From: Candidatus Aenigmatarchaeota archaeon | GTDB taxonomy: Archaea > Aenigmatarchaeota > Aenigmatarchaeia > GW2011-AR5 | Length of the DNA stretch: 64,000 nucleotides | Assembly (NCBI GenBank): GCA_016187335.1 | Contig: JACPJW010000001.1 | Span: 468,170 to 532,169, forward strand | Direction: 5' to 3' | In this document: one piece after another, positions 1 to 64,000 of the stretch | How positions within the stretch are numbered: the first letter of the stretch is position 1 | Layout of the letters: each line of letters opens with the position of its first letter | Notes under the pieces: generated by a model | What the model saw: only the letters and a program-made list of their open reading frames with translations | Databases searched by the model: none | Told to the model about the DNA's origin: nothing | Made by a program: the position numbers and the translations under genes

Positions 1-2
1 GC

Positions 3-2018
3 CGCGAAGCGGAGTTCCGCCGTGCCCGCGTATTCTTCAACATATCATACGTTTACCAGACCAACTCCTCTTTGCGCGTGCAGGTAATAAGCGAGGACGA
101 GTTGAAAAGAAAGTTCCGCGACCGCGAGGACGTTTTCAAGCCTGAGCTGGCTACGGACAAGGCAACGTCCGTGAAATTCTCGCTGAACGTAGGGCCGCAG
201 CCGATTGTTTACAATGACAAGAAACAGGACGGGTCGGCATTCCCCAGCGAGAAGGAACGCCAGGATGCCAACAAAGGGCAGCTGCTCGTTTCCGTCAGCA
301 ACCGCAGGCCAGACGGCTTGATTATCCTGAAGTCCGAGAAGAAGAGCAACGGGGTTATTACGCAAAGAGGCAACGTGGTAATCATTCATTTCCCCGGCTC
401 CGTCGGCAATGGCCTTAACTGCAACGGCCAGGACGCAAGGACGACAAGGGCCATGGACGGTCCGCCCGAGGACAAGGACAGGTACAGGAATATGGCGAAT
501 GAGGATGCGAAAAACGGCAAGGAGCTTGTGGTCTACAAAATACCGAAAGACATCGAGATGAAGCCCTTTGAGTTCCAGACGACGTTCGCGCTCTTGTGCG
601 AGTTCAATCTGGCAAAAGTGGATACGCTCCGCACGGATTACGTTATTGCTGAATTGCCTGAGTACACCTTCAGGCTGCAAAAGACTTTGGACGTCCCAGT
701 CACGCCTCCTATAGGCATACTGTTCGACCCTGACGAGGACACTTGCTTAAGTAAGTGCGCTGCAGGGATTGGCGTGCCGTGCATTGAAACCAGGTGCACC
801 AGCGCGAGCAATCCTGACAGCTCTGACCAGTATCTCCGCAGGCTTTACAACGACCCGAACACGCCGCGGTGCTGGTACGACCCGGTAGGCGGCAATATTG
901 AAAACCCATCCGCATCTGACATACCTGGCCAGTATATCGGCTCGGCGCTCACGTTCAACAAATGCCGCTCGTGCGGCGCGTTCAGGGGCGACACTGCGTG
1001 CGAGGTTTTCTACAACAAGCAGCTCTGCGACGAGCAAGGCAGCAAGCAATGCAACCTGAAGTGCAAGTGGACGCCTATTGAGGAGCTGAAGAAAAAGACG
1101 GCGCAGCCGACCCAGCAGGAAATCCTGCATGACGGAAAATGCGAAAAAATGCCGGAAGCGCCTGCGCAGCCAACAACGCCCGCGGCGCCTGCAACCGGTA
1201 CTGTTGGTCCTGTTTCAGCTGGCGCAAGCAAGGAACAGGTTGTAGCAAGAATAGCTGATGTATCAAAAGCAACGGGATTCAGCCAGACGGATGTTGAATG
1301 GATTTTGAAGCTTGTGATGACTGAAAGCACTCTGGCGCACTGCTGGGACGGGACAAATAGCTGCGGTGAAGACAGCAAGAATAGCGTTAAATGCGGCGAC
1401 AACGGCAATTCCTGCGGATTGTTCCAGCTTAACAAGGCTGCGCACCCGCAGTGGTACAATCCGTCGACAGCAGGATGTGATGGAAAGACAGCCTACGATA
1501 TTGACTGCAACATAAGAGTAGGAGTTTCTCACCTAAGGTCACTATACAATAGCTATTATAACAATGCGCCAAGAACGTACGCATGCAAAGGCATTCAATA
1601 CAGCGGATGGGAAGCTGTGCTGAGGTATTACAACGGCTGGCCACCATCAGGATCATCAGCATGCTCGGGAGACCCTAATTATGTCAATAATGTTGAAAGC
1701 AAAACAATTCCAGACAGCTACTTGAATATAATTGCGTCTGTTTATCAGGGCACTCAATTCGGCGGGCCTAATTACTGCTCCTCGCTGCCAAGCAGGGCAG
1801 CGGGCGCGAAATGCCAGATAGGGGAAGGCGGATGCAAGAGCACGAGCGAGTGCGAAGAAGTAAGGCAGGAAGTATTGATTAATGGCGAAGTGAAAGTGCT
1901 TACGCCTGACTGCAGGGACCCTGGCGCAGGAATAAAGCTGTGCTGCTACAGCAAGGTTGAAGGCTTTGATTCCGATGCGCATTGCATAAATAAATACAAC
2001 CAGAAAAAGAGCGAATGA
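3..2018 (+). CDS. Secreted lytic transglycosylase (SLT fold) with envelope domain, 5' truncated by the window
   Basis: The frame is open to the left edge, so the N-terminus is outside; about 671 residues are visible. In order: a beta-rich region (nt 3-720) that resembles the C-terminal half of the lipoproteins at 7036-12107 (shared ARV...Y-YQ-N, then a VISE/LSIN-type stretch, then PIV); a Cys-rich segment (nt 730-1140); a Pro/Ala linker; a lysozyme-like SLT transglycosylase domain (nt about 1230-1760) with a candidate catalytic Glu in VMTEST (nt 1323-1325), the family-typical CGLFQLN, and YYNGW; and a Cys-rich tail (nt 1800-1970) ending in LCCYSK. The family cleaves the glycan strand of bacterial murein. 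Archaea lack murein, so a foreign or modified substrate is an inference. The many cysteines suggest an extracellular, disulfide-bonded protein. Confidence 0.8.
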   Translation, partial: REAEFRRARVFFNISYVYQTNSSLRVQVISEDELKRKFRDREDVFKPELATDKATSVKFSLNVGPQPIVYNDKKQDGSAFPSEKERQDANKGQLLVSVSNRRPDGLIILKSEKKSNGVITQRGNVVIIHFPGSVGNGLNCNGQDARTTRAMDGPPEDKDRYRNMANEDAKNGKELVVYKIPKDIEMKPFEFQTTFALLCEFNLAKVDTLRTDYVIAELPEYTFRLQKTLDVPVTPPIGILFDPDEDTCLSKCAAGIGVPCIETRCTSASNPDSSDQYLRRLYNDPNTPRCWYDPVGGNIENPSASDIPGQYIGSALTFNKCRSCGAFRGDTACEVFYNKQLCDEQGSKQCNLKCKWTPIEELKKKTAQPTQQEILHDGKCEKMPEAPAQPTTPAAPATGTVGPVSAGASKEQVVARIADVSKATGFSQTDVEWILKLVMTESTLAHCWDGTNSCGEDSKNSVKCGDNGNSCGLFQLNKAAHPQWYNPSTAGCDGKTAYDIDCNIRVGVSHLRSLYNSYYNNAPRTYACKGIQYSGWEAVLRYYNGWPPSGSSACSGDPNYVNNVESKTIPDSYLNIIASVYQGTQFGGPNYCSSLPSRAAGAKCQIGEGGCKSTSECEEVRQEVLINGEVKVLTPDCRDPGAGIKLCCYSKVEGFDSDAHCINKYNQKKSE

Positions 2019-2028
2019 TTCAGAAATC

Positions 2029-2643
2029 TTAAGGCGGGCGGATGACGCCTGTCCCGCTTCTTGTGGGCTCCACTAGTCTTTGTGCGAGGTTGTACACGTC
2101 TAAAAAGTCGGGGTCGTCTATAAACAGCGTATCTTTGCCGTCAAGTTTCTTTATCGGAGTCTCTTTCCCCGCATCAAGTTCGCTTTTAGTAAGCCTCCTT
2201 ACCCTCAGCCATGCATGCCTGTCCCTAAAGCCCAAAACACTTTCTATTCTTTGCACTAATTCATCCGCTCCTTCTCTCGGGCCGTTATAACAAACAGGAA
2301 GCTCCCGTCCTGTAGGTTTCATATGAGGATTGCCATTATATGTTGTCGGGTCCCCTACATCATATGTTCTGAAGCGTATGCTGCAGGGACCTCTTCCGCC
2401 TAAAGATGGCGTATAGCCTGCAAGAAGAAATTCTCTGGAAGTATTGTCCTGCCTTCTGTATCCGGTTATTTCTTGAACATTTTCTTCTGCTTTTCTTTCC
2501 GCGTAATTTAATCCTTCAACACCCCCGATTAATCTGAGACCGCCAACGGCGCCTACAACTGTGAGGGACGCCAGCAGAATCCATCTAACAGCTCTGCCGT
2601 AACTTCTTCTCGGCTGATACCCTTGCGGCGGCTGCGTTGACAT
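2029..2643 (-). CDS. Single-pass membrane protein with Pro/Gln-rich N-terminus, unknown function
   Basis: 204 residues. A short basic, Pro/Gln/Tyr-rich cytoplasmic head is followed by one membrane segment (about residues 20-42, AVRWILLASLTVVGAVGG) and a soluble domain rich in charged residues. I do not recognise the family. The same plan (proline-rich head, one membrane helix, outside domain with an Arg-rich sequence) is seen in the next gene at 2646-3218, only 2 bases away on the same strand, so the two probably form one operon and may be distant paralogs. It converges on the transglycosylase gene, with 10 bases between the stop codons. Confidence 0.65.
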   Translation of the reverse strand: MSTQPPQGYQPRRSYGRAVRWILLASLTVVGAVGGLRLIGGVEGLNYAERKAEENVQEITGYRRQDNTSREFLLAGYTPSLGGRGPCSIRFRTYDVGDPTTYNGNPHMKPTGRELPVCYNGPREGADELVQRIESVLGFRDRHAWLRVRRLTKSELDAGKETPIKKLDGKDTLFIDDPDFLDVYNLAQRLVEPTRSGTGVIRPP

Positions 2644-2645
2644 AT

Positions 2646-3218
2646 TTATTTCACCGAGTAAAATCTAGGCAATAAGAGGATGCACCTGTCTTCGCCGACA
2701 TGACGGTCCCATGCGGATCCGTTGAGGGTGGCACTTGTTATTTCTTTTGATTCTATTCTTTGTCTTGCTCTAGCGGCTTGATTTCTTGTTCGGTATTCCA
2801 AAAAACTAACAATACCGCCCTCCAATCTTACAGGTACGTACCTGCCTGCTGGGGCGGAAAGATATTCGTTGCACATTTCTTCCTCCGTAGGAGTTGCTAT
2901 GCGCTGGATTGCTAAAGATCTGCCCCAGATGTCGGTTTCATAGCCGGCAGAGCCTACAACATAATCCCTTCCTGTTTGAACAGCCTTGGTACCTTGCCTT
3001 ACGCCGTAATCCCTGATCCTGTCGGCTGATGTGCACGCCTTAATTGCTAAACCGAAAACAATTACTGCGCCAAGCCCCAGCAAAACGCGCCTAGTGGAAG
3101 GAGGAATATTCTGGTAAGCTTGTCCAGGATGCCACCAAGGCGGCTGCGGTTGTGCTGGTTGCTGTGCCTGCGGCTGTCCCTGACCAGGCGGCTGTCCCGG
3201 CGGTGGGTTGATTGCCAT
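2646..3218 (-). CDS. Single-pass membrane protein with Pro/Gln-rich N-terminus, unknown function
   Basis: 190 residues. The first 40 residues are almost only Pro, Gly, Gln and Ala; a membrane helix follows at about 44-62 (RRVLLGLGAVIVFGLAIKA) and then a soluble domain with two cysteines. No family recognised. It is upstream of the similar gene at 2029-2643 in the same operon. The low-complexity head could be a protein-interaction or phase-forming tail in the cytoplasm, but that is a guess. The start is the first ATG after a stretch matching an archaeal A/T-rich promoter (near 3239-3247), which it shares with the divergent gene at 3271. Confidence 0.65.
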   Translation of the reverse strand: MAINPPPGQPPGQGQPQAQQPAQPQPPWWHPGQAYQNIPPSTRRVLLGLGAVIVFGLAIKACTSADRIRDYGVRQGTKAVQTGRDYVVGSAGYETDIWGRSLAIQRIATPTEEEMCNEYLSAPAGRYVPVRLEGGIVSFLEYRTRNQAARARQRIESKEITSATLNGSAWDRHVGEDRCILLLPRFYSVK

Positions 3219-3270
3219 AACTAAACTAGCCTCATAAAGTATTTAAATGTTACCATTTAGTAATCACATT

Positions 3271-3699
3271 ATGGCAACAAGGCCTGAGGAAACACAACAA
3301 CAGCTTCCCAGATCGAGGGACGCAAGTACTTACGGAAGAGCAGCACTTTATGTTGGAGCAGGAATAGTAGCATCTTCTACATTGGGCTACGCTTTCGGAG
3401 CAGATGTCTTTAATTCAATCCCTAAAATGTTAGCTGGCTGGGGAGTTGGAGGAGTAGCGTGGGGCGTGCTTTACGCCATATCAGGGGCTTTTCCTGAACA
3501 GCGCCTCGCAGAAGCAGAACCAAGGCCTCCGGAACAAATCGAGCATCGTGCAGTGCTGAGAGAAGATGAACCTACCGAGCACGGGTTACTAGGACCCGGT
3601 GAGCCTGGTTTGCGCAGGTACGAAGAAAGACGACCAGATGGTTCGGGTCACATAAGAACCGTAGAAATTTTACCGCCCCGGCAAAATGGAAACCCTTGA
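3271..3699 (+). CDS. Small membrane protein, unknown function
   Basis: 142 residues. I chose the ATG at 3271 because a TATA-like TATTTAAAT lies about 25 bases upstream (3239-3247), the spacing expected of a leaderless archaeal transcript; an earlier TTG in frame at 3247 would lie inside that promoter. Two hydrophobic segments (about residues 20-42 and 50-70, Gly/Ala-rich) are followed by a charged tail of about 70 residues rich in Glu, Arg and Pro. No family recognised. It is divergent from the pair at 2029-3218. Confidence 0.55.
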   Translation: MATRPEETQQQLPRSRDASTYGRAALYVGAGIVASSTLGYAFGADVFNSIPKMLAGWGVGGVAWGVLYAISGAFPEQRLAEAEPRPPEQIEHRAVLREDEPTEHGLLGPGEPGLRRYEERRPDGSGHIRTVEILPPRQNGNP

Positions 3700-3756
3700 A
3701 GGCGAACATCTTAAGGCGTTTAAATTCTTTGCAGTTTCTTGAATTTAGGATTAAAA

Positions 3757-4584
3757 ATGACTTTACTCACTTACCTGGACAGGGCAAAGAGCTACCTTGG
3801 CGCAGGAATAGGCGGGCTTGCCGGCGGGTTCAAAGCCGCCGAAGCCTTCAAGGGTCTAAAAAGCCATGTAGAGCAGACTGTTATTGCTGATCCGCGTAAA
3901 AAGCAGAGCATCCTCAATGACCTTGAAGACGTATATAAGCAGGCACTGGATGGTCATCTGATTCAAAGCTTCAGAAGCGCTAAATATCTTATTTCTGACT
4001 TGTACGGCGAAATATTTCTCTACCCGGATTACGTCAAGGGCAGGATTCGGGATTATATCAAGAGGGATGAAATATTAACCGATGCAGCATTTGCCGTTGA
4101 CCTGGCAGAATTCTTGCCTCCTTACAAGAGATTGGTTGAGAGGCTCTTGAAATTAAGACCGGTAAAATGGTTAAACGGTCTGGTAGGGACAGACCTGGAT
4201 CCGATAGATTTGGGCATGATAACTTACATAGGCATAAAAACCGGTTATTTCAAGCACTACTGGCACGATGTTTTCGCAGAGCACGGATACACATGGCGGG
4301 CTTTGAACGAAGCGTTTCGCGGGACATTCAAGGTCATCATTCATGTCGGCATAGAAAAAGCGCTGCCAGGAGAAACGGCTGCGTTCTATCCTGACGATCT
4401 CGGGTTTGCATTAGATGCCTACAGGTCGCAAATAGAAAGAGCCATTCCTCAGCAGGTTCATATGACCAGAGAAGAGCGGGCAAGAGCCAGACACAGCAGT
4501 TCATGGCATCCAAGCATAGAAGAAGACATAAGATGGATGCGAGAAAGAATAAACAGCTTTGCTTACGGCCCGCAACCTGCATAA
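3757..4584 (+). CDS. Conserved-looking soluble protein of unknown function
   Basis: 275 residues from the ATG at 3757; a TTG six codons earlier (3739) is possible but a TATA-like GTTTAAATT near 3718-3726 favours 3757. The start has an amphipathic or weakly hydrophobic Gly/Ala stretch (SYLGAGIGGLAGGFKAAEAF), the rest is mainly helical with many aromatic residues and no cysteines or recognisable catalytic motif. It could be a membrane-associated helical protein. It begins 57 bases after the 3271 gene and converges on the 4626 gene. Confidence 0.5.
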   Translation: MTLLTYLDRAKSYLGAGIGGLAGGFKAAEAFKGLKSHVEQTVIADPRKKQSILNDLEDVYKQALDGHLIQSFRSAKYLISDLYGEIFLYPDYVKGRIRDYIKRDEILTDAAFAVDLAEFLPPYKRLVERLLKLRPVKWLNGLVGTDLDPIDLGMITYIGIKTGYFKHYWHDVFAEHGYTWRALNEAFRGTFKVIIHVGIEKALPGETAAFYPDDLGFALDAYRSQIERAIPQQVHMTREERARARHSSSWHPSIEEDIRWMRERINSFAYGPQPA

Positions 4585-4625
4585 CAGAAAAATCCTGCAT
4601 TTAACAATTATCATCTAGGAAAAAG

Positions 4626-5846
4626 TCAGTTGCAGCCTCCTGCTAACTTTAGTGCAGTTTCTATGGGCCCTCCGGCACCTATGGCGCCCCGTGCCATGCT
4701 TGATGCTTGTGAGCACCGGGCCTGCGTTGCTTCCCTCTTTTTTTCGCTCACAGAGTTTTGAAATTCTTTCTGGGCTTCTTCCTGGGTGCTGAAAGAACGG
4801 TACTGGTCCCCTGTCCTAAACTCGTAGCCGCCGCCAGCCGCTTGTTGCGGCCTGGAGATGTTCATCTCCTTGAGCTGCTGGTCTTCCAGACTTCTCCATT
4901 CATTAGAAGCATGATAAGCAACCCTCTGAAGAAAGAAAGTCTTCAGGTCAGGGCTTCCTATAATGTCTGATGGCGGCGGCCTAGTTATTCCTGCATCAAA
5001 AGCAGCAGCCGCGGCGATAATACTTTTGATTTCCTCGCTGTCAAAAGGATTCAGGTAGGCTTCCATTTCCTGCATTTTCCTTTCAGGCGCTGTACGGCGC
5101 TGGTTTGCTATCAGCCTGATGTTCTGCTTTGCCCTGTTTATCTGCCGGGTTGCTTCAGCGTCTTTTTCATAAACGCCCTTGCCTTCGTTCCACCTATAGG
5201 ACGTCAGCTGGCTGTAATATCTCAGGTCGCTCATGGGAACATTTCTCTGCCCTGGGTAAGGGGCTTTTGATTGGCCAATAATCTCGACAGGCGACAGAAA
5301 GTTGAAAGTGTCCTCGGTTTCAGAGAGCACCCTGTTTATGCCGCTTTCATCAAAGGCATAAACGCCAAAATTTGTCCACCACCTTGTGGCGGAGAACTCC
5401 ATTCTCTTTGCGCCCATGAACAGCTTTCCTTCGTATGTCTTGAAGCCGGTTTCATCCCACTTAAAACCGTCAAAAACTTCATCCTTTACTTCCTTGACTC
5501 TGGCGCCTGAGCCGTCGTAAACAAACAACGCCGCTATGCCGCCGTTATCACATTGGTCATCGTCTTTTCCATAAGTTTCAGGAGCGCAATCAATCAACTG
5601 CACTACCGTATACCTGCCGCCCCTGAATTCCACATTGTATGCCTTTGTTGCCTTCAGCCCTTCAAGCCATGAAGAATCAACGTTGGAAACATGAAATTCG
5701 CTGACATAAAGTTCTTCTTGAGAAGGGCGCCGCCTCTGGGTGTCAGCAAAAATAGCGGCACCGATTACCAGCGTTGCTGCAGCCCCTCCGATTGACAGCG
5801 CACGGATAAAGTTTTTCGGCCACTCTGGAGGTCTTTGGTGCTGCAT
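4626..5846 (-). CDS. Single-pass membrane protein with large outer domain, unknown function
   Basis: 406 residues from the ATG at 5846; the 11 codons before it are a less likely extension. A short basic Pro-rich head (MQHQRPPEWPKNF) is followed by one membrane helix (about 14-32) and a large domain with alternating hydrophobic strands in its first 200 residues, then a helical, Gln/Glu/Ala-rich C-terminal region with only four cysteines. The Pro/Gln-rich head plus helix repeats the plan of the proteins at 2029-3218. No family recognised. Confidence 0.6.
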   Translation of the reverse strand: MQHQRPPEWPKNFIRALSIGGAAATLVIGAAIFADTQRRRPSQEELYVSEFHVSNVDSSWLEGLKATKAYNVEFRGGRYTVVQLIDCAPETYGKDDDQCDNGGIAALFVYDGSGARVKEVKDEVFDGFKWDETGFKTYEGKLFMGAKRMEFSATRWWTNFGVYAFDESGINRVLSETEDTFNFLSPVEIIGQSKAPYPGQRNVPMSDLRYYSQLTSYRWNEGKGVYEKDAEATRQINRAKQNIRLIANQRRTAPERKMQEMEAYLNPFDSEEIKSIIAAAAAFDAGITRPPPSDIIGSPDLKTFFLQRVAYHASNEWRSLEDQQLKEMNISRPQQAAGGGYEFRTGDQYRSFSTQEEAQKEFQNSVSEKKREATQARCSQASSMARGAIGAGGPIETALKLAGGCN

Positions 5847-5879
5847 AAGAAATAATATTTTTATGCCCTTATAAATCAA

Positions 5880-6761
5880 TCACACCCCCATTACGGTCCT
5901 CAGGAAATTGCGCAGTCCGGGGCCGAGGCCTAGGGCAAGTATTGCGATTTTCAGGAAATTTCTTTTTTCTGCATCGTGCTTTTCAGGCATTTCCTTGTCA
6001 AGATAGTAAAGGACCAGAAGGATTACCGGAAGCTTCAGGACATAAATCCCTGCAGGGCCGAAAATGCTGATGAAAAATCCCGCGACAACATGCTGCTCGA
6101 AGTAGGGAAAAAACTGGATGGCAACAAAAGTGGTCGTGGCGTCAAACATGTGCGCGCCCAGAAGCATTGAGTTTTCCTGTGAAAGCACCTTGTCGCGCAG
6201 GCCGAAGATGTTTTTTTCTCTAGCAAGCCATATAACGAAGAACCAGGCAGCTGATATTGACAGCACTGATACAAGAGCGAAGACGTCGGCAATCCTTACC
6301 TGTGAAAGCAGCATAAGGTTCAGGGCAGCGCCGATGGCAAACCATGACTTGTGGTATTCTATCCTGCTTTTTCTTTCAATGAGCAGCGCAAGCAGGAGCG
6401 CTGCCAGGGCGACAAAAAACACGAATATGTAAATCAGCGGCGAAGTGAACAGGAGGTTTCTTGCCACATTGTACGCGTCAACAAGTATGAGCGGCGAAAA
6501 GAAAGTTTTCTGCAGCGCGAAATTGGTCCCTGCTGACTCCCACAAGTCCTCAACGGCGCGCAGGATGCCGCCCATCGCGATGTAAGGTATTACTGCGAAA
6601 ATGAATTTTTTGTCCACAGCAACCCCCAGTTTTTTAAGCAGCTTGTAAACGCCGAACACCATCAGCACGAAGATTATCGCGTAAACGGATGTGTTGACGA
6701 TGTTGTAGCCCGCGTTGTAGCGTATCGGGTCTATGAAATACTGCTGGAAAAAACCGGCCAT
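5880..6761 (-). CDS. DUF63 family multi-pass membrane protein
   Basis: 293 residues from the ATG at 6761; 28 upstream codons in frame lack the family's conserved start. The N-terminus (QQYFIDPIRYNAGYN, then VNTSVYAI) and the segment IAMGGILRAVEDLWES match the archaeal DUF63 family as I know it. Eight or so hydrophobic helices are visible. Function is unknown in the family; the conserved charged residues inside helices (D, E, R in RAVED; D in the HMFDATTTF segment) hint at transport or an integral membrane enzyme. Its stop is 33 bases beyond the start of the 4626 gene, so both may be cotranscribed. Confidence 0.85.
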   Translation of the reverse strand: MAGFFQQYFIDPIRYNAGYNIVNTSVYAIIFVLMVFGVYKLLKKLGVAVDKKFIFAVIPYIAMGGILRAVEDLWESAGTNFALQKTFFSPLILVDAYNVARNLLFTSPLIYIFVFFVALAALLLALLIERKSRIEYHKSWFAIGAALNLMLLSQVRIADVFALVSVLSISAAWFFVIWLAREKNIFGLRDKVLSQENSMLLGAHMFDATTTFVAIQFFPYFEQHVVAGFFISIFGPAGIYVLKLPVILLVLYYLDKEMPEKHDAEKRNFLKIAILALGLGPGLRNFLRTVMGV

Positions 6762-6916
6762 GCTATCTAATTGGAAATCAAGCGTAAAAGCTTTTGTTTT
6801 AATTGTAATAACGGAAGCTTGGTCTGCTTTCAGTTTACAATTCAACAGCTAAACAGAACCCAACCGTATCTGGTTTCTCTTTCTGACTTGCTTCTTTGTT
6901 AAAAGTCTTTATACGA

Positions 6917-6999
6917 GGAGAATACCACTATTTTGAAATAGTGGTATTATGGCATTCTCCTGTATAAAAGAATCCACAAATAAGATGGCGGATTCTTTT
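6917..6999. repeat. Two nested inverted repeats upstream of the lipoprotein cluster
   Basis: A perfect 13-bp inverted repeat (arms 6921-6933 and 6936-6948, AATACCACTATTT) is flanked by a second pair, GGAGAAT at 6917-6923 and ATTCTCC at 6954-6960. A further pair, AAAAGAATCC at 6966-6975 and GGATTCTTTT at 6990-6999, follows at once. The stretch lies between the divergent DUF63 gene and the lipoprotein gene at 7036. It could be an operator, a transcript hairpin in the 5' leader or a small repeat element. Confidence 0.5.
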
Positions 7000-7035
7000 T
7001 ATATTGCGGGTCAAATAATACATTTTAGTGTTATC

Positions 7036-8457
7036 ATGAATGCGTTTAGCAGTAAGAATGTGAAATTTGTTCTGCTTATTATTGCCGTCGTTTTTGCGGC
7101 CGGATGCACCTCCCAGCTGCCCACATTCGGCCTGGACGCCATAAGCGTGAACAAGGAAATCAGCATTGAGGGCGACCGCGACGTCCTTGCAATCAGGGAC
7201 AAATTGACAATACCAAAATCGCCCATACTCACGGACCAGTCCGTCCAGTTTTCTTATGTTTTGGAAAACAAGGACACGGCAAAAAAGGCTGAGAACGTAA
7301 GGATAGATTTGTTTGACGCGCCACTGATGAAAAGAAAGAGCTCTGACGGGCCTTTGTGCAATTTCGGCAGGGACTCCAGCGGGAACTTCGCGGAAAGCCG
7401 TTCGTGCTTTCCCAACGAATGCAAATCTAGGGACGGCAATGCATGCGTTTTATCGGATATACTGCCGGGCGAGCAGCGCCAGGTTACCTTTGACTTGTTC
7501 TCGCCTTCGCAGGGGCAGATAGCGGGCCTGAAAACGGATTTGAAGATGAACTTCAAGGTCACATACAATTTTGAGGGCTCCACTTCATTCACGGTTCCTG
7601 TCGTGAACCTTGAGGAAATAACAGCGAGGCAGCGCGCAGGCGACAAGATAAAGGTTGATGTGACGAAAAGCATAGGCTCGGGCCCGATACAGGTTGACCC
7701 CGAGCTTTTCGGATCTTCTTACATTTTAGGCGGCCAGTCAGGAACGTTCTTCTTCGTCATAAAAAACAAGGGAAAAGGAAATTTGCCTTCGTCGCAGGTG
7801 CCGAAAGGCGGGCTTTGCGTCTATTTCCCTAAGGAATTCTTCACTGAAAATACAATTCTGGTAAATCCTGACGGCATAGAATGCAGGGGTCCTGAGTGCC
7901 AGAAAGGCAATGCAGCAACCGGTGAAGTAATATCCAAATACATAAGTGATATTACGGGAACAGGCGACAAGCCGCTTGTAACCGGATACGCAACTGACGC
8001 CAGAAGTTACAGATGCTATTCTTCTTCATCCAATGCATGCCTGGAACCGTACCCAACCCTGGAAGAATGCCAGAACGCATGCTCAGACTTGGATGTTTCA
8101 TGCATCCCTGCGGACGAATGCCTTCAGGACCAGGGCGGAAGCGGAACGGCGGTTCCCGCTGCAACACAGCAGAAAAAATCAGATCCCTTGTTTGATTGCA
8201 TGAGCGTTTCCAGCGCACCGGATGCTGGATGCTACGAAAAAGACAAGCCCGAGCTAAGCAACATGGTTTTGTGCTACAACAGCCGCGCCATAGAGCTGTT
8301 CAGGGACGAATCGCGCGTGTCGATGAGGTTTTCAATCCACAAGATAAGCGAAATAAAGGACCAGCCTTTCAGGTCGATGACAGTCATTTCAAGGATAAAG
8401 TATCCTTACGAGCTGCGGGATTCTTTTGGAATAACAGTAATACCAGCAAAGGAATAA
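7036..8457 (+). CDS. Envelope lipoprotein, first of four tandem paralogs
   Basis: 473 residues from the ATG at 7036, which gives a clean signal peptide (NVKFVLLIIAVVFAAGC) with a lipobox Cys at residue 23; the 29 codons before it run back into an inverted repeat. The mature part is beta-rich: an N-terminal sandwich (SVQFSYVLENKDTAKKAENV), a second one (GTFFFVIKNKGKGNLPSS) and a Cys-rich insert (about residues 300-420). The end, YELRDSFGITVIP, resembles YDIRDSVVVKIKK at the end of the 8530 protein. The pattern recalls CARDB-like surface repeats. Probably anchored outside the cytoplasmic membrane. Confidence 0.75.
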   Translation: MNAFSSKNVKFVLLIIAVVFAAGCTSQLPTFGLDAISVNKEISIEGDRDVLAIRDKLTIPKSPILTDQSVQFSYVLENKDTAKKAENVRIDLFDAPLMKRKSSDGPLCNFGRDSSGNFAESRSCFPNECKSRDGNACVLSDILPGEQRQVTFDLFSPSQGQIAGLKTDLKMNFKVTYNFEGSTSFTVPVVNLEEITARQRAGDKIKVDVTKSIGSGPIQVDPELFGSSYILGGQSGTFFFVIKNKGKGNLPSSQVPKGGLCVYFPKEFFTENTILVNPDGIECRGPECQKGNAATGEVISKYISDITGTGDKPLVTGYATDARSYRCYSSSSNACLEPYPTLEECQNACSDLDVSCIPADECLQDQGGSGTAVPAATQQKKSDPLFDCMSVSSAPDAGCYEKDKPELSNMVLCYNSRAIELFRDESRVSMRFSIHKISEIKDQPFRSMTVISRIKYPYELRDSFGITVIPAKE

Positions 8458-8529
8458 TGAAGCAAGAATAGAATGAAGCAGAACCTTTTGCTGGAAATTT
8501 TTGGAATAAACATCAGGGAAGTAATCTTA

Positions 8530-9351
8530 ATGGAAAGAAAAATATTTTTAAAAATATTTTTTCTTATTGCTCTTGCCGTTGCGGCGCTGGGATGCATTTC
8601 TTTCGGAGGCGTCACGAAGCTGAGCAGCGGCACGCTTGTCATGAAGATAACTGCGGACCCGCCTGAAGTCTTCATTGACGGCCTGAGCAATGTATACGTT
8701 GACGTGGCCAACAAAGATGTGAAGACGCTGGAATCGGTAAGCATAGACGTGTTTGAAACAGGCTTAATGGACAGGAGCGGGGACTGCAGGCAGTCCGTTT
8801 CCGAGATGAAGCCGAACCAGTCGTTCACGGTGAAGTGCATGCTCAGGGCAAGGACGGAAATAACAAGCAGTGAAGTGAGCAATGATGTCCATGCCCGCGC
8901 AAAGTTCAGCGCGGTGCTGAGCATTCTGCAGCCCGTTGACTTTATCAGCAGCGACTGGTACGAGCGCCAGCGCCTTCTGGGCCTGCAGCTGAAGCCGAGA
9001 AAATTCGCTTATGCCGACCAGAATCTGCAAGCAACAGTTGAGTTCAGCGACAACATGCCCTTTGTGGTGCGCGAAGGCAAAAAATACTACATGTACATAA
9101 CGGTTGAGAATGTAGGCGGCGGAATCATGAGCCAGATAGAGCCGCCTAAAATAGAATACGTTGACAAGTCGGCAAGAATAGCAAGGGAATGCGTGTTCGA
9201 AAAATTGCTTATAGTGGGGAAGAAATTCCCGCGCATTGCCTGCGAAATCACCCCGCCTGAAACGGATACGCAGAAGACTGTTGATTTAATATTGAACATA
9301 GGGTATAATTATGACATCAGGGATTCTGTTGTCGTGAAAATAAAGAAGTGA
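8530..9351 (+). CDS. Envelope lipoprotein, second of four tandem paralogs
   Basis: 273 residues from the ATG at 8530; an earlier in-frame ATG at 8473 would put 19 polar residues before the signal peptide. The hydrophobic leader ends in the lipobox ALGC (Cys at about residue 22). Two beta-sandwich-like repeats follow (VFIDGLSNVYVDVANKDVK and KKYYMYITVENVGGG), so it is the shortest paralog and lacks the Cys-rich insert of its neighbours. Same strand and 72 bases behind the 7036 gene, 1 base before the next gene at 9353: one operon. Confidence 0.75.
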   Translation: MERKIFLKIFFLIALAVAALGCISFGGVTKLSSGTLVMKITADPPEVFIDGLSNVYVDVANKDVKTLESVSIDVFETGLMDRSGDCRQSVSEMKPNQSFTVKCMLRARTEITSSEVSNDVHARAKFSAVLSILQPVDFISSDWYERQRLLGLQLKPRKFAYADQNLQATVEFSDNMPFVVREGKKYYMYITVENVGGGIMSQIEPPKIEYVDKSARIARECVFEKLLIVGKKFPRIACEITPPETDTQKTVDLILNIGYNYDIRDSVVVKIKK

Positions 9352-9352
9352 T

Positions 9353-10825
9353 ATGATGAAGCAGAAAAAAAATCGCCTGTACTTTTTTCGTTTTGACGGA
9401 AAAAAATCTCTAGCACTTCTTCTTCTTATTATTTTTCTCGCGCTTGGGTGCGTGCAGAAGCAGGTGAAGACAGATCCCAACGACGGGCTGAAGATATCGG
9501 AGTTCGTCATAGACCCGGACGATGTCGAGGGCTCGGATTATTTCTGGATATCCGCCCTGGTTGAGAACGTCGGCGGCACAACGGCAAGGAATGCGGAAGT
9601 CCAGGTTTACGGGATTTCATGGAAGGAAGAGAAAGTGACTTTGTTTTCCAGCAAGGAATTAAGGCCCCCCGAGCCGGAAAGGAACGTGGAAGGAGGAGTC
9701 GCTTTCGGCCAGAGGCGCATCCAGGCTCCGCAGCTTCCCGAAGGCATAACACACAAATTCAATTTCGTCGCCCGCGCATTATATGATTACTCAACGTCAG
9801 CTGTCACCCAGATTCCTGTAATGAGCAAGACGGAGTTTGACAGGCAGAAGCTGAGGGGCAGCGTACTGCCTGCGCTGAAAATAACAAACACAAACGCGCC
9901 GATAAAGATTGACATGAGCGGCGGGAGCCCGATAATCGCCGAGGAAGAGGATTCAGGGGAATTCTTTTTCAAGATACACCTGAAGAATACGGGGAGCGGA
10001 ATTCCGATAACCAACGGCGTTACAGGTCTCATAACAGGAACCGTAAGCATAGAGGGCGGCGGCAGGTTCAAGGAGTGCCTTGGGGTTAAAGACACGAGCA
10101 AGATAAAGCTGCCGGTTGATTCTTCCGGCATCCTTCTGAGGCGCGGCGAATCGGTGACATTGCCCTGCTCTATTGAGCTTGATACTTCAAGGTGGGAGCA
10201 GATACCGCAGGGGGCGCTTCTGATAAGGTTTGAACTTACTTACAGGTATTTCACGGAAAATGAAGGGCAGCTTGTCGTTCACGGAAGAAGGCTGCGCAAG
10301 GGAGGAGAAACAGAGCCGGTCCCGACCGCTCCGAGCCGCGTGCCTTCGGATGTATTCCAGACGTCGACTCAATGCTATGCCCAGAAGGGCAGTTGCGTCA
10401 GCGGCGAGTGCAGCATTGACGAAGAGCAGATAGGATACTGCGGAAATTTCAATGTAGTCTGCTGCAGGGCGCTTACGGAACCGGTCCCGGCGCCGACAGA
10501 GCCAGTACCTGCAAAGCCCACAGAGCCTGCGGAACCCACACCTTCAAAGCCTTCGTACTGCGATGTTCTTACATTCTGTGGCCCCAGGCCGGCTGACGAA
10601 AAGTGCAATCTGGATGACCAGGGCGGCCTCTACAGGTCAGGGGCATCCAGGCCGTTCGGGACATTCTGCAATTTTGACAGCAAAGGAGATTATTTCATAG
10701 GCAGTATGCAGTCGTGGTTCAGGTGCGTTTCAGGATGTTACGACGACATCTACATAGACAAATACGACACGCCTATTCGCATAAAGGTGCCAGAATTCAA
10801 CGAGTGCAGGCCTGAGTGCAAATGA
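9353..10825 (+). CDS. Envelope lipoprotein with clip-like disulfide module, third paralog
   Basis: 490 residues; ATG at 9353 directly after the previous stop, with a second ATG at 9356. Signal peptide ends in LALGC. After VQKQVKTDPNDGLKISEF, shared almost exactly with the 10887 protein, come two beta domains (VENVGGTTARNAEVQVYG; FFKIHLKNTGSGIP) and the block IPVMSKTEFDRQK...PIKI...SPII that also occurs in 10887 and in the transglycosylase at the left edge. The C-terminus adds a six-Cys unit (C-x6-C-x4-C-x9-C-x6-CC, near residues 343-372), a Pro/Thr/Glu linker and another Cys-rich unit. Extracellular, membrane-anchored; function unknown. Confidence 0.75.
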   Translation: MMKQKKNRLYFFRFDGKKSLALLLLIIFLALGCVQKQVKTDPNDGLKISEFVIDPDDVEGSDYFWISALVENVGGTTARNAEVQVYGISWKEEKVTLFSSKELRPPEPERNVEGGVAFGQRRIQAPQLPEGITHKFNFVARALYDYSTSAVTQIPVMSKTEFDRQKLRGSVLPALKITNTNAPIKIDMSGGSPIIAEEEDSGEFFFKIHLKNTGSGIPITNGVTGLITGTVSIEGGGRFKECLGVKDTSKIKLPVDSSGILLRRGESVTLPCSIELDTSRWEQIPQGALLIRFELTYRYFTENEGQLVVHGRRLRKGGETEPVPTAPSRVPSDVFQTSTQCYAQKGSCVSGECSIDEEQIGYCGNFNVVCCRALTEPVPAPTEPVPAKPTEPAEPTPSKPSYCDVLTFCGPRPADEKCNLDDQGGLYRSGASRPFGTFCNFDSKGDYFIGSMQSWFRCVSGCYDDIYIDKYDTPIRIKVPEFNECRPECK

Positions 10826-10886
10826 TTGATGCAATGCGGCCTAGATAAAAAAACTATTTAAGCGACCTCTGAGAAAAGATTAATTG

Positions 10887-12107
10887 GTGCCGCGAGTGAG
10901 AAATTATACCATAATATTTCTTCTGATTGCTGCTGTTGCCGTGTCCGGATGCGTGCAGGGAAAGCAGGTTAAGACGGACGACAACAACGGCCTGGTCATA
11001 AACTCGTTCACAGCAGAGCCGAAGACGGCTTTTCCTACGGATTCAGTCAGCTTCTTCCTGGATGCGGAGAACGTAGGCAGCTTTACTTCTGAATGCGCAA
11101 GGGCGCAGTTGTTCAATGTAGACAGCTGGCGCCTTACTGACGGAAGAAAGGTCAGCGACGAGCTTGAGGGCGTTCCTTTCCGTGGAGTCCAAGTAAGCCC
11201 GGGAGGAATTAGCATAAACATAGTGTTCGGCAGGCCCGTAAGCGTGAGCGTGAACATCCCGTTCGGCGACGCGGATCCAATCAAGCAGCAGTTCAAGGAC
11301 GTCCTGTGCGGCTTCAACAGCCTCGGCTCGTTCAGCGACCAGCTTGTCAAGACGGACATTGATATTCTTCCTCCTGATGTTGACAGGAACAGGGCGGGCA
11401 AGATATTTGCGACGTCATGGACTTTGTTCCCGCCCGTGCTTCCCGAGGGCGTTTCAACCACATTCAATCCGAAGGCGCGCGTTTATTACCTTTATCAGAG
11501 CAACGCCATTGCGAAAATACCTGTCCTCTCAATAAACGAATTCAGGAGAAGGCAGAATACCGGCCAGGACACAACGCTTGTCGCGGACATCTCCAACCAG
11601 CACTCGCCCGTAAAAATCGCGCTGACAAGGGGAGGGGACAGGCCCATAGTTGTTGACACGAACCCGAAGCTCCTGCAGAATTTCAATACGCAGAAAGAGC
11701 GCTCTACGTTTGTCTTTGAGATGCAGAACGTCGGCAACGGCTTCGTAACACCCGCTGAATTCATAGACGGCAAGCAGGGCGGATTCATTTTCGGCAAAAT
11801 AATTCTTGACGGAACCGGCGTTGAGTTCTCCGATTGCCTAGGCGTCACGGAAGACCAGCACACCAAGGAAGTTATCGTATCAGGAGATAATGCTTTGCTG
11901 CTGAAGATGCGCTCCGACAAGAAAGTTCCTTTTGCCTGTACCATAGCCGTGGACAGGAACGTATGGCAGACGCTCCCGCAGGGCGAAGTGACTCTTAGAT
12001 TCCAGATGTTCTATGTTTACAATGTAGATGCAGAGGCTCCTGTGAAGGTCGTAGGCGTTGAGTCAGGGCAGACGGTGGAAGAAGTCGAAACAGGGCCGCC
12101 GGGATAA
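10887..12107 (+). CDS. Envelope lipoprotein, fourth paralog
   Basis: About 406 residues. The start is uncertain: TTG at 10884, GTG at 10887 and GTG at 10896 are all in frame and no ATG exists before the lipobox (VAVSGC). The mature N-terminus VQGKQVKTDDNNGLVINSF is nearly the same as in the 9353 protein. Two beta domains follow, with YYLYQSNAIAKIPVLSINEF and PIVVD matching the transglycosylase gene at 3-2018 better than any other neighbour. It lacks the C-terminal Cys modules. A GATTAATT-type AT-rich patch upstream may be its own promoter, as 61 bases separate it from the 9353 gene. Confidence 0.7.
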   Translation: MPRVRNYTIIFLLIAAVAVSGCVQGKQVKTDDNNGLVINSFTAEPKTAFPTDSVSFFLDAENVGSFTSECARAQLFNVDSWRLTDGRKVSDELEGVPFRGVQVSPGGISINIVFGRPVSVSVNIPFGDADPIKQQFKDVLCGFNSLGSFSDQLVKTDIDILPPDVDRNRAGKIFATSWTLFPPVLPEGVSTTFNPKARVYYLYQSNAIAKIPVLSINEFRRRQNTGQDTTLVADISNQHSPVKIALTRGGDRPIVVDTNPKLLQNFNTQKERSTFVFEMQNVGNGFVTPAEFIDGKQGGFIFGKIILDGTGVEFSDCLGVTEDQHTKEVIVSGDNALLLKMRSDKKVPFACTIAVDRNVWQTLPQGEVTLRFQMFYVYNVDAEAPVKVVGVESGQTVEEVETGPPG

Positions 12108-12163
12108 AAACAAGATGAAATCGTTCTGCTTATTCTCTTATTCCAGCGTTATTTCTTTCCGCT

Positions 12164-13465
12164 TTACTTTGATAAAAATTCCCCCAGATTCTTCTGCGTT
12201 TTTTTGTAAGATTCCGTTTCCTTTTGGTACAACTTTTTGGAAAAGTTGTTTTTCTGAAAAGTTTCACCTATTACAGGCTTTCCGTAAACGCCGTCGTATC
12301 CTGGAATTACTTTGATATTGCCGTTCCTGTTTTTTATGATTGCATCGGCAATTTTCTCGTCAACAATTTTTGACAAGTCATTTTCTTCAACATTTAATAA
12401 GATGTTGAATTCATTCCCAAAACGATTAATCAATTTATTGTAGACTTCCCATACTTTCTTGCTGAACGTTTCCGTACTTAGAGTAACTGCAATTAACTCA
12501 TTCAAAGGAATAAATTTCTTGAACGGAACGGCATTTTCAGGGACGAAGCCTTCTTCCCTGTCGGCCAGTTCTTCCACCCGGTGAAGCACGCCTATTGTTA
12601 ATTCTTTCAGACATTTCGGGCACAAATTATTATTAGCGATTGATTCTTTTGGAGGCAGCGATACGCCGCAGTTCCTGTGACCATCATAATGATATTTTCC
12701 CTCTTCCGGAAAAAATTCTAATGTCATCAAAAATTTTTCTTTGTCTTTGGCTCTGATTATGTCAATGAGTTCTTTGTACGTTATCTCTTTCATATCAAAT
12801 ACACAACATTCTCTTCCTAAGCGCCAAGGCCAATGAGAATGGGCATCGGAAAAAGACAAAATAGCTAAATCATCCAGTTCAGAAATTCTCCAGTTCATAG
12901 AGGGGTCGGAAGATAGACCTGTCTCGATAGCATGTATATGATTTAGATGGTCGCCAAAACAGTCCTTTATAGAATTGAAACCGGACTGGGAACCGTAAAG
13001 ACTGAAGAACGGAGTCCATATGTGTGCAGGTATGATTTCTATATCCTTGGAAATGCTCATCAGATTTTCAACTAGTTCCATAGAATTGAACCCGAATATT
13101 GGACGGCCGTCATAGTCGCGCCTTCCTTTCCTGTCAAGCCATTCGTTTATCTGGTCGACTACCTCGAAATTAGGAGCAAGAATTATGTGATGTATGCGGT
13201 ATTGTTTTCTGCCCTGCGTATAAATCAGGGAAATCTCTACCGAGAGCATAAAATTCATCCCAGCGTATTCATAGATGCCCTCGGAATGCTCAGAAAGATT
13301 TTGTTTCAGATGCTCCAGCCATTTCGGGTGAGTGAAGTCCGCACTACCCATCAGATTGAGGCCCTTTATTCTTCCATATTTAGCAATGTTATCAAGATCC
13401 AGATCCTTGGATGTCGCACGGGAATATTTAGAATGTAAATGTAAGTCAGCATAAACTATGGTCAT
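12164..13465 (-). CDS. Endonuclease Q (EndoQ), PHP-domain DNA repair nuclease
   Basis: 433 residues. The PHP-type metal motif DLHLHSKYS opens the protein, followed by KGLNLMGSADFTHPKWLEHL, then further metal ligands (HIIL, PAHIW, SFSDAHSHWPWRLG). The C-terminal zinc/helix part has HRNCGVSLPP...LCPKC and GVLHRVEELADREEG, the hallmark of EndoQ in Thermococcales. EndoQ nicks DNA 5' of deaminated bases (hypoxanthine, uracil, xanthine) and abasic sites. The last 30 or so residues (FQKNNFSKKLYQKETES and on) are a Lys-rich tail whose DNA resembles the hairpin repeats found between genes elsewhere in the window. Convergent with the lipoprotein operon. Confidence 0.85.
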   Translation of the reverse strand: MTIVYADLHLHSKYSRATSKDLDLDNIAKYGRIKGLNLMGSADFTHPKWLEHLKQNLSEHSEGIYEYAGMNFMLSVEISLIYTQGRKQYRIHHIILAPNFEVVDQINEWLDRKGRRDYDGRPIFGFNSMELVENLMSISKDIEIIPAHIWTPFFSLYGSQSGFNSIKDCFGDHLNHIHAIETGLSSDPSMNWRISELDDLAILSFSDAHSHWPWRLGRECCVFDMKEITYKELIDIIRAKDKEKFLMTLEFFPEEGKYHYDGHRNCGVSLPPKESIANNNLCPKCLKELTIGVLHRVEELADREEGFVPENAVPFKKFIPLNELIAVTLSTETFSKKVWEVYNKLINRFGNEFNILLNVEENDLSKIVDEKIADAIIKNRNGNIKVIPGYDGVYGKPVIGETFQKNNFSKKLYQKETESYKKTQKNLGEFLSK

Positions 13466-13593
13466 TTTTTATCTTCTCCACTAAACTTTCATCAGAAAGG
13501 TCGAACTGATTAAGATCATTATAAGTGTTCGCAAATAAACGATTTAAATAAATTTTGCACCCCTATTAGAATTATCAACTGAGTGATTTGAAC

Positions 13594-13800
13594 ATGGCAA
13601 AAGACGATTACATGCGGATAGTGAAGATAGTGCTTGTGATACTTCTGGTCATACTGGTATTCTCGCTGATTTCCAGCATCATCGAGCTTGTAATCGGCAG
13701 CTCCATAGGAAAAATTCTCACGGCGATCATCATGATTCTTGCCGTTCTTTGGCTTCTCAGCGACGAAGGCCAGAGGAAAATCAGGGATATGGTAGATTAA
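13594..13800 (+). CDS. Small two-helix membrane protein
   Basis: 68 residues, ATG at 13594 (a TTG two codons earlier is the alternative). Two hydrophobic helices (about residues 8-30 and 37-58) separated by GSSIG, with a charged C-terminal end. A TATA-like GATTTAAATAA lies near 13540. No family recognised; small proteins of this kind are common in archaeal genomes and may be membrane stress or partner subunits. It converges on glyA with a 4-base gap. Confidence 0.55.
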   Translation: MAKDDYMRIVKIVLVILLVILVFSLISSIIELVIGSSIGKILTAIIMILAVLWLLSDEGQRKIRDMVD

Positions 13801-13804
13801 GCCT

Positions 13805-15073
13805 TCAGCTGTAAAAAATAAAATTACTGCACAGTTCCCTGACGTCAGCATCAATTCTTTCCTTTGCTGCTGAATCGCTGCGCAATTCTATCGCCTTTGC
13901 AATGAATTCAGCCACGGCTTTCATCTCGCTTTCCTTCATGCCACGTGTTGTCAGAAAAGGTGTTCCCAGCCTTATGCCTGATGGATCAAAAGGCTTCCTC
14001 GGGTCGAAAGGAATCATGTTCTTGTTCACGGTGATGCCCACCTCGTCCAGGGCGGTTTCAGCTTCCTTGCCTGTGATGTTCTTGCCGCGCAGGTCAAGGA
14101 CCATCAGGTGGTTTTCCGTCCCGCCCGTGACAATATCAAAGCCGTAGTCCATGAGGGAACCAGCGAGCGCTTTTGCATTGCGCACTATTTGCTTGGCGTA
14201 TTCGGCGAAAGCAGGCGTTGCCGCTTCTTTCAGCGCAACTGCTATGCCTGCTGTCGTGTGGTTGTGCGGCCCGCCCTGCAATCCGGGAAATATGGCGCGG
14301 TCAATCAGTGTAGGTATATTCTCCTTGCTCCGCTCAGCGGCCTTCAGCGGCTCCGAAGGATTCCCGTTGCATAAAATCATAGCTCCCCGCGGGCCCCGCA
14401 ACGTCTTGTGCGTTGTAGTTGTTGTGACGTCAGCGTAGCCCACAGGCGACGGGTGAACGCCTCCCACAATCAGGCCGGCTATATGCGCAATGTCTGCGAC
14501 AAGAAAAGCGTCTGCGGACAGGGCAATTTCTGAAAGCCGCTTGAAGTCAATTATCCTTGAATAAGCCGTGGCTCCGCAGAAAATTAATTTTGGCTTCTCT
14601 TTTTTCGCCATGCTTTCTATCAAATCATAATCAAGCCACCCGTCCTGCGTTGTTGCGTAAGGAACGGAAACATAATATTTTGCCGAAAAATTCACGGCGG
14701 CGCCGTGCGTAAGGTGCCCGCCGTGTGAAATGCTCATGCCCATCAATTTCTCGCCGGGATTGAGCAATGCAAAGCAGACAGCATGGTTAGCGGGGCTTCC
14801 GGAATAAGGCTGCACGTTGGCATGGCTTACGCCGAACAGTTTCTTCGCCCTTTCTATTGCAATGCTTTCTATTTCGTCAATGAAGACGTTTCCGCCGTAA
14901 TACCTTTTTCCCGGATAGCCTTCGGAGTATTTGTTTGTAAGGACAGAGCCCATTGCCTCCAGAACCGCTGGCGATACAAGATTCTCAGAAGGAATTAACT
15001 CAAGTCCGTTCATCTGCCGCTGCTTTTCCTTTTCAATTAAAGCATCTATGTGCGGGTCCGTTTCCCTAAGCAT
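13805..15073 (-). CDS. glyA: Serine hydroxymethyltransferase
   Basis: 422 residues from the ATG at 15073; the 14 codons upstream of it (MDSSLKYFG...) are an unlikely extension. PLP enzyme that converts serine plus tetrahydrofolate (or tetrahydromethanopterin in some archaea) to glycine and the methylene-C1 carrier. Seen: NGLELIPSENLVSPAV near the start, VQPYSGSPAN, the substrate region PGEKLMGMSISHGGHLTHG, DIAHIAGL, and the PLP-lysine motif TTTTHKTLRGPRG. Length is normal for the family. It is divergent from thyA, with about 150 bases between the starts, and supplies the C1 unit that ThyA uses. Confidence 0.95.
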   Translation of the reverse strand: MLRETDPHIDALIEKEKQRQMNGLELIPSENLVSPAVLEAMGSVLTNKYSEGYPGKRYYGGNVFIDEIESIAIERAKKLFGVSHANVQPYSGSPANHAVCFALLNPGEKLMGMSISHGGHLTHGAAVNFSAKYYVSVPYATTQDGWLDYDLIESMAKKEKPKLIFCGATAYSRIIDFKRLSEIALSADAFLVADIAHIAGLIVGGVHPSPVGYADVTTTTTHKTLRGPRGAMILCNGNPSEPLKAAERSKENIPTLIDRAIFPGLQGGPHNHTTAGIAVALKEAATPAFAEYAKQIVRNAKALAGSLMDYGFDIVTGGTENHLMVLDLRGKNITGKEAETALDEVGITVNKNMIPFDPRKPFDPSGIRLGTPFLTTRGMKESEMKAVAEFIAKAIELRSDSAAKERIDADVRELCSNFIFYS

Positions 15074-15227
15074 GCATGAAAATAAACAGCCAAAATATTT
15101 AAGGGAAGAATCCATCAGAACGGAAGCAAAGCAGAATAACAGGCTTCAATTAACAATGATCAGAGCCCGGACATCAGCTTCCGTATGATAATTTCTATTT
15201 TTATATTTTACTTTGATACTATCAGAC

Positions 15228-16049
15228 ATGCAGCAATATCTGGATTTGCTCCGGGAAATATTAGAAAAGGGCGTTGACAGGCCTACCAGAACGGGCATAA
15301 ACACACGCTCCGTTTTCGGCAGGACCATGCGCTTTAAGATGGCTGATGGCTTCCCCGCCGTAACAACGAAAAAACTGGCTTTTGAATCGCTGAAGGCAGA
15401 ATTATTATGGTTCATTTCCGGCAGCAGTGATGTCAAGGAACTGCAAAAGCTCGGCAGCCGCATCTGGGACGCGAATGCCGAGGCGCCTTACTGGAAGCCG
15501 CGCGCTAAGTTTGAAGGGGATGTCGGAAGGATTTACGGCGTTCAGTGGCGCAGATGGCGCGGTCCTGACGGGAAGGAAACAGACCAGCTGAAAAAAACCA
15601 TAGAAAACATAAAGAAGAATCCGGAAAGCCGCCGGCACATAGTCAATGCATGGAACCCAGCGGAGCTTGACCAGATGGCGCTGCCGCCCTGCCACACATT
15701 TTTCCATTTCTATGTTGCTGACGGAAAATTGTCGCTGCTCATGTACCAGCGCAGCTGTGACATGTTCCTGGGAGTGCCTTTTAACATCGCATCTTATTCG
15801 TTGCTGCTTCACATGGTTGCGCAGGTATGTAATTTGCAACCGGATGAGTTTGTTCATGTCCTCGGGGACACACACATTTACCACAACCATTTTGAGCAGG
15901 TAAAAGAGCAGCTGACAAGAAAACCTTTTCCACTTCCGCAGCTGTGGCTGAATCCTGACGTGAAAAACATCGGCGACTTCAGGATGGACGACATAAAGCT
16001 GCTCAACTACCAGCACCACCCGCCGATAAAGGCGCCTATGGCTGTGTGA
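15228..16049 (+). CDS. thyA: Thymidylate synthase ThyA
   Basis: 273 residues from the ATG at 15228 (TTG at 15213 is an in-frame alternative). It methylates dUMP to dTMP with methylene-tetrahydrofolate, releasing dihydrofolate. Seen: RTGINTRSVFGRTMRF, ELLWFISGS, W-rich VQWRRWRGPDG, the catalytic Cys in ALPPCHTFFHFYV, QRSCDMFLGVPFNIASY, and DTHIYHNH. The C-terminus ends in PIKAPMAV, the normal closing segment. With glyA and folA it completes the thymidylate cycle within 3 kb. Its stop overlaps the frame of the next gene, suggesting one transcript with 16061-16669 and folA. Confidence 0.96.
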   Translation: MQQYLDLLREILEKGVDRPTRTGINTRSVFGRTMRFKMADGFPAVTTKKLAFESLKAELLWFISGSSDVKELQKLGSRIWDANAEAPYWKPRAKFEGDVGRIYGVQWRRWRGPDGKETDQLKKTIENIKKNPESRRHIVNAWNPAELDQMALPPCHTFFHFYVADGKLSLLMYQRSCDMFLGVPFNIASYSLLLHMVAQVCNLQPDEFVHVLGDTHIYHNHFEQVKEQLTRKPFPLPQLWLNPDVKNIGDFRMDDIKLLNYQHHPPIKAPMAV

Positions 16050-16060
16050 AAAGGATAATT

Positions 16061-16669
16061 ATGTATTCTAATGATTTTACAAATCGTATACACCAAAAAT
16101 TAATAGAAATCAACGGAAGAATAAAAGCCAACGGCCCATCGCGGCCGGATGGAAGAAATCTGAGAATCCTGCAGAGCATTCATGGCGGGCTTGGGATGAT
16201 ATACAAGCCTTCCTGTAGTTTGGATTTGGAATTGACTAGGCAATCACGGTCAGAATTAGTAAGGCTTGTTGATGATGCTGTTGTGAGGGACCCTGTTGGC
16301 TCGAAACTTTACGAATTTGGATGGCAAGACAAATTACCATCCTATGTAAATGGGGACTGGTTTATTGCAGGCGCGAGGGAGGATTGGAACCGTCTTGGAA
16401 AAACCGGTAAGACAGATTTCAAAAGAAGATATATGATGGTTTCTGACAGCGAAACGTGGGATTTCTTGGACAAAGCTTCAGAAGAAGAGTTGTTCGGGTT
16501 TTACGTTCATACGCAAGCAATATACGAAGAAAAGCAAAAAGCTTTTGACGCCTTGTTCAGAATGGCAGGTCGAAGCATGAAAAAATCAGAATACAAAGAA
16601 TGGGCAGGCAAGTTTGGAATCAAGCTGACGGAAGATTTCTACGTCGGTTATTCATCTGTTCCGTTTTAA
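16061..16669 (+). CDS. Unknown protein between thyA and folA
   Basis: 202 residues from the ATG at 16061; a GTG at 16046 overlaps the thyA stop and is the alternative. Soluble, mixed alpha/beta, rich in Trp and Arg (WQDKLPSYVNGDWFIAGARED), no membrane segment and one Cys. I recognise no family. Its place inside the thyA-folA transcript suggests a role in nucleotide or folate metabolism, or simply an inserted gene; the sequence does not decide. Confidence 0.65.
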   Translation: MYSNDFTNRIHQKLIEINGRIKANGPSRPDGRNLRILQSIHGGLGMIYKPSCSLDLELTRQSRSELVRLVDDAVVRDPVGSKLYEFGWQDKLPSYVNGDWFIAGAREDWNRLGKTGKTDFKRRYMMVSDSETWDFLDKASEEELFGFYVHTQAIYEEKQKAFDALFRMAGRSMKKSEYKEWAGKFGIKLTEDFYVGYSSVPF

Positions 16670-16693
16670 TCCTTTTTTTGATTTAGGTTAAGC

Positions 16694-17182
16694 ATGATCA
16701 TCTCCCTTATCGCCGCCATGGGCAGAAACAGGGTTATAGGCAAGGACAACGGCCAGCCGTGGGACATGCCCGCTGACTGGGCTTATTTCAAAAGAAAAAC
16801 GTTGGGCAAGCCGTGCATCATGGGCAGGAAGACACACGAGGCAATCGGCAAGCCGCTGCCTGAAAGGGCAAACATCATCATAACAAGGGACCGAAATTAC
16901 AAGGCAGAGGGATGCGTAGTTGTCCATTCAATAGACGAAGCGCTCCACGCGGCTCGTGATGCCAAGGAAATAATGGTCATCGGCGGCGCCGAGATATACA
17001 GCCAGTTCCTGATTCATGCGGACAGGCTGTATTTGACTTTCATCGACGAGGATTTCGAAGGCGACGCTTTCTTTCCCCGGTTCAACGAATCGGAATGGAC
17101 CGAGGTCAGCAGGGAAGATCATGAAGCTGACGAGAAAAACCCTTACAAATACAGCTTTGTGACGCTGGAAAGAAAGCGCTGA
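16694..17182 (+). CDS. folA: Dihydrofolate reductase
   Basis: 162 residues, the usual length. It reduces the dihydrofolate left by ThyA to tetrahydrofolate with NADPH. Seen: ISLIAAMGRNRVIGKDNGQPWDMPADWAYFK with the acidic residue at position 27 or so, GKPCIMGRKTHEAIGKPLP, NIIITRD, and the NADPH-binding VIGGAEIYSQFL. It is the last intact gene of the plus-strand thymidylate run; its stop overlaps the first bases of the deaminase remnant on the other strand. Confidence 0.95.
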   Translation: MIISLIAAMGRNRVIGKDNGQPWDMPADWAYFKRKTLGKPCIMGRKTHEAIGKPLPERANIIITRDRNYKAEGCVVVHSIDEALHAARDAKEIMVIGGAEIYSQFLIHADRLYLTFIDEDFEGDAFFPRFNESEWTEVSREDHEADEKNPYKYSFVTLERKR

Positions 17183-17537
17183 TCATTTCCCGAATTTCTC
17201 CAGTTCAATTCCTGCTTCCTTCATCAGTTCCGTTCCAAGCTCGACAGGATAATCCGCTTCTGAAACCCTGCACGATGGCATTTTCCTCTGCATGGTTGCA
17301 CGCGCACTTGTCCAGATCCTCGCCGCTGTTTATCCTGCCTTCTTTCCTGTCCATGCACCTTTTGCAGCCGCCCTCGTTGCAGTTCTTCACGTTGCGCGGC
17401 GTTCCGTTGTAGCCCGTGGAAATAATCTGCTTGTTCTTAACGAGAATCGCCCCTTTCGGCCTGGAAAGGCAGTTGGAGCGGAGCTTAACTGCTTCAGCTA
17501 TGTTCATGAAATACTCGTCCCAGGAAGGTCTTGCCAT
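17183..17537 (-). pseudogene. dCMP deaminase remnant with catalytic deletion and frameshift
   Basis: The N-terminal part is a good deoxycytidylate deaminase: MARPSWDEYFMNIAEAVKLR, GAILVKNKQIISTGYNGTPR, the zinc cluster Cys residues and CNHAEENAI with the catalytic Glu. After that the frame runs to a stop at 17205 with unrelated residues (110 codons in all, against about 150 in the family). In the +1 frame the same DNA continues with RVSEADYPVELGTELMKEAGIELEKF, the normal family C-terminus, to a stop at 17183. The about 35-40 residues between, including the PC-x2-C second zinc motif, are missing. Read as a recent internal deletion with frameshift, so dUMP must come from another route. Confidence 0.75.
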
Positions 17538-17595
17538 GCTTTTTGATTGAAGTCAAAATTGATAAGCTTTTCACAGGCCTGAAAAAGAAATAAAG

Positions 17596-17702
17596 TGGGC
17601 TCGAGCGGATTCGAACCGCTGACCTTATATGCTGCTTTCGCATCTGCACGTCAAGCAGACGTCATATTTGGTTTTTGCTGATAGCCACTAGACTACGAGC
17701 CC
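17596..17702 (-). tRNA. tRNA-Val (GAC) with two insertions, probably introns
   Basis: Acceptor arms GGGCTCG/CGAGCCC (17696-17702 and 17597-17603), T-arm AGCGG-TTCGAAT-CCGCT, anticodon arm TCTGC-TTGACGT-GCAGA with anticodon GAC, discriminator A. A tRNA of 73 nt is obtained only if two 17-nt stretches are removed: one at the end of the D-loop (17664-17680, CAGCAAAAACCAAATAT) and one between anticodon stem and variable loop (17626-17642, TGCGAAAGCAGCATATA). Exact splice sites are uncertain by a few bases because TAT and A repeat at the borders. Noncanonical introns are known in some archaea and need a broad-specificity splicing endonuclease. Confidence 0.75.
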
Positions 17703-17751
17703 GCTGCAAATCTATAAGACAATTTCTTTTAATTCTTTTAACAGAACGAAT

Positions 17752-17837
17752 GCACCAGTAGTCTAGAGCAAAAGCAGAAATTGGTATGACTTGAGCTTCC
17801 CAAGCTCAAGATCCGGGTTCGATTCCCGGCTGGTGCA
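17752..17837 (+). tRNA. tRNA-Gly (CCC) with a 15-nt D-loop insertion
   Basis: Acceptor arms GCACCAG (17752-17758) and CTGGTGC (17830-17836), discriminator A, anticodon arm TGAGC-TTCCCAA-GCTCA with anticodon CCC, T-arm CCGGG-TTCGATT-CCCGG. The D-arm reads GTCTAG then AGCAAAAGCAGAAAT (17767-17781) then TGGTATGAC; without the 15-nt stretch it is a normal archaeal tRNA-Gly of 71 nt. The insertion resembles the D-loop insertion of the neighbouring tRNA-Val (both contain AGCAAAA). The stop codon of the convergent gene at 17838 abuts its 3' end. Confidence 0.8.
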
Positions 17838-18332
17838 TTATTTCGTAGGCATCTCTTCTTCGCTGCGCCTTGAGGATAAGGAGAACCGCAGCTCAGGTTT
17901 TTTCAGGTTTTTCAGGAAATCCGTGCTTATTCCGCTTTCTTTTTTCGGCTTTTTTTCAGAAGTATCCTGCTTTTTCAGGAAGTTTGAGAAAAATTTCCAC
18001 AAGCCTGCGGGGAACTCGTCGCGCTGCGCAGCGCTTTCCCATTCGTTCATGTGTATATGCTTGTTGCCGCAGAATTCGCAGCTTCTCACTTTCGAATTTG
18101 TCATGAAATTCCTTTCGCATACAGGGCAGTAGTACCTGTATTTTGCTGAAGTTGATTTTTTGCTGCTTATTACCTGCACGTCTTCGGAATCGCAGAATTT
18201 GCATTGGGTGATTTTGCTGACAGTGTCAAAGCTCCTTGCGCAGTTCCTGCAGAGATAAAGGCGGCTGAATTTCTGGCCTCGGAACTCATCTAGGTCGTTC
18301 AGCGAGCCGGCAGGATACTGGTCAACGCGCAT
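17838..18332 (-). CDS. Double zinc-ribbon protein, unknown function
   Basis: 164 residues. Four CxxC-type pairs form two zinc modules: CRNC ... CKFC (about residues 28-47) and CPVC ... CEFC (about 69-87), followed by a His-containing stretch (NKHIHMNEW) and a basic, Lys/Ser-rich C-terminal tail. Such proteins in archaea bind nucleic acid or act as transcription or ribosome-associated factors, but no specific family is recognised. It lies 4 bases downstream of the 18337 gene on the same strand, likely one operon. Confidence 0.65.
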   Translation of the reverse strand: MRVDQYPAGSLNDLDEFRGQKFSRLYLCRNCARSFDTVSKITQCKFCDSEDVQVISSKKSTSAKYRYYCPVCERNFMTNSKVRSCEFCGNKHIHMNEWESAAQRDEFPAGLWKFFSNFLKKQDTSEKKPKKESGISTDFLKNLKKPELRFSLSSRRSEEEMPTK

Positions 18333-18336
18333 AAAA

Positions 18337-18627
18337 TCACCCTAAAATGTTCCCGAAGCCCTCTGTGGCGCGGTCTTCCTGTTCCTGTATTCTTTTCAGG
18401 ACGGTTTCGGAATCCTTGTATATTTCCGCAATGCCTTTCAGCAGCTGTTCCGCTTGTTTCAGTGCCTGCTCCGACGCATCCAGCACGATAAAGTAGCCGT
18501 CTTCCTTCATGTCCAAGGATGATGCCAGCCTTATTAGAATGCTGCCCCTGCTTACCAGGTCGTCTTTCTTCAGGGCATCCTCCGCCTTCTGCTTGCTGTC
18601 GGCACTTACGAGGTATACAGATTTCAT
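18337..18627 (-). CDS. Small soluble protein, unknown function
   Basis: 96 residues from the ATG at 18627; 13 upstream codons in frame give no better start. The protein is mixed: KSVYLVSADSKQKAEDAL, a beta stretch GYFIVLDAS, and a long helix with heptad-like spacing (EQALKQAEQLLKGIAEIYKDSETVLKRIQEQEDRA), possibly a coiled coil. No cysteines, no membrane part. Cotranscribed with the double zinc-ribbon gene next to it, so the two may work together. Confidence 0.6.
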   Translation of the reverse strand: MKSVYLVSADSKQKAEDALKKDDLVSRGSILIRLASSLDMKEDGYFIVLDASEQALKQAEQLLKGIAEIYKDSETVLKRIQEQEDRATEGFGNILG

Positions 18628-18747
18628 GCTCAGATATTGTAGGCAAGGCTTTATAAATCTTTCCATATTTTCACCACTTTTAAGTGAATATAAGTCGCCA
18701 AAGCGGTTACATGGGTACAGAAAATATATTATTCAGAATTGCCGGCT

Positions 18748-18921
18748 TTACACGCCAATTTTTATCTTGTTCAAATTCTCAGGAGTAAGCTCGACCATCT
18801 CGCCCCTTTCAAGTCCGTACAATTCAACAATCTCCTTTGGCAGCGTGATGACAAGACTTTGCCCTACCGTACGCACTTTTACTTTTATGCCGCTTTTCTT
18901 TAGAGCCTCAATTTTGCTTAT
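18748..18921 (-). CDS. AbrB/SpoVT-type DNA-binding domain protein, start codon unclear
   Basis: The frame encodes up to 57 residues: KIEALKKSGIKVKVRTVGQS, LVITLPKEIVELYGLERGEM and VELTPENLNKIKIGV. VGQSLVITLPKEIV-x5-L-x2-G-x3-E is the swapped-hairpin AbrB motif, as found in antitoxins and small regulators. The frame has no ATG: a TAG lies just before the ATA at 18921, and the first usual start is GTG at 18876, which leaves the bare 42-residue domain. It may start at that GTG, use ATA or ATT, or be a decaying gene. No toxin gene is adjacent. Confidence 0.55.
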   Translation of the reverse strand: MSKIEALKKSGIKVKVRTVGQSLVITLPKEIVELYGLERGEMVELTPENLNKIKIGV

Positions 18922-19010
18922 CTAAAACTATAGTTAGTATAAATTCATAGTTGTGCGAAAAGACGCGCCGTGTGGACAAAAGTTATATATCAGCCCGATG
19001 AAAAGGAATT

Positions 19011-20216
19011 ATGGAAAGGGCGCTGACGCTGGTTCTATTGGCTGCAGTTCTGGTTTCCGGCTGCATATCAGGCTCGGACAAACCCGCCGTGAATCCGCTT
19101 GCCGCAGAGGCGGGCGCCACTGGAACCAACCAGCCCGCGCCGTGGCCGTTTGGTCCGGCAAGAGAGGAAAGAAGCACTTATGAGATGATAACCGAGAAGG
19201 AGCGCGCACTTCTGCCGGAATGCTCGGACGCAATGCTTACGCTGCCGCCGGTTGATCTCGGAAGGATAACCGCCATAGAGCCAATAGGCTCGAGCAATCC
19301 GCCGGAGCATACCCTGGCGAGCAGCAGCACCGACACGTACATAGCTGTCGACACCCAGAACACCGAGAGCACGGTCCCGCTGTACGCCCCGGGAAAGATA
19401 TGGATCACGGTTATCCAGCCGAGGTACGGCGTGACCCAGGACCCGGAAGACCACGTGATACATTACGCGCTGTGCAGGGACGTGTTCGGCATAGTGGACC
19501 ATGTGAAGTCATTCTCGCCTGAAATGATGAAAATTGTGGAAAACTACAAGTGCCCGTACGGGGGAACGCCGGGCGACAGCAGATGCCCCATCCTTCTGCT
19601 TGAGCCGGTGGAAGCGGGAACAAAGCTGGGAGAGGTCGGGAGGAAGCAGGGCAACTTCAATTTCGGGACATGGGATTTGAGGCACACGAATAATTTCGTG
19701 AATCCGGCCAGGTACGGGGTAAGGTCGCTTCATTCGACGTGCCCTTTCGGCTATTACTCGAGCCCGCTTAGGGAGCAGCTTGCAGGGATGCTGGACAGGG
19801 AAGACAGGGACTGCGGAACCGTGGAATACGACGTCCCGGGAACGCTGCAGGGGGAATGGTTCTACAACAACGCCACGAACAGGATGCGCGGGGACTGGTT
19901 CAACCAGCTGTTCCTCGGCTACAGCAACAGGCTCCCGGAGGCGGCTGTCATTTCCGTGGGCGGCGTGATTTCGGAGCCGATCAAGTGGATGTTCGTCCCG
20001 GAAAAGAGCGGCACGAGGAATGCAGGCTTCGAAACGGTGTCCGGCAGCGGGATATACTGCTACGAAAGCGACAGGAGCTACTGGAATTACGAAAAAGGCC
20101 CGGGCGGAAGAATCATCATACAGCTGATAAGCCCGCAGAAGCTCCGGATAGAGCACCAGCAGGGAACGTGCTCCGGGGCATATTCCTTCGCGAGCCCGAA
20201 GATCTATGAAAGGTGA
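19011..20216 (+). CDS. Lipoprotein with an M23-like (lysostaphin-type) fold, probably inactive
   Basis: 401 residues. Leaderless start: TATATAT lies about 25 bases before the ATG. Signal peptide with lipobox VSGC (Cys 18), then an Ala/Pro/Gly linker. Residues about 100-230 read like an M23 peptidase barrel: VPLYAPGKIWITVIQPRYG, then DHVIHYALC, AGTKLGEVGRKQGNFNFGTWDLR, but the zinc ligands HxxxD and HxH are not both present, so I infer a non-catalytic or divergent member. The C-terminal 150 residues are Cys-containing and aromatic with no family recognised. GC-rich codon use, unlike the AT-rich genes that follow. Confidence 0.55.
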   Translation: MERALTLVLLAAVLVSGCISGSDKPAVNPLAAEAGATGTNQPAPWPFGPAREERSTYEMITEKERALLPECSDAMLTLPPVDLGRITAIEPIGSSNPPEHTLASSSTDTYIAVDTQNTESTVPLYAPGKIWITVIQPRYGVTQDPEDHVIHYALCRDVFGIVDHVKSFSPEMMKIVENYKCPYGGTPGDSRCPILLLEPVEAGTKLGEVGRKQGNFNFGTWDLRHTNNFVNPARYGVRSLHSTCPFGYYSSPLREQLAGMLDREDRDCGTVEYDVPGTLQGEWFYNNATNRMRGDWFNQLFLGYSNRLPEAAVISVGGVISEPIKWMFVPEKSGTRNAGFETVSGSGIYCYESDRSYWNYEKGPGGRIIIQLISPQKLRIEHQQGTCSGAYSFASPKIYER

Positions 20217-20229
20217 AGAGTTAGCATAG

Positions 20230-20364
20230 ACTAAAGATCATTTTACGCCTAAATACGAAGATGCTGTTAAATTTATAATTCAGATCGGCGCAGGTAACGA
20301 GACACCCAAGGACATAGAAAAGTGGATAGAGTTGGAAGATTGGAAGAAAGAGCAACAAGACTAA
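20230..20364 (+). pseudogene. Open frame without a start, possible gene remnant
   Basis: A 44-codon frame (TKDHFTPKYEDAVKFIIQIG, then AGNETPKDIEKWIELEDWKK) has protein-like composition but an in-frame TAG immediately upstream and no ATG, GTG or TTG before its middle. It looks like the C-terminal end of a lost gene at the border between GC-rich and AT-rich DNA. Family unknown. Its last bases overlap the small gene on the other strand. Confidence 0.3.
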
Positions 20365-20462
20365 TGCTTTGCAAGCTTTCTAAGCAGTTTTTTATCTTCA
20401 ACTATAATGGCTTTGGCAGCTTTCCTGAATTTTCTAAGTTCATTCTTCTGGGTTTTTGTCAT
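20361..20462 (-). CDS. 33-residue basic peptide
   Basis: ATG at 20462, stop at 20361: MTKTQKNELRKFRKAAKAII then VEDKKLLRKLAKH. Strongly basic and helical. Too short for a family call; it could be a small antitoxin-like or RNA-binding peptide or a chance frame. The rest of the 20217-20649 interval (433 bases) holds only this, the remnant at 20230 and AT-rich DNA with no other frame I can support; a possible TATA (CTAATATATG) sits near 20602 ahead of the kinase gene. Confidence 0.35.
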   Translation of the reverse strand: MTKTQKNELRKFRKAAKAIIVEDKKLLRKLAKH

Positions 20463-20649
20463 TAAAATCATCTCTAGTTTGTTGCTTTACTTGAAACTTA
20501 TAGGAAGGTAAATTATTTTAAGCCTTCGAGAGTCACCGAAGAGCGAGAACCAACAACTTCGAAGTCCAAGACTCCTTTAATCATGAATTTTTCTTGATAT
20601 CTAATATATGACACCGCTAGGATAAAAAGATTTCAAGCAAGTAGAAAAT

Positions 20650-22176
20650 ATGGACTATATAATTGAAGGGTCTATCGTTCAAGATGGCCGTAAGAATGAA
20701 TATGAGGTTCTTGAACTTTTAGGGTCTGGTGGTTTTGGTAATGTATTCAAATTAAAAAGAAAAAGTGATGGAGAAATTTTTGCACTTAAGACATTGCAAG
20801 TAGGGTTTTCAGCGCAAGAGTATATAGATAGCTTCAGACACGAAAGCGAAGCGGCAACTACAATTTCTAATGCTAACGTCTTGAAGTATGTGTTTTTTCA
20901 TGATGGAAGCTTGTTTGAACAGCTTCCTCCGTACATCATTATGGAGTTTGCTGACGGGGGTTCATTGCAACAGTTTCTCGAAGAGCAAAAAATGAAAGGC
21001 TACTTCTCAAATTCAGAGATTAAGTCGATGTTCAAACAACTTATATCTGGAATGAATGCAATTAATGAAAAAATTATACATAGAGACCTCAAACCTGCAA
21101 ATGTTCTTATTTCTCAAAAAACTTTTAAGATAAGCGATTTTGGACTTTCAAAAATTTCTGAGGATGATACGAGAACATGTACCTTTAAGGGAAGTGGCAC
21201 TTACTCGTATATGTCACCTGAAGCATGGCGGCTGGAAAAAAATACAGTTCTAATGGACATATATTCTATGGGCTTGATATTTTTTGAAATAGCGACTCTT
21301 AAACATGCACTTACTGATGAAAAGACAGAAAGTGTGGAAAGTTGGAGAACACTACATTTATACACAGCTCCTAAGAATTTGATGCAACTCAATAAGGACT
21401 TGAGTCCTCTTATAGTACGACTGATTCAGCGAATGATTGCTAAAAATTCAACAGACCGCTTTAAGTCTTGGAAAGAAATTGAAGATTTTTTAGAAAAGGA
21501 TAATTTACCTCAAACAGAGAATAGCGAGACGATACGTCAGATACTTGAAAAAAAGTCGGAAGCTGATTACAAAAAAAATCAGGAAATAGCAAGGCTAGAA
21601 TCAGAGGAAAAGGAAAGAATAGAGAAGAAAAAGCTCGTAGAATACATGTTTCATGAAAAGGTCGTGAGACCTGTAGAAAAATTTGTTGATGAGTTAAATC
21701 AAAAACTATTGCCCCAAGAAAAAATAACACTTTCAGAAGAAGACTTATTTGTTCGTATTGAATTTTCTAATAGTAAGAGTATAACAATAGAATGCACACC
21801 TGTATTAGAAGAAAATCTAACAAGTCGGGTATACATGGATGGACACGGAATTCCACGAAAACCGCCAATAGAAATGCCTAAATTAAGACATAAAAGTGTA
21901 ATAGCTTGGGGTATTATTAACTCGTCTTCTGAAAAAGGTTACAACTTATTGTTAACTGAAAAAGAAGATGATCCATATGGTGAATGGATTATACTTACAA
22001 ATACGAGCAGTGCCCTTTATTCTGGTAGAAGACAACAACCAGAACCATTTCCTTTTGACTATGATCAATTAGAAAGTGAACTACCAAATATAACTGCAAT
22101 GCACATTTATGATATGAAAGATGAGATGTTAAATTTGAGTAAAATTTATGATTTGATTTCAGAGACACTAGTTTAG
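20650..22176 (+). CDS. Hanks-type (eukaryotic-like) serine/threonine protein kinase
   Basis: 508 residues. All catalytic motifs are present: Gly-loop LGSGGFGNVFKL, ALK lysine, helix-C Glu in RHESEA, HRDLKPANV, DFGLS, activation segment GSGTYSYMSPEAW, and DIYSMGLIFFE. So it should be an active cytoplasmic kinase (residues about 17-285). A coiled-coil stretch rich in Lys/Glu follows (about 295-335), then a C-terminal domain of about 170 residues I do not recognise. No membrane segment. The gene is visibly AT-rich compared with flanking genes and sits beside an integrase fragment and tRNA repeats, so I infer acquisition by transfer. Confidence 0.9.
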   Translation: MDYIIEGSIVQDGRKNEYEVLELLGSGGFGNVFKLKRKSDGEIFALKTLQVGFSAQEYIDSFRHESEAATTISNANVLKYVFFHDGSLFEQLPPYIIMEFADGGSLQQFLEEQKMKGYFSNSEIKSMFKQLISGMNAINEKIIHRDLKPANVLISQKTFKISDFGLSKISEDDTRTCTFKGSGTYSYMSPEAWRLEKNTVLMDIYSMGLIFFEIATLKHALTDEKTESVESWRTLHLYTAPKNLMQLNKDLSPLIVRLIQRMIAKNSTDRFKSWKEIEDFLEKDNLPQTENSETIRQILEKKSEADYKKNQEIARLESEEKERIEKKKLVEYMFHEKVVRPVEKFVDELNQKLLPQEKITLSEEDLFVRIEFSNSKSITIECTPVLEENLTSRVYMDGHGIPRKPPIEMPKLRHKSVIAWGIINSSSEKGYNLLLTEKEDDPYGEWIILTNTSSALYSGRRQQPEPFPFDYDQLESELPNITAMHIYDMKDEMLNLSKIYDLISETLV

Positions 22177-22181
22177 TTTTT

Positions 22182-22661
22182 TCATTTCATCCAAACGCTC
22201 TTCGTATTTATCCTAATAACAAGCCCATAATTTTTCATCTCTTTTAACACTTGAAGCCTGTTATCTTTTTTGACCCGAAAGAAAGAAACTAAAATATAGC
22301 TCACATCTGGCATAGTGATAAACCCATGCATGTTCGCTTTGAGTGAAAGACGTTCAGCAAGCACTCTATAGAAGTATGGACAAGTTTGACTTCTATTCAA
22401 TGAGCTAGAAACTAGTATACTATTCATCCTTATCATCTCGATTTCAGCCATTACCTTTTCTACGTCTTTTTTCGCAATTTCCCTAAAAGGCTTGCCAAAG
22501 CGTCTTGAGAGGCTCCGTAATGTATAGAGATATTTTACCACTCTTTTGGCAGTTTTCTGGGTAGCTAGCATATATTGTACAAAGTTCTGAATATCCTCTT
22601 TGTCGGATTTCAGCATTTCCCTGTCTTCCAGTACTGTTTTCAGTACGTTTTCCATTTCCAT
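22182..22661 (-). pseudogene. Tyrosine integrase fragment: N-terminal SAM-like domain only
   Basis: About 159 residues from the ATG at 22661. Residues 1-75 or so (VLKTVLEDREMLKSDKEDIQ, FVQYMLATQKTAKRVVKYL, LRSLSRRFGKPFREIAKKDV) look like the core-binding helices of archaeal XerA-type integrases. The following 80 residues (MIRMNSILVSSSLNRSQTCP...) do not match a catalytic domain and lack the R-H-x2-R-Y tetrad, so the gene is truncated or fused to other DNA. It lies 58 bases from a tRNA-Thr 3' fragment in the same orientation, the usual place of an integrase next to its attachment site. Confidence 0.55.
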
Positions 22662-22716
22662 GCCTTTCCACTCTCCTCGCATCAAATAAAGGAGAGTGAC
22701 TTAGAAGTCGGTATTC

Positions 22717-22749
22717 AAGAGCCACCGGAGGGAATTGAACCCCCAACCT
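22717..22749. repeat. 33-bp direct repeat, copy 1 (tRNA-Thr 3' end)
   Basis: Identical over 33 bp to 23558-23590. It covers the T-arm, acceptor 3' strand, discriminator and three flanking bases of tRNA-Thr. The two copies enclose the nucleotidyltransferase pair. Identity may reflect an integration (att core) or simply two threonine isoacceptor genes with the same T and acceptor arms. Confidence 0.8.
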
Positions 22750-22766
22750 TCTGTTTACAAGGCAGA
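22720..22766 (-). tRNA. tRNA-Thr (TGT) 3' part without an adjacent 5' half
   Basis: On the minus strand: anticodon arm TCTGC-CTTGTAA-ACAGA (one C-A mismatch at the loop end) with anticodon TGT, variable AGGTT, T-arm GGGGG-TTCAATT-CCCTC, acceptor CGGTGGC and discriminator T. The matching 5' half (GCCACCG plus D-arm) is not upstream; instead there is a palindrome ATGATCATGATCAT (22767-22780) and the end of the 22776 gene. Either a split-tRNA 3' half, an attachment-site remnant, or a tRNA cut by an insertion. Confidence 0.55.
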
Positions 22767-22775
22767 TGATCATGA

Positions 22776-22958
22776 TCATTCGGTCTTTCTAGCGGGAACT
22801 CTTTTCATCTCAAGAAACTGTTCTTTTGTCAATGATGCGCTCTTCAGGCATGAGTTGATTATGACATTCTGCTGTCTGGACCATTCGGAATCCGGATGAG
22901 TCCTTACATATTCGGCCCAGGCATCCACGAATTTCATTCTCTGCTCTTGATTGTTCAT
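22776..22958 (-). CDS. Small protein paired with nucleotidyltransferase
   Basis: 60 residues; its ATG overlaps the stop of the upstream 22955-23518 gene (ATGA), so they are translationally coupled. Sequence: soluble, helical, with FVDAWAEYVRTHPDSEWSRQ and LTKEQFLEMKRVP. No known domain. The two-gene, overlapping arrangement of a small protein with a nucleotidyltransferase-like partner is typical of toxin-antitoxin pairs, but nothing here proves toxicity. Confidence 0.6.
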   Translation of the reverse strand: MNNQEQRMKFVDAWAEYVRTHPDSEWSRQQNVIINSCLKSASLTKEQFLEMKRVPARKTE

Positions 22959-23518
22959 CTGATCATCTTCTCAAATTCTCTAAGCTTCTTGGTGCTTAAA
23001 TTGCTTCCAAGCATCAGCCTCAGATGCCTCGCGTCTTCCAGGTCCTTCGGTGATCCAAGTGCCTTTTCTTTATATGCTATCTGAAGCTCAAGGTTGGATA
23101 TATGAAGAGTTTCTTTTCTGATATTTACCTTGATAGCTGAGGAAAGAGCCATTTTCTGAACAGGGGCCAGCGCGAACAATATTTCCATGTTTGGAATCAC
23201 CACGCCTTCCGATGCAAATCTAACAGCTATCTTGTCGTTTAACAGTTCAAATGAACCATTTGGATCAGAGGCATTGAGGCAGTAGTATCCGCTTTTCAGA
23301 AGATGTTCATAGACAGACTTCCACTTTTCCGCGCTCATTTTGGGAATAATCATGTCTATGTCTTCGCTTGCTCTCGCCCTTCCCAGAAGGATAGAAACAT
23401 AGCCGCTTACAATAACGTAATCTGTCTTCTTTGAAATAGTTTTGCAGAAATTAACTGCAAAATTATCAAGCTCTGACAACTCCCTGTCAAGAATAATCGC
23501 GCTTTTCGTTATCTCCAT
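22955..23518 (-). CDS. Nucleotidyltransferase-fold protein (AbiEii/MNT-like)
   Basis: 187 residues. VIVSGYVSILLGRARASEDIDMIIPK carries the pattern G-(x)-GR-x-R-x-(S/T)-EDID-hydrophobic of nucleotidyltransferase-fold proteins, with the two Asp of DxD as metal ligands. Later, IPNMEILFALAPVQKMAL and LELQIAYKEKALGSPKDLEDARHL resemble the downstream part of such proteins, where KD-x-x-D follows. Members act as toxins or antitoxin-like nucleotidyltransferases. It heads a two-gene operon, lies between two tRNA-Thr 3' repeats and was probably brought in as a cassette. Confidence 0.65.
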   Translation of the reverse strand: MEITKSAIILDRELSELDNFAVNFCKTISKKTDYVIVSGYVSILLGRARASEDIDMIIPKMSAEKWKSVYEHLLKSGYYCLNASDPNGSFELLNDKIAVRFASEGVVIPNMEILFALAPVQKMALSSAIKVNIRKETLHISNLELQIAYKEKALGSPKDLEDARHLRLMLGSNLSTKKLREFEKMIR

Positions 23519-23557
23519 GAATACTAATTACGAGAACTTTATTTATACGGTTTTTTA

Positions 23558-23590
23558 AAGAGCCACCGGAGGGAATTGAACCCCCAACCT
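23558..23590. repeat. 33-bp direct repeat, copy 2 (tRNA-Thr 3' end)
   Basis: Identical to 22717-22749. This copy is part of the intact tRNA-Thr (CGT) gene. The distance between copies is 841 bp. Confidence 0.8.
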
Positions 23591-23685
23591 ATTGCTAGTT
23601 CTTTTGGGGTATGCAAAGACCTTTTCTTTCAAGAAAAGGGATTTGCTTACGAAGCAATCGCTCTGCCAGGTTGAGCTACGGTGGC
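23561..23685 (-). tRNA. tRNA-Thr (CGT) with canonical 51-nt intron
   Basis: Acceptor arms GCCACCG (23679-23685) and CGGTGGC (23562-23568), D-arm GCTC-AACCTGGCA-GAGC, anticodon arm ATTGC-TTCGTAA-GCAAT with anticodon CGT, T-arm GGGGG-TTCAATT-CCCTC, discriminator T. A 51-nt intron (23597-23647) fits the usual 37/38 position; AGCAA is repeated at both borders, so neighbouring positions are formally possible. The intron contains a hairpin CCTTTTCTT-GA-AAGAAAAGG. Mature length 74 nt. Confidence 0.9.
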
Positions 23686-23783
23686 GGCAGCAGTATGATA
23701 ATTGATGAAAAGAAATTAAAGAGCAAATGAAAAGTAATATGTTTCTTTTTTCCGAGGGTTTTTCTTTTTGAAAGAAAAAAGCT

Positions 23784-24077
23784 CTACTTCTTCTTCCTGA
23801 CCCAGATGTCCTGCGCGGAGTAGTAGATCATGCCCAGCGAGACGGCAAGCACGGACAATGCCCAGAGCCACCCTATGTTTACGTAGGCGAGTATCTGCCT
23901 TGCAAATTCCTGGGTTTCTTCGACAGGGGCCCCGGCATTGGGCACCGCCGATGGTTCCGCGGATGCTAAGGCGTTCAGGCCGCCGCCTAGCTGCATCAGC
24001 ATGTACATGAACACCACATTCCCGAGGAATGCGATGATGCCCACTATAAGGAACGCAACTGAAGATGTCCTTGCCAT
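23784..24077 (-). CDS. Two-helix membrane protein, unknown function
   Basis: 97 residues from the ATG at 24077 (MARTSSVAF). Two membrane helices (about residues 4-30 and 66-87) separated by an Ala/Pro/Glu-rich loop, and a basic end WVRKKK. No family recognised. It follows the 24128 membrane gene on the same strand across a 50-base gap that holds a hairpin repeat. A strong hairpin (TTTTTCTTT...AAAGAAAAA, 23759-23779) lies 4 bases after its stop and may end transcription. Confidence 0.55.
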   Translation of the reverse strand: MARTSSVAFLIVGIIAFLGNVVFMYMLMQLGGGLNALASAEPSAVPNAGAPVEETQEFARQILAYVNIGWLWALSVLAVSLGMIYYSAQDIWVRKKK

Positions 24078-24092
24078 TTTGTGACACATCCC

Positions 24093-24124
24093 TTGTTTTG
24101 ATTAAACTTTTTCTAAAAGTTTAA
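24093..24124 (-). repeat. Dispersed hairpin repeat, copy 1
   Basis: On the minus strand: TTAAACTTTT-AGA-AAAAGTTTAA (24102-24124) followed by TCAAAAC. Perfect 10-bp stem with a 3-nt AGA loop, beginning 3 bases after the stop of the 24128 gene and ending before the start of the 23784 gene. Related copies are at 42226, 45960, 54784 and 56863. Confidence 0.6.
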
Positions 24125-24127
24125 AAA

Positions 24128-24697
24128 TTACCCTCCGAGGAGCGAAGCAAAATTGAAAACAATCATGGAATAAAACATCACGAAAAATGAAAGCATCAGA
24201 ATGGACACGATGATGTACGATGTCAGCGTATCGACTTTTGCAAGCTCCTTTGTCGACCTGTACAATGACGCGAGGCCTGTGGAGAAAGTCAGCGCAACGA
24301 TGAATGACCCAAGGATGATGCCCACATAAGGAACGAAAAGGAGCAGCGATGTAATGAATAAACCCACCGAAGGCGCCGCCCAGAAAAACGATATGGCAGT
24401 GAGCGATTCATAGTATTTTCCGCGGCCGCCCATTATCCCTGATATCATCTCGTGCACAAGCCCGAGGCCCAGCGAGACGAGAATAACAAGGGCGAAAACC
24501 GCCAGCAGAAAACCTGCAAAAATGCCGGGTGAAAACGCGCCTGCCAGGAACGCTATTTTTGAAACAAGCAGCGAAGCTCCCAGGGAAAAGAAAAACGCGG
24601 AAGTTATCAGCAGCTTCAGCGTCCTGCGAAGGTCGTGCTTCCTGTAGCTGTTCAGTGCTGACGCCGGCTTCCTGACAGCGTCCCAGTAATCTCTCAT
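24128..24697 (-). CDS. Yip1-like multi-pass membrane protein
   Basis: 189 residues. A cytoplasmic N-terminus (MRDYWDAVRKPASALNSYRK) precedes about five helices: LLITSAFFFSLGASLLVS, GIFAGFLLAVFALVILVSLG, ISFFWAAPSVGLFITSLLLF, YVGIILGSFIVALTF and SYIIVSILMLSFFVMFYS. The pattern (short polar head with W/Y, five helices) fits the Yip1 domain, whose archaeal members have no known role. Followed by the 23784 membrane gene, probably cotranscribed. Confidence 0.6.
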   Translation of the reverse strand: MRDYWDAVRKPASALNSYRKHDLRRTLKLLITSAFFFSLGASLLVSKIAFLAGAFSPGIFAGFLLAVFALVILVSLGLGLVHEMISGIMGGRGKYYESLTAISFFWAAPSVGLFITSLLLFVPYVGIILGSFIVALTFSTGLASLYRSTKELAKVDTLTSYIIVSILMLSFFVMFYSMIVFNFASLLGG

Positions 24698-24823
24698 TTT
24701 TAAAACCCTAGGTTTTGAAAAGAAGTGATCTCTTTAGAGGGCACTTCATGGATTATTCTTGTTGACGGCGGTTTTTAAAGGTAAGAATGGCTTAAATAAT
24801 TAGCAGCTTTATTCTGAGCCAAT

Positions 24824-25165
24824 ATGGCAATCTATGTGCCTCGTTTTGTAAAGGAACTCAGATTACTGGAAAGGGGATTTGTTCCTGACACATTTGGCGG
24901 GCGCGATTTCTACAGCCATTTTTCGTACGGACCCATAGAGATTATTGTAGATGAAATTCAAGTGCCCGGCGGCGACGTTGTATGCGACATAATTTACAGG
25001 CACGAAGAGCCCGGTATTCCCGGTATTCGCGAAGAATATCGCGGGAGATTTATCAATGGTATAGCAGACGATGGGGCTGCCAGGAGAGTTGAAGAGAGAA
25101 TAACCAGCATGCCAGTAATAAGACCGCGCGCGGAGGCTACTTATTCACGTCCTTCGGCGTTATGA
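24824..25165 (+). CDS. Small soluble protein, unknown function
   Basis: 113 residues, ATG at 24824 about 28 bases after a TATA-like CTTAAATAA (24791-24799). Mixed alpha/beta: MAIYVPRFVKELRLLERGF, GPIEIIVDEIQVPGGDVVCD, YRGRFINGIADDGAARRVEE. One Cys. No family recognised. It converges on the 25137 gene and the two overlap by 29 bases at the 3' ends. Confidence 0.5.
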   Translation: MAIYVPRFVKELRLLERGFVPDTFGGRDFYSHFSYGPIEIIVDEIQVPGGDVVCDIIYRHEEPGIPGIREEYRGRFINGIADDGAARRVEERITSMPVIRPRAEATYSRPSAL

Positions 25166-25574
25166 CGATGCCGCCCATGCCGCTGGCAGCGAACTGGTGA
25201 AGAACGCCTGCAAGGATGTTGACAATATTCTGCACCTCGTCTATGCGGATTTCTTTTCTTTCAGGGCCAAGAATTTCCACTGCCGAAGGCCCGTAAAGTA
25301 TGACGGCGTTGAGAAGCAGGAACAGCGTCTTGGTGACAAATTTTACCTCTACGAACTGGGAATAGCCTGTCTCCAGCCCCTCTATGGGCTTTTCAACCTG
25401 CTGCACGTCGCTGTAGTTCGTCTCGTAGATGATTGTATCCGGCGTTTTGCTCAGCTTTTCCACGTGCTCTTTGAGGGTCTTGGTAAGGATTTCCTCCTTT
25501 GCGCCAAGCGCCTCTATGAGAAATACTACGTCGTACCAGCCGTCCCTCTTTTTCTTGTCAATGTCTTCTTTCAT
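25137..25574 (-). CDS. Conserved-looking archaeal protein, unknown function
   Basis: 145 residues from the ATG at 25574 (MKEDIDKKKRDGWYDVVFLI). An upstream frame to 25703 exists only because it reads through two hairpins, so I reject it as coding; the true 5' end may have been lost when those sequences inserted. The rest: EEILTKTLKEHVEKLSKT (helix), beta segments TIIYETNYSDV and FVEVKFVTKTLFLLLNAVIL, and the C-terminal GMGGIVITPKDVNK. No motif recognised. Confidence 0.55.
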   Translation of the reverse strand: MKEDIDKKKRDGWYDVVFLIEALGAKEEILTKTLKEHVEKLSKTPDTIIYETNYSDVQQVEKPIEGLETGYSQFVEVKFVTKTLFLLLNAVILYGPSAVEILGPERKEIRIDEVQNIVNILAGVLHQFAASGMGGIVITPKDVNK

Positions 25575-25606
25575 GCGCAACACATCCGCGGCAATCTTTT
25601 TATCCG

Positions 25607-25700
25607 AGAATACGTTGAAAACTGCTGTCTTCAGACAGCAGATGAAACACAACGTATTCTGGATAACATGCACATAAACCCACGACTTTAGTCGTGGGTT
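25607..25700. repeat. Two strong hairpins resembling IS200/IS605 end structures
   Basis: Hairpin 1 (25607-25660): outer arms AGAATACGTTG/CAACGTATTCT and inner arms CTGCTGTCT/AGACAGCAG, all perfect. Hairpin 2 (25677-25700): AACCCACGACT-TT-AGTCGTGGGTT, 11-bp perfect arms. The core CACGACTTTAGTCGTG is of the kind seen in IS200/IS605-family ends and related miniature elements. A partial match is at 43667-43686. No transposase remains nearby. Confidence 0.5.
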
Positions 25701-25714
25701 CATATTAAAGCATG

Positions 25715-25840
25715 TTATTTAGCTTTTTTGCGCTTCAATCTTTTCAGCTTCTCCTTGTATGTTCCCGGATTTCCCTCAAGCTTATAGACCTTGCAATCCT
25801 TCCCTGGCCGATTAAGCGTTCCATTGCTCTCCCTAAATTC
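25715..25840 (-). pseudogene. Open frame without start codon, possible gene remnant
   Basis: Minus-strand frame of 41 codons after a TGA, with coding-like content near its end: RPGKDCKVYKLEGNPGTYK then EKLKRLKRKKAK. No ATG, GTG or TTG near its beginning. It lies in the 305-base gap between 25575 and 25879, next to the IS-like hairpins. It may be the tail of a gene lost with that insertion, or chance. Apart from this and the hairpins, the gap holds only the presumed promoter of the 25880 gene. Confidence 0.2.
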
Positions 25841-25879
25841 TCACATCTTTTTAAACCCTCTACCTTGTTAATTATATTC

Positions 25880-26803
25880 ATGAAAAAGGCGGTTTGGATC
25901 TTCCTCGTGCTGGCTGCGGCAGCGCTTTTCGCTGTTCCTGCCTATGCCGTGTCCATAAGGGACTGGGAAGTGGAAGTATCCTTGGAGCAGGACAGCTCTG
26001 TCTGGACAGCCGTGCTACGGTACAAGGAGAACATAACCAAGAGCGACTACTTTGTCCTCGGGAAAATGACTGACCTGGACGTCATAGCTGACGAGCTTCC
26101 CATAAAATGCACTGTCACCGAACGGGTCGGCACGAGCATTGTCTGCGACAACATCAATGCCAGGAAAATGACCTATAAGTTCAGGCTGCTGCACTCGTCT
26201 GACACTTTCCGCAATCTTAACGTCTTCAGGTACAGGCAGTCCGTGACGCAGATAACCGACAGGTTCTCTTTTCTTGTCAAACTGCCTTTAGGGGCCGCCC
26301 TGGCTGAAAACAGCAGCCTGGAAGGGACTTCTCTCCAGCGCTTTGAGCCTGGCTGGGGTCATGAGGGCTCTGACGGCCGCCGGATTTTCGTGGAATGGGT
26401 TGCCAACGACCCGCCTCTTGGCGAAACGTATGATTTTTCCGTGGTTTACGAAAGCATCTTCCCCCAGGGAGGGCTGCCTTTTTCCCCTCTCGTCGGATTT
26501 TTGCTGATGGCCGCGGCTATAGCTGCCATTATATTATATTCCCGCCGCTCGGATATGCGCGAAATCCTCCCTGTTCTTACGGAAGGCGAAAGGAAGCTTG
26601 TTGAGATATTGCTCAGGGAGAAGAAGGATGTTGACCAGCGCGTTGTTGTCAAGGAGCTGGATTACAGCAAGTCAAAGGTGTCCAGAATAGTCAAGAACCT
26701 CATAGACCGGGGGCTTCTTGAAAAAACGCCGAAGGGCAGGACCAACCTGCTGAGGCTCAAAAAACCCTCTAAAACAGCGGAAAAACACGAAAAATCACAA
26801 TAG
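25880..26803 (+). CDS. Membrane-tethered winged-helix regulator
   Basis: 307 residues from the ATG at 25880 (MKKAVWIFLVLAAAALFA is a clean signal peptide; an in-frame ATG at 25712 would not be). Residues 25-205 form an exported beta-rich domain with two Cys (PIKCTVTERVGTSIVCDN). One membrane helix (SPLVGFLLMAAAIAAIILYS, about 205-225) leads to a cytoplasmic winged helix (EGERKLVEILLREKKDVDQR, VVVKELDYSKSKVSRIVKNL, IDRGLLEKTPKGRTN, MarR-type). This is the layout of archaeal one-component membrane regulators that sense the outside. It stands just upstream of the S-layer gene. Confidence 0.8.
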   Translation: MKKAVWIFLVLAAAALFAVPAYAVSIRDWEVEVSLEQDSSVWTAVLRYKENITKSDYFVLGKMTDLDVIADELPIKCTVTERVGTSIVCDNINARKMTYKFRLLHSSDTFRNLNVFRYRQSVTQITDRFSFLVKLPLGAALAENSSLEGTSLQRFEPGWGHEGSDGRRIFVEWVANDPPLGETYDFSVVYESIFPQGGLPFSPLVGFLLMAAAIAAIILYSRRSDMREILPVLTEGERKLVEILLREKKDVDQRVVVKELDYSKSKVSRIVKNLIDRGLLEKTPKGRTNLLRLKKPSKTAEKHEKSQ

Positions 26804-26952
26804 AAAATTTACAGAAAAAATAAAGCTTTATTTTTGTTAAAAAGAAAAAATATGGCGATTGAAACTTTTATAGAGTTGTTTCTTTGTGAATAAACTTTTT
26901 CTATCCAATATGAAATTGTGGTTAAGAGATAGTGAAACTGTTTCAAGTCAGT

Positions 26953-27175
26953 CTTATATATATAGCAGGTTCATAGATAGAGTATCAATACATCGCATAG
27001 CGGAGCAGATATCTCTATCCGTATCTACCTGATTTCTGCTCCTCTTATGCTCAAACCGTAAGGTTTGGCCAAACCGAACTGTCAGGCAAATATAAGACAT
27101 TGAAGGCGTTGGCATGCAGCGCCTGAAAGCCTTGTTTGCCTGGCTTGTACCAATTCAGGAAGGAGGTTGCAAATA
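26953..27175 (+). promoter_or_regulatory. S-layer promoter and structured mRNA leader
   Basis: A TATA box CTTATATATATA (26953-26964) should start transcription near 26988. The roughly 190-base leader has two hairpins: arms GCATA + GGAGCAGA with TCTGCTCC + TATGC (26995-27050), and CAGGCAAA/TTTGCCTG (27083-27142) with inner AGGCG/CGCCT; between them is the palindrome GGTTTGGCCAAACC. A strong Shine-Dalgarno GGAGGT (27162-27167) stands 8 bases before the ATG. Long structured leaders are typical of abundant S-layer mRNAs. The first part of the 26804-27175 gap is AT-rich with no gene. Confidence 0.65.
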
Positions 27176-29884
27176 ATGCAACTCAAAAAAATCGCTGCAG
27201 GTTCTTTGGGCCTTTTAATGGTAGGTTCATCGCTGGCCTTTGCAGCCTTGCAAGATCTCCCGGCGCCATTCGTCGGTTCTTCCGGCGTACAGAGCCTGAT
27301 AGTAGTGGGTTCTGCCGCAGCTCCAAGTGACGTTGTCGGTGCAATAGACATCGCAGCCCGCTGGGGAGGGGAAGTGACCACGGAAGTCTCGGTGCCAGGA
27401 GCAGCAGGCGTGCCAACAGTTAGTGGCGAGGGCAAGGCGCTATGGACAGACACTACAAAGGTCTTCCTGCAGGACAATCTAGGAAAAACTGGTCTAAGAA
27501 CTACCCTGACAAAGGACGACTTGCCGACAATCTTGGCAAGAAGCTCTTTTGACGATGCAGATGGAACGCACAAGTATAACCAGTTCATTGACCTGACACC
27601 TGTCGGAACAGCTGCGAACTACAGGATGGATTACGACAAGCCTGGTTCCAGCTCTTCAGCCGACCCGACATACAACTTCGGGCGATTCACGACATCACCA
27701 TCAGACACGGAATATCTGTACCGAACAAGAATCGTCTTTGACGTCGGGGTCAACGGCTCCAAGGCAGTTGGCAAGATAATGAACATCTTCGGAGGCAAGT
27801 ACACCATCGACTCCACTACAACAGCAAACTTTGCCGGCACGACATCTGACAAGGTCGTCTTGCTGGGAAGTTCTGATACCAAGACACTGTCTGGTGGTCA
27901 GACAATAACAACTACCATCAGCGGCAAGGAATATACAATAAAACTGCTCGGCGTAACAAGCACTCCCGCAGCTTCAATTCAGGTAGGAGACACAACCGAG
28001 ACGGTCACCAAACAGGCAACATCCACAAAATTCGGCGACCTGAAGATCTACGTTGACGACGCAGCTCAGTTGTCCACGACGGACCAGACGCAGAACTTTG
28101 CTACTCTGCTGATAGGTGCTGACAGAATCACACTGCAGCATGGGGCAAAGGTCAAGAAAGGTACGTCTGACGACCCTGTCGACGGAACGTATGTCAACCT
28201 GACGGTAAGCAGCAGCTTGCTTAGCCAGATAACAGTATGGGCAGGCGGTTCATCCTCAACAGCCGATTACATCGCGCTTGGTGGGGAGACCTACATGTCG
28301 CCCATCTGGAAGAACTTTGGCATAGGGTTCCCATCCACGTCACCGTCTGTTGGCGGCAGCCTGGACGACAAGGTTGACATCAGAAACTCTGGTGACAACA
28401 ACATGCAGGTTGCGTTCACGGACTTCAACGGCAACTCAGGAACCGTGAACTGGGCTTACAAGGCAACAAGCGCTGGCACAACACTGAGCATTGCAGACAG
28501 CAGCGGTAACGTAATCCACGTCGCTGAAAACGAGTCAGTAGCACGAGACGAATACATCGTCCTGGATGCAGGCGGCTTCCCTCACATGTTCAAGGTGTCC
28601 GGAGTGACCCTTGACGGAAGCACTTCGGCGTCCATAGACCTTCAGGATGTGTTCTCGGGCTCCACGACAAAGGTCACGACAGGAAACGACAACCGCGAAG
28701 GATTCGTAATTGACGGGCAAACGTACAACTTCGTGAACCTGACAAGTACGACATTCGCTGTCACATGGGGCACTTCAGCAGGCCTGGGAACATCCACGAC
28801 ATCAAGCGGTATCGTGGGTACATACCTGACAGTATTCCCGACGCTGAAGACAAAGAACGGCGCCAGAGTAGCTTTGACAAAGCCGTCACAGAGGGTCTAC
28901 TACGCAAACCAGAACACCACCATACAACTGCCAACGGGTGCAATACTCCTGACAAACGCAAACGCTACAGTCCTCAACATAACAGCCGCATCACAGGAGG
29001 ACGGAACTGCATCAGCTTGTGCGTCATCCCCTTGCGTGCTGAACTTTGACGAGACCGCTGCAACAAACACGACATTCACGCTAGGCAGAACAACGGCAGG
29101 CGGTGTTACTTACAACATCGTCCGTGACGTTGCAAACTCGGCCTTCAACATATCCATTGCAGACGGCGCTCAGTTAAACCAGCCTGCAATCATTGTCTGG
29201 GAAGAAAAAGATGACAACGGAAACCAGGCAGGCGTGATAGTTCAGTCACAGACAGGCGCATCCGGAAGCAACAACCTTGCAGGCGCAGGAACACCAAACT
29301 TCACTGCATCAGTAAGCGCGGGAGCGCAGTCATGGGGAAGCAACTCGAACAAAGCGTCCAATGCAGACTACTGGGGTACAGTATCAACGCGTGATACAAG
29401 CACATCCGCGCAGCCGACTGTGACGCTCTGGTATCCAGACACACAGCGCTATGCGAATGTCTTCGTATTGGCGAAGGGTGCCACAGTGTCTTCAAGCGGA
29501 GTTTCAGGCACTGTCAAATCAGCCGTGCCGATAAAGACACCGCTTGGTAAGCTGGACTCTGAGGTAACATCAGCTGACAAGTCAACAAAGAACCTAGTCC
29601 TCGTAGGTGGTCCTGTTGTCAACACACTTGTCGCGGAATTAGCAGCCGCAGGCAAGTCAAGAGACACCGCATGGTACCGCACACAGGGCGCAGGAACGGC
29701 GTTGATAGACTATGTAAGCGACGCATTTACCGCCGGCAAGGTGGCACTGGTCGTTGCAGGTCATTCAGCTGCTGACACGAGAACAGCTGCTTCATGGGTG
29801 CAGAACTTCGACGCGCACGCCAGCGATCTGAAGGGCATGAGAGTTGTCCTGAAGAACGGCGTGCTGCAGACATCCGCAGCCTAA
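27176..29884 (+). CDS. S-layer protein
   Basis: 902 residues from the ATG at 27176, fixed by the GGAGGT site. Signal peptide MQLKKIAAGSLGLLMVGSSL-AFA. N-terminal S-layer domain (LPAPFVGSSGVQSLIVVGSA then DVVGAIDIAARWGGEV); a long Thr/Ser/Gly-rich beta region with few Lys/Arg and two Cys only near residue 620; C-terminal S-layer domain (KNLVLVGGPVVNTLVAEL and VALVVAGHSAADTRTAASWV). It should form the outer protein coat by lattice assembly. No C-terminal membrane helix, so attachment is by the N- and C-terminal domains or partner proteins. Confidence 0.92.
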   Translation: MQLKKIAAGSLGLLMVGSSLAFAALQDLPAPFVGSSGVQSLIVVGSAAAPSDVVGAIDIAARWGGEVTTEVSVPGAAGVPTVSGEGKALWTDTTKVFLQDNLGKTGLRTTLTKDDLPTILARSSFDDADGTHKYNQFIDLTPVGTAANYRMDYDKPGSSSSADPTYNFGRFTTSPSDTEYLYRTRIVFDVGVNGSKAVGKIMNIFGGKYTIDSTTTANFAGTTSDKVVLLGSSDTKTLSGGQTITTTISGKEYTIKLLGVTSTPAASIQVGDTTETVTKQATSTKFGDLKIYVDDAAQLSTTDQTQNFATLLIGADRITLQHGAKVKKGTSDDPVDGTYVNLTVSSSLLSQITVWAGGSSSTADYIALGGETYMSPIWKNFGIGFPSTSPSVGGSLDDKVDIRNSGDNNMQVAFTDFNGNSGTVNWAYKATSAGTTLSIADSSGNVIHVAENESVARDEYIVLDAGGFPHMFKVSGVTLDGSTSASIDLQDVFSGSTTKVTTGNDNREGFVIDGQTYNFVNLTSTTFAVTWGTSAGLGTSTTSSGIVGTYLTVFPTLKTKNGARVALTKPSQRVYYANQNTTIQLPTGAILLTNANATVLNITAASQEDGTASACASSPCVLNFDETAATNTTFTLGRTTAGGVTYNIVRDVANSAFNISIADGAQLNQPAIIVWEEKDDNGNQAGVIVQSQTGASGSNNLAGAGTPNFTASVSAGAQSWGSNSNKASNADYWGTVSTRDTSTSAQPTVTLWYPDTQRYANVFVLAKGATVSSSGVSGTVKSAVPIKTPLGKLDSEVTSADKSTKNLVLVGGPVVNTLVAELAAAGKSRDTAWYRTQGAGTALIDYVSDAFTAGKVALVVAGHSAADTRTAASWVQNFDAHASDLKGMRVVLKNGVLQTSAA

Positions 29885-30011
29885 GTAGAAAACCGCTGAT
29901 TTAAACCGTTTTTTCTTTTTTCTTTTTCTTTCATTTTGCAAGAACTAGAGGGGAGAATGTTCTCTAAAGATTTTGCTAAAAATTCCTTTCTAAGAAAATT
30001 GCAGGAACAGA

Positions 30012-30410
30012 TCAGTCTTTATACAAAGTAGACGGGAACAGTCCCGGTAAAATTATATCCCAAAAAGAGAGACCGCCTTCGGGTTGAGGATTGTCTGAAA
30101 GTAATTTCACCCCAACTTGAATGCCGTGGGACTGTGTAATTTTGTCTGCCAATGCCGCCATTTTTGGAAGCTCGTCTTTTCCATGGACTTCCAGAAGGCA
30201 CCCGCTGTCATATAATGGCCAGGACTGGCCTTCGGGGCATAAAGTTCCTACATACAAAGGCTTTTGCCTTCTAGGTAATCCTAAAAAGCCTCTGGTAGGT
30301 TCCCGTGGTTTTAGGATTCCGATACGGCCTGATTCTGCATAACCCCAATCTGTAATCTGATAGCCTGCACTTCTAATATCAGTTTCCAGAGCGCGTCTTG
30401 CAACAACCAT
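30012..30410 (-). CDS. Small soluble protein, unknown function
   Basis: 132 residues, with a TATA-like TTAATTTATAAG about 25 bases before its ATG. Mixed alpha/beta: DIRSAGYQITDWGYAESGR, GTLCPEGQSWPLYDSGCLLEV (two Cys), LPKMAALADKITQSHGIQVG. No family recognised. In size and style it resembles the proteins at 24824 and 55344, each a single gene with its own promoter. It converges on nothing close; the S-layer gene ends 127 bases away. Confidence 0.5.
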   Translation of the reverse strand: MVVARRALETDIRSAGYQITDWGYAESGRIGILKPREPTRGFLGLPRRQKPLYVGTLCPEGQSWPLYDSGCLLEVHGKDELPKMAALADKITQSHGIQVGVKLLSDNPQPEGGLSFWDIILPGLFPSTLYKD

Positions 30411-30522
30411 TTTCTCACTTGCTTATAAATTAAGCACGCTAACTTTTAAAAATCAATTTTTCCTTTTCCAGAAAGTCTGATGAAAAAATAGATATATCTT
30501 TTCACGTTTTCATCTTAGCAAA

Positions 30523-31062
30523 TTATTTCTTAACCGCCCTCAGCTTGAAGTAAACTGCTTCCGCGCCGCCGACCCAGTAGCACCAGAGCCGCTCGAAGCT
30601 CATCGGGAACCTGTTGGCAAGCCATTCTATGGGCATAAGAAAGAAATGCCACCTTGTCCTTGATTTATTGTGTGGATATTCCCTGCCTTCCACAAGGATC
30701 CTTGTTTCAATTGGTTCAAAAGTAAAGCCGTATTCCTCCGGCTTGTGCGAGCGGAACGTGAAGTAAGAGCCGCCGCGCCTGTGCTGCAGGTGCGTCCATG
30801 CCTGGTGAGAGGAGAAGTGCGGCATCCATACCTCGACAACAGCGCCGTTCCTGCATACCCTGTGGACCTCTTTCATCGCGTTGAAAGCGTCAACGTGCTC
30901 AAGGATTGAGCGCATGTAGACCTTTGTGAAAGTATTGTCCTTGAACGGTATGCCATGGTTGATGTCGCATATAACGTCGGCATCGCTGCTTTTGTCTACG
31001 TCAATACCCAGTGCGTTGCCCTTTCTGGTGCCGCAGCCCACCTCAAGCGTTTGGAATTTCAT
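30523..31062 (-). CDS. SAM-dependent methyltransferase, class I
   Basis: 179 residues from the second of two adjacent ATGs (31062). Motif I is LEVGCGTRKGNALGIDV, then the acidic loop (DADVICDINHG), motif IV-like FTKVYMRSILEHV and KEVHRVCRNGAVVEVWMPH, typical of type 11 methyltransferases. The C-terminal part (GGSYFTFRSHKPEEYGFTFE, SRTRWHFFLMPIEWLANRF) is aromatic and may bind a lipid-linked or sugar substrate. Short for the fold but complete. Target unknown; neighbours suggest surface glycan or lipid. Confidence 0.8.
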   Translation of the reverse strand: MKFQTLEVGCGTRKGNALGIDVDKSSDADVICDINHGIPFKDNTFTKVYMRSILEHVDAFNAMKEVHRVCRNGAVVEVWMPHFSSHQAWTHLQHRRGGSYFTFRSHKPEEYGFTFEPIETRILVEGREYPHNKSRTRWHFFLMPIEWLANRFPMSFERLWCYWVGGAEAVYFKLRAVKK

Positions 31063-31108
31063 CAATTATCTTCTGAACCAAGATTTTTAAAGCGGATTCA
31101 TTCTTGCT

Positions 31109-34100
31109 CTATTTTCTTAGCAGTTTTGTTTTGCGCGAATAAAGGAAAGCGCCGCCGACAACGACAGCAGCGGCTGCAAAAACAATGGTAAAATCTGCTA
31201 TATTATAAGGTTTTGCAGTGACCTGCCCTGTGGGCGCTGTTTGATTGGCAGTTTTATTTTCGTTTTCCTGGTGCGGTGCAGCGGAGGCATTCACTGTTTG
31301 ATTGACAGCTGTACTGGTTGTGTTCAGGGTTTGTCCTGCCGTATTGTTTCTGGATGTGTTTGTCGCCGCAGGCGGCGGGCTGCCGCTGCTGCTTGATGAC
31401 GATGATGAGGAAGACGATGACGAAGATGAAGGCTGCGAAGGCGGCGTGTAGGTGAAAGTCACGTTCGTCTGGTTTACGTTGCTGGATGTGTCGTTCGCAT
31501 AAAGAACAAGCGTGTTGCTGCCTGACGAAGCCGTTATCGTTGTGTTTGCGCAGCTGTCCAAAGTTGTGTTGGAGCCCGAATTCAGCCTGTACCAGCATTT
31601 GTCAACAGCAGCATTGTCGCTGACCGTGTATGTTAACGATACGTTAGATGACGAATAAGTCGTTGCAGCCGGCAATGTCATTGTCAAAGAAGGCGCTGCC
31701 GTGTCGTTCCCGCCGGCGCCGCCCGAGAACGACGGCAGAAAGAGAGTAGAGCTGTTGGCTGACAAATTGTAGCACGGCTTGTTGGTAACGTTGGCGTTGC
31801 AGGCGTTTGATATTCTTGTCGTTGTGACATTGATGCTCGTGCCGTTCAGGTAGAAATAAAGCGCGTAAGCGCGCGGGAAAGTTATTTTTGCCGTGAAGTT
31901 ATCTGCTGGCAGCATGTCATTAAGGTCAACCCATACGTAGCTGTCCAATGCGCCACCAGAGTTGATGAACGCCCTTGATATATTCTGCTCTGATGTTATG
32001 TTTTTTGTCATGTTTATTGCCGCAGAAGAATTGAGATTTCCTACAATGAAATCAGAGGTTTCTACCAGAATATTTGATATGTTGAACCGCAAGGTATAGT
32101 TATCAAATGAGGTGAGATTGTCGCTGTCAGCAAGTCCGCCTGTTGAATTGAGGAGCAGCAGCGTTATGTTCAGTCCTGACAAGCTTTGGTTAAGGCTCTT
32201 TATCACGGAAGTTATGTTTCTTGTCACGTTAACGAAGACCCACCGCGCTTCCGTTGAATTCATATTGCCGAAGGAATCTGTGGCATTGACCCTGAAAGTA
32301 TAGTTTCCTTCAGCCAGCTTTGTTTTCACCTTGAACCAGCTCAGCCCCGAGCCGTTCATTGATTCATTCACACCGTTCCATTCCAAGAATATTGAAGAAG
32401 GCACGTCGCTTGTCGTGACATTTACAGTAAAGGAATTGCTTGTGTTCAGGAAAAAATTAACTGGATTTTCAAAGGACATCTCCACGAATGCTACGTCGAC
32501 GGTCACTGTTCGCGTGAGGTTCGTGGCATTTATATTGCCTGCCTTGTCGGTCATCTGGATTTCTATTTTGTAAATGCCATCCGAAGGCACTCCCGTGCAG
32601 TACGTAGATGTGCAGGATCCATTCCATGTTTTAAGAATTGACAATGTGTTCTTCACTGTCTGGAAAGTCTTCACCCTGCTGCCGTTCTGCGCAAGAATGT
32701 ACGTCGTGCTGAAATTGACAACTTCGTTAGCAGTCACATTGAAGCTTATTTCATCATAAAAGCCGTCGTTGTTCGGCGAGAAAATATTTCCCCTTGCGCC
32801 GCTGAAGCTGACATTAGCCTGCGGCACTGTCATGTCAAAAGTTACATTTTTTTCAGTGAACGCGCTGTTTGACGCGGAATCGTTCACGTATATTTTGTAT
32901 GAATGAAAGCCTTCCGAAGAGGACTTGTTGATGAAGCAGTTAGCAGCAGAAGAGTTCATCGTCTCATTTGTTCCGTCCCATTCTAAAAAGCACCGGAACG
33001 GATTCGTTTCGTTCACTGTAACGTTAACAAAAGTGTAGTTTCTGTTCAAGAAGCGTCCGTTGTCATCGCTTATGTTTGTTATCGCAGGAAATATAGTGTC
33101 CACAAAGAACCTGATGGAGGAAAACGATGATAATCCGTTGTCATCGATACAGGTCACGTTTACTTCATTAGAACCTTCAGGCAATACCTCATTAATGAAT
33201 CCATAAGCCGAATCGAAATTATACGTGAAATTTATTTTCAGGTTGTTCATATTGTACGTGCATTCCTGGGATGTCTGTACCCTCCTGTTGAGCAATACTT
33301 TATGTATTATGAGACTGGATTCGTTAAGATAAGTCCCGTTAGTTATGTTCGTTATATTTATTTTCGTCGCGGCGTTTGCCAGTTGATTTAGTATTTTATT
33401 ATTCGATGTTACCGAGTAGCTGAGTGTCTGGTTCGGAATTATTTTCAAGATCCATAAGCCGGTCCCGCCGGAAAGGGAAAAATTAAGCCGCGTCCTGTTT
33501 TCCGGCAATACAGAAACTAACGACGAATAATTGTAGAGCAAGGCGTTCACCGTCGCATTTCCAGTCCAGTCAATGCTGATTTCTATCGTCGTGTTCGTTA
33601 CATTCAGTTCATGATACGTTGTTTCATTGATTGAAGCGCTGAAGAGAAAGAGCTGGCCTGAAAGAGCAATGCTTGATGCCAAGGCGTATTTCTGCGTCCC
33701 GTTGACGTAAGTGCCATTCACAACCAGCTTCCAGTATCCTGATGACGGATTGGAAAAAATTATCTTTTCGTCCGTGTTGTTTATTGATAGCGAAGCGTTT
33801 CGCTGCGTGCCGGAGGGATCATAGAGCAGCAAATCCAGGTTGTTGTGCTCGCTGTAATTCTCCGGCCAGTAGAGGGTCGCGCGAAGCTCGCTGCTGCCGT
33901 CAGGCACGAAAATATTGTGCGCGCGGGAATAGTTGCCGATGATTGCTGACACGGTATAATTTATCTCACCGAGCAGCCGTGAGACATTTACAACGCCCGC
34001 CCCGTAGCTGTTGTTCTTCTCACGCCCGTCCGCCGTGTTCATCAGCAGTGCCTTGAACTCAGCCGGCGTAAGGTTGCCTCTCGCCTGCAATGCGAGCGCG

Positions 34101-35143
34101 GCAACGCCGGCTATGTGCGGCGCGGCCATGCTCGTGCCTCGCAGCGTAACAAAGCCGCCGTCGCTTGATGCGGAAGTTATCCACTCACCTGGTGCAATGA
34201 TATCGGGCTTGATGCGGCCATCCCCTGTCGGGCCGCGGCTGCTGAACTCGCTTACGACATTTTTCTGTGTTCCGAGTGATCCGTTCTGCAGTTTGCCAGT
34301 CTGCCCGGAGCCCACAGTTATTGCCTTGTGCGACAGACCCGGGCTCTGTATGGACATAGCATCCGGACCTGCGTTTCCAGCGGAAACAGTAACGATTTTT
34401 TCCTGGTCCACGGCGTAATCCAAATACTGCGAAAGAGCATCGCTTCCGTCGTTATTGCCGTCAGCGCCGCCCAGGCTCAGCGTCAGCACATGCGCGCCCT
34501 GCGCTATGCACCAGTCAATACCTCTCATTATGTCAGGATCAGGAGCGAACGAGTTTTCTGTTACGTTATCGACATTATAGAAAACTTTGGCATTGAGCAG
34601 TGACACACCCGGCGCGATCCCCCTGTAAGTATTGTCGCCGCTTCCAACAATGCCCGCGACGTGTGTCCCGTGGCCAGTGCCGATATCATTCGTGCTGTTG
34701 CCGTCTTCATCATCCAGAACAAAATCTCTTTCTGCGACAATTCTGCCGGCGAGAGCAGGATGACTGCTGTTCATGCCCGTGTCAATGACGCACACCTTGA
34801 CGCCGAAGCCGTTGTAGTATTGCCATATACCGCTTGCACCGATAAGCGGCGCAGAAACGTCAAGAAGCGGCCTGCTTTTTCTTTCAAGCCATACTTTTTT
34901 CACGCCTGCAGAATTTTCCAGGAAGGCGAAGTTAATTTTGCTTATGTTCGCGGCATAGAAGCCGCCGGTAAAATTTTCATATTCATGCGATACGGAAGCT
35001 ATCAGCGGAAGCGCGGTTTCATCCGCCTTGATGATGACCTTTACGTAATCAGTGCTCTGCCGGTAAACAGACGGCTCTATCTTGTCAGCGCTTGCAGCGG
35101 CGGCAATCAGCAGAACAGCAAAAATGAATACAACAGGTCTCAT
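31109..35143 (-). CDS. Subtilisin-like serine protease with long Ig-like stalk and C-terminal membrane anchor
   Basis: 1344 residues from the ATG at 35143. Signal peptide ([19 protein letters not shown]), a prodomain of about 100 residues, then the S8 domain with the complete triad: Asp in [14 protein letters not shown], His in [10 protein letters not shown], Ser in [19 protein letters not shown] pre-peptidase-like beta domain and several Asn/Thr-rich beta repeats follow, with many N-x-S/T glycosylation sites. A run of 15 Ser separates them from the last helix (about 1315-1337) and basic tail. Probably displayed on the cell surface, for processing of surface proteins or nutrition. Confidence 0.92.
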
Positions 35144-35403
35144 TAACAAAAATAAGCAGGGCACAAGGATTTAACCAAAAAAGTGCGGCTTTGGAAGGAG
35201 GTTTTTTGTTAATAAGAGCGATAAGAATTCCTTTGAAGTTCTTTTTCCCATCAAGGATTTTTCTTTCAAGAAAAATGCTTGTGTCATACTTTTTCATACA
35301 CTTTAGCATTACAAAGCCATTACCATTGCAACTCCATAGTGATTAAATAGCGTCAATGTCGCCGCAATAAAGCTTAAATATGAATGTTACCAAAAGAATT
35401 TTG

Positions 35404-35598
35404 ATGTCTGAAGGTAAGGGTGTGGAAAAGAAGATTATTACCATACTAAACCAGAGACTCCTTTCTACTTCTCAGATTGCGAAAAAACTGGACATGCGAA
35501 GAGAAGTCACTACAGGATATCTCGAAGCCCTCGTCCACCAAGGAAAAATCAGGAAAGATAAGGTGGGGCGCTCAAACGTTTACACTGTAAAGCACTGA
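35404..35598 (+). CDS. Small winged-helix DNA-binding protein
   Basis: 64 residues from the ATG at 35404, about 30 bases after a TATA-like GCTTAAATAT (35370-35379); an ATG at 35380 would sit inside that promoter. Almost all of it is one winged helix: EKKIITILNQRLLSTSQIAK, KLDMRREVTTGYLEALVHQG, KIRKDKVGRSNVYTVKH. It resembles MarR/ArsR-like minimal regulators. It stands divergent from the protease and immediately upstream of the 35647 surface-protein gene, so it may control either. Confidence 0.75.
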   Translation: MSEGKGVEKKIITILNQRLLSTSQIAKKLDMRREVTTGYLEALVHQGKIRKDKVGRSNVYTVKH

Positions 35599-35646
35599 AC
35601 AAATATATACGGGTAAAACCAATAGTTTAGAAGGATGATGTTGCCG

Positions 35647-38600
35647 ATGGATATGCGAAAAGGCGTTGTCAAAGGGTTCGTAGCAGTCAGCGCAATATTC
35701 CTGCTTGCGCTAGCCGTTTTCTTCGTTGCAAATTACGTCTTCACGGTTTTCGCAACAGCTTCTTTGTCTTCCAACAATGTCGCGGCAGGACAGGGCAATG
35801 CGACCTTTGACACGAACCAGACGGGCATAGACATAAACATAACGATAAACATCACGTCAATAAGCGGCGGCGTGAGCCAGGCGATTCAGGCGATAGATGT
35901 CAACATTACGCAGGCAGGATTTGTAAATGTAACGGCAGAAAATCTGAGGTGTCCTGACAGTGCAACACTGACATGGGTTAATTCTTCTCTCACCGCAGGC
36001 ACTGATGTTGTGCTCCGCTGCGCGAACGGAACAGCGGCAGGCGCAGCACAGCTTAACAACACAGTTACGCAGCTCCGAATTGTCGGATTGACAGCAAGGA
36101 ACAGCCCGGGAACTCCTACGTTTAACGTAAGCCTGAAGTACAACTCTTCAATGGCTGTTGAAAACAGCACTTTGATGACATTGACAATCCTTGAACTCCA
36201 GGCATCATCTTCTTTGAATGATACGACATCGCGCATAGACGAGCAGCGCAGCTACAACTTCACCATAACAAATAACGCGACAGAAAACGAGAACTACGAA
36301 AAAATAGATGAAATCAGAATAGATTATACGCTTTCAGGATTCACGGATACAGGCGGCGCGAATGTAACGTGCCCTACAAACTTGGGAACTCCTGCATGGG
36401 ACCTGGTGAACAGCTCGGCAAGCAATGTCATAAGATGTTCAAAGCCTGCAAGCGGAGGTTCGTCTTTGGACAAAGGTTCGTCCACTAACATTGTCATCAG
36501 AAACTGGGGCGCTTCGCCGATAGCCCAGACAAGAAGGTTTATCATAATTGTCAACGGCACCAACGCCAACGGCACATACACGGTTGCAAACCAATCAAGC
36601 CCTAGCGTTGTTGTGAACGGAACAATTAATGTTACGGGAACATCTGTCACGCCTTCCACGGTTGCGAGGAACGCGACAAATGTCACTTTGATGCGTTATG
36701 CATTCAACACGGTCGGCGAGCAGTTCAACGTGTCTTTGATAAAGCTCACGCTGAGCGGCTCTGCGGCAGAAAGCGACTTTGACGGGATAAGGCTTGTAAA
36801 CGACTCCAACGCCGACGGCGCGTATGACGCAACAGACACACCTGTTTTGAACGCTTCAGCCCTTTCTGCTGCGAGGCAATACGAGTTCGTCGGCAACCTC
36901 AGGATTTCCGACAACAACACTTTGCTTTTGGTTGCAAACTTTTCCGGCTCTGCGGTGGGCGGGCGCACTTTCAGGTTCAATCTCAATGCAACATCCGACA
37001 TAGATTCCCTTGGCGGGAATTCCGGCGCTAACGTCACGGAATCATTGGTAACAACGCAGTCAAACCAGGGCACGATACACGGCACCCTTGTGGTGAAGGG
37101 ATACAACCTGGTGCCTACAACGAAAGCGATAAACACTGCAAACCTTGCCTTTGCTTACCTTGAATTCAACGCGACCGGCGAGGGCATGAACATATCACTG
37201 TTCAATATTACAAGAACAGGCTCTGCAACAGACAGCGACGTTGTCCTTGTCCGTCTGTTCAACGACACGAACGCAAATGCTGCATTTGACGCGGGAACGG
37301 ACACCCAGCTCGGCGCCGCGCTGAACGCAAGCTCCAGCAGCCAATATACATTCACAGGCTTCCAGTACAACATTTCAGCAGGCAGCGAAAGCAGGATATT
37401 CATTGTCGCGAACATAACATCGGCAACAGGCGGCCGGCTTGTTTCCTTCGGCCTGAACAGGACGGGCGACTTGCAGGTTGTCGGCGCAGCGACCAACGAA
37501 AACTTCACAGCCACGAAAAACATATCGTTTGTCACCGCGCAGTCCGGGACGACAAAAATACACGGAACGCTCAATATTATAGGAAAGGCCTTGAACCCTA
37601 ATACGACGGCGATAAACACAGCAGGCTTGGCTGTATTGCTCCTGAACTTTACCGCAGAGGGCGAAACGATCAACGTGACGCAGATTAATCTTACAAGGAC
37701 GGGATCGGTAACTGACGGCGACGGCATATTCAACGTGAGCCTGTACAACGACACGGACAGGAGCGGAACATGGAATTCCGCGGATATAGTTGTCACAAAC
37801 GACACAGCGAATGCGCTGAACGTGACAACATCAAGCCAGTACATTTTCCTGACATTGAATGATCAATCTGGGGACCTTGCCGGCAACGGCTACAACGTAA
37901 CGACCGCGGGCTCTTCCCTGCTTGTGGTTGTAACAACAAACGCCTCCACGTCAACAGGCGGCAAGACGTTCAACCTGACCCTTAACGGCTCGGGCAGCGT
38001 GCAGGCATTCACCAATACATCCGCAGTGAACCTCACAGGCTCCACAAATGTGACGCTGACGACCACGAACGGGAATCTGACGACAATATTCGGTACCCTT
38101 GCTGTATCCGGCACGCACATAGCGCCCGCGACAGCTGATGCGGGCCAGCTTGCCGTCGCAATATTAAATGTCACGTTCGCAGCGACGGGCGAGCAGATGA
38201 ACATAACCCAGATCAACATAACGCTGAACAATACAAACAACAACGACGCATCTGCCGTCAAGCTGTACAACGACACGGACAGGAGCGGCTCTGTGAATGC
38301 CGGCGATTTACTTGTGGCAACAGCGACGGTCTCAGGCAGCATAGCAAGGTTCGGCACAGGAGCGGGTCAGCTGTTCAACGTCAGCGCCGGCGCGCAGAAA
38401 ACCATGCTTGTGGCTTACGACATTAACTCAACGGCAACGGGCGGCGACACATTGGATGCACACTTGGATGCAGCAGGAAACTTGACCGTGACCAGCGGCA
38501 CGTCAGGCTTGTCAATAACCGCGTCAGGAACTCCGGTGAACCCTGCTGGCAGCACGCAGGTAGTTGCGTTAGTTGCTACGGTCACTCTTGATTTCACATC

Positions 38601-41600
38601 CACGACGATAACGGCAACCGACAACTACAATTTCACTATACAGAACACGGGCGGCGAGGAAATAAACAGCATGATGATAGATTACACGGCTTCAGGCTAC
38701 TTTGACCCGCTCGGAAGCGATGTGACATGCCCGACGATAGCAGGAGGGGCATGGACCAAAACGAATGTGACCACAATAAACACACTAAACTGCACTTCGC
38801 CGGGCGGTGCCAACAACCTTGCCGTAAACGGCAAGGCAAACATAACCGTAAAGAACTTCCAGGCTGGCACATCAGCGGGCATCAAGACGTTCATTGTGCA
38901 GGTGCGCGGAACATCAGGCGGATTCTTCAATGCGACGTCCAGCAACGTTACTGTTTCCGGATTCCTGAACATAACAGGAGCGAACCAGATCGCGGCAGCA
39001 GTTGCTGTTAATTCGACAAACGTTTCCGTCATCAGGTACAACTTCACAGCAAGTGGCGAGCAGATGAACATAACGGTGATAAAGCTCACCCGCGCGGGAA
39101 CATCGCGAGAAAGCGACATTGTCAGCGTGAAATTGTTCAACGATACTAATGCTGACCAGCTGTATACACAAGCAACGGACGCGACCCAGATAGGAACGAC
39201 AAAGACAGCAAACAACACCGGTGGCCAGTATGAATTCACCGGCTTGTCGTTCTTCGTGCCTACAGACGGCAACATGTCCCTGTTCGCTGTGGTTGAAACA
39301 GGCGGCACGACGTCAACAGGCGGAAAGACGCTGATACTTAACCTGAACGGAACAGGCGATGTCAACGCCGCCGGCTCGTCAACCGGAGCGAATATCACGG
39401 AAAACCTTACCGGAACGGCATCAACAGCGTCAACGATATTCAGCAAGTTAGTAGTCTTAGGAAAGAGCCTTGTTTCATCAACGGTTGGCCTGAACACGAG
39501 CGGCTTAGCAGTTGTCCAGTTCAACCTGACATCGCAGGGCGGCGAGCAGATAAACATAACTGAAATAAATCTTTCAAGGGTCGGCTCCGTAGTTGACGGC
39601 GACGTATTCAACGTGTCGCTTTACAACGACACCGACCTCTCAGGAACGTTCAACGGCGGCGACACTGCCATAGGAACTGTAGGCCTGAATACAACAGCAT
39701 CACCAGGATTGTACAGATTCACGGCCATAAACTTCAACATGACGACAGCAACGAAGACGCTGTTCGTTGTGCTTACTGTCAATGATACGGGCTCGGGCAG
39801 GACATTCAACGTGAGCATAAACTCAACAGGCAGCATCCACGCATGGGCAACGACATCAAACATCAACCTGACCGGCACAACAAACCTCACATTGACGACG
39901 GCATCATCGTCAACAACCACGATAGCAGGCGGTTTCACAGTAACAGGAAAGAACCTAGCGCCTTCAACGAAGGTCATCAGCACCGCAGGCCTGCCGGTAT
40001 TGCAGCTCAACTTCACCGCGACTGGGGAAATGATGAACGTCACAGTGATAAAGATAACGCAAAAAGGAAGTGTTACAGCCGGCGAGGTTTACAATGTTTC
40101 GCTTTATAAGGACACGGATGCCTCAGGCACCTTCAACGCAGGCGATACGTTGCTAGGAAGCCCTCAGAATACCACATCAGCTAGCCAGTATGTGTTCACA
40201 GGATTCCTGTATAACATCACAACAACGGCCCAGGGCAACAGTACCCTGTTTGTTATAGTTACTATAAACAATACTGCCGGAAACGCATTCAATCTGAGCC
40301 TTAATTCAACAGGCGATATTGATACATTATCAGACACAACCCAACAGAATGTGAGCGAAACAATAACGACAGCAGAATCTTCAACGACGACAATACACGG
40401 AACGCTCACGGTCACAGGAAAGACAATCGCGCCGCTGACGAAGGTGATAGGTACTGCGAACCTTTCCGTGCTGCAGCTCAACTTCACGGCATCAGGCGAA
40501 GCCATGAATATATCGCTTGTAAATTTCAGCCTGATAGGAACAGCAACAGAAGCTAACCTGACAAACGTCAGGCTTGTGAACGACACCAACGGCAACGGCC
40601 AGTATGACGCAACCACGGATACGCTGCTGAGCCCTGTGCTGAACACGACGTCCGGAGTATTATTCAGATTCGGCTCGCTGACTTACTTCGCGAACACGGG
40701 CGGCGTGAACACGATATTTGTAGTGGTCAACATTACAGGAGTAACCGCAGGCACAGGCGGCAACTTCTTCAACTTCAGCATAAACACCACCAATGACATG
40801 CATGTTGTCGGAAGAAGTTCCATAATCAACATAACAGCCACGACAAACATAACGCTTACAAGCACGGCTTCGTCCGTGAACACGACAATACACGGAACAT
40901 TGAACGTAACCGGCAAGAGCCTTGCTATTTCGGCAACAACGCCTTCAACGGCAAACTACACCGTGATGCTTATCAACTTCACGGCAGTCGGCGAGGGCAT
41001 GAACATAACCAAGATAAACATAACGCGTTCAGGAACGGCAACTGACGGCAACTTCACGCTGCTGAGATTATTCAACGACACCGACCTCTCAGGAACGTTC
41101 AACGGCGGCGACCTCCAGATGCTCGGCGCCATAAACTCGTCGACAAACGGAGAATACGTGTTCAGCGGCCTCTTCAACATCACGGGAGGAGCTAGCAACA
41201 CGCTGATACTTGTAATAAACATAACAAACACAGCCTCCGGCGGCGCAACGTTCAACTTCAGCGTGACGGGCACAGACAAGTTGCAGGTGTTCACAACATC
41301 ATCAAATGTGAACCTGACCGCCTCGAGCAACATTACCGTAAGCAATGTGTCATCATCAACAACGACAATCAATTCAGTCACACTGCAGGGACTAAGCCTG
41401 ATAGAAACAGCTACAAACAAGACGTTGGACAGCGGGACCGGCTTTTATGAAATCCCTTCAAACGAGGCTAACATAGCTGTCATGCGCATAAACCTGACTG
41501 CCGTCGGCGAGAACATGAACCTGTCAGTCATCAAACTTACACGGGCAGGATCAAGCGGACTTTCAGATGACAACATTGTAAATGTAAGGTTATTCAACGA

Positions 41601-42225
41601 CACCAACGGCAACGGAAGGTTTGATTCCGGAAGCGATACGCAGATCGGCTCGGCGGTAAACGGGGTAGTTTCCAACAAATATGAGCTGACAGGATTCCAG
41701 TATAATGTGACGACAAGCGGCGTCAACACGCTGTTCGTTGTCCTTAACACGACAGCAAAGCCTTCATGGAATCCCGAGGTGTACTTTAACCTGAGCATCG
41801 CGTCAACGGATGACGTGAACATAATAGGCGCCGTAACGGCAACCAACATGTCGGAAACGCTGACGACAGTGCTTATGAACTCAACAAAGATAACTTACAG
41901 GGGATGGTATAATTTCACCTTCACAAGCAGTGGAACCATTACCGCGTTTGGAGTCGGGTGGAACAGTTTCACTTTGCCTATACAGACGGATATAGAAGGG
42001 ACTGGAAGAAACGCTTCAAGCACAGGCAACTTTAATGTATCGTCCATAATGTCGAGCTTAGGCTCAAACTGGAGGTACATACGCTACAACACGAATGGCT
42101 CAAGTACAGGCTGGGTGCTTGCCGACAGGACAGATCCTGGAGGCTCAACGCTTCAGTACATGAACAACACGAACAGCAATCCTTACTGGATAAACATGGC
42201 TGCGACAGACAGGCTTGAGCTGTGA
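35647..42225 (+). CDS. Giant surface protein with about ten dockerin-like calcium-binding modules
   Basis: 2192 residues from the third in-frame ATG (35647). N-terminal membrane helix (GFVAVSAIFLLALAVFFVANYVF), likely signal anchor. After an opening beta domain, a module of about 160 residues repeats ten times: (I)HGTL-V-GK-L-P-T, then LNFTA-GE-MNIT-I-LTR-GS, then LFNDTN-NG-FD-GTDT, then a Thr/Val-rich strand set. The acidic loops begin near nt 36795, 37258, 37744, 38267, 39137, 39620, 40107, 40576, 41074 and 41596. D-x-D-x-S-G-x-x-N-x-x-D recalls dockerin/EF-hand loops. A second copy of the opening domain breaks the spacing near nt 38600. Full of N-x-S/T sequons. Confidence 0.9.
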   Translation: MDMRKGVVKGFVAVSAIFLLALAVFFVANYVFTVFATASLSSNNVAAGQGNATFDTNQTGIDINITINITSISGGVSQAIQAIDVNITQAGFVNVTAENLRCPDSATLTWVNSSLTAGTDVVLRCANGTAAGAAQLNNTVTQLRIVGLTARNSPGTPTFNVSLKYNSSMAVENSTLMTLTILELQASSSLNDTTSRIDEQRSYNFTITNNATENENYEKIDEIRIDYTLSGFTDTGGANVTCPTNLGTPAWDLVNSSASNVIRCSKPASGGSSLDKGSSTNIVIRNWGASPIAQTRRFIIIVNGTNANGTYTVANQSSPSVVVNGTINVTGTSVTPSTVARNATNVTLMRYAFNTVGEQFNVSLIKLTLSGSAAESDFDGIRLVNDSNADGAYDATDTPVLNASALSAARQYEFVGNLRISDNNTLLLVANFSGSAVGGRTFRFNLNATSDIDSLGGNSGANVTESLVTTQSNQGTIHGTLVVKGYNLVPTTKAINTANLAFAYLEFNATGEGMNISLFNITRTGSATDSDVVLVRLFNDTNANAAFDAGTDTQLGAALNASSSSQYTFTGFQYNISAGSESRIFIVANITSATGGRLVSFGLNRTGDLQVVGAATNENFTATKNISFVTAQSGTTKIHGTLNIIGKALNPNTTAINTAGLAVLLLNFTAEGETINVTQINLTRTGSVTDGDGIFNVSLYNDTDRSGTWNSADIVVTNDTANALNVTTSSQYIFLTLNDQSGDLAGNGYNVTTAGSSLLVVVTTNASTSTGGKTFNLTLNGSGSVQAFTNTSAVNLTGSTNVTLTTTNGNLTTIFGTLAVSGTHIAPATADAGQLAVAILNVTFAATGEQMNITQINITLNNTNNNDASAVKLYNDTDRSGSVNAGDLLVATATVSGSIARFGTGAGQLFNVSAGAQKTMLVAYDINSTATGGDTLDAHLDAAGNLTVTSGTSGLSITASGTPVNPAGSTQVVALVATVTLDFTSTTITATDNYNFTIQNTGGEEINSMMIDYTASGYFDPLGSDVTCPTIAGGAWTKTNVTTINTLNCTSPGGANNLAVNGKANITVKNFQAGTSAGIKTFIVQVRGTSGGFFNATSSNVTVSGFLNITGANQIAAAVAVNSTNVSVIRYNFTASGEQMNITVIKLTRAGTSRESDIVSVKLFNDTNADQLYTQATDATQIGTTKTANNTGGQYEFTGLSFFVPTDGNMSLFAVVETGGTTSTGGKTLILNLNGTGDVNAAGSSTGANITENLTGTASTASTIFSKLVVLGKSLVSSTVGLNTSGLAVVQFNLTSQGGEQINITEINLSRVGSVVDGDVFNVSLYNDTDLSGTFNGGDTAIGTVGLNTTASPGLYRFTAINFNMTTATKTLFVVLTVNDTGSGRTFNVSINSTGSIHAWATTSNINLTGTTNLTLTTASSSTTTIAGGFTVTGKNLAPSTKVISTAGLPVLQLNFTATGEMMNVTVIKITQKGSVTAGEVYNVSLYKDTDASGTFNAGDTLLGSPQNTTSASQYVFTGFLYNITTTAQGNSTLFVIVTINNTAGNAFNLSLNSTGDIDTLSDTTQQNVSETITTAESSTTTIHGTLTVTGKTIAPLTKVIGTANLSVLQLNFTASGEAMNISLVNFSLIGTATEANLTNVRLVNDTNGNGQYDATTDTLLSPVLNTTSGVLFRFGSLTYFANTGGVNTIFVVVNITGVTAGTGGNFFNFSINTTNDMHVVGRSSIINITATTNITLTSTASSVNTTIHGTLNVTGKSLAISATTPSTANYTVMLINFTAVGEGMNITKINITRSGTATDGNFTLLRLFNDTDLSGTFNGGDLQMLGAINSSTNGEYVFSGLFNITGGASNTLILVINITNTASGGATFNFSVTGTDKLQVFTTSSNVNLTASSNITVSNVSSSTTTINSVTLQGLSLIETATNKTLDSGTGFYEIPSNEANIAVMRINLTAVGENMNLSVIKLTRAGSSGLSDDNIVNVRLFNDTNGNGRFDSGSDTQIGSAVNGVVSNKYELTGFQYNVTTSGVNTLFVVLNTTAKPSWNPEVYFNLSIASTDDVNIIGAVTATNMSETLTTVLMNSTKITYRGWYNFTFTSSGTITAFGVGWNSFTLPIQTDIEGTGRNASSTGNFNVSSIMSSLGSNWRYIRYNTNGSSTGWVLADRTDPGGSTLQYMNNTNSNPYWINMAATDRLEL

Positions 42226-42257
42226 TAAACTTTCTTAGAAAGAAAGTTTAATCAAAG
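42226..42257 (+). repeat. Dispersed hairpin repeat, copy 2
   Basis: TAAACTTTCTT-AGA-AAGAAAGTTTA, perfect 11-bp arms and the AGA loop also seen in copy 1, followed by ATCAAAG. It starts directly after the stop of the giant surface-protein gene. Possibly a transcript end or processing signal. Confidence 0.6.
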
Positions 42258-42312
42258 AAATAATCCCTTTTATTTTTATTTGCATTATATTCATCAGAAC
42301 GGGTGTGGAAAA

Positions 42313-43641
42313 GTGAAGAATAAATTTTTTTTATCACTGACGGTATTTTTAGTTCTGCTTGCTTCCGTTTCATTTGCATCGCCTTACTTCTTCAAAGGCA
42401 TTGCCCATGTCAACGGCTCCCTGGCGCCTAACGGCACTGTGATAGAAGTTTTTATCCCATCCAACGCTTCAACCCCGCGAAGTTCCGTGACAATAGGAGA
42501 AGGTAATCTGGCCGGCCTTGACCCCGGCAAATACGTCATTTCATTTGACGCCGACGCCGGCAATACGCTTTCGTTCAGGGTCAACGGATTAAACATGACC
42601 ACAGGCAACGGGACGGACAACACAACGCAGACACTGGGCGCGGATATTGTATCAGGCTTCAATCTTTCAATAAACAAGTCAGCCAACGCCGCGGCGTGCA
42701 CTTTTGCTAATGCATGCACAGGCGGCTTCTGCGTGCATTCCCTATGCAGGAGCGCGTCAACCTTCTGCGGCGACGGATTCTGCGATTCGGGCGAATCCAC
42801 GTCCAGCTGCAGCGCTGACTGCGGCTCATCATCAAGCAGCAGCAGTAGCACCAGCGGAGGCGGCGGAGGCGGGGGGACAGGGCCTTCAACAACGCTGCCG
42901 TCAACAACGACATCGCCTGTGACCGTAACGGCAAATACGCCGGCAGCAGTTGCAATCACGGAAACAAAGCTGCCCGTGAGCGAGATAGTTTTGACAACGA
43001 ATGCTGATGTGACGAATGTCCAGGTTACTGTCAAGGAAGTTTCGCAGCCTTCCGGCGCGAGCGTTGCAATTTCCTCGGATGTCGGCAAAGTTTTCAAATA
43101 CATTGAAATAACAACGACCGCCGCCGTCGCTCAGGTCAGCAAGGCAAAAGTGAAATTCAAGGTTGACAAGGTATGGCTAAGCTCGAATAATATTGATTCG
43201 TCAACAGTCGCTTTGAACAGGCTTGTCGGCACTTCATGGACCAAGCTGCCTACGACAAAGACGTCGGAGGATTTCGCCGTCGTATATTTCGAAGCAGAAA
43301 CGCCGGGCTTTTCAACCTTTGCTATTACCGGAGAGAAAGTAACCGCTGCGCCCGCGTGCGGCAACAATATTATTGAATCGGGCGAGGAATGCGACAGTCA
43401 GCAGCTTTCAGGGCAGACGTGCGTGACAAAAGGATTCACGGGCGGAACGCTGAAGTGCACTTCGTGCAGGTTTGATACAAGCGGATGCACGGGTCCCGGG
43501 CCAGCGCCGCCGCCGGGCGAAGAAAAGCCGCCTGAGGAAAAGCCAATAACTGCTGTCCCAGACATAACACTTTACGCTGCGATAGCTGTTGTGATCCTGC
43601 TGGTTTACTACTTCTTTTTCCGCAAAAAGGGGAAGAAATAG
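42313..43641 (+). CDS. PGF-pre-PGF domain surface protein with Cys-rich units and C-terminal anchor
   Basis: 442 residues from the GTG at 42313, which gives the signal peptide VKNKFFLSLTVFLVLLASVSFA; a TTG at 42280 would add a polar extension. Domains: a beta domain, a Cys-rich unit (CGDGFCDSGESTSSCSADCG), a Ser/Gly linker, a PGF-pre-PGF-type domain (near residues 205-345, ending AETPGFSTFAITGEKV), a second Cys-rich unit (CGNNIIESGEECD, CVTKGFTGGTLKCTSC), a Pro/Glu linker and a membrane helix (DITLYAAIAVVILLVYYFFF) with basic tail. Archaeal surface protein; likely partner of the preceding giant protein. Confidence 0.85.
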   Translation: MKNKFFLSLTVFLVLLASVSFASPYFFKGIAHVNGSLAPNGTVIEVFIPSNASTPRSSVTIGEGNLAGLDPGKYVISFDADAGNTLSFRVNGLNMTTGNGTDNTTQTLGADIVSGFNLSINKSANAAACTFANACTGGFCVHSLCRSASTFCGDGFCDSGESTSSCSADCGSSSSSSSSTSGGGGGGGTGPSTTLPSTTTSPVTVTANTPAAVAITETKLPVSEIVLTTNADVTNVQVTVKEVSQPSGASVAISSDVGKVFKYIEITTTAAVAQVSKAKVKFKVDKVWLSSNNIDSSTVALNRLVGTSWTKLPTTKTSEDFAVVYFEAETPGFSTFAITGEKVTAAPACGNNIIESGEECDSQQLSGQTCVTKGFTGGTLKCTSCRFDTSGCTGPGPAPPPGEEKPPEEKPITAVPDITLYAAIAVVILLVYYFFFRKKGKK

Positions 43642-43660
43642 GAAAATTACATGATACGAG

Positions 43661-43694
43661 AACATACCACCGACTTTAGTCAGTGGATTATGTT
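43661..43694. repeat. Hairpin with the CGACTTTAGTC core
   Basis: CCAC-C-GACT-TT-AGTC-A-GTGG (43667-43686), one mismatch, with AACATA/TATGTT further out. Same core as hairpin 2 at 25677-25700. Sits just upstream of the lipoprotein gene at 43737. Probably a degenerate IS200/IS605-type end or miniature element. Confidence 0.4.
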
Positions 43695-43736
43695 TATATC
43701 ACTTTCTTAAATTTTCATCTTAATCTTATTTGCATT

Positions 43737-44306
43737 ATGTTGCCAAAAAAAGTTGTGCGAAGCAAATTATTATTTGTCTTTATGCTGTTTTCCGTTCTTC
43801 TCGTATCCGGCTGCGTCCAGCAGCAGAGGGAAATAAAGGAGATTACCATACCCGGGCATCCCCAGATATATTCATTCAGCAACGACTTGCGCGAGGTTCT
43901 GAAAGTCCCTGTCAGCGGCAAGGCTGACATGCAGATTTTGTTTCTGCAAAGCAGTTCAATAGACATAGTTTTCAACGGGACAAGCACGCAAGACAACGCT
44001 TACTTCAGGGTGGTTCTCATAGATATGATAACGAAGATGCAGGCATATGCTTCAAATGAAGGGAAGCAGCTGACGTTCAGGTCGTATTATTTTGTTGACA
44101 GCAAATGGTACAATTCCACGAACGGGGAAATAGAAAAGCCTGGGCTGGGCACAGCCATCTGGCTCAAGGGTCCCGAAACAGGGGCCGAGGAAACCTCTGT
44201 AAGAGCTGATGAAAGCATAATCACGGTGCAGGGCACTTCTTACAAGAACCTTACGCTTGCAGGCGACCGTCTCGTTCTTGTTGTTTTTGGGATAGACAGA
44301 ATATGA
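43737..44306 (+). CDS. Small lipoprotein, unknown function
   Basis: 189 residues from the ATG at 43737. Basic head (MLPKKVVRSK), hydrophobic core, lipobox VSGC (Cys 25). The mature domain is beta-rich (DMQILFLQSSSIDIVFNGTS, AYFRVVLIDMITKMQAYASN, ITVQGTSYKNLTLAGDRLVL) without further Cys. No family recognised. Its stop overlaps the start of the membrane glycosyltransferase-like gene (ATGA), so the two proteins are made together, and it may be an outer partner of that enzyme. Confidence 0.7.
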   Translation: MLPKKVVRSKLLFVFMLFSVLLVSGCVQQQREIKEITIPGHPQIYSFSNDLREVLKVPVSGKADMQILFLQSSSIDIVFNGTSTQDNAYFRVVLIDMITKMQAYASNEGKQLTFRSYYFVDSKWYNSTNGEIEKPGLGTAIWLKGPETGAEETSVRADESIITVQGTSYKNLTLAGDRLVLVVFGIDRI

Positions 44307-45688
44307 TTAAAGGAAAAAGGACGATGGAATTAAGAAACATAAGCACGAAGAACGAAAAGCGCTCTGCATTGGAAATTATTTACGAGAATAAATTCATTGC
44401 GGCAATTTTTCTTTTCAGCACCCTGTTCTTTTTGTGGCAGCATTCCACGGGATTTTCATGGGATTTTTCTGCTTACATTCTTAACGCAAAGTATCTGGCT
44501 GGTTCGGGTTTTTATTATGAATGGGCAAGGCAGCCTTTGCCTTCGTTGCTGATGCTGCCGTTTTCATTTTTTGGCTGGCTCCTTGCGGAATATGCCTACA
44601 TTATTTTTGTTTCTTTGCTCCATCTGTTTTCTTCTCTGAAGTTCGCCGAAAAATTCGGCGTTGACAGGACTTTGTTTTATGTTTTTTCAATGAACGCTTA
44701 CGTCCTTGTATTCGGGCAGAAGCTCGGCAGTGAGCTGCTTTCCCTGGCGATGCTGCAGCTCTTCATGGCTTATATTTACGAAAAGAGGACGGGTATATTT
44801 GCAGCACTTTCTTTTCTTGCGCGATACAGCAACCTTAATTTTCTGGTTTTCATTTTTCTTCAAAGAAATGCGAAGAAAATAATAATTTCCTTTTTCCTGG
44901 CCCTGTTTGTCATATCGCCGTGGCTTTATTTCAACTACGCAAGAACAGGAAATCCGCTGACAAGCGTCAGGGATTCATACCTGCTTAACATTGTTTTCAG
45001 GAACCTGGATAACTACGTAAATTCCTTCAGCCTTTTTGATTTGCTGCTTGCGCTGAACCTGCTGCTTCCTATCATGCTTTTTGGATTGCTTTCTGAAAGG
45101 GGCGAAAAATACCACGTTGTGCTCGCTTTTCTCGCGCTTTCGGTTATATCGTACTTTTTTATACCGTTCAAGGAAGAAAGATACCTGTTTCCGATAACGC
45201 TGCCGGCTGCCTTTTTTGCCGCAAAGGGAGCGGAGAATCTTGATAAGCGTAAAATTATGCTCGTGTTTATTATTTTTTCCCTGGCGCTTTTGTTCTTTCT
45301 GCTTCCATTAGCAAGGAACGAGCCGCCTTATCTTTACCAGTCAGTAAAATCTGATTGCATGGCCCGGTCAAACGCATGGGTAGCGCTGAATTATTACGGC
45401 GTCCCGAGCGAGCCTTACCCTGAGCAGAAGGATTTTGCCGCCGCGCTGGAAGAAGGCTACAGGATTATTCTGTTCAAGGGCACAAAATTTCCGGTTTACG
45501 TAAATAATGAGACGTTCCTTGGACAATTTCCCGTCATGGAAGAAAACGACGGGGTTGTCGTTTACGGCGATTCCGGCAGATGCAAGAAGCCGGCAAGGTA
45601 TGAGATGCTGTTTTTTGACAGGATAAGAAAAAAGATTGAAGAAGGCGACGTTGTCTGCGATTTCTTCTCATGCCGCTATTTGAAGTAA
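44303..45688 (+). CDS. GT-C-like multi-pass membrane glycosyltransferase
   Basis: 461 residues with about 11-12 hydrophobic helices in the first 350 and a soluble end with four Cys. The first outer loop, WDFSAYILNAKYLAGSGFYY, has the acidic residue and layout of GT-C enzymes of the PMT/ArnT/Alg type, which move sugars from dolichol-phosphate carriers to proteins or lipids. ARQPLPSLLMLPF and FKEERYLFPITLP are also typical. Likely substrate: glycosylation of the sequon-rich surface proteins nearby (inference). Coupled to the 43737 lipoprotein. Confidence 0.7.
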   Translation: MIKGKRTMELRNISTKNEKRSALEIIYENKFIAAIFLFSTLFFLWQHSTGFSWDFSAYILNAKYLAGSGFYYEWARQPLPSLLMLPFSFFGWLLAEYAYIIFVSLLHLFSSLKFAEKFGVDRTLFYVFSMNAYVLVFGQKLGSELLSLAMLQLFMAYIYEKRTGIFAALSFLARYSNLNFLVFIFLQRNAKKIIISFFLALFVISPWLYFNYARTGNPLTSVRDSYLLNIVFRNLDNYVNSFSLFDLLLALNLLLPIMLFGLLSERGEKYHVVLAFLALSVISYFFIPFKEERYLFPITLPAAFFAAKGAENLDKRKIMLVFIIFSLALLFFLLPLARNEPPYLYQSVKSDCMARSNAWVALNYYGVPSEPYPEQKDFAAALEEGYRIILFKGTKFPVYVNNETFLGQFPVMEENDGVVVYGDSGRCKKPARYEMLFFDRIRKKIEEGDVVCDFFSCRYLK

Positions 45689-45695
45689 GAATTTG

Positions 45696-45956
45696 TCAAT
45701 ATCCCAGTTCTCTCAAAATTTTTCCTGCAGCTTCATCAGACGTGAACCCATGTGAATTTTCAATCAGCCTGCCGTTTGACCCTTCATAAGTGATAGAAAA
45801 GCCATCATAGATTCGCTCTATGGTAACTTCTTCTTCAGGCTTCCCGTCCCTATTTCTCGTAAACGTAGTCCCCAGCCTGTTCTCTCTTCCCGGAACCCGT
45901 TTCTCAGCAAGTGAACTTCCAAGTTTCCCAGCGGCGTTTTTACCACCTTTCTCCAA
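45696..45956 (-). CDS. Small soluble protein, start uncertain
   Basis: About 86 residues if the TTG at 45956 is used; GTG further upstream (about 45989) lies inside the hairpin repeat. Longer frames overlap the 46004 gene and are not supported. Visible: KNAAGKLGSSLAEKRVPGRE, basic, then EEEVTIERIYDGFSITYEGS and a C-terminal helix TSDEAAGKILRELGY. No family recognised. GGAGAAAGGTGGT in the leader may act as a ribosome-binding site for a slightly later start. Confidence 0.45.
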   Translation of the reverse strand: MEKGGKNAAGKLGSSLAEKRVPGRENRLGTTFTRNRDGKPEEEVTIERIYDGFSITYEGSNGRLIENSHGFTSDEAAGKILRELGY

Positions 45957-45959
45957 AAT

Positions 45960-45988
45960 CGTTTTGATTGAACTTTTTGAAAAGTTCA
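45960..45988 (-). repeat. Dispersed hairpin repeat, copy 3
   Basis: On the minus strand: TGAACTTTT-CA-AAAAGTTCA (45969-45988) followed by ATCAAAACG. Perfect 9-bp stem, same trailing sequence as the copies at 54784 and 24093. Located 15 bases after the stop of the 46004 gene and just before the 45696 gene. Confidence 0.6.
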
Positions 45989-46003
45989 CCTGATTAATGG
46001 CAA

Positions 46004-46633
46004 TCAGCAGAGTCTTTCGTAACTGGAGCACAATATCTGCTGGACTTTTTCCCTTGTCTGCAGGCCTTCGTATTTCGTTCCGTTTATTACTATGGCAGGC
46101 GTGGCGTTGACCTGGTAGTTTGCCATGAGAAGCCTTATGATAGGCTCCTCCCACTCCCTGTTGAAGGCAAATACGCTTATGCTTTCGTTTGAGCGGTAAA
46201 CAAGGTAGTCAAGGACCCTTCCCTGTTCCCTCGATATTTCCGATTCATCAAAGAAAAATATGACGCGGGGGGTTGTTATGTTGCACTGCTCTTCCTGGAC
46301 TTCCGAGAAGAACCAGTACCTCATCAGCGATATTACGTACTGTTTCTGCAGCGTTTTCGCTTCTTCCTTGGGGATGTCGCCGATGTCAAATTTCCTCCCC
46401 AGATCGACCTTTCTTTTTATGACGTCCGGCAGCCTGTAGCCTATGTAGTCGCAGGCATTCGTGTTTTTTATCAGCGACAATTCCAGTTCAAGGCTCTGGA
46501 AATCAAGGAGGTCATTCTGCAAAGTCCTCTGTATTTCCTCTGTTCTTGAGGCTGTTATTTTTGAGCCTATGAAAAGCCCCGAGACGAAAACCAGCGAAGT
46601 TATCAGGAACGCAATAAGGTATTTCTTATCCAT
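46004..46633 (-). CDS. Membrane-anchored thioredoxin-fold protein without CxxC
   Basis: 209 residues from the ATG at 46633. An N-terminal helix (YLIAFLITSLVFVSGLFIGS) anchors the protein outside the membrane. The rest is helical, then thioredoxin-like: TTPRVIFFFDES where a Trx would carry the active site, VFAFNREWEEPIIRLLMANY, and the cis-Pro strand VNATPAIVINGTKYEGLQT. The CxxC motif is absent, so redox catalysis is unlikely. DsbA-like folds of this type are frequent in DPANN genomes. Downstream of the GT2 gene at 46739, separated by two hairpins. Confidence 0.65.
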   Translation of the reverse strand: MDKKYLIAFLITSLVFVSGLFIGSKITASRTEEIQRTLQNDLLDFQSLELELSLIKNTNACDYIGYRLPDVIKRKVDLGRKFDIGDIPKEEAKTLQKQYVISLMRYWFFSEVQEEQCNITTPRVIFFFDESEISREQGRVLDYLVYRSNESISVFAFNREWEEPIIRLLMANYQVNATPAIVINGTKYEGLQTREKVQQILCSSYERLC

Positions 46634-46636
46634 GTT

Positions 46637-46682
46637 AAAAATCACTCCATGATTTTTACACCTCAGAAACCTTCGGTTTCTG
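46637..46682. terminator. Two hairpins between GT2 and thioredoxin-fold genes
   Basis: AAAAATCA/TGATTTTT (46637-46657) and CAGAAACC-TTC-GGTTTCTG (46664-46682). They lie between two minus-strand genes, after the stop of the GT2 gene, and may end or attenuate transcription or fold in the next gene's leader. Neither is followed by a clear T-run on the coding strand. Confidence 0.4.
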
Positions 46683-46738
46683 CAGGTATCAGCACCACAT
46701 CATATTACAGTTAATTTAGGCAGTCCGATACCTCCATC

Positions 46739-47938
46739 TTACCACTTCTTTTTTGTTCTCAGCATCTCCTGCGTGAAAGCCGCTATCCAGAGGAAAAGGT
46801 TTATGAAAGGGTAAACAATCATGTAGAGGGCGTATTCAAAGGGGCTTATTTTTTCCTTTATCTGACGCTCGCTGACTTTCAGTATGAGAAGGAACGTTGC
46901 AAACAGCGTCACAACGAAAAATGTGAAGGGATTTATAAAATTGAAACTGGCCGTGCCGAAAAAATACAGGAAGTCGTAGCCGACAAGCTTTATATCAATG
47001 ATATTTTTAGCCAAGGCAAGCAGGAAATCGTAGATTCCGAGCACGAGAAACGGGCTTGTGACAGCCAGAAGTATGTACTGTATGGGGAGTATGAAAATCC
47101 CAAGGTCACCATGCTTTTTTGAGAAGAACATGTGCGAATATTTTTTTGTGTTGTAAATGTGCCCGCGATACCATCGCATGCGCTGGTCAAAAAGGTCGTG
47201 CATTGTTTTTGGCACCACGGTATAGGCGTAATCCTCTGCCGTATTTTCTATCCTGTAGCCGTTGTCTTTCAGGCGAAGCCCTATCTCAAGGTCCTCCGTC
47301 AGGTTGTCCTCGTCAAAGCCCCCCAGTTTCTTCACTATTTCCGTTTTATAAAGCGCAAATCCCGGGGTGTAATACAATGAATTCAAAAAGCTCATCAGCT
47401 TTCGCGTGAAGGAAGCTATCATATACTCAATTTTCTGGATTCTTTCCACAAAGTTGCGGGGTTCCACAGGCTTTATGACTGCTATGACAGCCGCGGCATC
47501 ACTGGAAAAATAAGCCATCATGTTTCTCAATGCGTTTTTTGACAGGGACGTGTCGGCATCAATAAAACCGAAGAATTTGCTGTTCACTGTTGAAAGGCCG
47601 GTATTGAGCGCGGCTGCCTTCCCCCGGTTTTCCTTTCTTATGTACCTTATGAAAGAATATTTTCTTGACAGTCTTTTGCCTGCTTCAGCTGTACTGTCCG
47701 TAGAGCCGTCGTCCACGATTATTATTTTCAGGCCCGGATAGTCCTGGCCTATCAGGGATTCCACGCAGTTTTCCAGATGATGCTCTTCGTTGTGGGCAGG
47801 TATGATCACTGACAATGAAGGCAGTTTTTTTAGGGATTTTCTTTTCGTTTCCTTGTTTCCAAGGAAAACCAGAAGCCAGAAAACCGACACGAAAAGCGAC
47901 ACGTAAACTGTTGTGTAGAAAAGTATGTCGTCAATCAT
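46739..47938 (-). CDS. Processive family 2 glycosyltransferase (membrane)
   Basis: 399 residues. N-terminal helix, then a GT2 domain: SVIIPAHNEEHHLENCV, IIIVDDGSTDSTAEAG, GFIDADTSLSK (DxD metal site), NLTEDLEIGLRLKDNGY (catalytic ED) and QRMRW, the Q-x-x-RW motif of processive beta-glycan synthases. Three or four C-terminal helices form the membrane channel part. Family members make polymers such as cellulose, chitin, hyaluronan or poly-N-acetylglucosamine. Here the product is unknown, maybe a surface polysaccharide. It abuts truD (start next to its stop) in one operon with pth2. Confidence 0.88.
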   Translation of the reverse strand: MIDDILFYTTVYVSLFVSVFWLLVFLGNKETKRKSLKKLPSLSVIIPAHNEEHHLENCVESLIGQDYPGLKIIIVDDGSTDSTAEAGKRLSRKYSFIRYIRKENRGKAAALNTGLSTVNSKFFGFIDADTSLSKNALRNMMAYFSSDAAAVIAVIKPVEPRNFVERIQKIEYMIASFTRKLMSFLNSLYYTPGFALYKTEIVKKLGGFDEDNLTEDLEIGLRLKDNGYRIENTAEDYAYTVVPKTMHDLFDQRMRWYRGHIYNTKKYSHMFFSKKHGDLGIFILPIQYILLAVTSPFLVLGIYDFLLALAKNIIDIKLVGYDFLYFFGTASFNFINPFTFFVVTLFATFLLILKVSERQIKEKISPFEYALYMIVYPFINLFLWIAAFTQEMLRTKKKW

Positions 47939-48916
47939 CTAGCGGACCTCTTTCTTTGTGACTTCTCTTAAAACGACGGTAGCGTAGCTGCCTGGCGGCA
48001 GGGTAAAGTTTAGCAACGCTTTGTTGCCATTAATCGTATATTTTAAATAAGTTTTAATAAATGCCTTTCTTTCGCCGCCGGAGCACGACAGCCTGAGCTT
48101 GCTGACCATGAAATCCTTCGGGCTGATTTTTTCCCTTTTCATTATTTCGGAGGACTTTCCAGGCTTCTTTGTATTGCAGCCAATCAGCGGTATGAAGCCG
48201 CTGAAGTACTTCCCTTTCCTCACATAGCCAGCCAGCGTTTCATTGAAAATCCACGACTGGTAGGCGTTTACAAAGAACTTTAGGATTTCTTTTTTAACGT
48301 GGAATATTTCCTTGTAGTCTTTGCCATAAGACTTGTTTATCAATTGCAAAGCTTTGTCAAACTTTCTTTTGACGATAAGCCGCCCTATGGCATGGTTATT
48401 GCCGCCGGCTCCGAAACGCTGCGGCCCGAAATAATTAGGAAAGCCCCTTTTGTTTATTTCTGCAATGACTTTTTGCAATTTCTTTGCATTACATCCGTGC
48501 AGGGTTATTATAAATTCGTTGCCGATAAGGTTTCCTTTTGACAGCATTTTGTCGGAGGTTCCCGCCTTAACCAGTTCAATGCCGTTTTCTTTGAAGTCGC
48601 TCCCCCCTTCCATTGTTATGTGCTGTTCCGTTACGGCTTTCTTGTCTTTGAGGCCGGCAAAGCCTATTTTGCCTGCGCCGAACCTTTTCCTCAGCAATGC
48701 CAGGGCTTCGTGCGTCGTCATGTTCCTTTTTCTCAGCAGGAAAAGGTCGTACTTTCCTTCTTTCCTGCTGACACCGCCTGCCGTCCTGTACTTTGCAAAG
48801 TACTTCCTGTGGATGGTTTCCTTTACAATAAAATCTTCGGGCGATTTTATTTTTCCACCCGTTCCTGCTGACCTCGTCCAGTAAGGAAGCATGAGAATAC
48901 TTCGGGCGCAGTTCAT
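47939..48916 (-). CDS. truD: tRNA pseudouridine synthase TruD
   Basis: 325 residues. Makes pseudouridine 13 (and 35 in some archaeal/eukaryal cases) in tRNA. Seen: SPEDFIVKE, the catalytic Asp in GFAGLKDKKAVTEQ, GNEFIITLHG, FPNYFGPQRFG, and NAYQSWIFNETLAGY followed by the TRUD-specific insert and MVSKLRLSCSGGERKAF. Start at 48916, overlapping the stop of pth2 (ATGA); an ATG nine codons on (48892) is possible. RNA-processing genes grouped with pth2. Confidence 0.93.
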   Translation of the reverse strand: MNCARSILMLPYWTRSAGTGGKIKSPEDFIVKETIHRKYFAKYRTAGGVSRKEGKYDLFLLRKRNMTTHEALALLRKRFGAGKIGFAGLKDKKAVTEQHITMEGGSDFKENGIELVKAGTSDKMLSKGNLIGNEFIITLHGCNAKKLQKVIAEINKRGFPNYFGPQRFGAGGNNHAIGRLIVKRKFDKALQLINKSYGKDYKEIFHVKKEILKFFVNAYQSWIFNETLAGYVRKGKYFSGFIPLIGCNTKKPGKSSEIMKREKISPKDFMVSKLRLSCSGGERKAFIKTYLKYTINGNKALLNFTLPPGSYATVVLREVTKKEVR

Positions 48917-49257
48917 TTAAGCAGCGGCAGCGAGCCCGTGACCCTGTTTATTACGCCGTCTTCGTGCGGGCCGATGCCCAGAGCGGTTATCGTTCCGGGC
49001 TTCGTTTCCGTAAGGCCCGCATCAGAAATTAGTGCATGAGGTATCCTGAGATGCTCGCATTTTTCCTTCAGCAGCAGCAGCTCTTTAAGGTCTTTTGCCT
49101 TTAGTATGACTTTCTTTTCTCCTTCTTTGTTCCATAATCCGATTATCTTTTTGTCGGAGCGCTTGTACGCCTCCAGCGATGCGTGGGCGCATTGCGCGGC
49201 TGTTTTTCCTTTGCTCAGCTTCAGGTCAGCTCTTACAACAATAACCTGCTTGTACAT
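48913..49257 (-). CDS. pth2: Peptidyl-tRNA hydrolase, archaeal/eukaryal type (Pth2)
   Basis: 114 residues, full family length. Frees tRNA from peptidyl-tRNA dropped by ribosomes. Seen: KQVIVVRADLKLSKGKTAAQ, CAHASLEAYKRS, KVILKAKDLKELLLLKEKCE, PHALISDAGLTETKPGTITA and LGIGPHEDGVINRVTGSLPLL, all typical of Pth2. First gene of the pth2-truD-GT2 run with overlapping or abutting ends. Confidence 0.95.
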   Translation of the reverse strand: MYKQVIVVRADLKLSKGKTAAQCAHASLEAYKRSDKKIIGLWNKEGEKKVILKAKDLKELLLLKEKCEHLRIPHALISDAGLTETKPGTITALGIGPHEDGVINRVTGSLPLLK

Positions 49258-49282
49258 GGCTAATTAATGTATAAGCTGGTTT

Positions 49283-49870
49283 TTAGCTTTTGGCTGCCGC
49301 GGCCAGAATCCTCTGGACAGCTGATATGTTCGTCAGAACAGCGAGGAGAATGATTGCGTACGACAAATAAAGCGTGCTGAAATGCGCGGCCACTATGCCG
49401 GCAAACAGCAGAATAAGCCGCTCGGCCCTCTCAAGAAAACCTCCCTTTATTTCAGCAATTTCTTTCTCCTTTGCCGCGGCCTTCGCGTAAGTAGTCATCA
49501 TGCTTCCGAAAAAGTAAATGAACAGCCAGAAATATGAAGGAAAAAGCAAGCCCGGGATGTTTACGAACAGGAGCCCGATGATAATTATTCCTTCAACGTA
49601 CCTGTCAATGATTGTATCCAGGTAAGCTCCCAGTTTTGTGACGTTGCCCGTGACCCGCGCCACGCTTCCGTCAATAAGGTCTATGAACGATGCGATAATG
49701 AAAAATGCCGCTGAAAGAAGGAACTGTTCCCTGACTAGGAAATAAAGCGCCGCAAAGGTCGGCAGCAGCGTGAGCAAAGTCCACTGGTTCGGGCTCAATC
49801 CCAAACGGCTGAATATTATGCCGACCTTTACGCTGAGTTTGTTGAACCTTTCCCTTTGTCTGTACAGCAT
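49283..49870 (-). CDS. CDP-alcohol phosphatidyltransferase, probable archaetidylinositol-phosphate synthase
   Basis: 195 residues, about six helices. The family motif D-G-x2-A-R-x8-G-x3-D-x3-D is intact in DLIDGSVARVTGNVTKLGAY then LDTIIDRYVE. It joins a CDP-activated lipid to an alcohol. The next gene upstream is inositol-1-phosphate synthase, so the best guess for the acceptor is inositol-1-phosphate with CDP-archaeol, giving archaetidylinositol phosphate. A CDP-archaeol synthase gene is 2.3 kb away. Other alcohol acceptors are possible. Confidence 0.85.
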   Translation of the reverse strand: MLYRQRERFNKLSVKVGIIFSRLGLSPNQWTLLTLLPTFAALYFLVREQFLLSAAFFIIASFIDLIDGSVARVTGNVTKLGAYLDTIIDRYVEGIIIIGLLFVNIPGLLFPSYFWLFIYFFGSMMTTYAKAAAKEKEIAEIKGGFLERAERLILLFAGIVAAHFSTLYLSYAIILLAVLTNISAVQRILAAAAKS

Positions 49871-49942
49871 ATAACATGCTCCTTTTGATTCTTCAATGCA
49901 CAGGAAGCGTGTAACGAATCCATGTCCATTGAATCTCGAGAA

Positions 49943-51043
49943 TTACCTTTCCCTTGAACCCTTGATGAATTCTTCCACCATTATGCGCGCCACGTCGTCA
50001 GGAAACTGCTGCGGCGGGCTTTTCATTGTGTAGGCAGAAATGGAATGCAGCGGCCCGCTTATGCCGCGGTCCAAAGCAATCTTGCAGCATCTTACGGCGT
50101 CTATAGCGGAGCCGGCTGAATTCGGCGAATCCTCAACAAGCAGTCTTAGTTCCAGTTCTACGGGCACCCCGCCGAATTTGCTGCCTTCTATCCTGAGGAA
50201 GCATATCTTCCTGTCGTTAAGCCAGGGAACGTAGTCGCTGGGGCCGATGTGTATGTTTTCTTGAGCAAGCTTATGCGGAAGAATAGATTGCACTGCCTGC
50301 GTCTTGCTTATCTTTTTTGAAGCAAGCCTGTCGCGGGCGAGCATGTTGAGAAAATCCGTGTTCCCGCCCACGTTCAGCTGGTACATCCTTTCTATCTTGA
50401 CGCCCCTGTCTGCAAAAAGCTTGGCGAGCGTGCGATGAACGATTGTGGCTCCCACCTGTGATTTTATGTCGTCCCCTATAACAGGCAGCTTTGCGTCGGA
50501 GAATTTTTTCTGCCATTCGGGGCTTGACGCAATGAAGACAGGCATGCAGTTGACCAGGGCAGTCTTGGCTTCCAGGCATGCATTGGCATAGTATTTCGCA
50601 GCCTCCTCGCTCCCCACGGGCAGGTAATTTATCAGCATGTCAGCCTTTTTTTCCTTCAACACATCCGCCACGTCAGCGGCCGCTTCCATGCCGACTTTGA
50701 ACGTGCTGCTTTCCGGGTAGTCCTTCATATGCGAAGCAACGCCGTCAAGAACAGGAGCCTTCATTACTTCTACGCTGAGGTTCGGCACGTCGCGCTGGAA
50801 AACATAGGTGCAGTTGGGCTTTGCAAATATCGCTTCACTGAGGTCTTTTCCTACCTTCCGCGCATCTATGTCAAACGCGGCAACAGGTTCTATGTCAGAA
50901 ATCCTGTACCCTCCAAGGACATTGTGCATGAGCCCGGGCACGGCATCGTCATTGCTCGCTATGTCCTTGTAGTAAAATATGCCCTGGACAAGCGATGACG
51001 CGCAGTTCCCGACGCCTGCAATAGCGATCCTTATTTTCGGCAT
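49943..51043 (-). CDS. ino1: Myo-inositol-1-phosphate synthase
   Basis: 366 residues. Converts glucose-6-phosphate to inositol-1-phosphate with NAD as a cofactor. Seen: the NAD fold [57 protein letters not shown], the catalytic region [20 protein letters not shown], and [12 protein letters not shown], then [20 protein letters not shown]. Length is that of the compact archaeal/bacterial type. Feeds the adjacent phosphatidyltransferase. Its promoter region contains two palindromes that look like PadR operators. Confidence 0.93.
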
Positions 51044-51048
51044 AGTGT

Positions 51049-51090
51049 ATTTTACGTATGTAAAATATATATACTTTACATTGGTAAAAT
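51049..51090. promoter_or_regulatory. Paired operator-like palindromes between ino1 and the PadR gene
   Basis: ATTTTAC-GTAT-GTAAAAT (51049-51066, perfect arms) and ACTTTAC-ATTG-GTAAAAT (51073-51090, one change) are tandem copies 24 bp apart, that is about two helical turns. Between and around them runs the TATA-like AAATATATATAC. They lie 6 bases from the ino1 start and 30 bases from the divergent regulator start, the expected place for an autoregulated PadR-type repressor that also controls ino1. Confidence 0.7.
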
Positions 51091-51119
51091 ATTAAAACCG
51101 CTGCGCTGAATGATTAATA

Positions 51120-51482
51120 ATGACAAGGCACGGAAAGAGCACCGGAAAGGGATTTTACGGTCCTGATGCTTCCGACACGCCTGAAATGCGGCGCCTGAAG
51201 AGAATGCTTACCACGGAATCCCTGTGGCTTTGGATATTAATTTTGCTGTCAAGGAAACCGAGGCATGCTTACGTTCTAAGAAACGAAATAAGAGATGAAT
51301 TCGGGTTCATGCCGGGCAACGTGACATGCTATAAAGTTCTTTATTTTCTCAAAAGAGGAAACTACGTAGGCATTAAAGAAGAAGGGAGAAAGAAAATATA
51401 TTACATAACAGAAAAAGGCAGGAAAGAGCTGTCAAAAGCAAAGAAATTTCTGGAAGAAACTTCCGAAGAATTATTTGACTGA
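51120..51482 (+). CDS. PadR-like winged-helix transcription regulator
   Basis: 120 residues. LWLWILILLSRKPRHAYVLRNEI then FMPGNVTCYKVLYFLKRGN, VGIKEEGRKKIYYITEKGRKELS follow the PadR pattern (first helix with LILxxL, HxY, then a winged hairpin with Y-x-I-T-x-x-G). A basic tail of 30 residues precedes the domain. Divergent from ino1 across the tandem palindromes, so I infer it regulates inositol-lipid synthesis and itself. Confidence 0.8.
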   Translation: MTRHGKSTGKGFYGPDASDTPEMRRLKRMLTTESLWLWILILLSRKPRHAYVLRNEIRDEFGFMPGNVTCYKVLYFLKRGNYVGIKEEGRKKIYYITEKGRKELSKAKKFLEETSEELFD

Positions 51483-51496
51483 ATAAGAGGATTATA

Positions 51497-51985
51497 ATGG
51501 TATTCGGGATATCGGCGCTTGTGAGCCTTGTAAACGCATACGGATATCCCGCCATATTCGTTGTCGGCTTTCTGAGCAGCTTCACGTTGTTCATCCCTTC
51601 GCCGGCTTTTTTTGTCGTCTTCCTTTTTGGCGCCACGCTCAACCCTGTTGCCCTGGGCGTTATTGCAGGCGCTGGAGCGGCGCTGGGTGAAACGACGGGA
51701 TATATAGCCGGTTACGGCATCAGCAAACTGGCGAAAAATCAGAGGAAAAAGCTGGCTGAAATACGGAAGCTGATCCACAAATACAGCCCCGAAGTTGTCA
51801 TATTCCTTTTTGCCGCCACGCCGCTGCCCTTTGATTTTGTCGGCATATTCTGCGGCACGATAAATTTTGACAGGAAGAAGTTTTTTGTTGCCACGCTCCT
51901 TGGAAAGATTGTCAAATTCATTTTCATTGCTTATGCCGGCTTCTACGGGCTTCACTGGGTCCTGAACTACGCCGGGCCTGACTAA
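51497..51985 (+). CDS. VTT-domain (DedA-like/SNARE-associated) membrane protein
   Basis: 162 residues, four to five helices. Seen: AIFVVGFLSSFTLFIPSPAF, the Gly-rich GAGAALGETTGYIAGYGI, and the conserved FLFAATPLPFDFVGIFCGTI region with F-D-R-K-K-F-F before the last helix. DedA/VTT proteins move lipids or lipid carriers between membrane leaflets. It starts 14 bases after the PadR gene, likely in the same transcript, and stands among lipid-synthesis genes. Confidence 0.85.
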   Translation: MVFGISALVSLVNAYGYPAIFVVGFLSSFTLFIPSPAFFVVFLFGATLNPVALGVIAGAGAALGETTGYIAGYGISKLAKNQRKKLAEIRKLIHKYSPEVVIFLFAATPLPFDFVGIFCGTINFDRKKFFVATLLGKIVKFIFIAYAGFYGLHWVLNYAGPD

Positions 51986-52107
51986 TTATCCTCTTCTTTT
52001 CTCAGCTTCGTCTATCGATTATTCTTTCAATCGATACATTCCTTTTCTGTTTATGATAATATTTTTCTTTCCGTTAACGCTTTCTAATATTTTCTTTTCC
52101 GCGAACG

Positions 52108-52128
52108 CTTTTCTTTTCAAAAGAAAAG
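52108..52128 (-). terminator. Hairpin after carS, candidate terminator
   Basis: CTTTTCTTTT-C-AAAAGAAAAG, a 10-bp stem, 5 bases past the stop of the carS gene on the minus strand. Similar stems occur at 23759-23779 after another stop, at 35257-35276 and inside the tRNA-Thr intron. Another hairpin, TATCGATT/AATCGATA, lies at 52011-52034 on the opposite side of the gap. Confidence 0.4.
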
Positions 52129-52132
52129 GGTT

Positions 52133-52648
52133 CTACCACGGGTGCTTTTTCAGCTTCAGTATGTAGGCTACGTTGTTGGTTGCCCAATGCACGACAGGCG
52201 TCATGATAAAGAGGAGAATAATCATGCTTATTTCAGGCCTGTAAGCCGGCGAAGAAATAATCAAAGCCGCTATAAGGAATGTAAGCTGGTCAAACAGCGG
52301 AAAGTGCTGTCCCCTGGGTATCCCGAATCTCCTTTTTATGAAAGACCCCCCCACATCCCCGATAAGTGCGCCTGCGCTTAATAACAGAACCAGAGTTAAA
52401 TTCAGTTTCACGAGATTAAGGTTTGCCGGCAGGTAATCCTGTGCGTATATCTGCGCCAGTCCGAACAAGGTCCCTATCGCGATGCCGCCGAACGTGCCTT
52501 CCCACGTCTTTCCGTCGCCCAAAAGCCTGTTTTTGCCCAGCCTCCTGCCGAAGTCCAGCGGCCTCTTGCCCTTGAGGAGAACCGGCGAGGCATTGGCTAT
52601 GTAGGCAGGAGCTATGAACCACAAGGACTGCAAAATAAGCGAGAACAT
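52133..52648 (-). CDS. carS: CDP-archaeol synthase
   Basis: 171 residues, five or so helices. CarS activates digeranylgeranylglyceryl phosphate with CTP for polar head group addition. Seen: FIAPAYIANASPVLLKGKRP, DFGRRLGKNRLLGDGKTWEG, GDVGGSFIKRRFGIPRGQHF, PLFDQLTFLIAAL, and the C-terminal HWATNNVAYILKLKKHPW. Full family length. Provides the substrate for the CDP-alcohol phosphatidyltransferase at 49283. Confidence 0.95.
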   Translation of the reverse strand: MFSLILQSLWFIAPAYIANASPVLLKGKRPLDFGRRLGKNRLLGDGKTWEGTFGGIAIGTLFGLAQIYAQDYLPANLNLVKLNLTLVLLLSAGALIGDVGGSFIKRRFGIPRGQHFPLFDQLTFLIAALIISSPAYRPEISMIILLFIMTPVVHWATNNVAYILKLKKHPW

Positions 52649-52700
52649 TTGTTAAACTATATCCGATGTTATTAAAATGCTTTGCCCGAAAGGAATAACC

Positions 52701-53888
52701 ATGAGAATAGCGATGTTCACAGATTCTTACAGTCCCCAGATAAACGGCCTTGTGACGTCTATAGATGCTTTTTTGAAGCAATTGAGGAAAAAAGGGCATG
52801 ACGTCCACGTCTTCGCGCCGCGCGTGCCCGGTTACCATGATAAGGACAGGAGAATACACCGCTCCGCTTCCTTCGAGTTCGCGCCGTACAAGGAGTACAG
52901 GATAGCCGTGCCCGCCGCCATAAAGGGCAGTTTCGATATCGTCCATGTCCACAGCCCGTTTTCCATGGGGTTTTCCGGCATTGCTTATGCAAGAAAAAAC
53001 AGAATCCCGGTTATCGGGACGTTTCATACGCTGTTCCCTGAATACGGGCATTATCTCATAAAATCAGAGAAGCTGCTGCGCCTTTTCAGGGGCGCCTACA
53101 GAAAAATAAGCTGGTCGTACCTGCGGTGGTTCTACAGCAAATGCGATTACATCACCGTGCCTTCCGGGCATGTAAAGAAACAGATGATAAAGCACGGGAT
53201 AAAAAGGCCTGTATACGTCATTCCAACGGGCATAGAAGTGAAAAGCCTGGGGAAAGGCAGGAAATCGCTGCGCAGGAAGCACGGCTTTGCCGGCGAGAAA
53301 ATAATACTGCACGTAGGGCGTCTGACTAGGGAAAAAAACATCCTTTTCATCTTGCGCTCGCTGGAAAAACTGCTCAGAAAAGAAAACGCCGTCTTTGTCA
53401 TCACTTCAGACGGGCCTTACAGGAGTGAGCTGGAAAGAGAAGCAGTGAAGCTGGGGCTGCAGAAGAAAGTGAAGTTCACGGGTTATGTGGACAGCGAACG
53501 CCTTGGGGAATTGTACGCCATAGCCGATGTTTTTGTCATCGCGTCAAAAACGGAGACGCAGGGCATAGTCCTTATAGAAGCCGTTGCGAATAAGCTGCCG
53601 ATAGTCGCGCTGAACGCCCCGGTTACAGGCGATTTCCTGAAAGAAAACGAATACGGAATTGTCGCCAACAGCAAAAATTTCGCCGGCAGGGTCTCCGCTG
53701 TCCTGAAAAGCGGAAGGAAAGCAGAGGAAAGCGTCAAGAACGCCCCTGTTGTGCTGGAAAAATACAGCGCTGAAAGCTGCGCTGATGAGATGCTGAAGTT
53801 ATACGAAAAAGCAGCCGGAAAAATGACCTCTTCAGCGGTTAATCATAGTCGGGATAGCCCTGCTTCAGTGCGCCGCCCTTCAGCATGA
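52701..53888 (+). CDS. Family 4 glycosyltransferase, lipid glucosyltransferase-like
   Basis: 395 residues from the ATG at 52701 (MRIAMFTDSYSPQINGL). Two Rossmann halves: donor/acceptor part with VTSIDAFLKQLRKKGHDVHV, IVHVHSPFSMGFSGI, FHTLFPEYGHY; C-terminal GT4 part with ILHVGRLTREKNILFIL, FTGYVDSERLGELYAIADVF, and SKTETQGIVLIEAVANKLPI (E-x7-E). The pattern is that of diacylglycerol glucosyltransferases and PimB-like enzymes, so a membrane glycolipid product fits the lipid context. The 3' end overlaps the convergent GT2 gene by 50 bases. Confidence 0.88.
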   Translation: MRIAMFTDSYSPQINGLVTSIDAFLKQLRKKGHDVHVFAPRVPGYHDKDRRIHRSASFEFAPYKEYRIAVPAAIKGSFDIVHVHSPFSMGFSGIAYARKNRIPVIGTFHTLFPEYGHYLIKSEKLLRLFRGAYRKISWSYLRWFYSKCDYITVPSGHVKKQMIKHGIKRPVYVIPTGIEVKSLGKGRKSLRRKHGFAGEKIILHVGRLTREKNILFILRSLEKLLRKENAVFVITSDGPYRSELEREAVKLGLQKKVKFTGYVDSERLGELYAIADVFVIASKTETQGIVLIEAVANKLPIVALNAPVTGDFLKENEYGIVANSKNFAGRVSAVLKSGRKAEESVKNAPVVLEKYSAESCADEMLKLYEKAAGKMTSSAVNHSRDSPASVRRPSA

Positions 53889-54540
53889 AAGCGGCCGAGG
53901 CTTTTATGTAGAAACTTACAATGCCCAGCCATCCCATCTTTCCTATTCTTCTTGAAGAGGTGCGCACCTTTATGTCGTGGAAAAAGACGAAGCGCCTGTG
54001 CTTGTGCATCCTTTTCGCCAGCTCGTGGTCCTCGTTTGTTTTGAGAGCGGGATTGAAGCCGCCTACGGCGTGGAAGTGCTCTTTCCTGTAAATGAAGCAG
54101 CTGCCGGCTGTCATCGGCATCCCTGCTTTTGTCAGAAGGCGCGGTATGTAATTTATCCAGTCATAGATTTTTCTTGTGTACGGCCCGCCGTCGTAGCATT
54201 CCAGGACGCATACGCCGCCGCCAATGTCCCTGCTGGAAAATTTTTTCTCTATCTTGTCCAGAAAGTTTTTGTCAAAGCGCACATCGGCATCGGCAAAGAT
54301 AAGTATGCCGCCTTGTGCGCATTCCGCTCCGGTGTTGCGGGCAAGGCCGATGCCTTTCCTTGGTTCCTGGACAAGCAATCCGTGCTTTTCAGCTATCCTG
54401 TGAGTTCCGTCTTTGCTCAGGGTGTCAACAACTATTATTTCGTAATCGCTGCGCCGCTGGTTCTTTATGGATTTTATACATTCCTCTAAATAGCTCTCTT
54501 CGTTCCGCGTAGGGATGATGAACGAAAATTTCGGTTTCAT
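53839..54540 (-). CDS. Family 2 glycosyltransferase, soluble or membrane-associated
   Basis: 233 residues from the ATG at 54540 (MKPKFSFIIPTRNEESYLEE); an ATG at 54549 is possible and a longer frame would run into tRNA-Arg. GT2 motifs: EIIVVDTLSKDGT, GIGLARNTGAECA, ILIFADADVRFDK (DxD), AGMPMTAGSCFIYRKEHFHA, GGFNPALKTNEDHELAKRM. The C-terminus has one amphipathic helix. Transfers a nucleotide-activated sugar or dolichol-phosphate sugar; acceptor unknown. Confidence 0.85.
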   Translation of the reverse strand: MKPKFSFIIPTRNEESYLEECIKSIKNQRRSDYEIIVVDTLSKDGTHRIAEKHGLLVQEPRKGIGLARNTGAECAQGGILIFADADVRFDKNFLDKIEKKFSSRDIGGGVCVLECYDGGPYTRKIYDWINYIPRLLTKAGMPMTAGSCFIYRKEHFHAVGGFNPALKTNEDHELAKRMHKHRRFVFFHDIKVRTSSRRIGKMGWLGIVSFYIKASAAFMLKGGALKQGYPDYD

Positions 54541-54551
54541 GTTTTTCATAG

Positions 54552-54718
54552 TGCCCCCAGCGGGATTCGAACCCACGTCACGAGCTTGTTGCTTTTCCGT
54601 AGACGCTTTTGCGAAAGCAAAAGGGTCTCCGCAAGCTCGCATTCTCTTCGGATAAATTGTTATCCGAGACCTCGGAAATCTCTGATTTCCGCAGATGTCC
54701 AGGCTAAACTATAGGGGC
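54552..54718 (-). tRNA. tRNA-Arg (GCG) with two introns
   Basis: Acceptor arms GCCCCTA (54712-54718) and TGGGGGC (54553-54559), discriminator A, T-arm GTGGG-TTCGAAT-CCCGC, anticodon arm CGAGC-TTGCGGA-GCTCG with anticodon GCG. A 42-nt insertion (54587-54628) at 37/38 is a canonical intron with hairpin CTTTTGC-TTTC-GCAAAAG. A 51-nt insertion (54645-54695) sits in the D-loop after AGCCTGGACA and folds into CGGAAATC/GATTTCCG and TCGGATAA/TTATCCGA. Without both the tRNA is 74 nt. Exact borders need the splicing motif or RNA data. Confidence 0.75.
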
Positions 54719-54783
54719 AAAATTTAATATTTAATGCATCTCAAAACAACCTTTTAAATCATTTATGTGCAATTAGCGTAGTG

Positions 54784-54813
54784 GAAACTTTTCAGAAAAG
54801 TTTCATCAAAACG
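54784..54813 (+). repeat. Dispersed hairpin repeat, copy 4
   Basis: GAAACTTTT-CAG-AAAAGTTTC, perfect 9-bp arms, followed by ATCAAAACG. In the leader of the zinc-ribbon gene at 54834. Confidence 0.6.
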
Positions 54814-54833
54814 ACATAAATGAGGTTATGATT

Positions 54834-54992
54834 ATGAAGTGCATATCGTGCCACAAGAATCTTTTGTCTGAAGACGATTTCACGAAATTCAGCTGCCCAT
54901 CGTGCGGCGGCGAAGAAATCTTAAGGTGCGCAAACTGCCGCGTGAAAGGCGTCCTGTATCAATGCACAAAGTGCGACTTTGAGGGGCCTTAG
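54834..54992 (+). CDS. Zinc-ribbon protein, HVO_2753-like
   Basis: 52 residues from the ATG at 54834; GAGGT at 54822-54826 (7-base gap) selects it over an ATG at 54828. Four CxxC-type pairs: CISC, CPSC, CANC and CTKC, the pattern of the small haloarchaeal HVO_2753 family, where the gene neighbours EF-1beta as it does here (31 bases away). Cytoplasmic; probable RNA or protein-interaction role. Confidence 0.85.
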   Translation: MKCISCHKNLLSEDDFTKFSCPSCGGEEILRCANCRVKGVLYQCTKCDFEGP

Positions 54993-55022
54993 AAAAGCAG
55001 AAAGCCTTGGCAGATGATAATC

Positions 55023-55295
55023 ATGGGAAACGTAGCTGTCACATTGAAGATAATGCCCGAATCGCCTGAGGTTGACATGGCTGGGCTCAGGAAAAAGATA
55101 GAACAGCTGTTTGAGGAGTTCCACGAGGCAAAGCTTCAGCAAATCAGCGAAATGCCCATAGGCTTCGGGCTGGCGGCGCTGCAGGTTTTGCTCGTTCTGC
55201 CGGACACGGCAGGCGGATCTGACGCTATAGAAAAGGCGATATCAGCAATAGAAGGCGTCGCTTCAGTTGAAAGCGAAGGCGTTACGCTTATCTAG
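55023..55295 (+). CDS. Translation elongation factor 1-beta (aEF-1B)
   Basis: 90 residues from the ATG at 55023 (MGNVAVTLKIMPESPEVD); ATG at 55014 is an alternative. Nucleotide-exchange factor for EF-1alpha. Seen: EQLFEEFHEAKLQQISEMPI, GFGLAALQVLLVLPD, AIEKAISAIEGVASVESEGV. Full archaeal family length. Expressed with the upstream zinc-ribbon gene. Confidence 0.93.
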   Translation: MGNVAVTLKIMPESPEVDMAGLRKKIEQLFEEFHEAKLQQISEMPIGFGLAALQVLLVLPDTAGGSDAIEKAISAIEGVASVESEGVTLI

Positions 55296-55343
55296 TTCAC
55301 TGAATCTACTTTAAATTATTATTGAGCATATTATCCCTTATTC

Positions 55344-55784
55344 ATGAGATATGACTTTACTCTGGATGATGGAGAAACCGTCAGCGTTGATACAAGAGAA
55401 TTAAGTTACGGAGCAATTTGGAATGCGCTGCGGCTGAAAGGCAGGGAAAGAGAAGCAGCAAACAGAGTTATTGATTTGTACAATAGGGAGCCGCCGCGCC
55501 ATCAAGCAGACCATTATAGGACTAGGATGGAGATAGAAAGAGCCGCGCAAAACAATAAGCTTGTAAGGAAATTGATTCATTGCAGAATTCTTGAGCTTCA
55601 TTTCAAGTGGTGGCGACATCTGGTTACAAGAAGAGAAGAAAGAGGCGGAATTAGAATTGGTCCGGGACATGCAAGGCATCTCCAGGCACCGTACAGGTTG
55701 GATGTTTGGAAACTTCACACACTGGATCCGGACTACGAACCTGAATACGAGGAATCTGAGCACGAGCCTGCACATACATACTAA
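55344..55784 (+). CDS. Small charged soluble protein, unknown function
   Basis: 146 residues, ATG at 55344 about 30 bases after a TATA-like CTTTAAATTA (55309-55318). Strongly charged, helical (LRLKGREREAANRVIDLYNR, HYRTRMEIERAAQNNKLVRK), ending in an acidic Glu/His-rich tail. No family recognised. Possibly nucleic-acid binding through its Arg-rich middle. Confidence 0.5.
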   Translation: MRYDFTLDDGETVSVDTRELSYGAIWNALRLKGREREAANRVIDLYNREPPRHQADHYRTRMEIERAAQNNKLVRKLIHCRILELHFKWWRHLVTRREERGGIRIGPGHARHLQAPYRLDVWKLHTLDPDYEPEYEESEHEPAHTY

Positions 55785-55838
55785 GCATTATAAATCTTCT
55801 TCTGCAATTTTATTGTAGTTTTCCGCTCTGGTGAAAAG

Positions 55839-56855
55839 ATGGGAATACAGATGACAAGCCTCGTCGAGGGCGAGGAAGCAACTATAGAGCAGTTCTTTGA
55901 CAAGAAAATAGCCGTGGACGCTTACAACTGGATTTACCAGTTTCTGAGCATTATCAGGCAGCCCGACGGCGAGCCCCTGAAGGACAGCAGGGGCAGGATT
56001 ACTTCCCATCTGTCCGGACTGTTTTACAGGACGATGAAGCTGATGGAAGCCGGCATAAAGCCCATATACGTTTTTGACGGCAAGCCTCCTGAGTTTAAGC
56101 GGGCTACGGCAGACCAGCGCCGTGACGTGCGGGCGGAAGCAGCGCGCGAATGGGAAGAGGCGCTGAAAAGAAAGGATTACGAGGCGGCGAGAAAATACGC
56201 GCAGCGCGCTGTCACCATAACCGGCGAAATCGTGGAGCAGTCAAAACGGCTTCTGGAGGCGATGGGCCTGCCGGCAGTGCAGGCGCCCAGCGAGGGGGAA
56301 GCTCTGTGCTCGCTTATGTGCAGGCGCAGCGATGTGTACGCCGTCGCGACGCAGGACTACGATTCCCTGCTGTTCGGCGCAACTCGCCTTGTCCGCAACC
56401 TGTCAATTACAGGAAAGAAAAAGCGCGGCTCGGAATACATAACAATAAACCCGGAAATGCTCGTCCTGAATAAGGTGCTGGAGCAGTTGGAAATCACACA
56501 GGACCAGCTTATATTATTAGGCATCCTTATTGGCACGGACTACAACCCGGGCGGCGTTCCCGGCTACGGACCGAAAAAAGCACTGGAGCTTGTCAGGGAA
56601 AAGAAAACGCTGCATGCCGTGAAGGAAAGCGTCATCTGGGATTTTGACGTCGACATGGAGGATATCTTCGCTTTTTTCAAGAAGCCAGAGGATGCTGACT
56701 ACGACATAACCTTCGGCAAACTCAGCGAGGAAAAAATCGTAAAGATGCTCTGCGACGAGCACGACTTCAGCGAGGAAAGAATCGTAAACGCCTTGAAGAA
56801 GTACAAAGAATCAAAAGGCGAAGGCCAGCGCTCGCTGGGCGGTTGGGTGAAATAG
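55839..56855 (+). CDS. fen: Flap endonuclease 1
   Basis: 338 residues, full length. Cuts 5' flaps in Okazaki fragment maturation and repair. Seen: N-region with KIAVDAYNWIYQFLS and KPIYVFDGKPPEFK, I-region acidic cluster (PSEGEALCSLMCR, VATQDYDSLLFGATRLVRNL), helix-hairpin-helix ILIGTDYNPGGVPGYGPKKAL, and the C-terminal PCNA-binding box QRSLGGWV. The next gene upstream on this strand ends 54 bases before. Confidence 0.96.
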   Translation: MGIQMTSLVEGEEATIEQFFDKKIAVDAYNWIYQFLSIIRQPDGEPLKDSRGRITSHLSGLFYRTMKLMEAGIKPIYVFDGKPPEFKRATADQRRDVRAEAAREWEEALKRKDYEAARKYAQRAVTITGEIVEQSKRLLEAMGLPAVQAPSEGEALCSLMCRRSDVYAVATQDYDSLLFGATRLVRNLSITGKKKRGSEYITINPEMLVLNKVLEQLEITQDQLILLGILIGTDYNPGGVPGYGPKKALELVREKKTLHAVKESVIWDFDVDMEDIFAFFKKPEDADYDITFGKLSEEKIVKMLCDEHDFSEERIVNALKKYKESKGEGQRSLGGWVK

Positions 56856-56862
56856 ACCCTTT

Positions 56863-56893
56863 CAAACTTTTAGAAAAAGTTTGATTAAAACGG
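56863..56893 (+). repeat. Dispersed hairpin repeat, copy 5
   Basis: CAAACTTTT-AGA-AAAAGTTTG, perfect 9-bp arms with AGA loop, followed by ATTAAAACGG. Begins 7 bases after the fen stop codon. The rest of the gap to 57001 holds short imperfect hairpins only. Confidence 0.6.
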
Positions 56894-57001
56894 AAAGAGA
56901 AAGCGTCTGCGGAAATCTGCAAAGAGCAAAGCTCTTTGAGATGCCAGGAAGCTTTGCTTTCTGAGCAAGAAGCATATTAAAAATTTAGAAATTTGCGAGA
57001 A

Positions 57002-57334
57002 TCAGACCGGGCAGCCGCATCCTCTCAGGCAGGCATCTTGCAATTCAGCGCCTGTAACGCCAGGGTATTTTTGCCCGCATATAACATCTAACCTTGTTGT
57101 TTCTCCGGGAGCTTTGTAATCCTTGACCTCTACGTCATCTATCTTGGTTCTATCGCAGCTGTAAGCGCTCCTCAATGTCTGGCAGCCTTTTCCATAAGCC
57201 TGCTCCATCTGGATTGTTCCTGCGCCTGCGCCGAACTGGCTGCTGAACAAAGCCGCCGCCACAACAAGAACGAGCACGGCTATGGCCACGATGACTATGA
57301 CATTGATAGGAAGTTCCAGCCCTTTTGAAGCCAT
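57002..57334 (-). CDS. Pilin-like protein with class III signal peptide
   Basis: 110 residues. The N-terminus MASKG-LELPINVIVIVAIAV is a class III (type IV pilin-like) signal: positive residue, Gly, then a long hydrophobic helix, cleaved after Gly by the archaeal preflagellin/prepilin peptidase. After the helix comes a soluble domain with five Cys, two of them in the ending GCGCPV. Probably a pilus or pseudopilus subunit. It is the last of six minus-strand genes in this cluster. Confidence 0.75.
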   Translation of the reverse strand: MASKGLELPINVIVIVAIAVLVLVVAAALFSSQFGAGAGTIQMEQAYGKGCQTLRSAYSCDRTKIDDVEVKDYKAPGETTRLDVICGQKYPGVTGAELQDACLRGCGCPV

Positions 57335-57409
57335 GAAATCACTCTAATCTTAATTGCGTGAGGCTGTATATAAAGTTTGGTCGTCTGACGGGAAAGAAAA
57401 GTGGCATAA

Positions 57410-57736
57410 TTATTTATTTTCCGCCTTCGGCAAGGGCTGCGGGCAGAAAAGGCTGCAGCAGGTCTGGACGCACTCTTTGCCTCCCTGGGTTTTGCATTTT
57501 TCATAGTTAAGCTTGGTGCATAGCCTGACAAGCTCGGTTTCAGCGCCTTTGGTGCATTCTATGTCGTTGTTCACGTGCTTGATGCACAGGTCCCTCTGCT
57601 TGTTGAGGTCGTCGATGCTGCTTTCCGCCGGCCGGAAATTGGCATTGAAAAAGTAAAGAAGCACTGTCAGCACAAGAACTGATAGCGTAAGGACAACAAT
57701 CGTTTCCAGGGTCAGCGAAACGCCTTTCCTTCGCAT
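57410..57736 (-). CDS. Pilin-like Cys-rich protein with class III signal peptide
   Basis: 108 residues from the ATG at 57736 (MRRKG-VSLTLETIVVLTLSVL). RRKG before a hydrophobic helix with a Glu at position +5 of the mature protein is the classic prepilin arrangement. The soluble part has nine Cys, with CVQTCCSLFCPQP at the end. Small, so a minor pilin or tip protein is likely. Shares strand and spacing with the neighbouring pilin-like genes. Confidence 0.78.
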   Translation of the reverse strand: MRRKGVSLTLETIVVLTLSVLVLTVLLYFFNANFRPAESSIDDLNKQRDLCIKHVNNDIECTKGAETELVRLCTKLNYEKCKTQGGKECVQTCCSLFCPQPLPKAENK

Positions 57737-57859
57737 GATTATTATTTTGGTTTCCGATATATAAACAAAATCCACCATCTAAAAAATCACAAAACTCATA
57801 AATGCGGCAGAATCGGGCTTGCCTTTACTTTAACTTCTGCTTTGAGATTTATTGCTTGC

Positions 57860-59791
57860 TCATTCAGGCTCCGAGGTTTTTTCGCCGCAGACGTAATCGC
57901 CGATTTTTTCTCCTAAAGGCATTTTTCTCGCTGCGCCGCTCAGGGACGCGCCGCCCGCTCTGCACACGCTTTCATCCATTCCCGGAATATCAGCATTTCC
58001 GCACGTGTAAAGGCATCCCTGGTAGCATACAAGGTCCGCGGTGCTGCCTTTGTCCCAGTGGTAGAACCTGTACTGCAGGACGCGCACGGCGTTGCTGACG
58101 CCTTCCGTATAAGCTGGATGCACCCTCGTGCAGTCTATCGCAGGCAGATAATCTTCAGCGTTGAATTCCAGCGTGAACGGCCTTCTTAAAAATTCTTTTT
58201 TCGCTTCGTCAAAATAGTAATAGTTCCCGCCGGAGAAGGCCGCAATTGCCGAAGGCGGCTTGACATTCGGGGAGCCTGTGGTAGGTTCTGAAGAGCATGT
58301 TTTTTGCGTTGATGCGCCGCAGTCGTCCGTATAGAGAACGCATGGGTTCACCGTGCCTTTGTCTATGGCATCGCTTGCATCACGCATCTCAAAATGAAGG
58401 TGCGGTCCCGTTCCTTCCCCGGTGCTCCCGGTCTTCGCTATTTCTTCGCCGGCAGTTACTTTTTCTTTTCTTTTGAATACCAAGTCGTTGTTTATGCTGC
58501 TCAGGTGCATGTACCACGTATAATAAGTCTCTCCGCCGAAGTCATGCCTTATCCTCATGCATACGCCGCCGCCTCCGCATGCATTGGGATTTATGTTGAC
58601 GAAATCCACGGTGCCGTCAGCCGCGGCGTATACAGGTTCGCCCGTGTTCGCGCCTATGTCAATGCCGCCGTGAAAGTCCTGATTCCCGTTAAGTGTCCTG
58701 GTGCCAAAGCAGCTTGTAATCGCGTGGCTTTTTGTCGGCCATTTGAGAAATCCGGAGCTTGCAGAACCGCCTTCTGTTATCTTCACGTTCGCGTCGTAGT
58801 GCAGGTAAAGGCCTGCTCCTGCCGGCAGGACGCCGCTTTCCGTCGGGACAATCAATTCCGGCCTTGTCCTGTAGTTCACGTTGATGACGGCTTTCTCAAG
58901 GTTGCCGGGATTTCTCAGCAGCAGTATATCGAGCAGCCCGTCCTTGTTGCTGTTGGTGAATTTTTTCAGATAATCGTCAGCGCTTTGTGTTGCTGCAATT
59001 CCAACGAAACGCGGAGCCCAGTCGTCCTGATACCTGAATTCATGCCTGTAAAGCTCGTTGCTGCCTGAGGACAGCTTCTCCGTGAAGCTGACGGAAAGTC
59101 CCAGAAGCAGTTTGGTTATCGCCTCCGCTGAAAGCCGCATCCTCTTGAATTCCGTTTCAACGAGGAACTTGTTTTCCAGCGGCCCGTAGGTGCACACAGC
59201 ATTTTCGCAGCTGCCGGCGGATACGATGACGTCATGTTTCATCAGACCTTCAATGCCCTTGTCCGTTGCGGTTATTTTTGGATTCACGTTCTTTATTTCA
59301 ATCGTCAGGCCGTTTGCCTCAAATTTTCGGAAATTTCCAAGCGAAATCATCTTTGCTTTCAGATAGCTGCTAAGCTGTTCATCATCCGGAATGCACGTCA
59401 TCGGGTTGCCGCTGCCGTACAAACCCTTGGGCAAAAGTGATTCGTACAATTCCTGGCCTGACGACGCTGCAGTGCTTTTTTCTATTGCAGCATCCGTCTG
59501 CAGCCAGTACTTCTCCTTGAACCCTGCGGGCCTTCCGCCCTGAAGCCCGCAGCCTATCGCTTCGTCGCCTGTCTGGAAAACGCTTTGTATGGTTGAGACG
59601 GTCCAGGTGTTTCTCAGTGATTTCTGCAGAAGCGTGAACGTGTCGGATGTTTTTATTATCTGCAAAGAATCAAGGACCATTTTTTCCTGGCGCGCGCTGC
59701 CTGCTATTGCGTCCTCGTTCACTACAAACGTTAGAACAAGGACTATTCCGGTCATTATAATCAGCCCGTAAGTCATTGCAGCGCCTTTCAC
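57860..59791 (-). CDS. Pilin-anchored M23 zinc endopeptidase
   Basis: 643 residues; GTG at 59791 overlaps the stop of the upstream gene by one base (an ATG five codons later is possible). Membrane helix MKG-AAMTYGLIIMTGIVLVL, possibly a class III signal. A domain of about 350 residues without recognised family precedes a complete M23/LytM domain (nt about 58380-58720): HGGIDIG (His and Asp zinc ligands), PVYAAADGTVDFV, TWYMHLSSI, GTGPHLHFEMRD (HxH ligands). A Cys-containing C-terminal region follows. M23 enzymes cut murein cross-links or Gly-rich peptides; in an archaeon the target is likely foreign or a surface protein. Confidence 0.9.
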   Translation of the reverse strand: MKGAAMTYGLIIMTGIVLVLTFVVNEDAIAGSARQEKMVLDSLQIIKTSDTFTLLQKSLRNTWTVSTIQSVFQTGDEAIGCGLQGGRPAGFKEKYWLQTDAAIEKSTAASSGQELYESLLPKGLYGSGNPMTCIPDDEQLSSYLKAKMISLGNFRKFEANGLTIEIKNVNPKITATDKGIEGLMKHDVIVSAGSCENAVCTYGPLENKFLVETEFKRMRLSAEAITKLLLGLSVSFTEKLSSGSNELYRHEFRYQDDWAPRFVGIAATQSADDYLKKFTNSNKDGLLDILLLRNPGNLEKAVINVNYRTRPELIVPTESGVLPAGAGLYLHYDANVKITEGGSASSGFLKWPTKSHAITSCFGTRTLNGNQDFHGGIDIGANTGEPVYAAADGTVDFVNINPNACGGGGVCMRIRHDFGGETYYTWYMHLSSINNDLVFKRKEKVTAGEEIAKTGSTGEGTGPHLHFEMRDASDAIDKGTVNPCVLYTDDCGASTQKTCSSEPTTGSPNVKPPSAIAAFSGGNYYYFDEAKKEFLRRPFTLEFNAEDYLPAIDCTRVHPAYTEGVSNAVRVLQYRFYHWDKGSTADLVCYQGCLYTCGNADIPGMDESVCRAGGASLSGAARKMPLGEKIGDYVCGEKTSEPE

Positions 59792-61116
59792 TATTTGTCA
59801 CCAACAGTCACTATGATTTTAGGAACATCTTTCGCTGTTTTCTCGCCGAAATTGCATTCCTCGCCTGTCGGTTCAATCGGCGGCGAGGTTTTTACCTTTC
59901 TCAAATCAGCTGTCACGCAGCACTGGTATGTGTTGCCTCTGGAAGCAGGGCAGTCTTTTGATATCTCGTGGTCTTTCACGCCGATAGATTCGCACTTCTG
60001 CACGTCAAGGCAGAATCCGCTCTTGCCTGTGGTTGTCGTGCATTTTATTGTCTGCGTCACGCAGCACAGATTTGCCGCGTCATTGCAAAAGCCGCGCGCA
60101 AGTTCGCCGCTGCACAAAGATTGCTTTGTTTTGGGGTCAGTGATTTTAGGGTCAACGCAGTAAAAAACCGGCGCGCCTTCCTTTGTTCTGTAAAGCAGCG
60201 GCACTTCAGCGGAGACAAGCGCTCCCAGTTCGGCAATGCCGACTTTGTCAGCAGGCGCGCAGCATGTTGTCGCGTCAAATGAAAAGGTTTTCCCGCCGCC
60301 CGGCAAGGGCACATTAACAACAGGCAGTTTTTCCGGCACGGTAATCCTTTTGCCCTTGCATTCGTTGGAGCCTTGCGGTATTTCTATCCTTCCTTCGCTG
60401 CAGAAATAATCGCACACACCAAGATCATTCGCGCCGCATCTTGCGACTGAAGGCTTGTCCGGCGGCGGGTTGTTGTAATCGCCGTTTTCTTTCACATCTT
60501 CCTTGCAGCACGCGGTGTTCAGATTGACAAGGCTTTTTTTCGTGTCAAGGAAATTGAACAAAGGGCATTTGCCTTCTGCTGAAATTTCAATTCTTCCGAC
60601 GCCGCAGGGCGCTGCCGGCGTGGGATTGTTTATCGGGTCAAGCTGCGGCGTTGAGCAGAATCCCTCGTCTTTCGCGCCGCATCGCCTTCCGTTCTTGTCA
60701 AGCTCGTATGTTACGGCTTCCCCGGAAATTATTTTTACATTGTAATATTCTAAAGGCAGACCACTCAGATAATTCCTTATCGCGTAGTCAAGCTTGTCCC
60801 TGTCGCTTGCAGGCATTTTTCCTGTAATTGCTGACTGCAAAGCTATTTCAGCAATTGTCCGCTCGTCAGGCTTCAGCAGCATCATGATGTGCGCAATGGA
60901 ATAAGGGTCCTTTGAAAGAAGGATAATTTCATAGCTCCGCGACGACCTCGGGTCCGCGCCTGCTATCGCAAGGATAGTTTTCATGACAAGGGTTAATATG
61001 ATCATAATGATTCCTATGAAAACAATAAGCAGTACGCCGACAGGCTCTATCTGCCCCTTGAAGGATTTCCGGATTTTCCCTGTTTTGTTTTTCCCTGATT
61101 TATAGTGATTTTTCAT
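59791..61116 (-). CDS. Pilin-like stalk protein with repeated clip-like disulfide modules
   Basis: 441 residues from the ATG at 61116. Basic head, then KSFKG-QIEPVGVLLIVFIGI, a class III signal with Glu near the helix start. The outer part holds at least four Cys units each ending in Cys-Cys: ...NLNTACCKED, ...SFDATTCCAP, ...CNDAANLCCVT, and C-TTTTGKSGF-C-LDVQK-C...DC...TYQCCV. The last one has the spacing of clip domains of arthropod proteases. Same pattern as in the 9353 lipoprotein and the transglycosylase at the left edge. Precedes the M23 gene by overlap. Confidence 0.75.
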   Translation of the reverse strand: MKNHYKSGKNKTGKIRKSFKGQIEPVGVLLIVFIGIIMIILTLVMKTILAIAGADPRSSRSYEIILLSKDPYSIAHIMMLLKPDERTIAEIALQSAITGKMPASDRDKLDYAIRNYLSGLPLEYYNVKIISGEAVTYELDKNGRRCGAKDEGFCSTPQLDPINNPTPAAPCGVGRIEISAEGKCPLFNFLDTKKSLVNLNTACCKEDVKENGDYNNPPPDKPSVARCGANDLGVCDYFCSEGRIEIPQGSNECKGKRITVPEKLPVVNVPLPGGGKTFSFDATTCCAPADKVGIAELGALVSAEVPLLYRTKEGAPVFYCVDPKITDPKTKQSLCSGELARGFCNDAANLCCVTQTIKCTTTTGKSGFCLDVQKCESIGVKDHEISKDCPASRGNTYQCCVTADLRKVKTSPPIEPTGEECNFGEKTAKDVPKIIVTVGDK

Positions 61117-61131
61117 AAACATCACGAAATT

Positions 61132-62016
61132 TTAGCCGGCACTGCCCGATGTTCCCGGCGGGGCTTCGTTCTTTTCTATGCATAATAACACCGAGCCGAC
61201 TTCATCGCTCACACCTGCTATCGCATCTTTGACTAGGTTCCCACACTCCGCATTTGCTCCGGGCTTTATGGGATAAGCAGCCAGAATTAATTCCTTTTCA
61301 CTCTTGTCAAGGCCGCCGGAAAAGGAATAAGAAACAGGCACGCCCTTGTAAAACCTGCATTCGCTGAAAGGCAGGCTCGGATGCTTTAAGCACAGCATAT
61401 TATTGCCGTTGTCGTAAGTTAGGACGAAGTAGCACGTAACAGATTTTTCCGGCTGGGGGTCGCCGGATAAATATGCATCCGACCGCGGGGTTTTGCAGTT
61501 TAACTTTTCTATTTTTTTCAAAACCTGCGCCCTTTCAACGATGCACTGGACATCGCTCAGCGTGTCTTCATAAATCCTCAGGGTGAGCCTTGCAGGCTTC
61601 TCGTCAACGCTCACCGGAAATGTGGCTGTGTATTCGTAGAGAAATCCAAGCCCGAGCCTGTTTATCGCACCTCTGAGCAGGGTTGTTTTTGGCTTGAATC
61701 CAAAACTCCATTCTTTGCCGTCGCTTTCTATTTCCGCGCCATAGGCAAGGCTGCAGTGACGGACGAAAGGCTCTTCCAATTTCCCGTTGACATTGTCCAG
61801 CTCTGCTGACGAGAAAACAGACTTTGAAGCTGTCAGCGGCGATACGAAAAGGTTTTCAGATATTTCCACCGCAGCTCTGGGCGCCTGTTTTGAATATATG
61901 GTGGGCTCAAACGGGAACATAAGGAAAAACACAATGGCTATTATCGCTATTTCGAATATCACGAAAATTACCCAGAAGAACGTGTTTATCTGCAATGATA
62001 CTTCTTCTTCTGCCAT
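61132..62016 (-). CDS. Membrane-anchored outer protein of the pilin cluster
   Basis: 294 residues. One N-terminal helix (INTFFWVIFVIFEIAIIAIVFFLMF) and a beta-rich outer domain with Cys pairs (VRHCSLAYG, DVQCIVERAQVLKKIEKLNC, NMLCLKHPSLPFSECRFYKG, NAECGNLVKD, VLLCIEKNEAPP). No class III signal of the usual form. No family recognised. Stop and start are 1-15 bases from its neighbours, so it is part of the same operon. Confidence 0.65.
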   Translation of the reverse strand: MAEEEVSLQINTFFWVIFVIFEIAIIAIVFFLMFPFEPTIYSKQAPRAAVEISENLFVSPLTASKSVFSSAELDNVNGKLEEPFVRHCSLAYGAEIESDGKEWSFGFKPKTTLLRGAINRLGLGFLYEYTATFPVSVDEKPARLTLRIYEDTLSDVQCIVERAQVLKKIEKLNCKTPRSDAYLSGDPQPEKSVTCYFVLTYDNGNNMLCLKHPSLPFSECRFYKGVPVSYSFSGGLDKSEKELILAAYPIKPGANAECGNLVKDAIAGVSDEVGSVLLCIEKNEAPPGTSGSAG

Positions 62017-62017
62017 A

Positions 62018-62512
62018 CTATCCCCTTATACAGTCGTTGACCGGCTCAAAAATGTTTATTGCGCTTTTGGTTTTGACAAAGCAAAATGTCTTCCTCATGT
62101 TTTCTGAACATTCAAAATTTATTTTTTTTATTTTCATACCTGTCTGCAAAATGTCCGATTTGTACTGCCGGCCCTCAGATTCGTACAAAACGTACATCTG
62201 GTTTATTTCTATCCTGCACTTTCCCTGCACTGTGCGGAACATGGCGTGTGTTGTCTCCGGAGCGGATTGCAGGATGTTTATTATGCTTGCGAGCTGCTCC
62301 GCCTGCGTGAATGAAGCCCTTTCCACAGCGATTTTTGTCGCATTTTTCCACATGCTGAACCCGAAAAAGAAAAGAAGCAGGACGATTACCAGGAAAGGCA
62401 CAAAGCCGTATTCCTGGCCTTTCCTGCGGCAAAATTTTTTTTCCCCTGCGTGGTTTTTCTTTTTAATCAGAAACACAAAATCCCCTTTTAGTTTTAGCCG
62501 GGCCATTTCCAT
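62018..62512 (-). CDS. Pilin-like protein with class III signal
   Basis: 164 residues. Long basic head (about 38 residues, KKKNHAGEKKFCRRKG) then QEYGFVPFLVIVLLLFFFGF; RRKG-Q-E-Y-G-F matches the cleavage and Glu-rich entry of prepilins. The soluble part is helical then beta, with four Cys. Overlaps the 3' end of the upstream gene by 19 bases and abuts the 61132 gene by 1 base. Confidence 0.7.
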   Translation of the reverse strand: MEMARLKLKGDFVFLIKKKNHAGEKKFCRRKGQEYGFVPFLVIVLLLFFFGFSMWKNATKIAVERASFTQAEQLASIINILQSAPETTHAMFRTVQGKCRIEINQMYVLYESEGRQYKSDILQTGMKIKKINFECSENMRKTFCFVKTKSAINIFEPVNDCIRG

Positions 62513-63999
62513 TCAAAGCCTAATATTTCTTTCACTGAAGACGGGCTGAAAGGCGTTTTCGTTATGGGCTTTACATGTATTGTGTTCTTGTCAAGGAATT
62601 CCGTGTTGTCAACAACGACTGTCAGGTCAAGCTCCCATGAAATGTCATTATAGAACCAGGACCTCCACTGCTCCCTGTAGGCGTTTTTCGTCCAGCAAAA
62701 GCCTTCCGGAGGGTCTTGTATCGTTATCTGCAGGCATTTCCCTGTCGGCGCATCATCCGGTTTTACGTCGTTTTTTCCGGCAGGGCCGAGGCCTTCAACG
62801 CACTGGTAATGCGTGCCAACCTCCTGAACCTTTTTTCCGCTATCGTCAACGAAAACGTTGTATATCGGGTATTTGAGCCAGCGCTCGCATTTGTCGGGGC
62901 CCGAGCCTTTGAGCGCGCTGCAGTCTTTTTTTTCTATCAGTATCGTTTTGTCAATATTGCATGGAGATGCAATATAGAAATCCGATGTCTTCACGCCTGC
63001 AAATGCGGTGACTATAAGGCCTGAAAATTCGCGCAGGCCCCTGTAAGCTATATTGGTTACCGCCGCTCCGAATATAGCATCTATAAAAGGTATTTTTCCC
63101 AAATATTTGAAAATGAATTTCAGAAATCCCGCGCTCTTGAGGACAACTTTTCCTACAATTGTTTTTTCAAGAACCGTCCCAAGGGCAGCTATTCCGCCTG
63201 CTTTTACAATAGCCACACCAACTGCTGCAGTACCCGCTGTTGTAGCGACAAGAAATCCGGCTGTCTGAAGTTTTCTTGCGTCAGAAGCGACATAATTCAG
63301 GTGCACGTACTGTATGTCACCGCACGCGGAGCTCAGCGGTATGCGCGTTACGGCTTCCGGTGTTTTCAGGCAGAGCGACCTCACGCCGCACGGCCTGTAT
63401 TTAATGAAAGACTTCTGCTCATTGCTCATGCTCAGGTCAAGGCGGAAAACATCCGGCTGGCCTAATGGGTTATGATAAATCCATTCCCCCGCGTTACCTT
63501 TCTTGTACTCAACCTTGCCTATGGTCGGCAGGACCGGCTTTGCCTCCGATGTCGGCATGATGTTGACGTAATCGCTGAGCATTATGTTCGGAATCACGAC
63601 AGATATTTTTTCCCTTTGAAGCTGTAGTTTTCCTTCGGCAATACTTTTCAGGACAGTTTCGTACCTGCTGTTCTGCCCTGCGTAAAGCTGCCTTTCAAAA
63701 TTGGTTGCGTCCTTCAGGCCCTCTGAATCGGCGGTAAACGGTGCGAAGACCCTATGGCCGATAGAATTGCCCTGGTAAACCTCCCATCCCAGGCCTTCGC
63801 CTATAGGGAACGCCTCGTAGTAAAGAAGGAAATCAGGGTCGCCAAGACCTTTTATCCTGTAAGCTGCTAGGGCATTTACAACAATTATTTTCGCAGGCCT
63901 TACCTGCGGGAATGAAAATCCCTCAAGCTCAGCCCTCTCTTTTATGCAAGCCTCGTGAATTTTTGAGCGCAGCAGCTCCGTGTTCAGCCTTGCGACCTG
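62494..63999 (-). CDS. Large membrane or surface protein, first gene of the cluster in view (5' truncated)
   Basis: The frame stays open to the right edge, so the N-terminus is beyond the window; about 501 residues are visible. A GTG at 63597 could be taken as a start, but upstream codons are clearly coding (VARLNTELLRSKIHEACIKE, GEGLGWEVYQGNSIGHRVFA). The middle has Ala/Gly/Val-rich membrane segments (LQTAGFLVATTAGTAAVGVA; IPFIDAIFGAAVTNIAYRGL); the C-terminal half is beta-rich with Cys (CNIDKTILIEKKDCSALKG). No family recognised. Operon head for the pilin-like set. Confidence 0.65.
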   Translation of the reverse strand, partial: QVARLNTELLRSKIHEACIKERAELEGFSFPQVRPAKIIVVNALAAYRIKGLGDPDFLLYYEAFPIGEGLGWEVYQGNSIGHRVFAPFTADSEGLKDATNFERQLYAGQNSRYETVLKSIAEGKLQLQREKISVVIPNIMLSDYVNIMPTSEAKPVLPTIGKVEYKKGNAGEWIYHNPLGQPDVFRLDLSMSNEQKSFIKYRPCGVRSLCLKTPEAVTRIPLSSACGDIQYVHLNYVASDARKLQTAGFLVATTAGTAAVGVAIVKAGGIAALGTVLEKTIVGKVVLKSAGFLKFIFKYLGKIPFIDAIFGAAVTNIAYRGLREFSGLIVTAFAGVKTSDFYIASPCNIDKTILIEKKDCSALKGSGPDKCERWLKYPIYNVFVDDSGKKVQEVGTHYQCVEGLGPAGKNDVKPDDAPTGKCLQITIQDPPEGFCWTKNAYREQWRSWFYNDISWELDLTVVVDNTEFLDKNTIHVKPITKTPFSPSSVKEILGFEWKWPG

Positions 64000-64000
64000 T

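Follow-up and report, generated by a model that had tools for sequence, protein, structure and literature searches.

A candidate lytic transglycosylase-type enzyme as an exchangeable cassette of a membrane scaffold in an Aenigmatarchaeota archaeon

It is an open question whether there are DPANN archaea that use bacteria as hosts or prey, and the first open reading frame of the 64,000-nucleotide stretch analysed here (the window) raises it for Ca. Aenigmatarchaeota: what would an archaeon do with an enzyme of a bacterial wall-cutting type? The source genome measures 1.01 Mb. No Mur ligase was found in it, and none of the 59 genomes searched had more than one, with controls detected; at a completeness of about 91% this absence is not absolute. 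Thus, the archaeon itself shows no recognisable pathway for murein or pseudomurein. Contamination was considered and rejected, since synteny of the locus extends to named Aenigmatarchaeota genomes and archaeal genes are present in the window (DUF63, S-layer, PGF-pre-PGF). A viral or plasmid origin of the domain was also rejected, as no match was found among viral contigs, phages and plasmids.

The SLT domain and its membrane scaffold

The preliminary description had reported an SLT domain with three motifs, and these lie where it had placed them: the candidate catalytic Glu at 1323–1325 (+) (residue 441 of the reading frame and 1262 of the full protein), GLFQ at 1416–1427 (+) and YYNGW at 1626–1640 (+). 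In an alignment of the window SLT domain with those of nine scaffold relatives, the E–S, G..Q and Y–N positions are invariant in all ten copies. The window copy alone stays below the Pfam cut-off for SLT (E = 0.014; 15.4 bits against 21.3) and below the curated cut-off for SLT_3 (E = 0.008), unlike several of the scaffold relatives, which score above the Pfam SLT cut-off. A single-sequence phmmer search of the PDB with the window domain returned chance matches only. Because the domain is weak alone, the case rests on its scaffold-borne family. Among the PDB sequences, the ten-copy profile matched MltC (E = 1.3e-8), Slt70 (8e-7) and goose lysozyme (1e-4). The AlphaFold2 model of the domain, built from the segment at 1218–1754, has a pLDDT of 86.3 and a pTM of 0.86. 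Its top 48 Foldseek matches consist almost entirely of lytic transglycosylases, lysozymes and muramidases, together with a GH23 chitinase, with probabilities of up to 0.96 and weak E-values (best 0.07). The family profile and the predicted structure agree with the preliminary description, the lysozyme superfamily dominating the fold matches, and we confirm that window positions 1218–1754 (+) encode an SLT/GH23-type domain of predicted lysozyme fold. The domain shares the ES, GLxQ and YN motifs and the predicted lysozyme-like fold with Slt70 and MltC of family GH23; it differs from them in being archaeal, in its C-terminal position on a membrane scaffold and in its extra cysteines. Catalytic activity, with murein as the substrate, is proposed; GH23 also includes chitinases.

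The reading frame at 3–2018 (+) is the 3′ 45% (671 of 1492 amino acids) of a larger gene, L002:10710–15188 on G000:C2, which starts 2.46 kb upstream of the window. Window positions 1–2018 (+) thus hold residues 822–1492 of a scaffold protein, and the window edge is preceded by 821 further residues that include five predicted transmembrane (TM) segments. The full protein has no N-terminal hydrophobic segment or signal peptide (the best 19-residue hydropathy in the first 80 residues is 0.82). The five hydrophobic segments, averaged over the family, span residues 558–576, 580–598, 611–629, 637–655 and 661–679, and are followed by a strongly conserved juxtamembrane stretch (GPY...TNPTEWYA.QQ..NVRPE). 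Then come, in order, a CARDB/Ig-like ectodomain, of which the C-terminal part lies at 3–720 (+), a family-conserved Cys-rich connector at 732–1139 (+), the SLT domain and a Cys-rich C-terminal domain at 1752–2009 (+), which is 53% identical to that of a congener. In one scaffold relative, a DnaJ domain occupies the N-terminal part (E = 2.1e-9; L023:11930–12289 (−)), and a second match, at L034:7104–7586 (+), is sub-threshold. Such a domain fits a cytoplasmic N-terminus, which, with an odd number of TM helices, predicts an external C-terminus. We therefore infer that the N-terminus is cytoplasmic, that five helices cross the membrane and that the enzyme end lies outside. DnaJ is an odd partner for a surface enzyme. 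The model of the scaffold core (pLDDT 73, pTM 0.47) gave no convincing fold match in the PDB except to Ig-like folds in the ectodomain, and no recognised wall-binding domain was found in the scaffold protein. Wide reuse of the Cys-rich C-terminal domain was considered and rejected, as at E ≤ 0.001 it occurred on scaffold proteins only in the 20 genomes searched.

The ectodomain resembles the lipoproteins encoded at 6949–12107 by profile (E = 8.7e-9 and 1.8e-7; 0 matches in 3200 shuffled sequences), a resemblance that these scores indicate to be real, as profile homology. It bears out the view that an SLT-type enzyme has been fused to a lineage-specific envelope domain in an archaeon. The preliminary description had assigned the resemblance to the N-terminal region; the homology stands but the placing does not, since with 821 residues upstream the lipoprotein-like region is the middle of the full protein.

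Exchange of the enzyme cassette

The core of the scaffold is conserved among relatives and its C-terminus varies. Most relatives carry SLT domains of several types. Others show different enzymes: Glucosaminidase and M23 replace SLT in the congener G001, M23 accompanies SLT in G004 and G021, Glucosaminidase is combined with VanY in G005, SLT with Amidase_2 in G020, and an SLT-like domain with an esterase in G007. No recognised enzyme was found on the scaffold ends of G006, G019, G024, G027, G029 and G030, so the scaffold also serves another function.

Two comparisons define the exchange at its boundaries. First, the scaffold core of G001 is 75% identical to that of the window. Along the whole protein, the identity is 55% over residues 240–892, 44% over 913–1202 and 53% over 1405–1490, and residues 1202 to 1405, which make up the enzyme, do not match; this stretch without a counterpart corresponds to window positions 1146–1751 (+), the exchangeable cassette. 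Second, the scaffold cores of G008 and G013 are 96% identical, whereas their SLT domains are 29% identical. At the DNA level, their loci show 90–91% identity on both sides of a non-aligning stretch of about 1.05 kb at the 3′ end of the scaffold gene. The SLT tree rejects the pairing of G008 with G013 (p-AU 0.0018). The core tree in turn rejects the SLT tree's preferred pairing (p-AU 3e-47). Both tests were made on ten rows that include some long branches. Both exchanges are recent and bounded by conserved sequence. The preliminary description had considered the enzyme built into the surface protein rather than recently dropped in. The comparisons reverse this: they indicate that the scaffold, with its socket, is old and that the enzyme cassette is recent and exchangeable.

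An M23 peptidase domain (E = 5e-25) is also present in a separate protein of the window, encoded at 57860–59791 (−); the genome has three M23 matches in all. Between this domain and the M23 cassette of the congener the identity is 49%, which suggests that cassettes may circulate between proteins within the lineage.

The arrangement recalls the polymorphic toxin systems of bacteria, in which a constant carrier has its C-terminal enzyme replaced at the 3′ end of the gene. The scaffold is likewise a conserved carrier with an exchanged C-terminal enzyme. Unlike in those systems, no cassette-linked immunity gene was found: the gene adjoining the 3′ end stays in place, at 91% DNA identity, where the cassette differs, and we do not class the scaffold as such a system. 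Lacking murein, an archaeon would not need an immunity gene. A carrier with exchangeable cassettes, a design known from bacterial toxins, may thereby be added to the repertoire of archaea.

Gene neighbourhood and distribution

The scaffold gene belongs to a block that is conserved in relatives and comprises genes for an MscS-like small protein, a cytoplasmic protein, a one-TM protein, the scaffold, a DUF63 protein, CARDB lipoproteins and a PHP-like protein. In the window, the DUF63 membrane protein, a recurrent neighbour of the scaffold in relatives, is encoded at 5880–6845 (−). It is followed by four lipoprotein genes that are syntenic in relatives, at 6949–8457, 8473–9351, 9353–10825 and 10884–12107 (all +), of which the first, third and fourth products are CARDB-like. 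The PHP-like protein at 12164–13465 (−) borders the block in several relatives. The third lipoprotein also matches the Pfam beta-defensin family (PF00711, E = 1.8e-6) through a six-Cys module ending in CC, whose Cys spacing recalls the Cys-rich C-terminus of the scaffold; it is probably a convergent disulfide module.

With the core as query, 95 of the 156 genomes in the phylum set gave matches at E ≤ 1e-5; strong full-core matches are limited to the order, and lipoproteins or partial matches account for many of the weak ones. A scan of the whole GTDB for the core, with one narrow motif pattern, returned 16 loci, 13 in Candidatus Aenigmatarchaeota, one in GW2011_AR5 and two in entries named 'archaeon'. 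The idea that the scaffold carries most of the wall hydrolases in these genomes was rejected, as scaffold proteins make up about nine of the 32 SLT reading frames and four of about 44 M23 reading frames in 59 genomes. SLT domains also occur in relatives on other large proteins that are not scaffolds (G030:C6:85305–85601, G025:C17 and G020:C78; one frame has 3646 amino acids), two of which also carry Amidase_2, and wall hydrolases are widespread across the class.

A proposed role at contact with bacteria

SLT and glucosaminidase domains cleave the glycan of peptidoglycan, M23 and VanY its peptide bonds and Amidase_2 the amide between sugar and peptide, so that peptidoglycan is the common substrate of these families. 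Their interchange on one scaffold, in an archaeon in which no Mur ligase was found, argues that the cassette would be directed at the bacterial wall, and the independent M23 protein in the window also counts in favour of this reading. Against it count the sub-cut-off SLT score, the weak Foldseek E-values, the GH23 chitinase among the fold matches, the lack of a recognised wall-binding domain, the enzyme-less scaffolds in some relatives and the case made for archaeal hosts (Li et al. 2021, PMC8407114). On balance, we consider it probable that an SLT-type enzyme is displayed on the cell surface by an exchangeable membrane scaffold and cuts the wall of an apposed bacterium at contact. Two findings thus strengthen the role toward bacteria that the preliminary description had raised: the absence of Mur ligases, and the exchange of SLT for M23, amidase, glucosaminidase and VanY domains.

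In the proposed mechanism, this DPANN archaeon would show a peptidoglycan-cleaving enzyme of the lytic transglycosylase type on its own surface, as the exchangeable C-terminal cassette of a membrane scaffold specific to its lineage. The protein would run from a cytoplasmic N-terminus through five TM helices, a CARDB-like stalk and the Cys-rich connector to the enzyme. Since it is tethered through the five helices, the enzyme would act when cells touch and cut the wall of the neighbouring bacterium, which would open that bacterium for feeding or attachment, or injure it. Contact dependence and a benefit to the archaeon are both conjectural. A further-reaching version, which we put forward tentatively, is a dedicated anti-bacterial surface machine that acts on contact, made up of the five-TM scaffold, the syntenic lipoproteins and the other neighbours, with rapidly exchanged peptidoglycan-hydrolase tips matched to particular bacterial partners. 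If this is true, some Aenigmatarchaeota would be predators or episymbionts of bacteria.

The same sequence evidence would serve a defensive role, in which the tethered hydrolase repels attached or predatory bacteria (e.g. Patescibacteria). The exchange of enzyme types would fit an arms race with changing attackers, and nothing in the locus separates defence from attack; however, the reduced biosynthesis of Aenigmatarchaea (PMC8407114) favours a need to open partners, and we regard defence as unlikely. It is quite unlikely that the cassette is directed at chitin or at a surface glycan of the archaeon itself or of an archaeal host, and not at murein. The GH23 chitinase match, the esterase beside the SLT-like domain in one relative and the host inferences for Aenigmarchaeota, which are archaeal (PMC8407114), point that way, but relatives fill the same position with the peptidoglycan families M23, Amidase_2, Glucosaminidase and VanY, and there is no Mur ligase for an own wall. 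This also makes improbable the self-directed role on another glycan that had been offered as an option. The divergence of the window copy from canonical SLT, and a CARDB stalk and Cys-rich domains that would suit an adhesin, could describe a former SLT domain that has degenerated into a non-catalytic module adhering to bacterial walls. We give this little credence, because neither the catalytic Glu nor either of the other two motifs varies among the ten copies, and swapping between enzyme classes would be surprising if binding were the sole function. Finally, a polytopic protein with an SLT domain recalls VirB6 and VirB1 of type IV secretion or conjugation machines, a reading rejected as hardly credible because no P-loop_TraG/VirB4 ATPase scored above the cut-off in this genome and 29 relatives (controls detected), the conserved neighbours include no type IV secretion genes and the core has no fold match.

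Peptidoglycan-cutting enzymes of archaea have been described before. Large extracellular murein transglycosylase-like proteins of Woese- and Pacearchaeota (fam00969) led Castelle et al. (2021, PMC8204110) to suggest bacterial hosts, and peptidoglycan-degrading Woesearchaeota were proposed by Vigneron et al. (2022, PMC9723730). Compared by description only, fam00969 shares with the scaffold a DPANN origin, a very large surface protein, a lytic transglycosylase domain and a proposed action on bacterial walls; the present case differs in its phylum, Aenigmatarchaeota, in the five-TM scaffold, in the conserved neighbours and in the exchange with M23, amidase, glucosaminidase and VanY domains. Strock et al. 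(2025, PMC12352652) demonstrated killing of a bacterium by two peptidoglycan hydrolases from archaea, which, like the cassettes, belong to bacterial wall-cutting families; the scaffold protein differs in its five-TM tether and in having no recognised wall-binding domain. Because the survey in that study required a wall-binding domain, it could miss enzymes of the scaffold type; it found signal peptides in about a third of its proteins and noted domain shuffling. For Aenigmarchaeota, Li et al. (2021, PMC8407114) argued against bacteria as hosts and favoured archaea. Titles and abstract openings on Aenigmatarchaeota with transglycosylase, M23 or peptidoglycan, of which our coverage is incomplete, do not describe this architecture. 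Transglycosylases of DPANN archaea and archaeal peptidoglycan hydrolases are already published; what is new is a membrane-tethered design with exchangeable enzymes, in a phylum whose members had been argued not to have bacterial hosts. If bacteria were not the targets, it would be hard to explain why a wall-cutting enzyme fixed to the membrane changes type between scaffolds that are nearly identical; the finding suggests a tool or weapon carried on the surface for use against bacteria.

Other genes in the window are of separate interest. A eukaryote-like Ser/Thr protein kinase is encoded in this DPANN genome at 20650–22176 (+) (Pkinase, E = 2e-45), and a 1351-residue subtilase (S8) with Ig-like repeats, possibly a surface protease, at 31109–35164 (−). 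The 2196-residue reading frame at 35635–42225 (+) has a strong AT skew and no Pfam match, is followed by a gene for a PGF-pre-PGF protein and likely encodes a giant surface protein.
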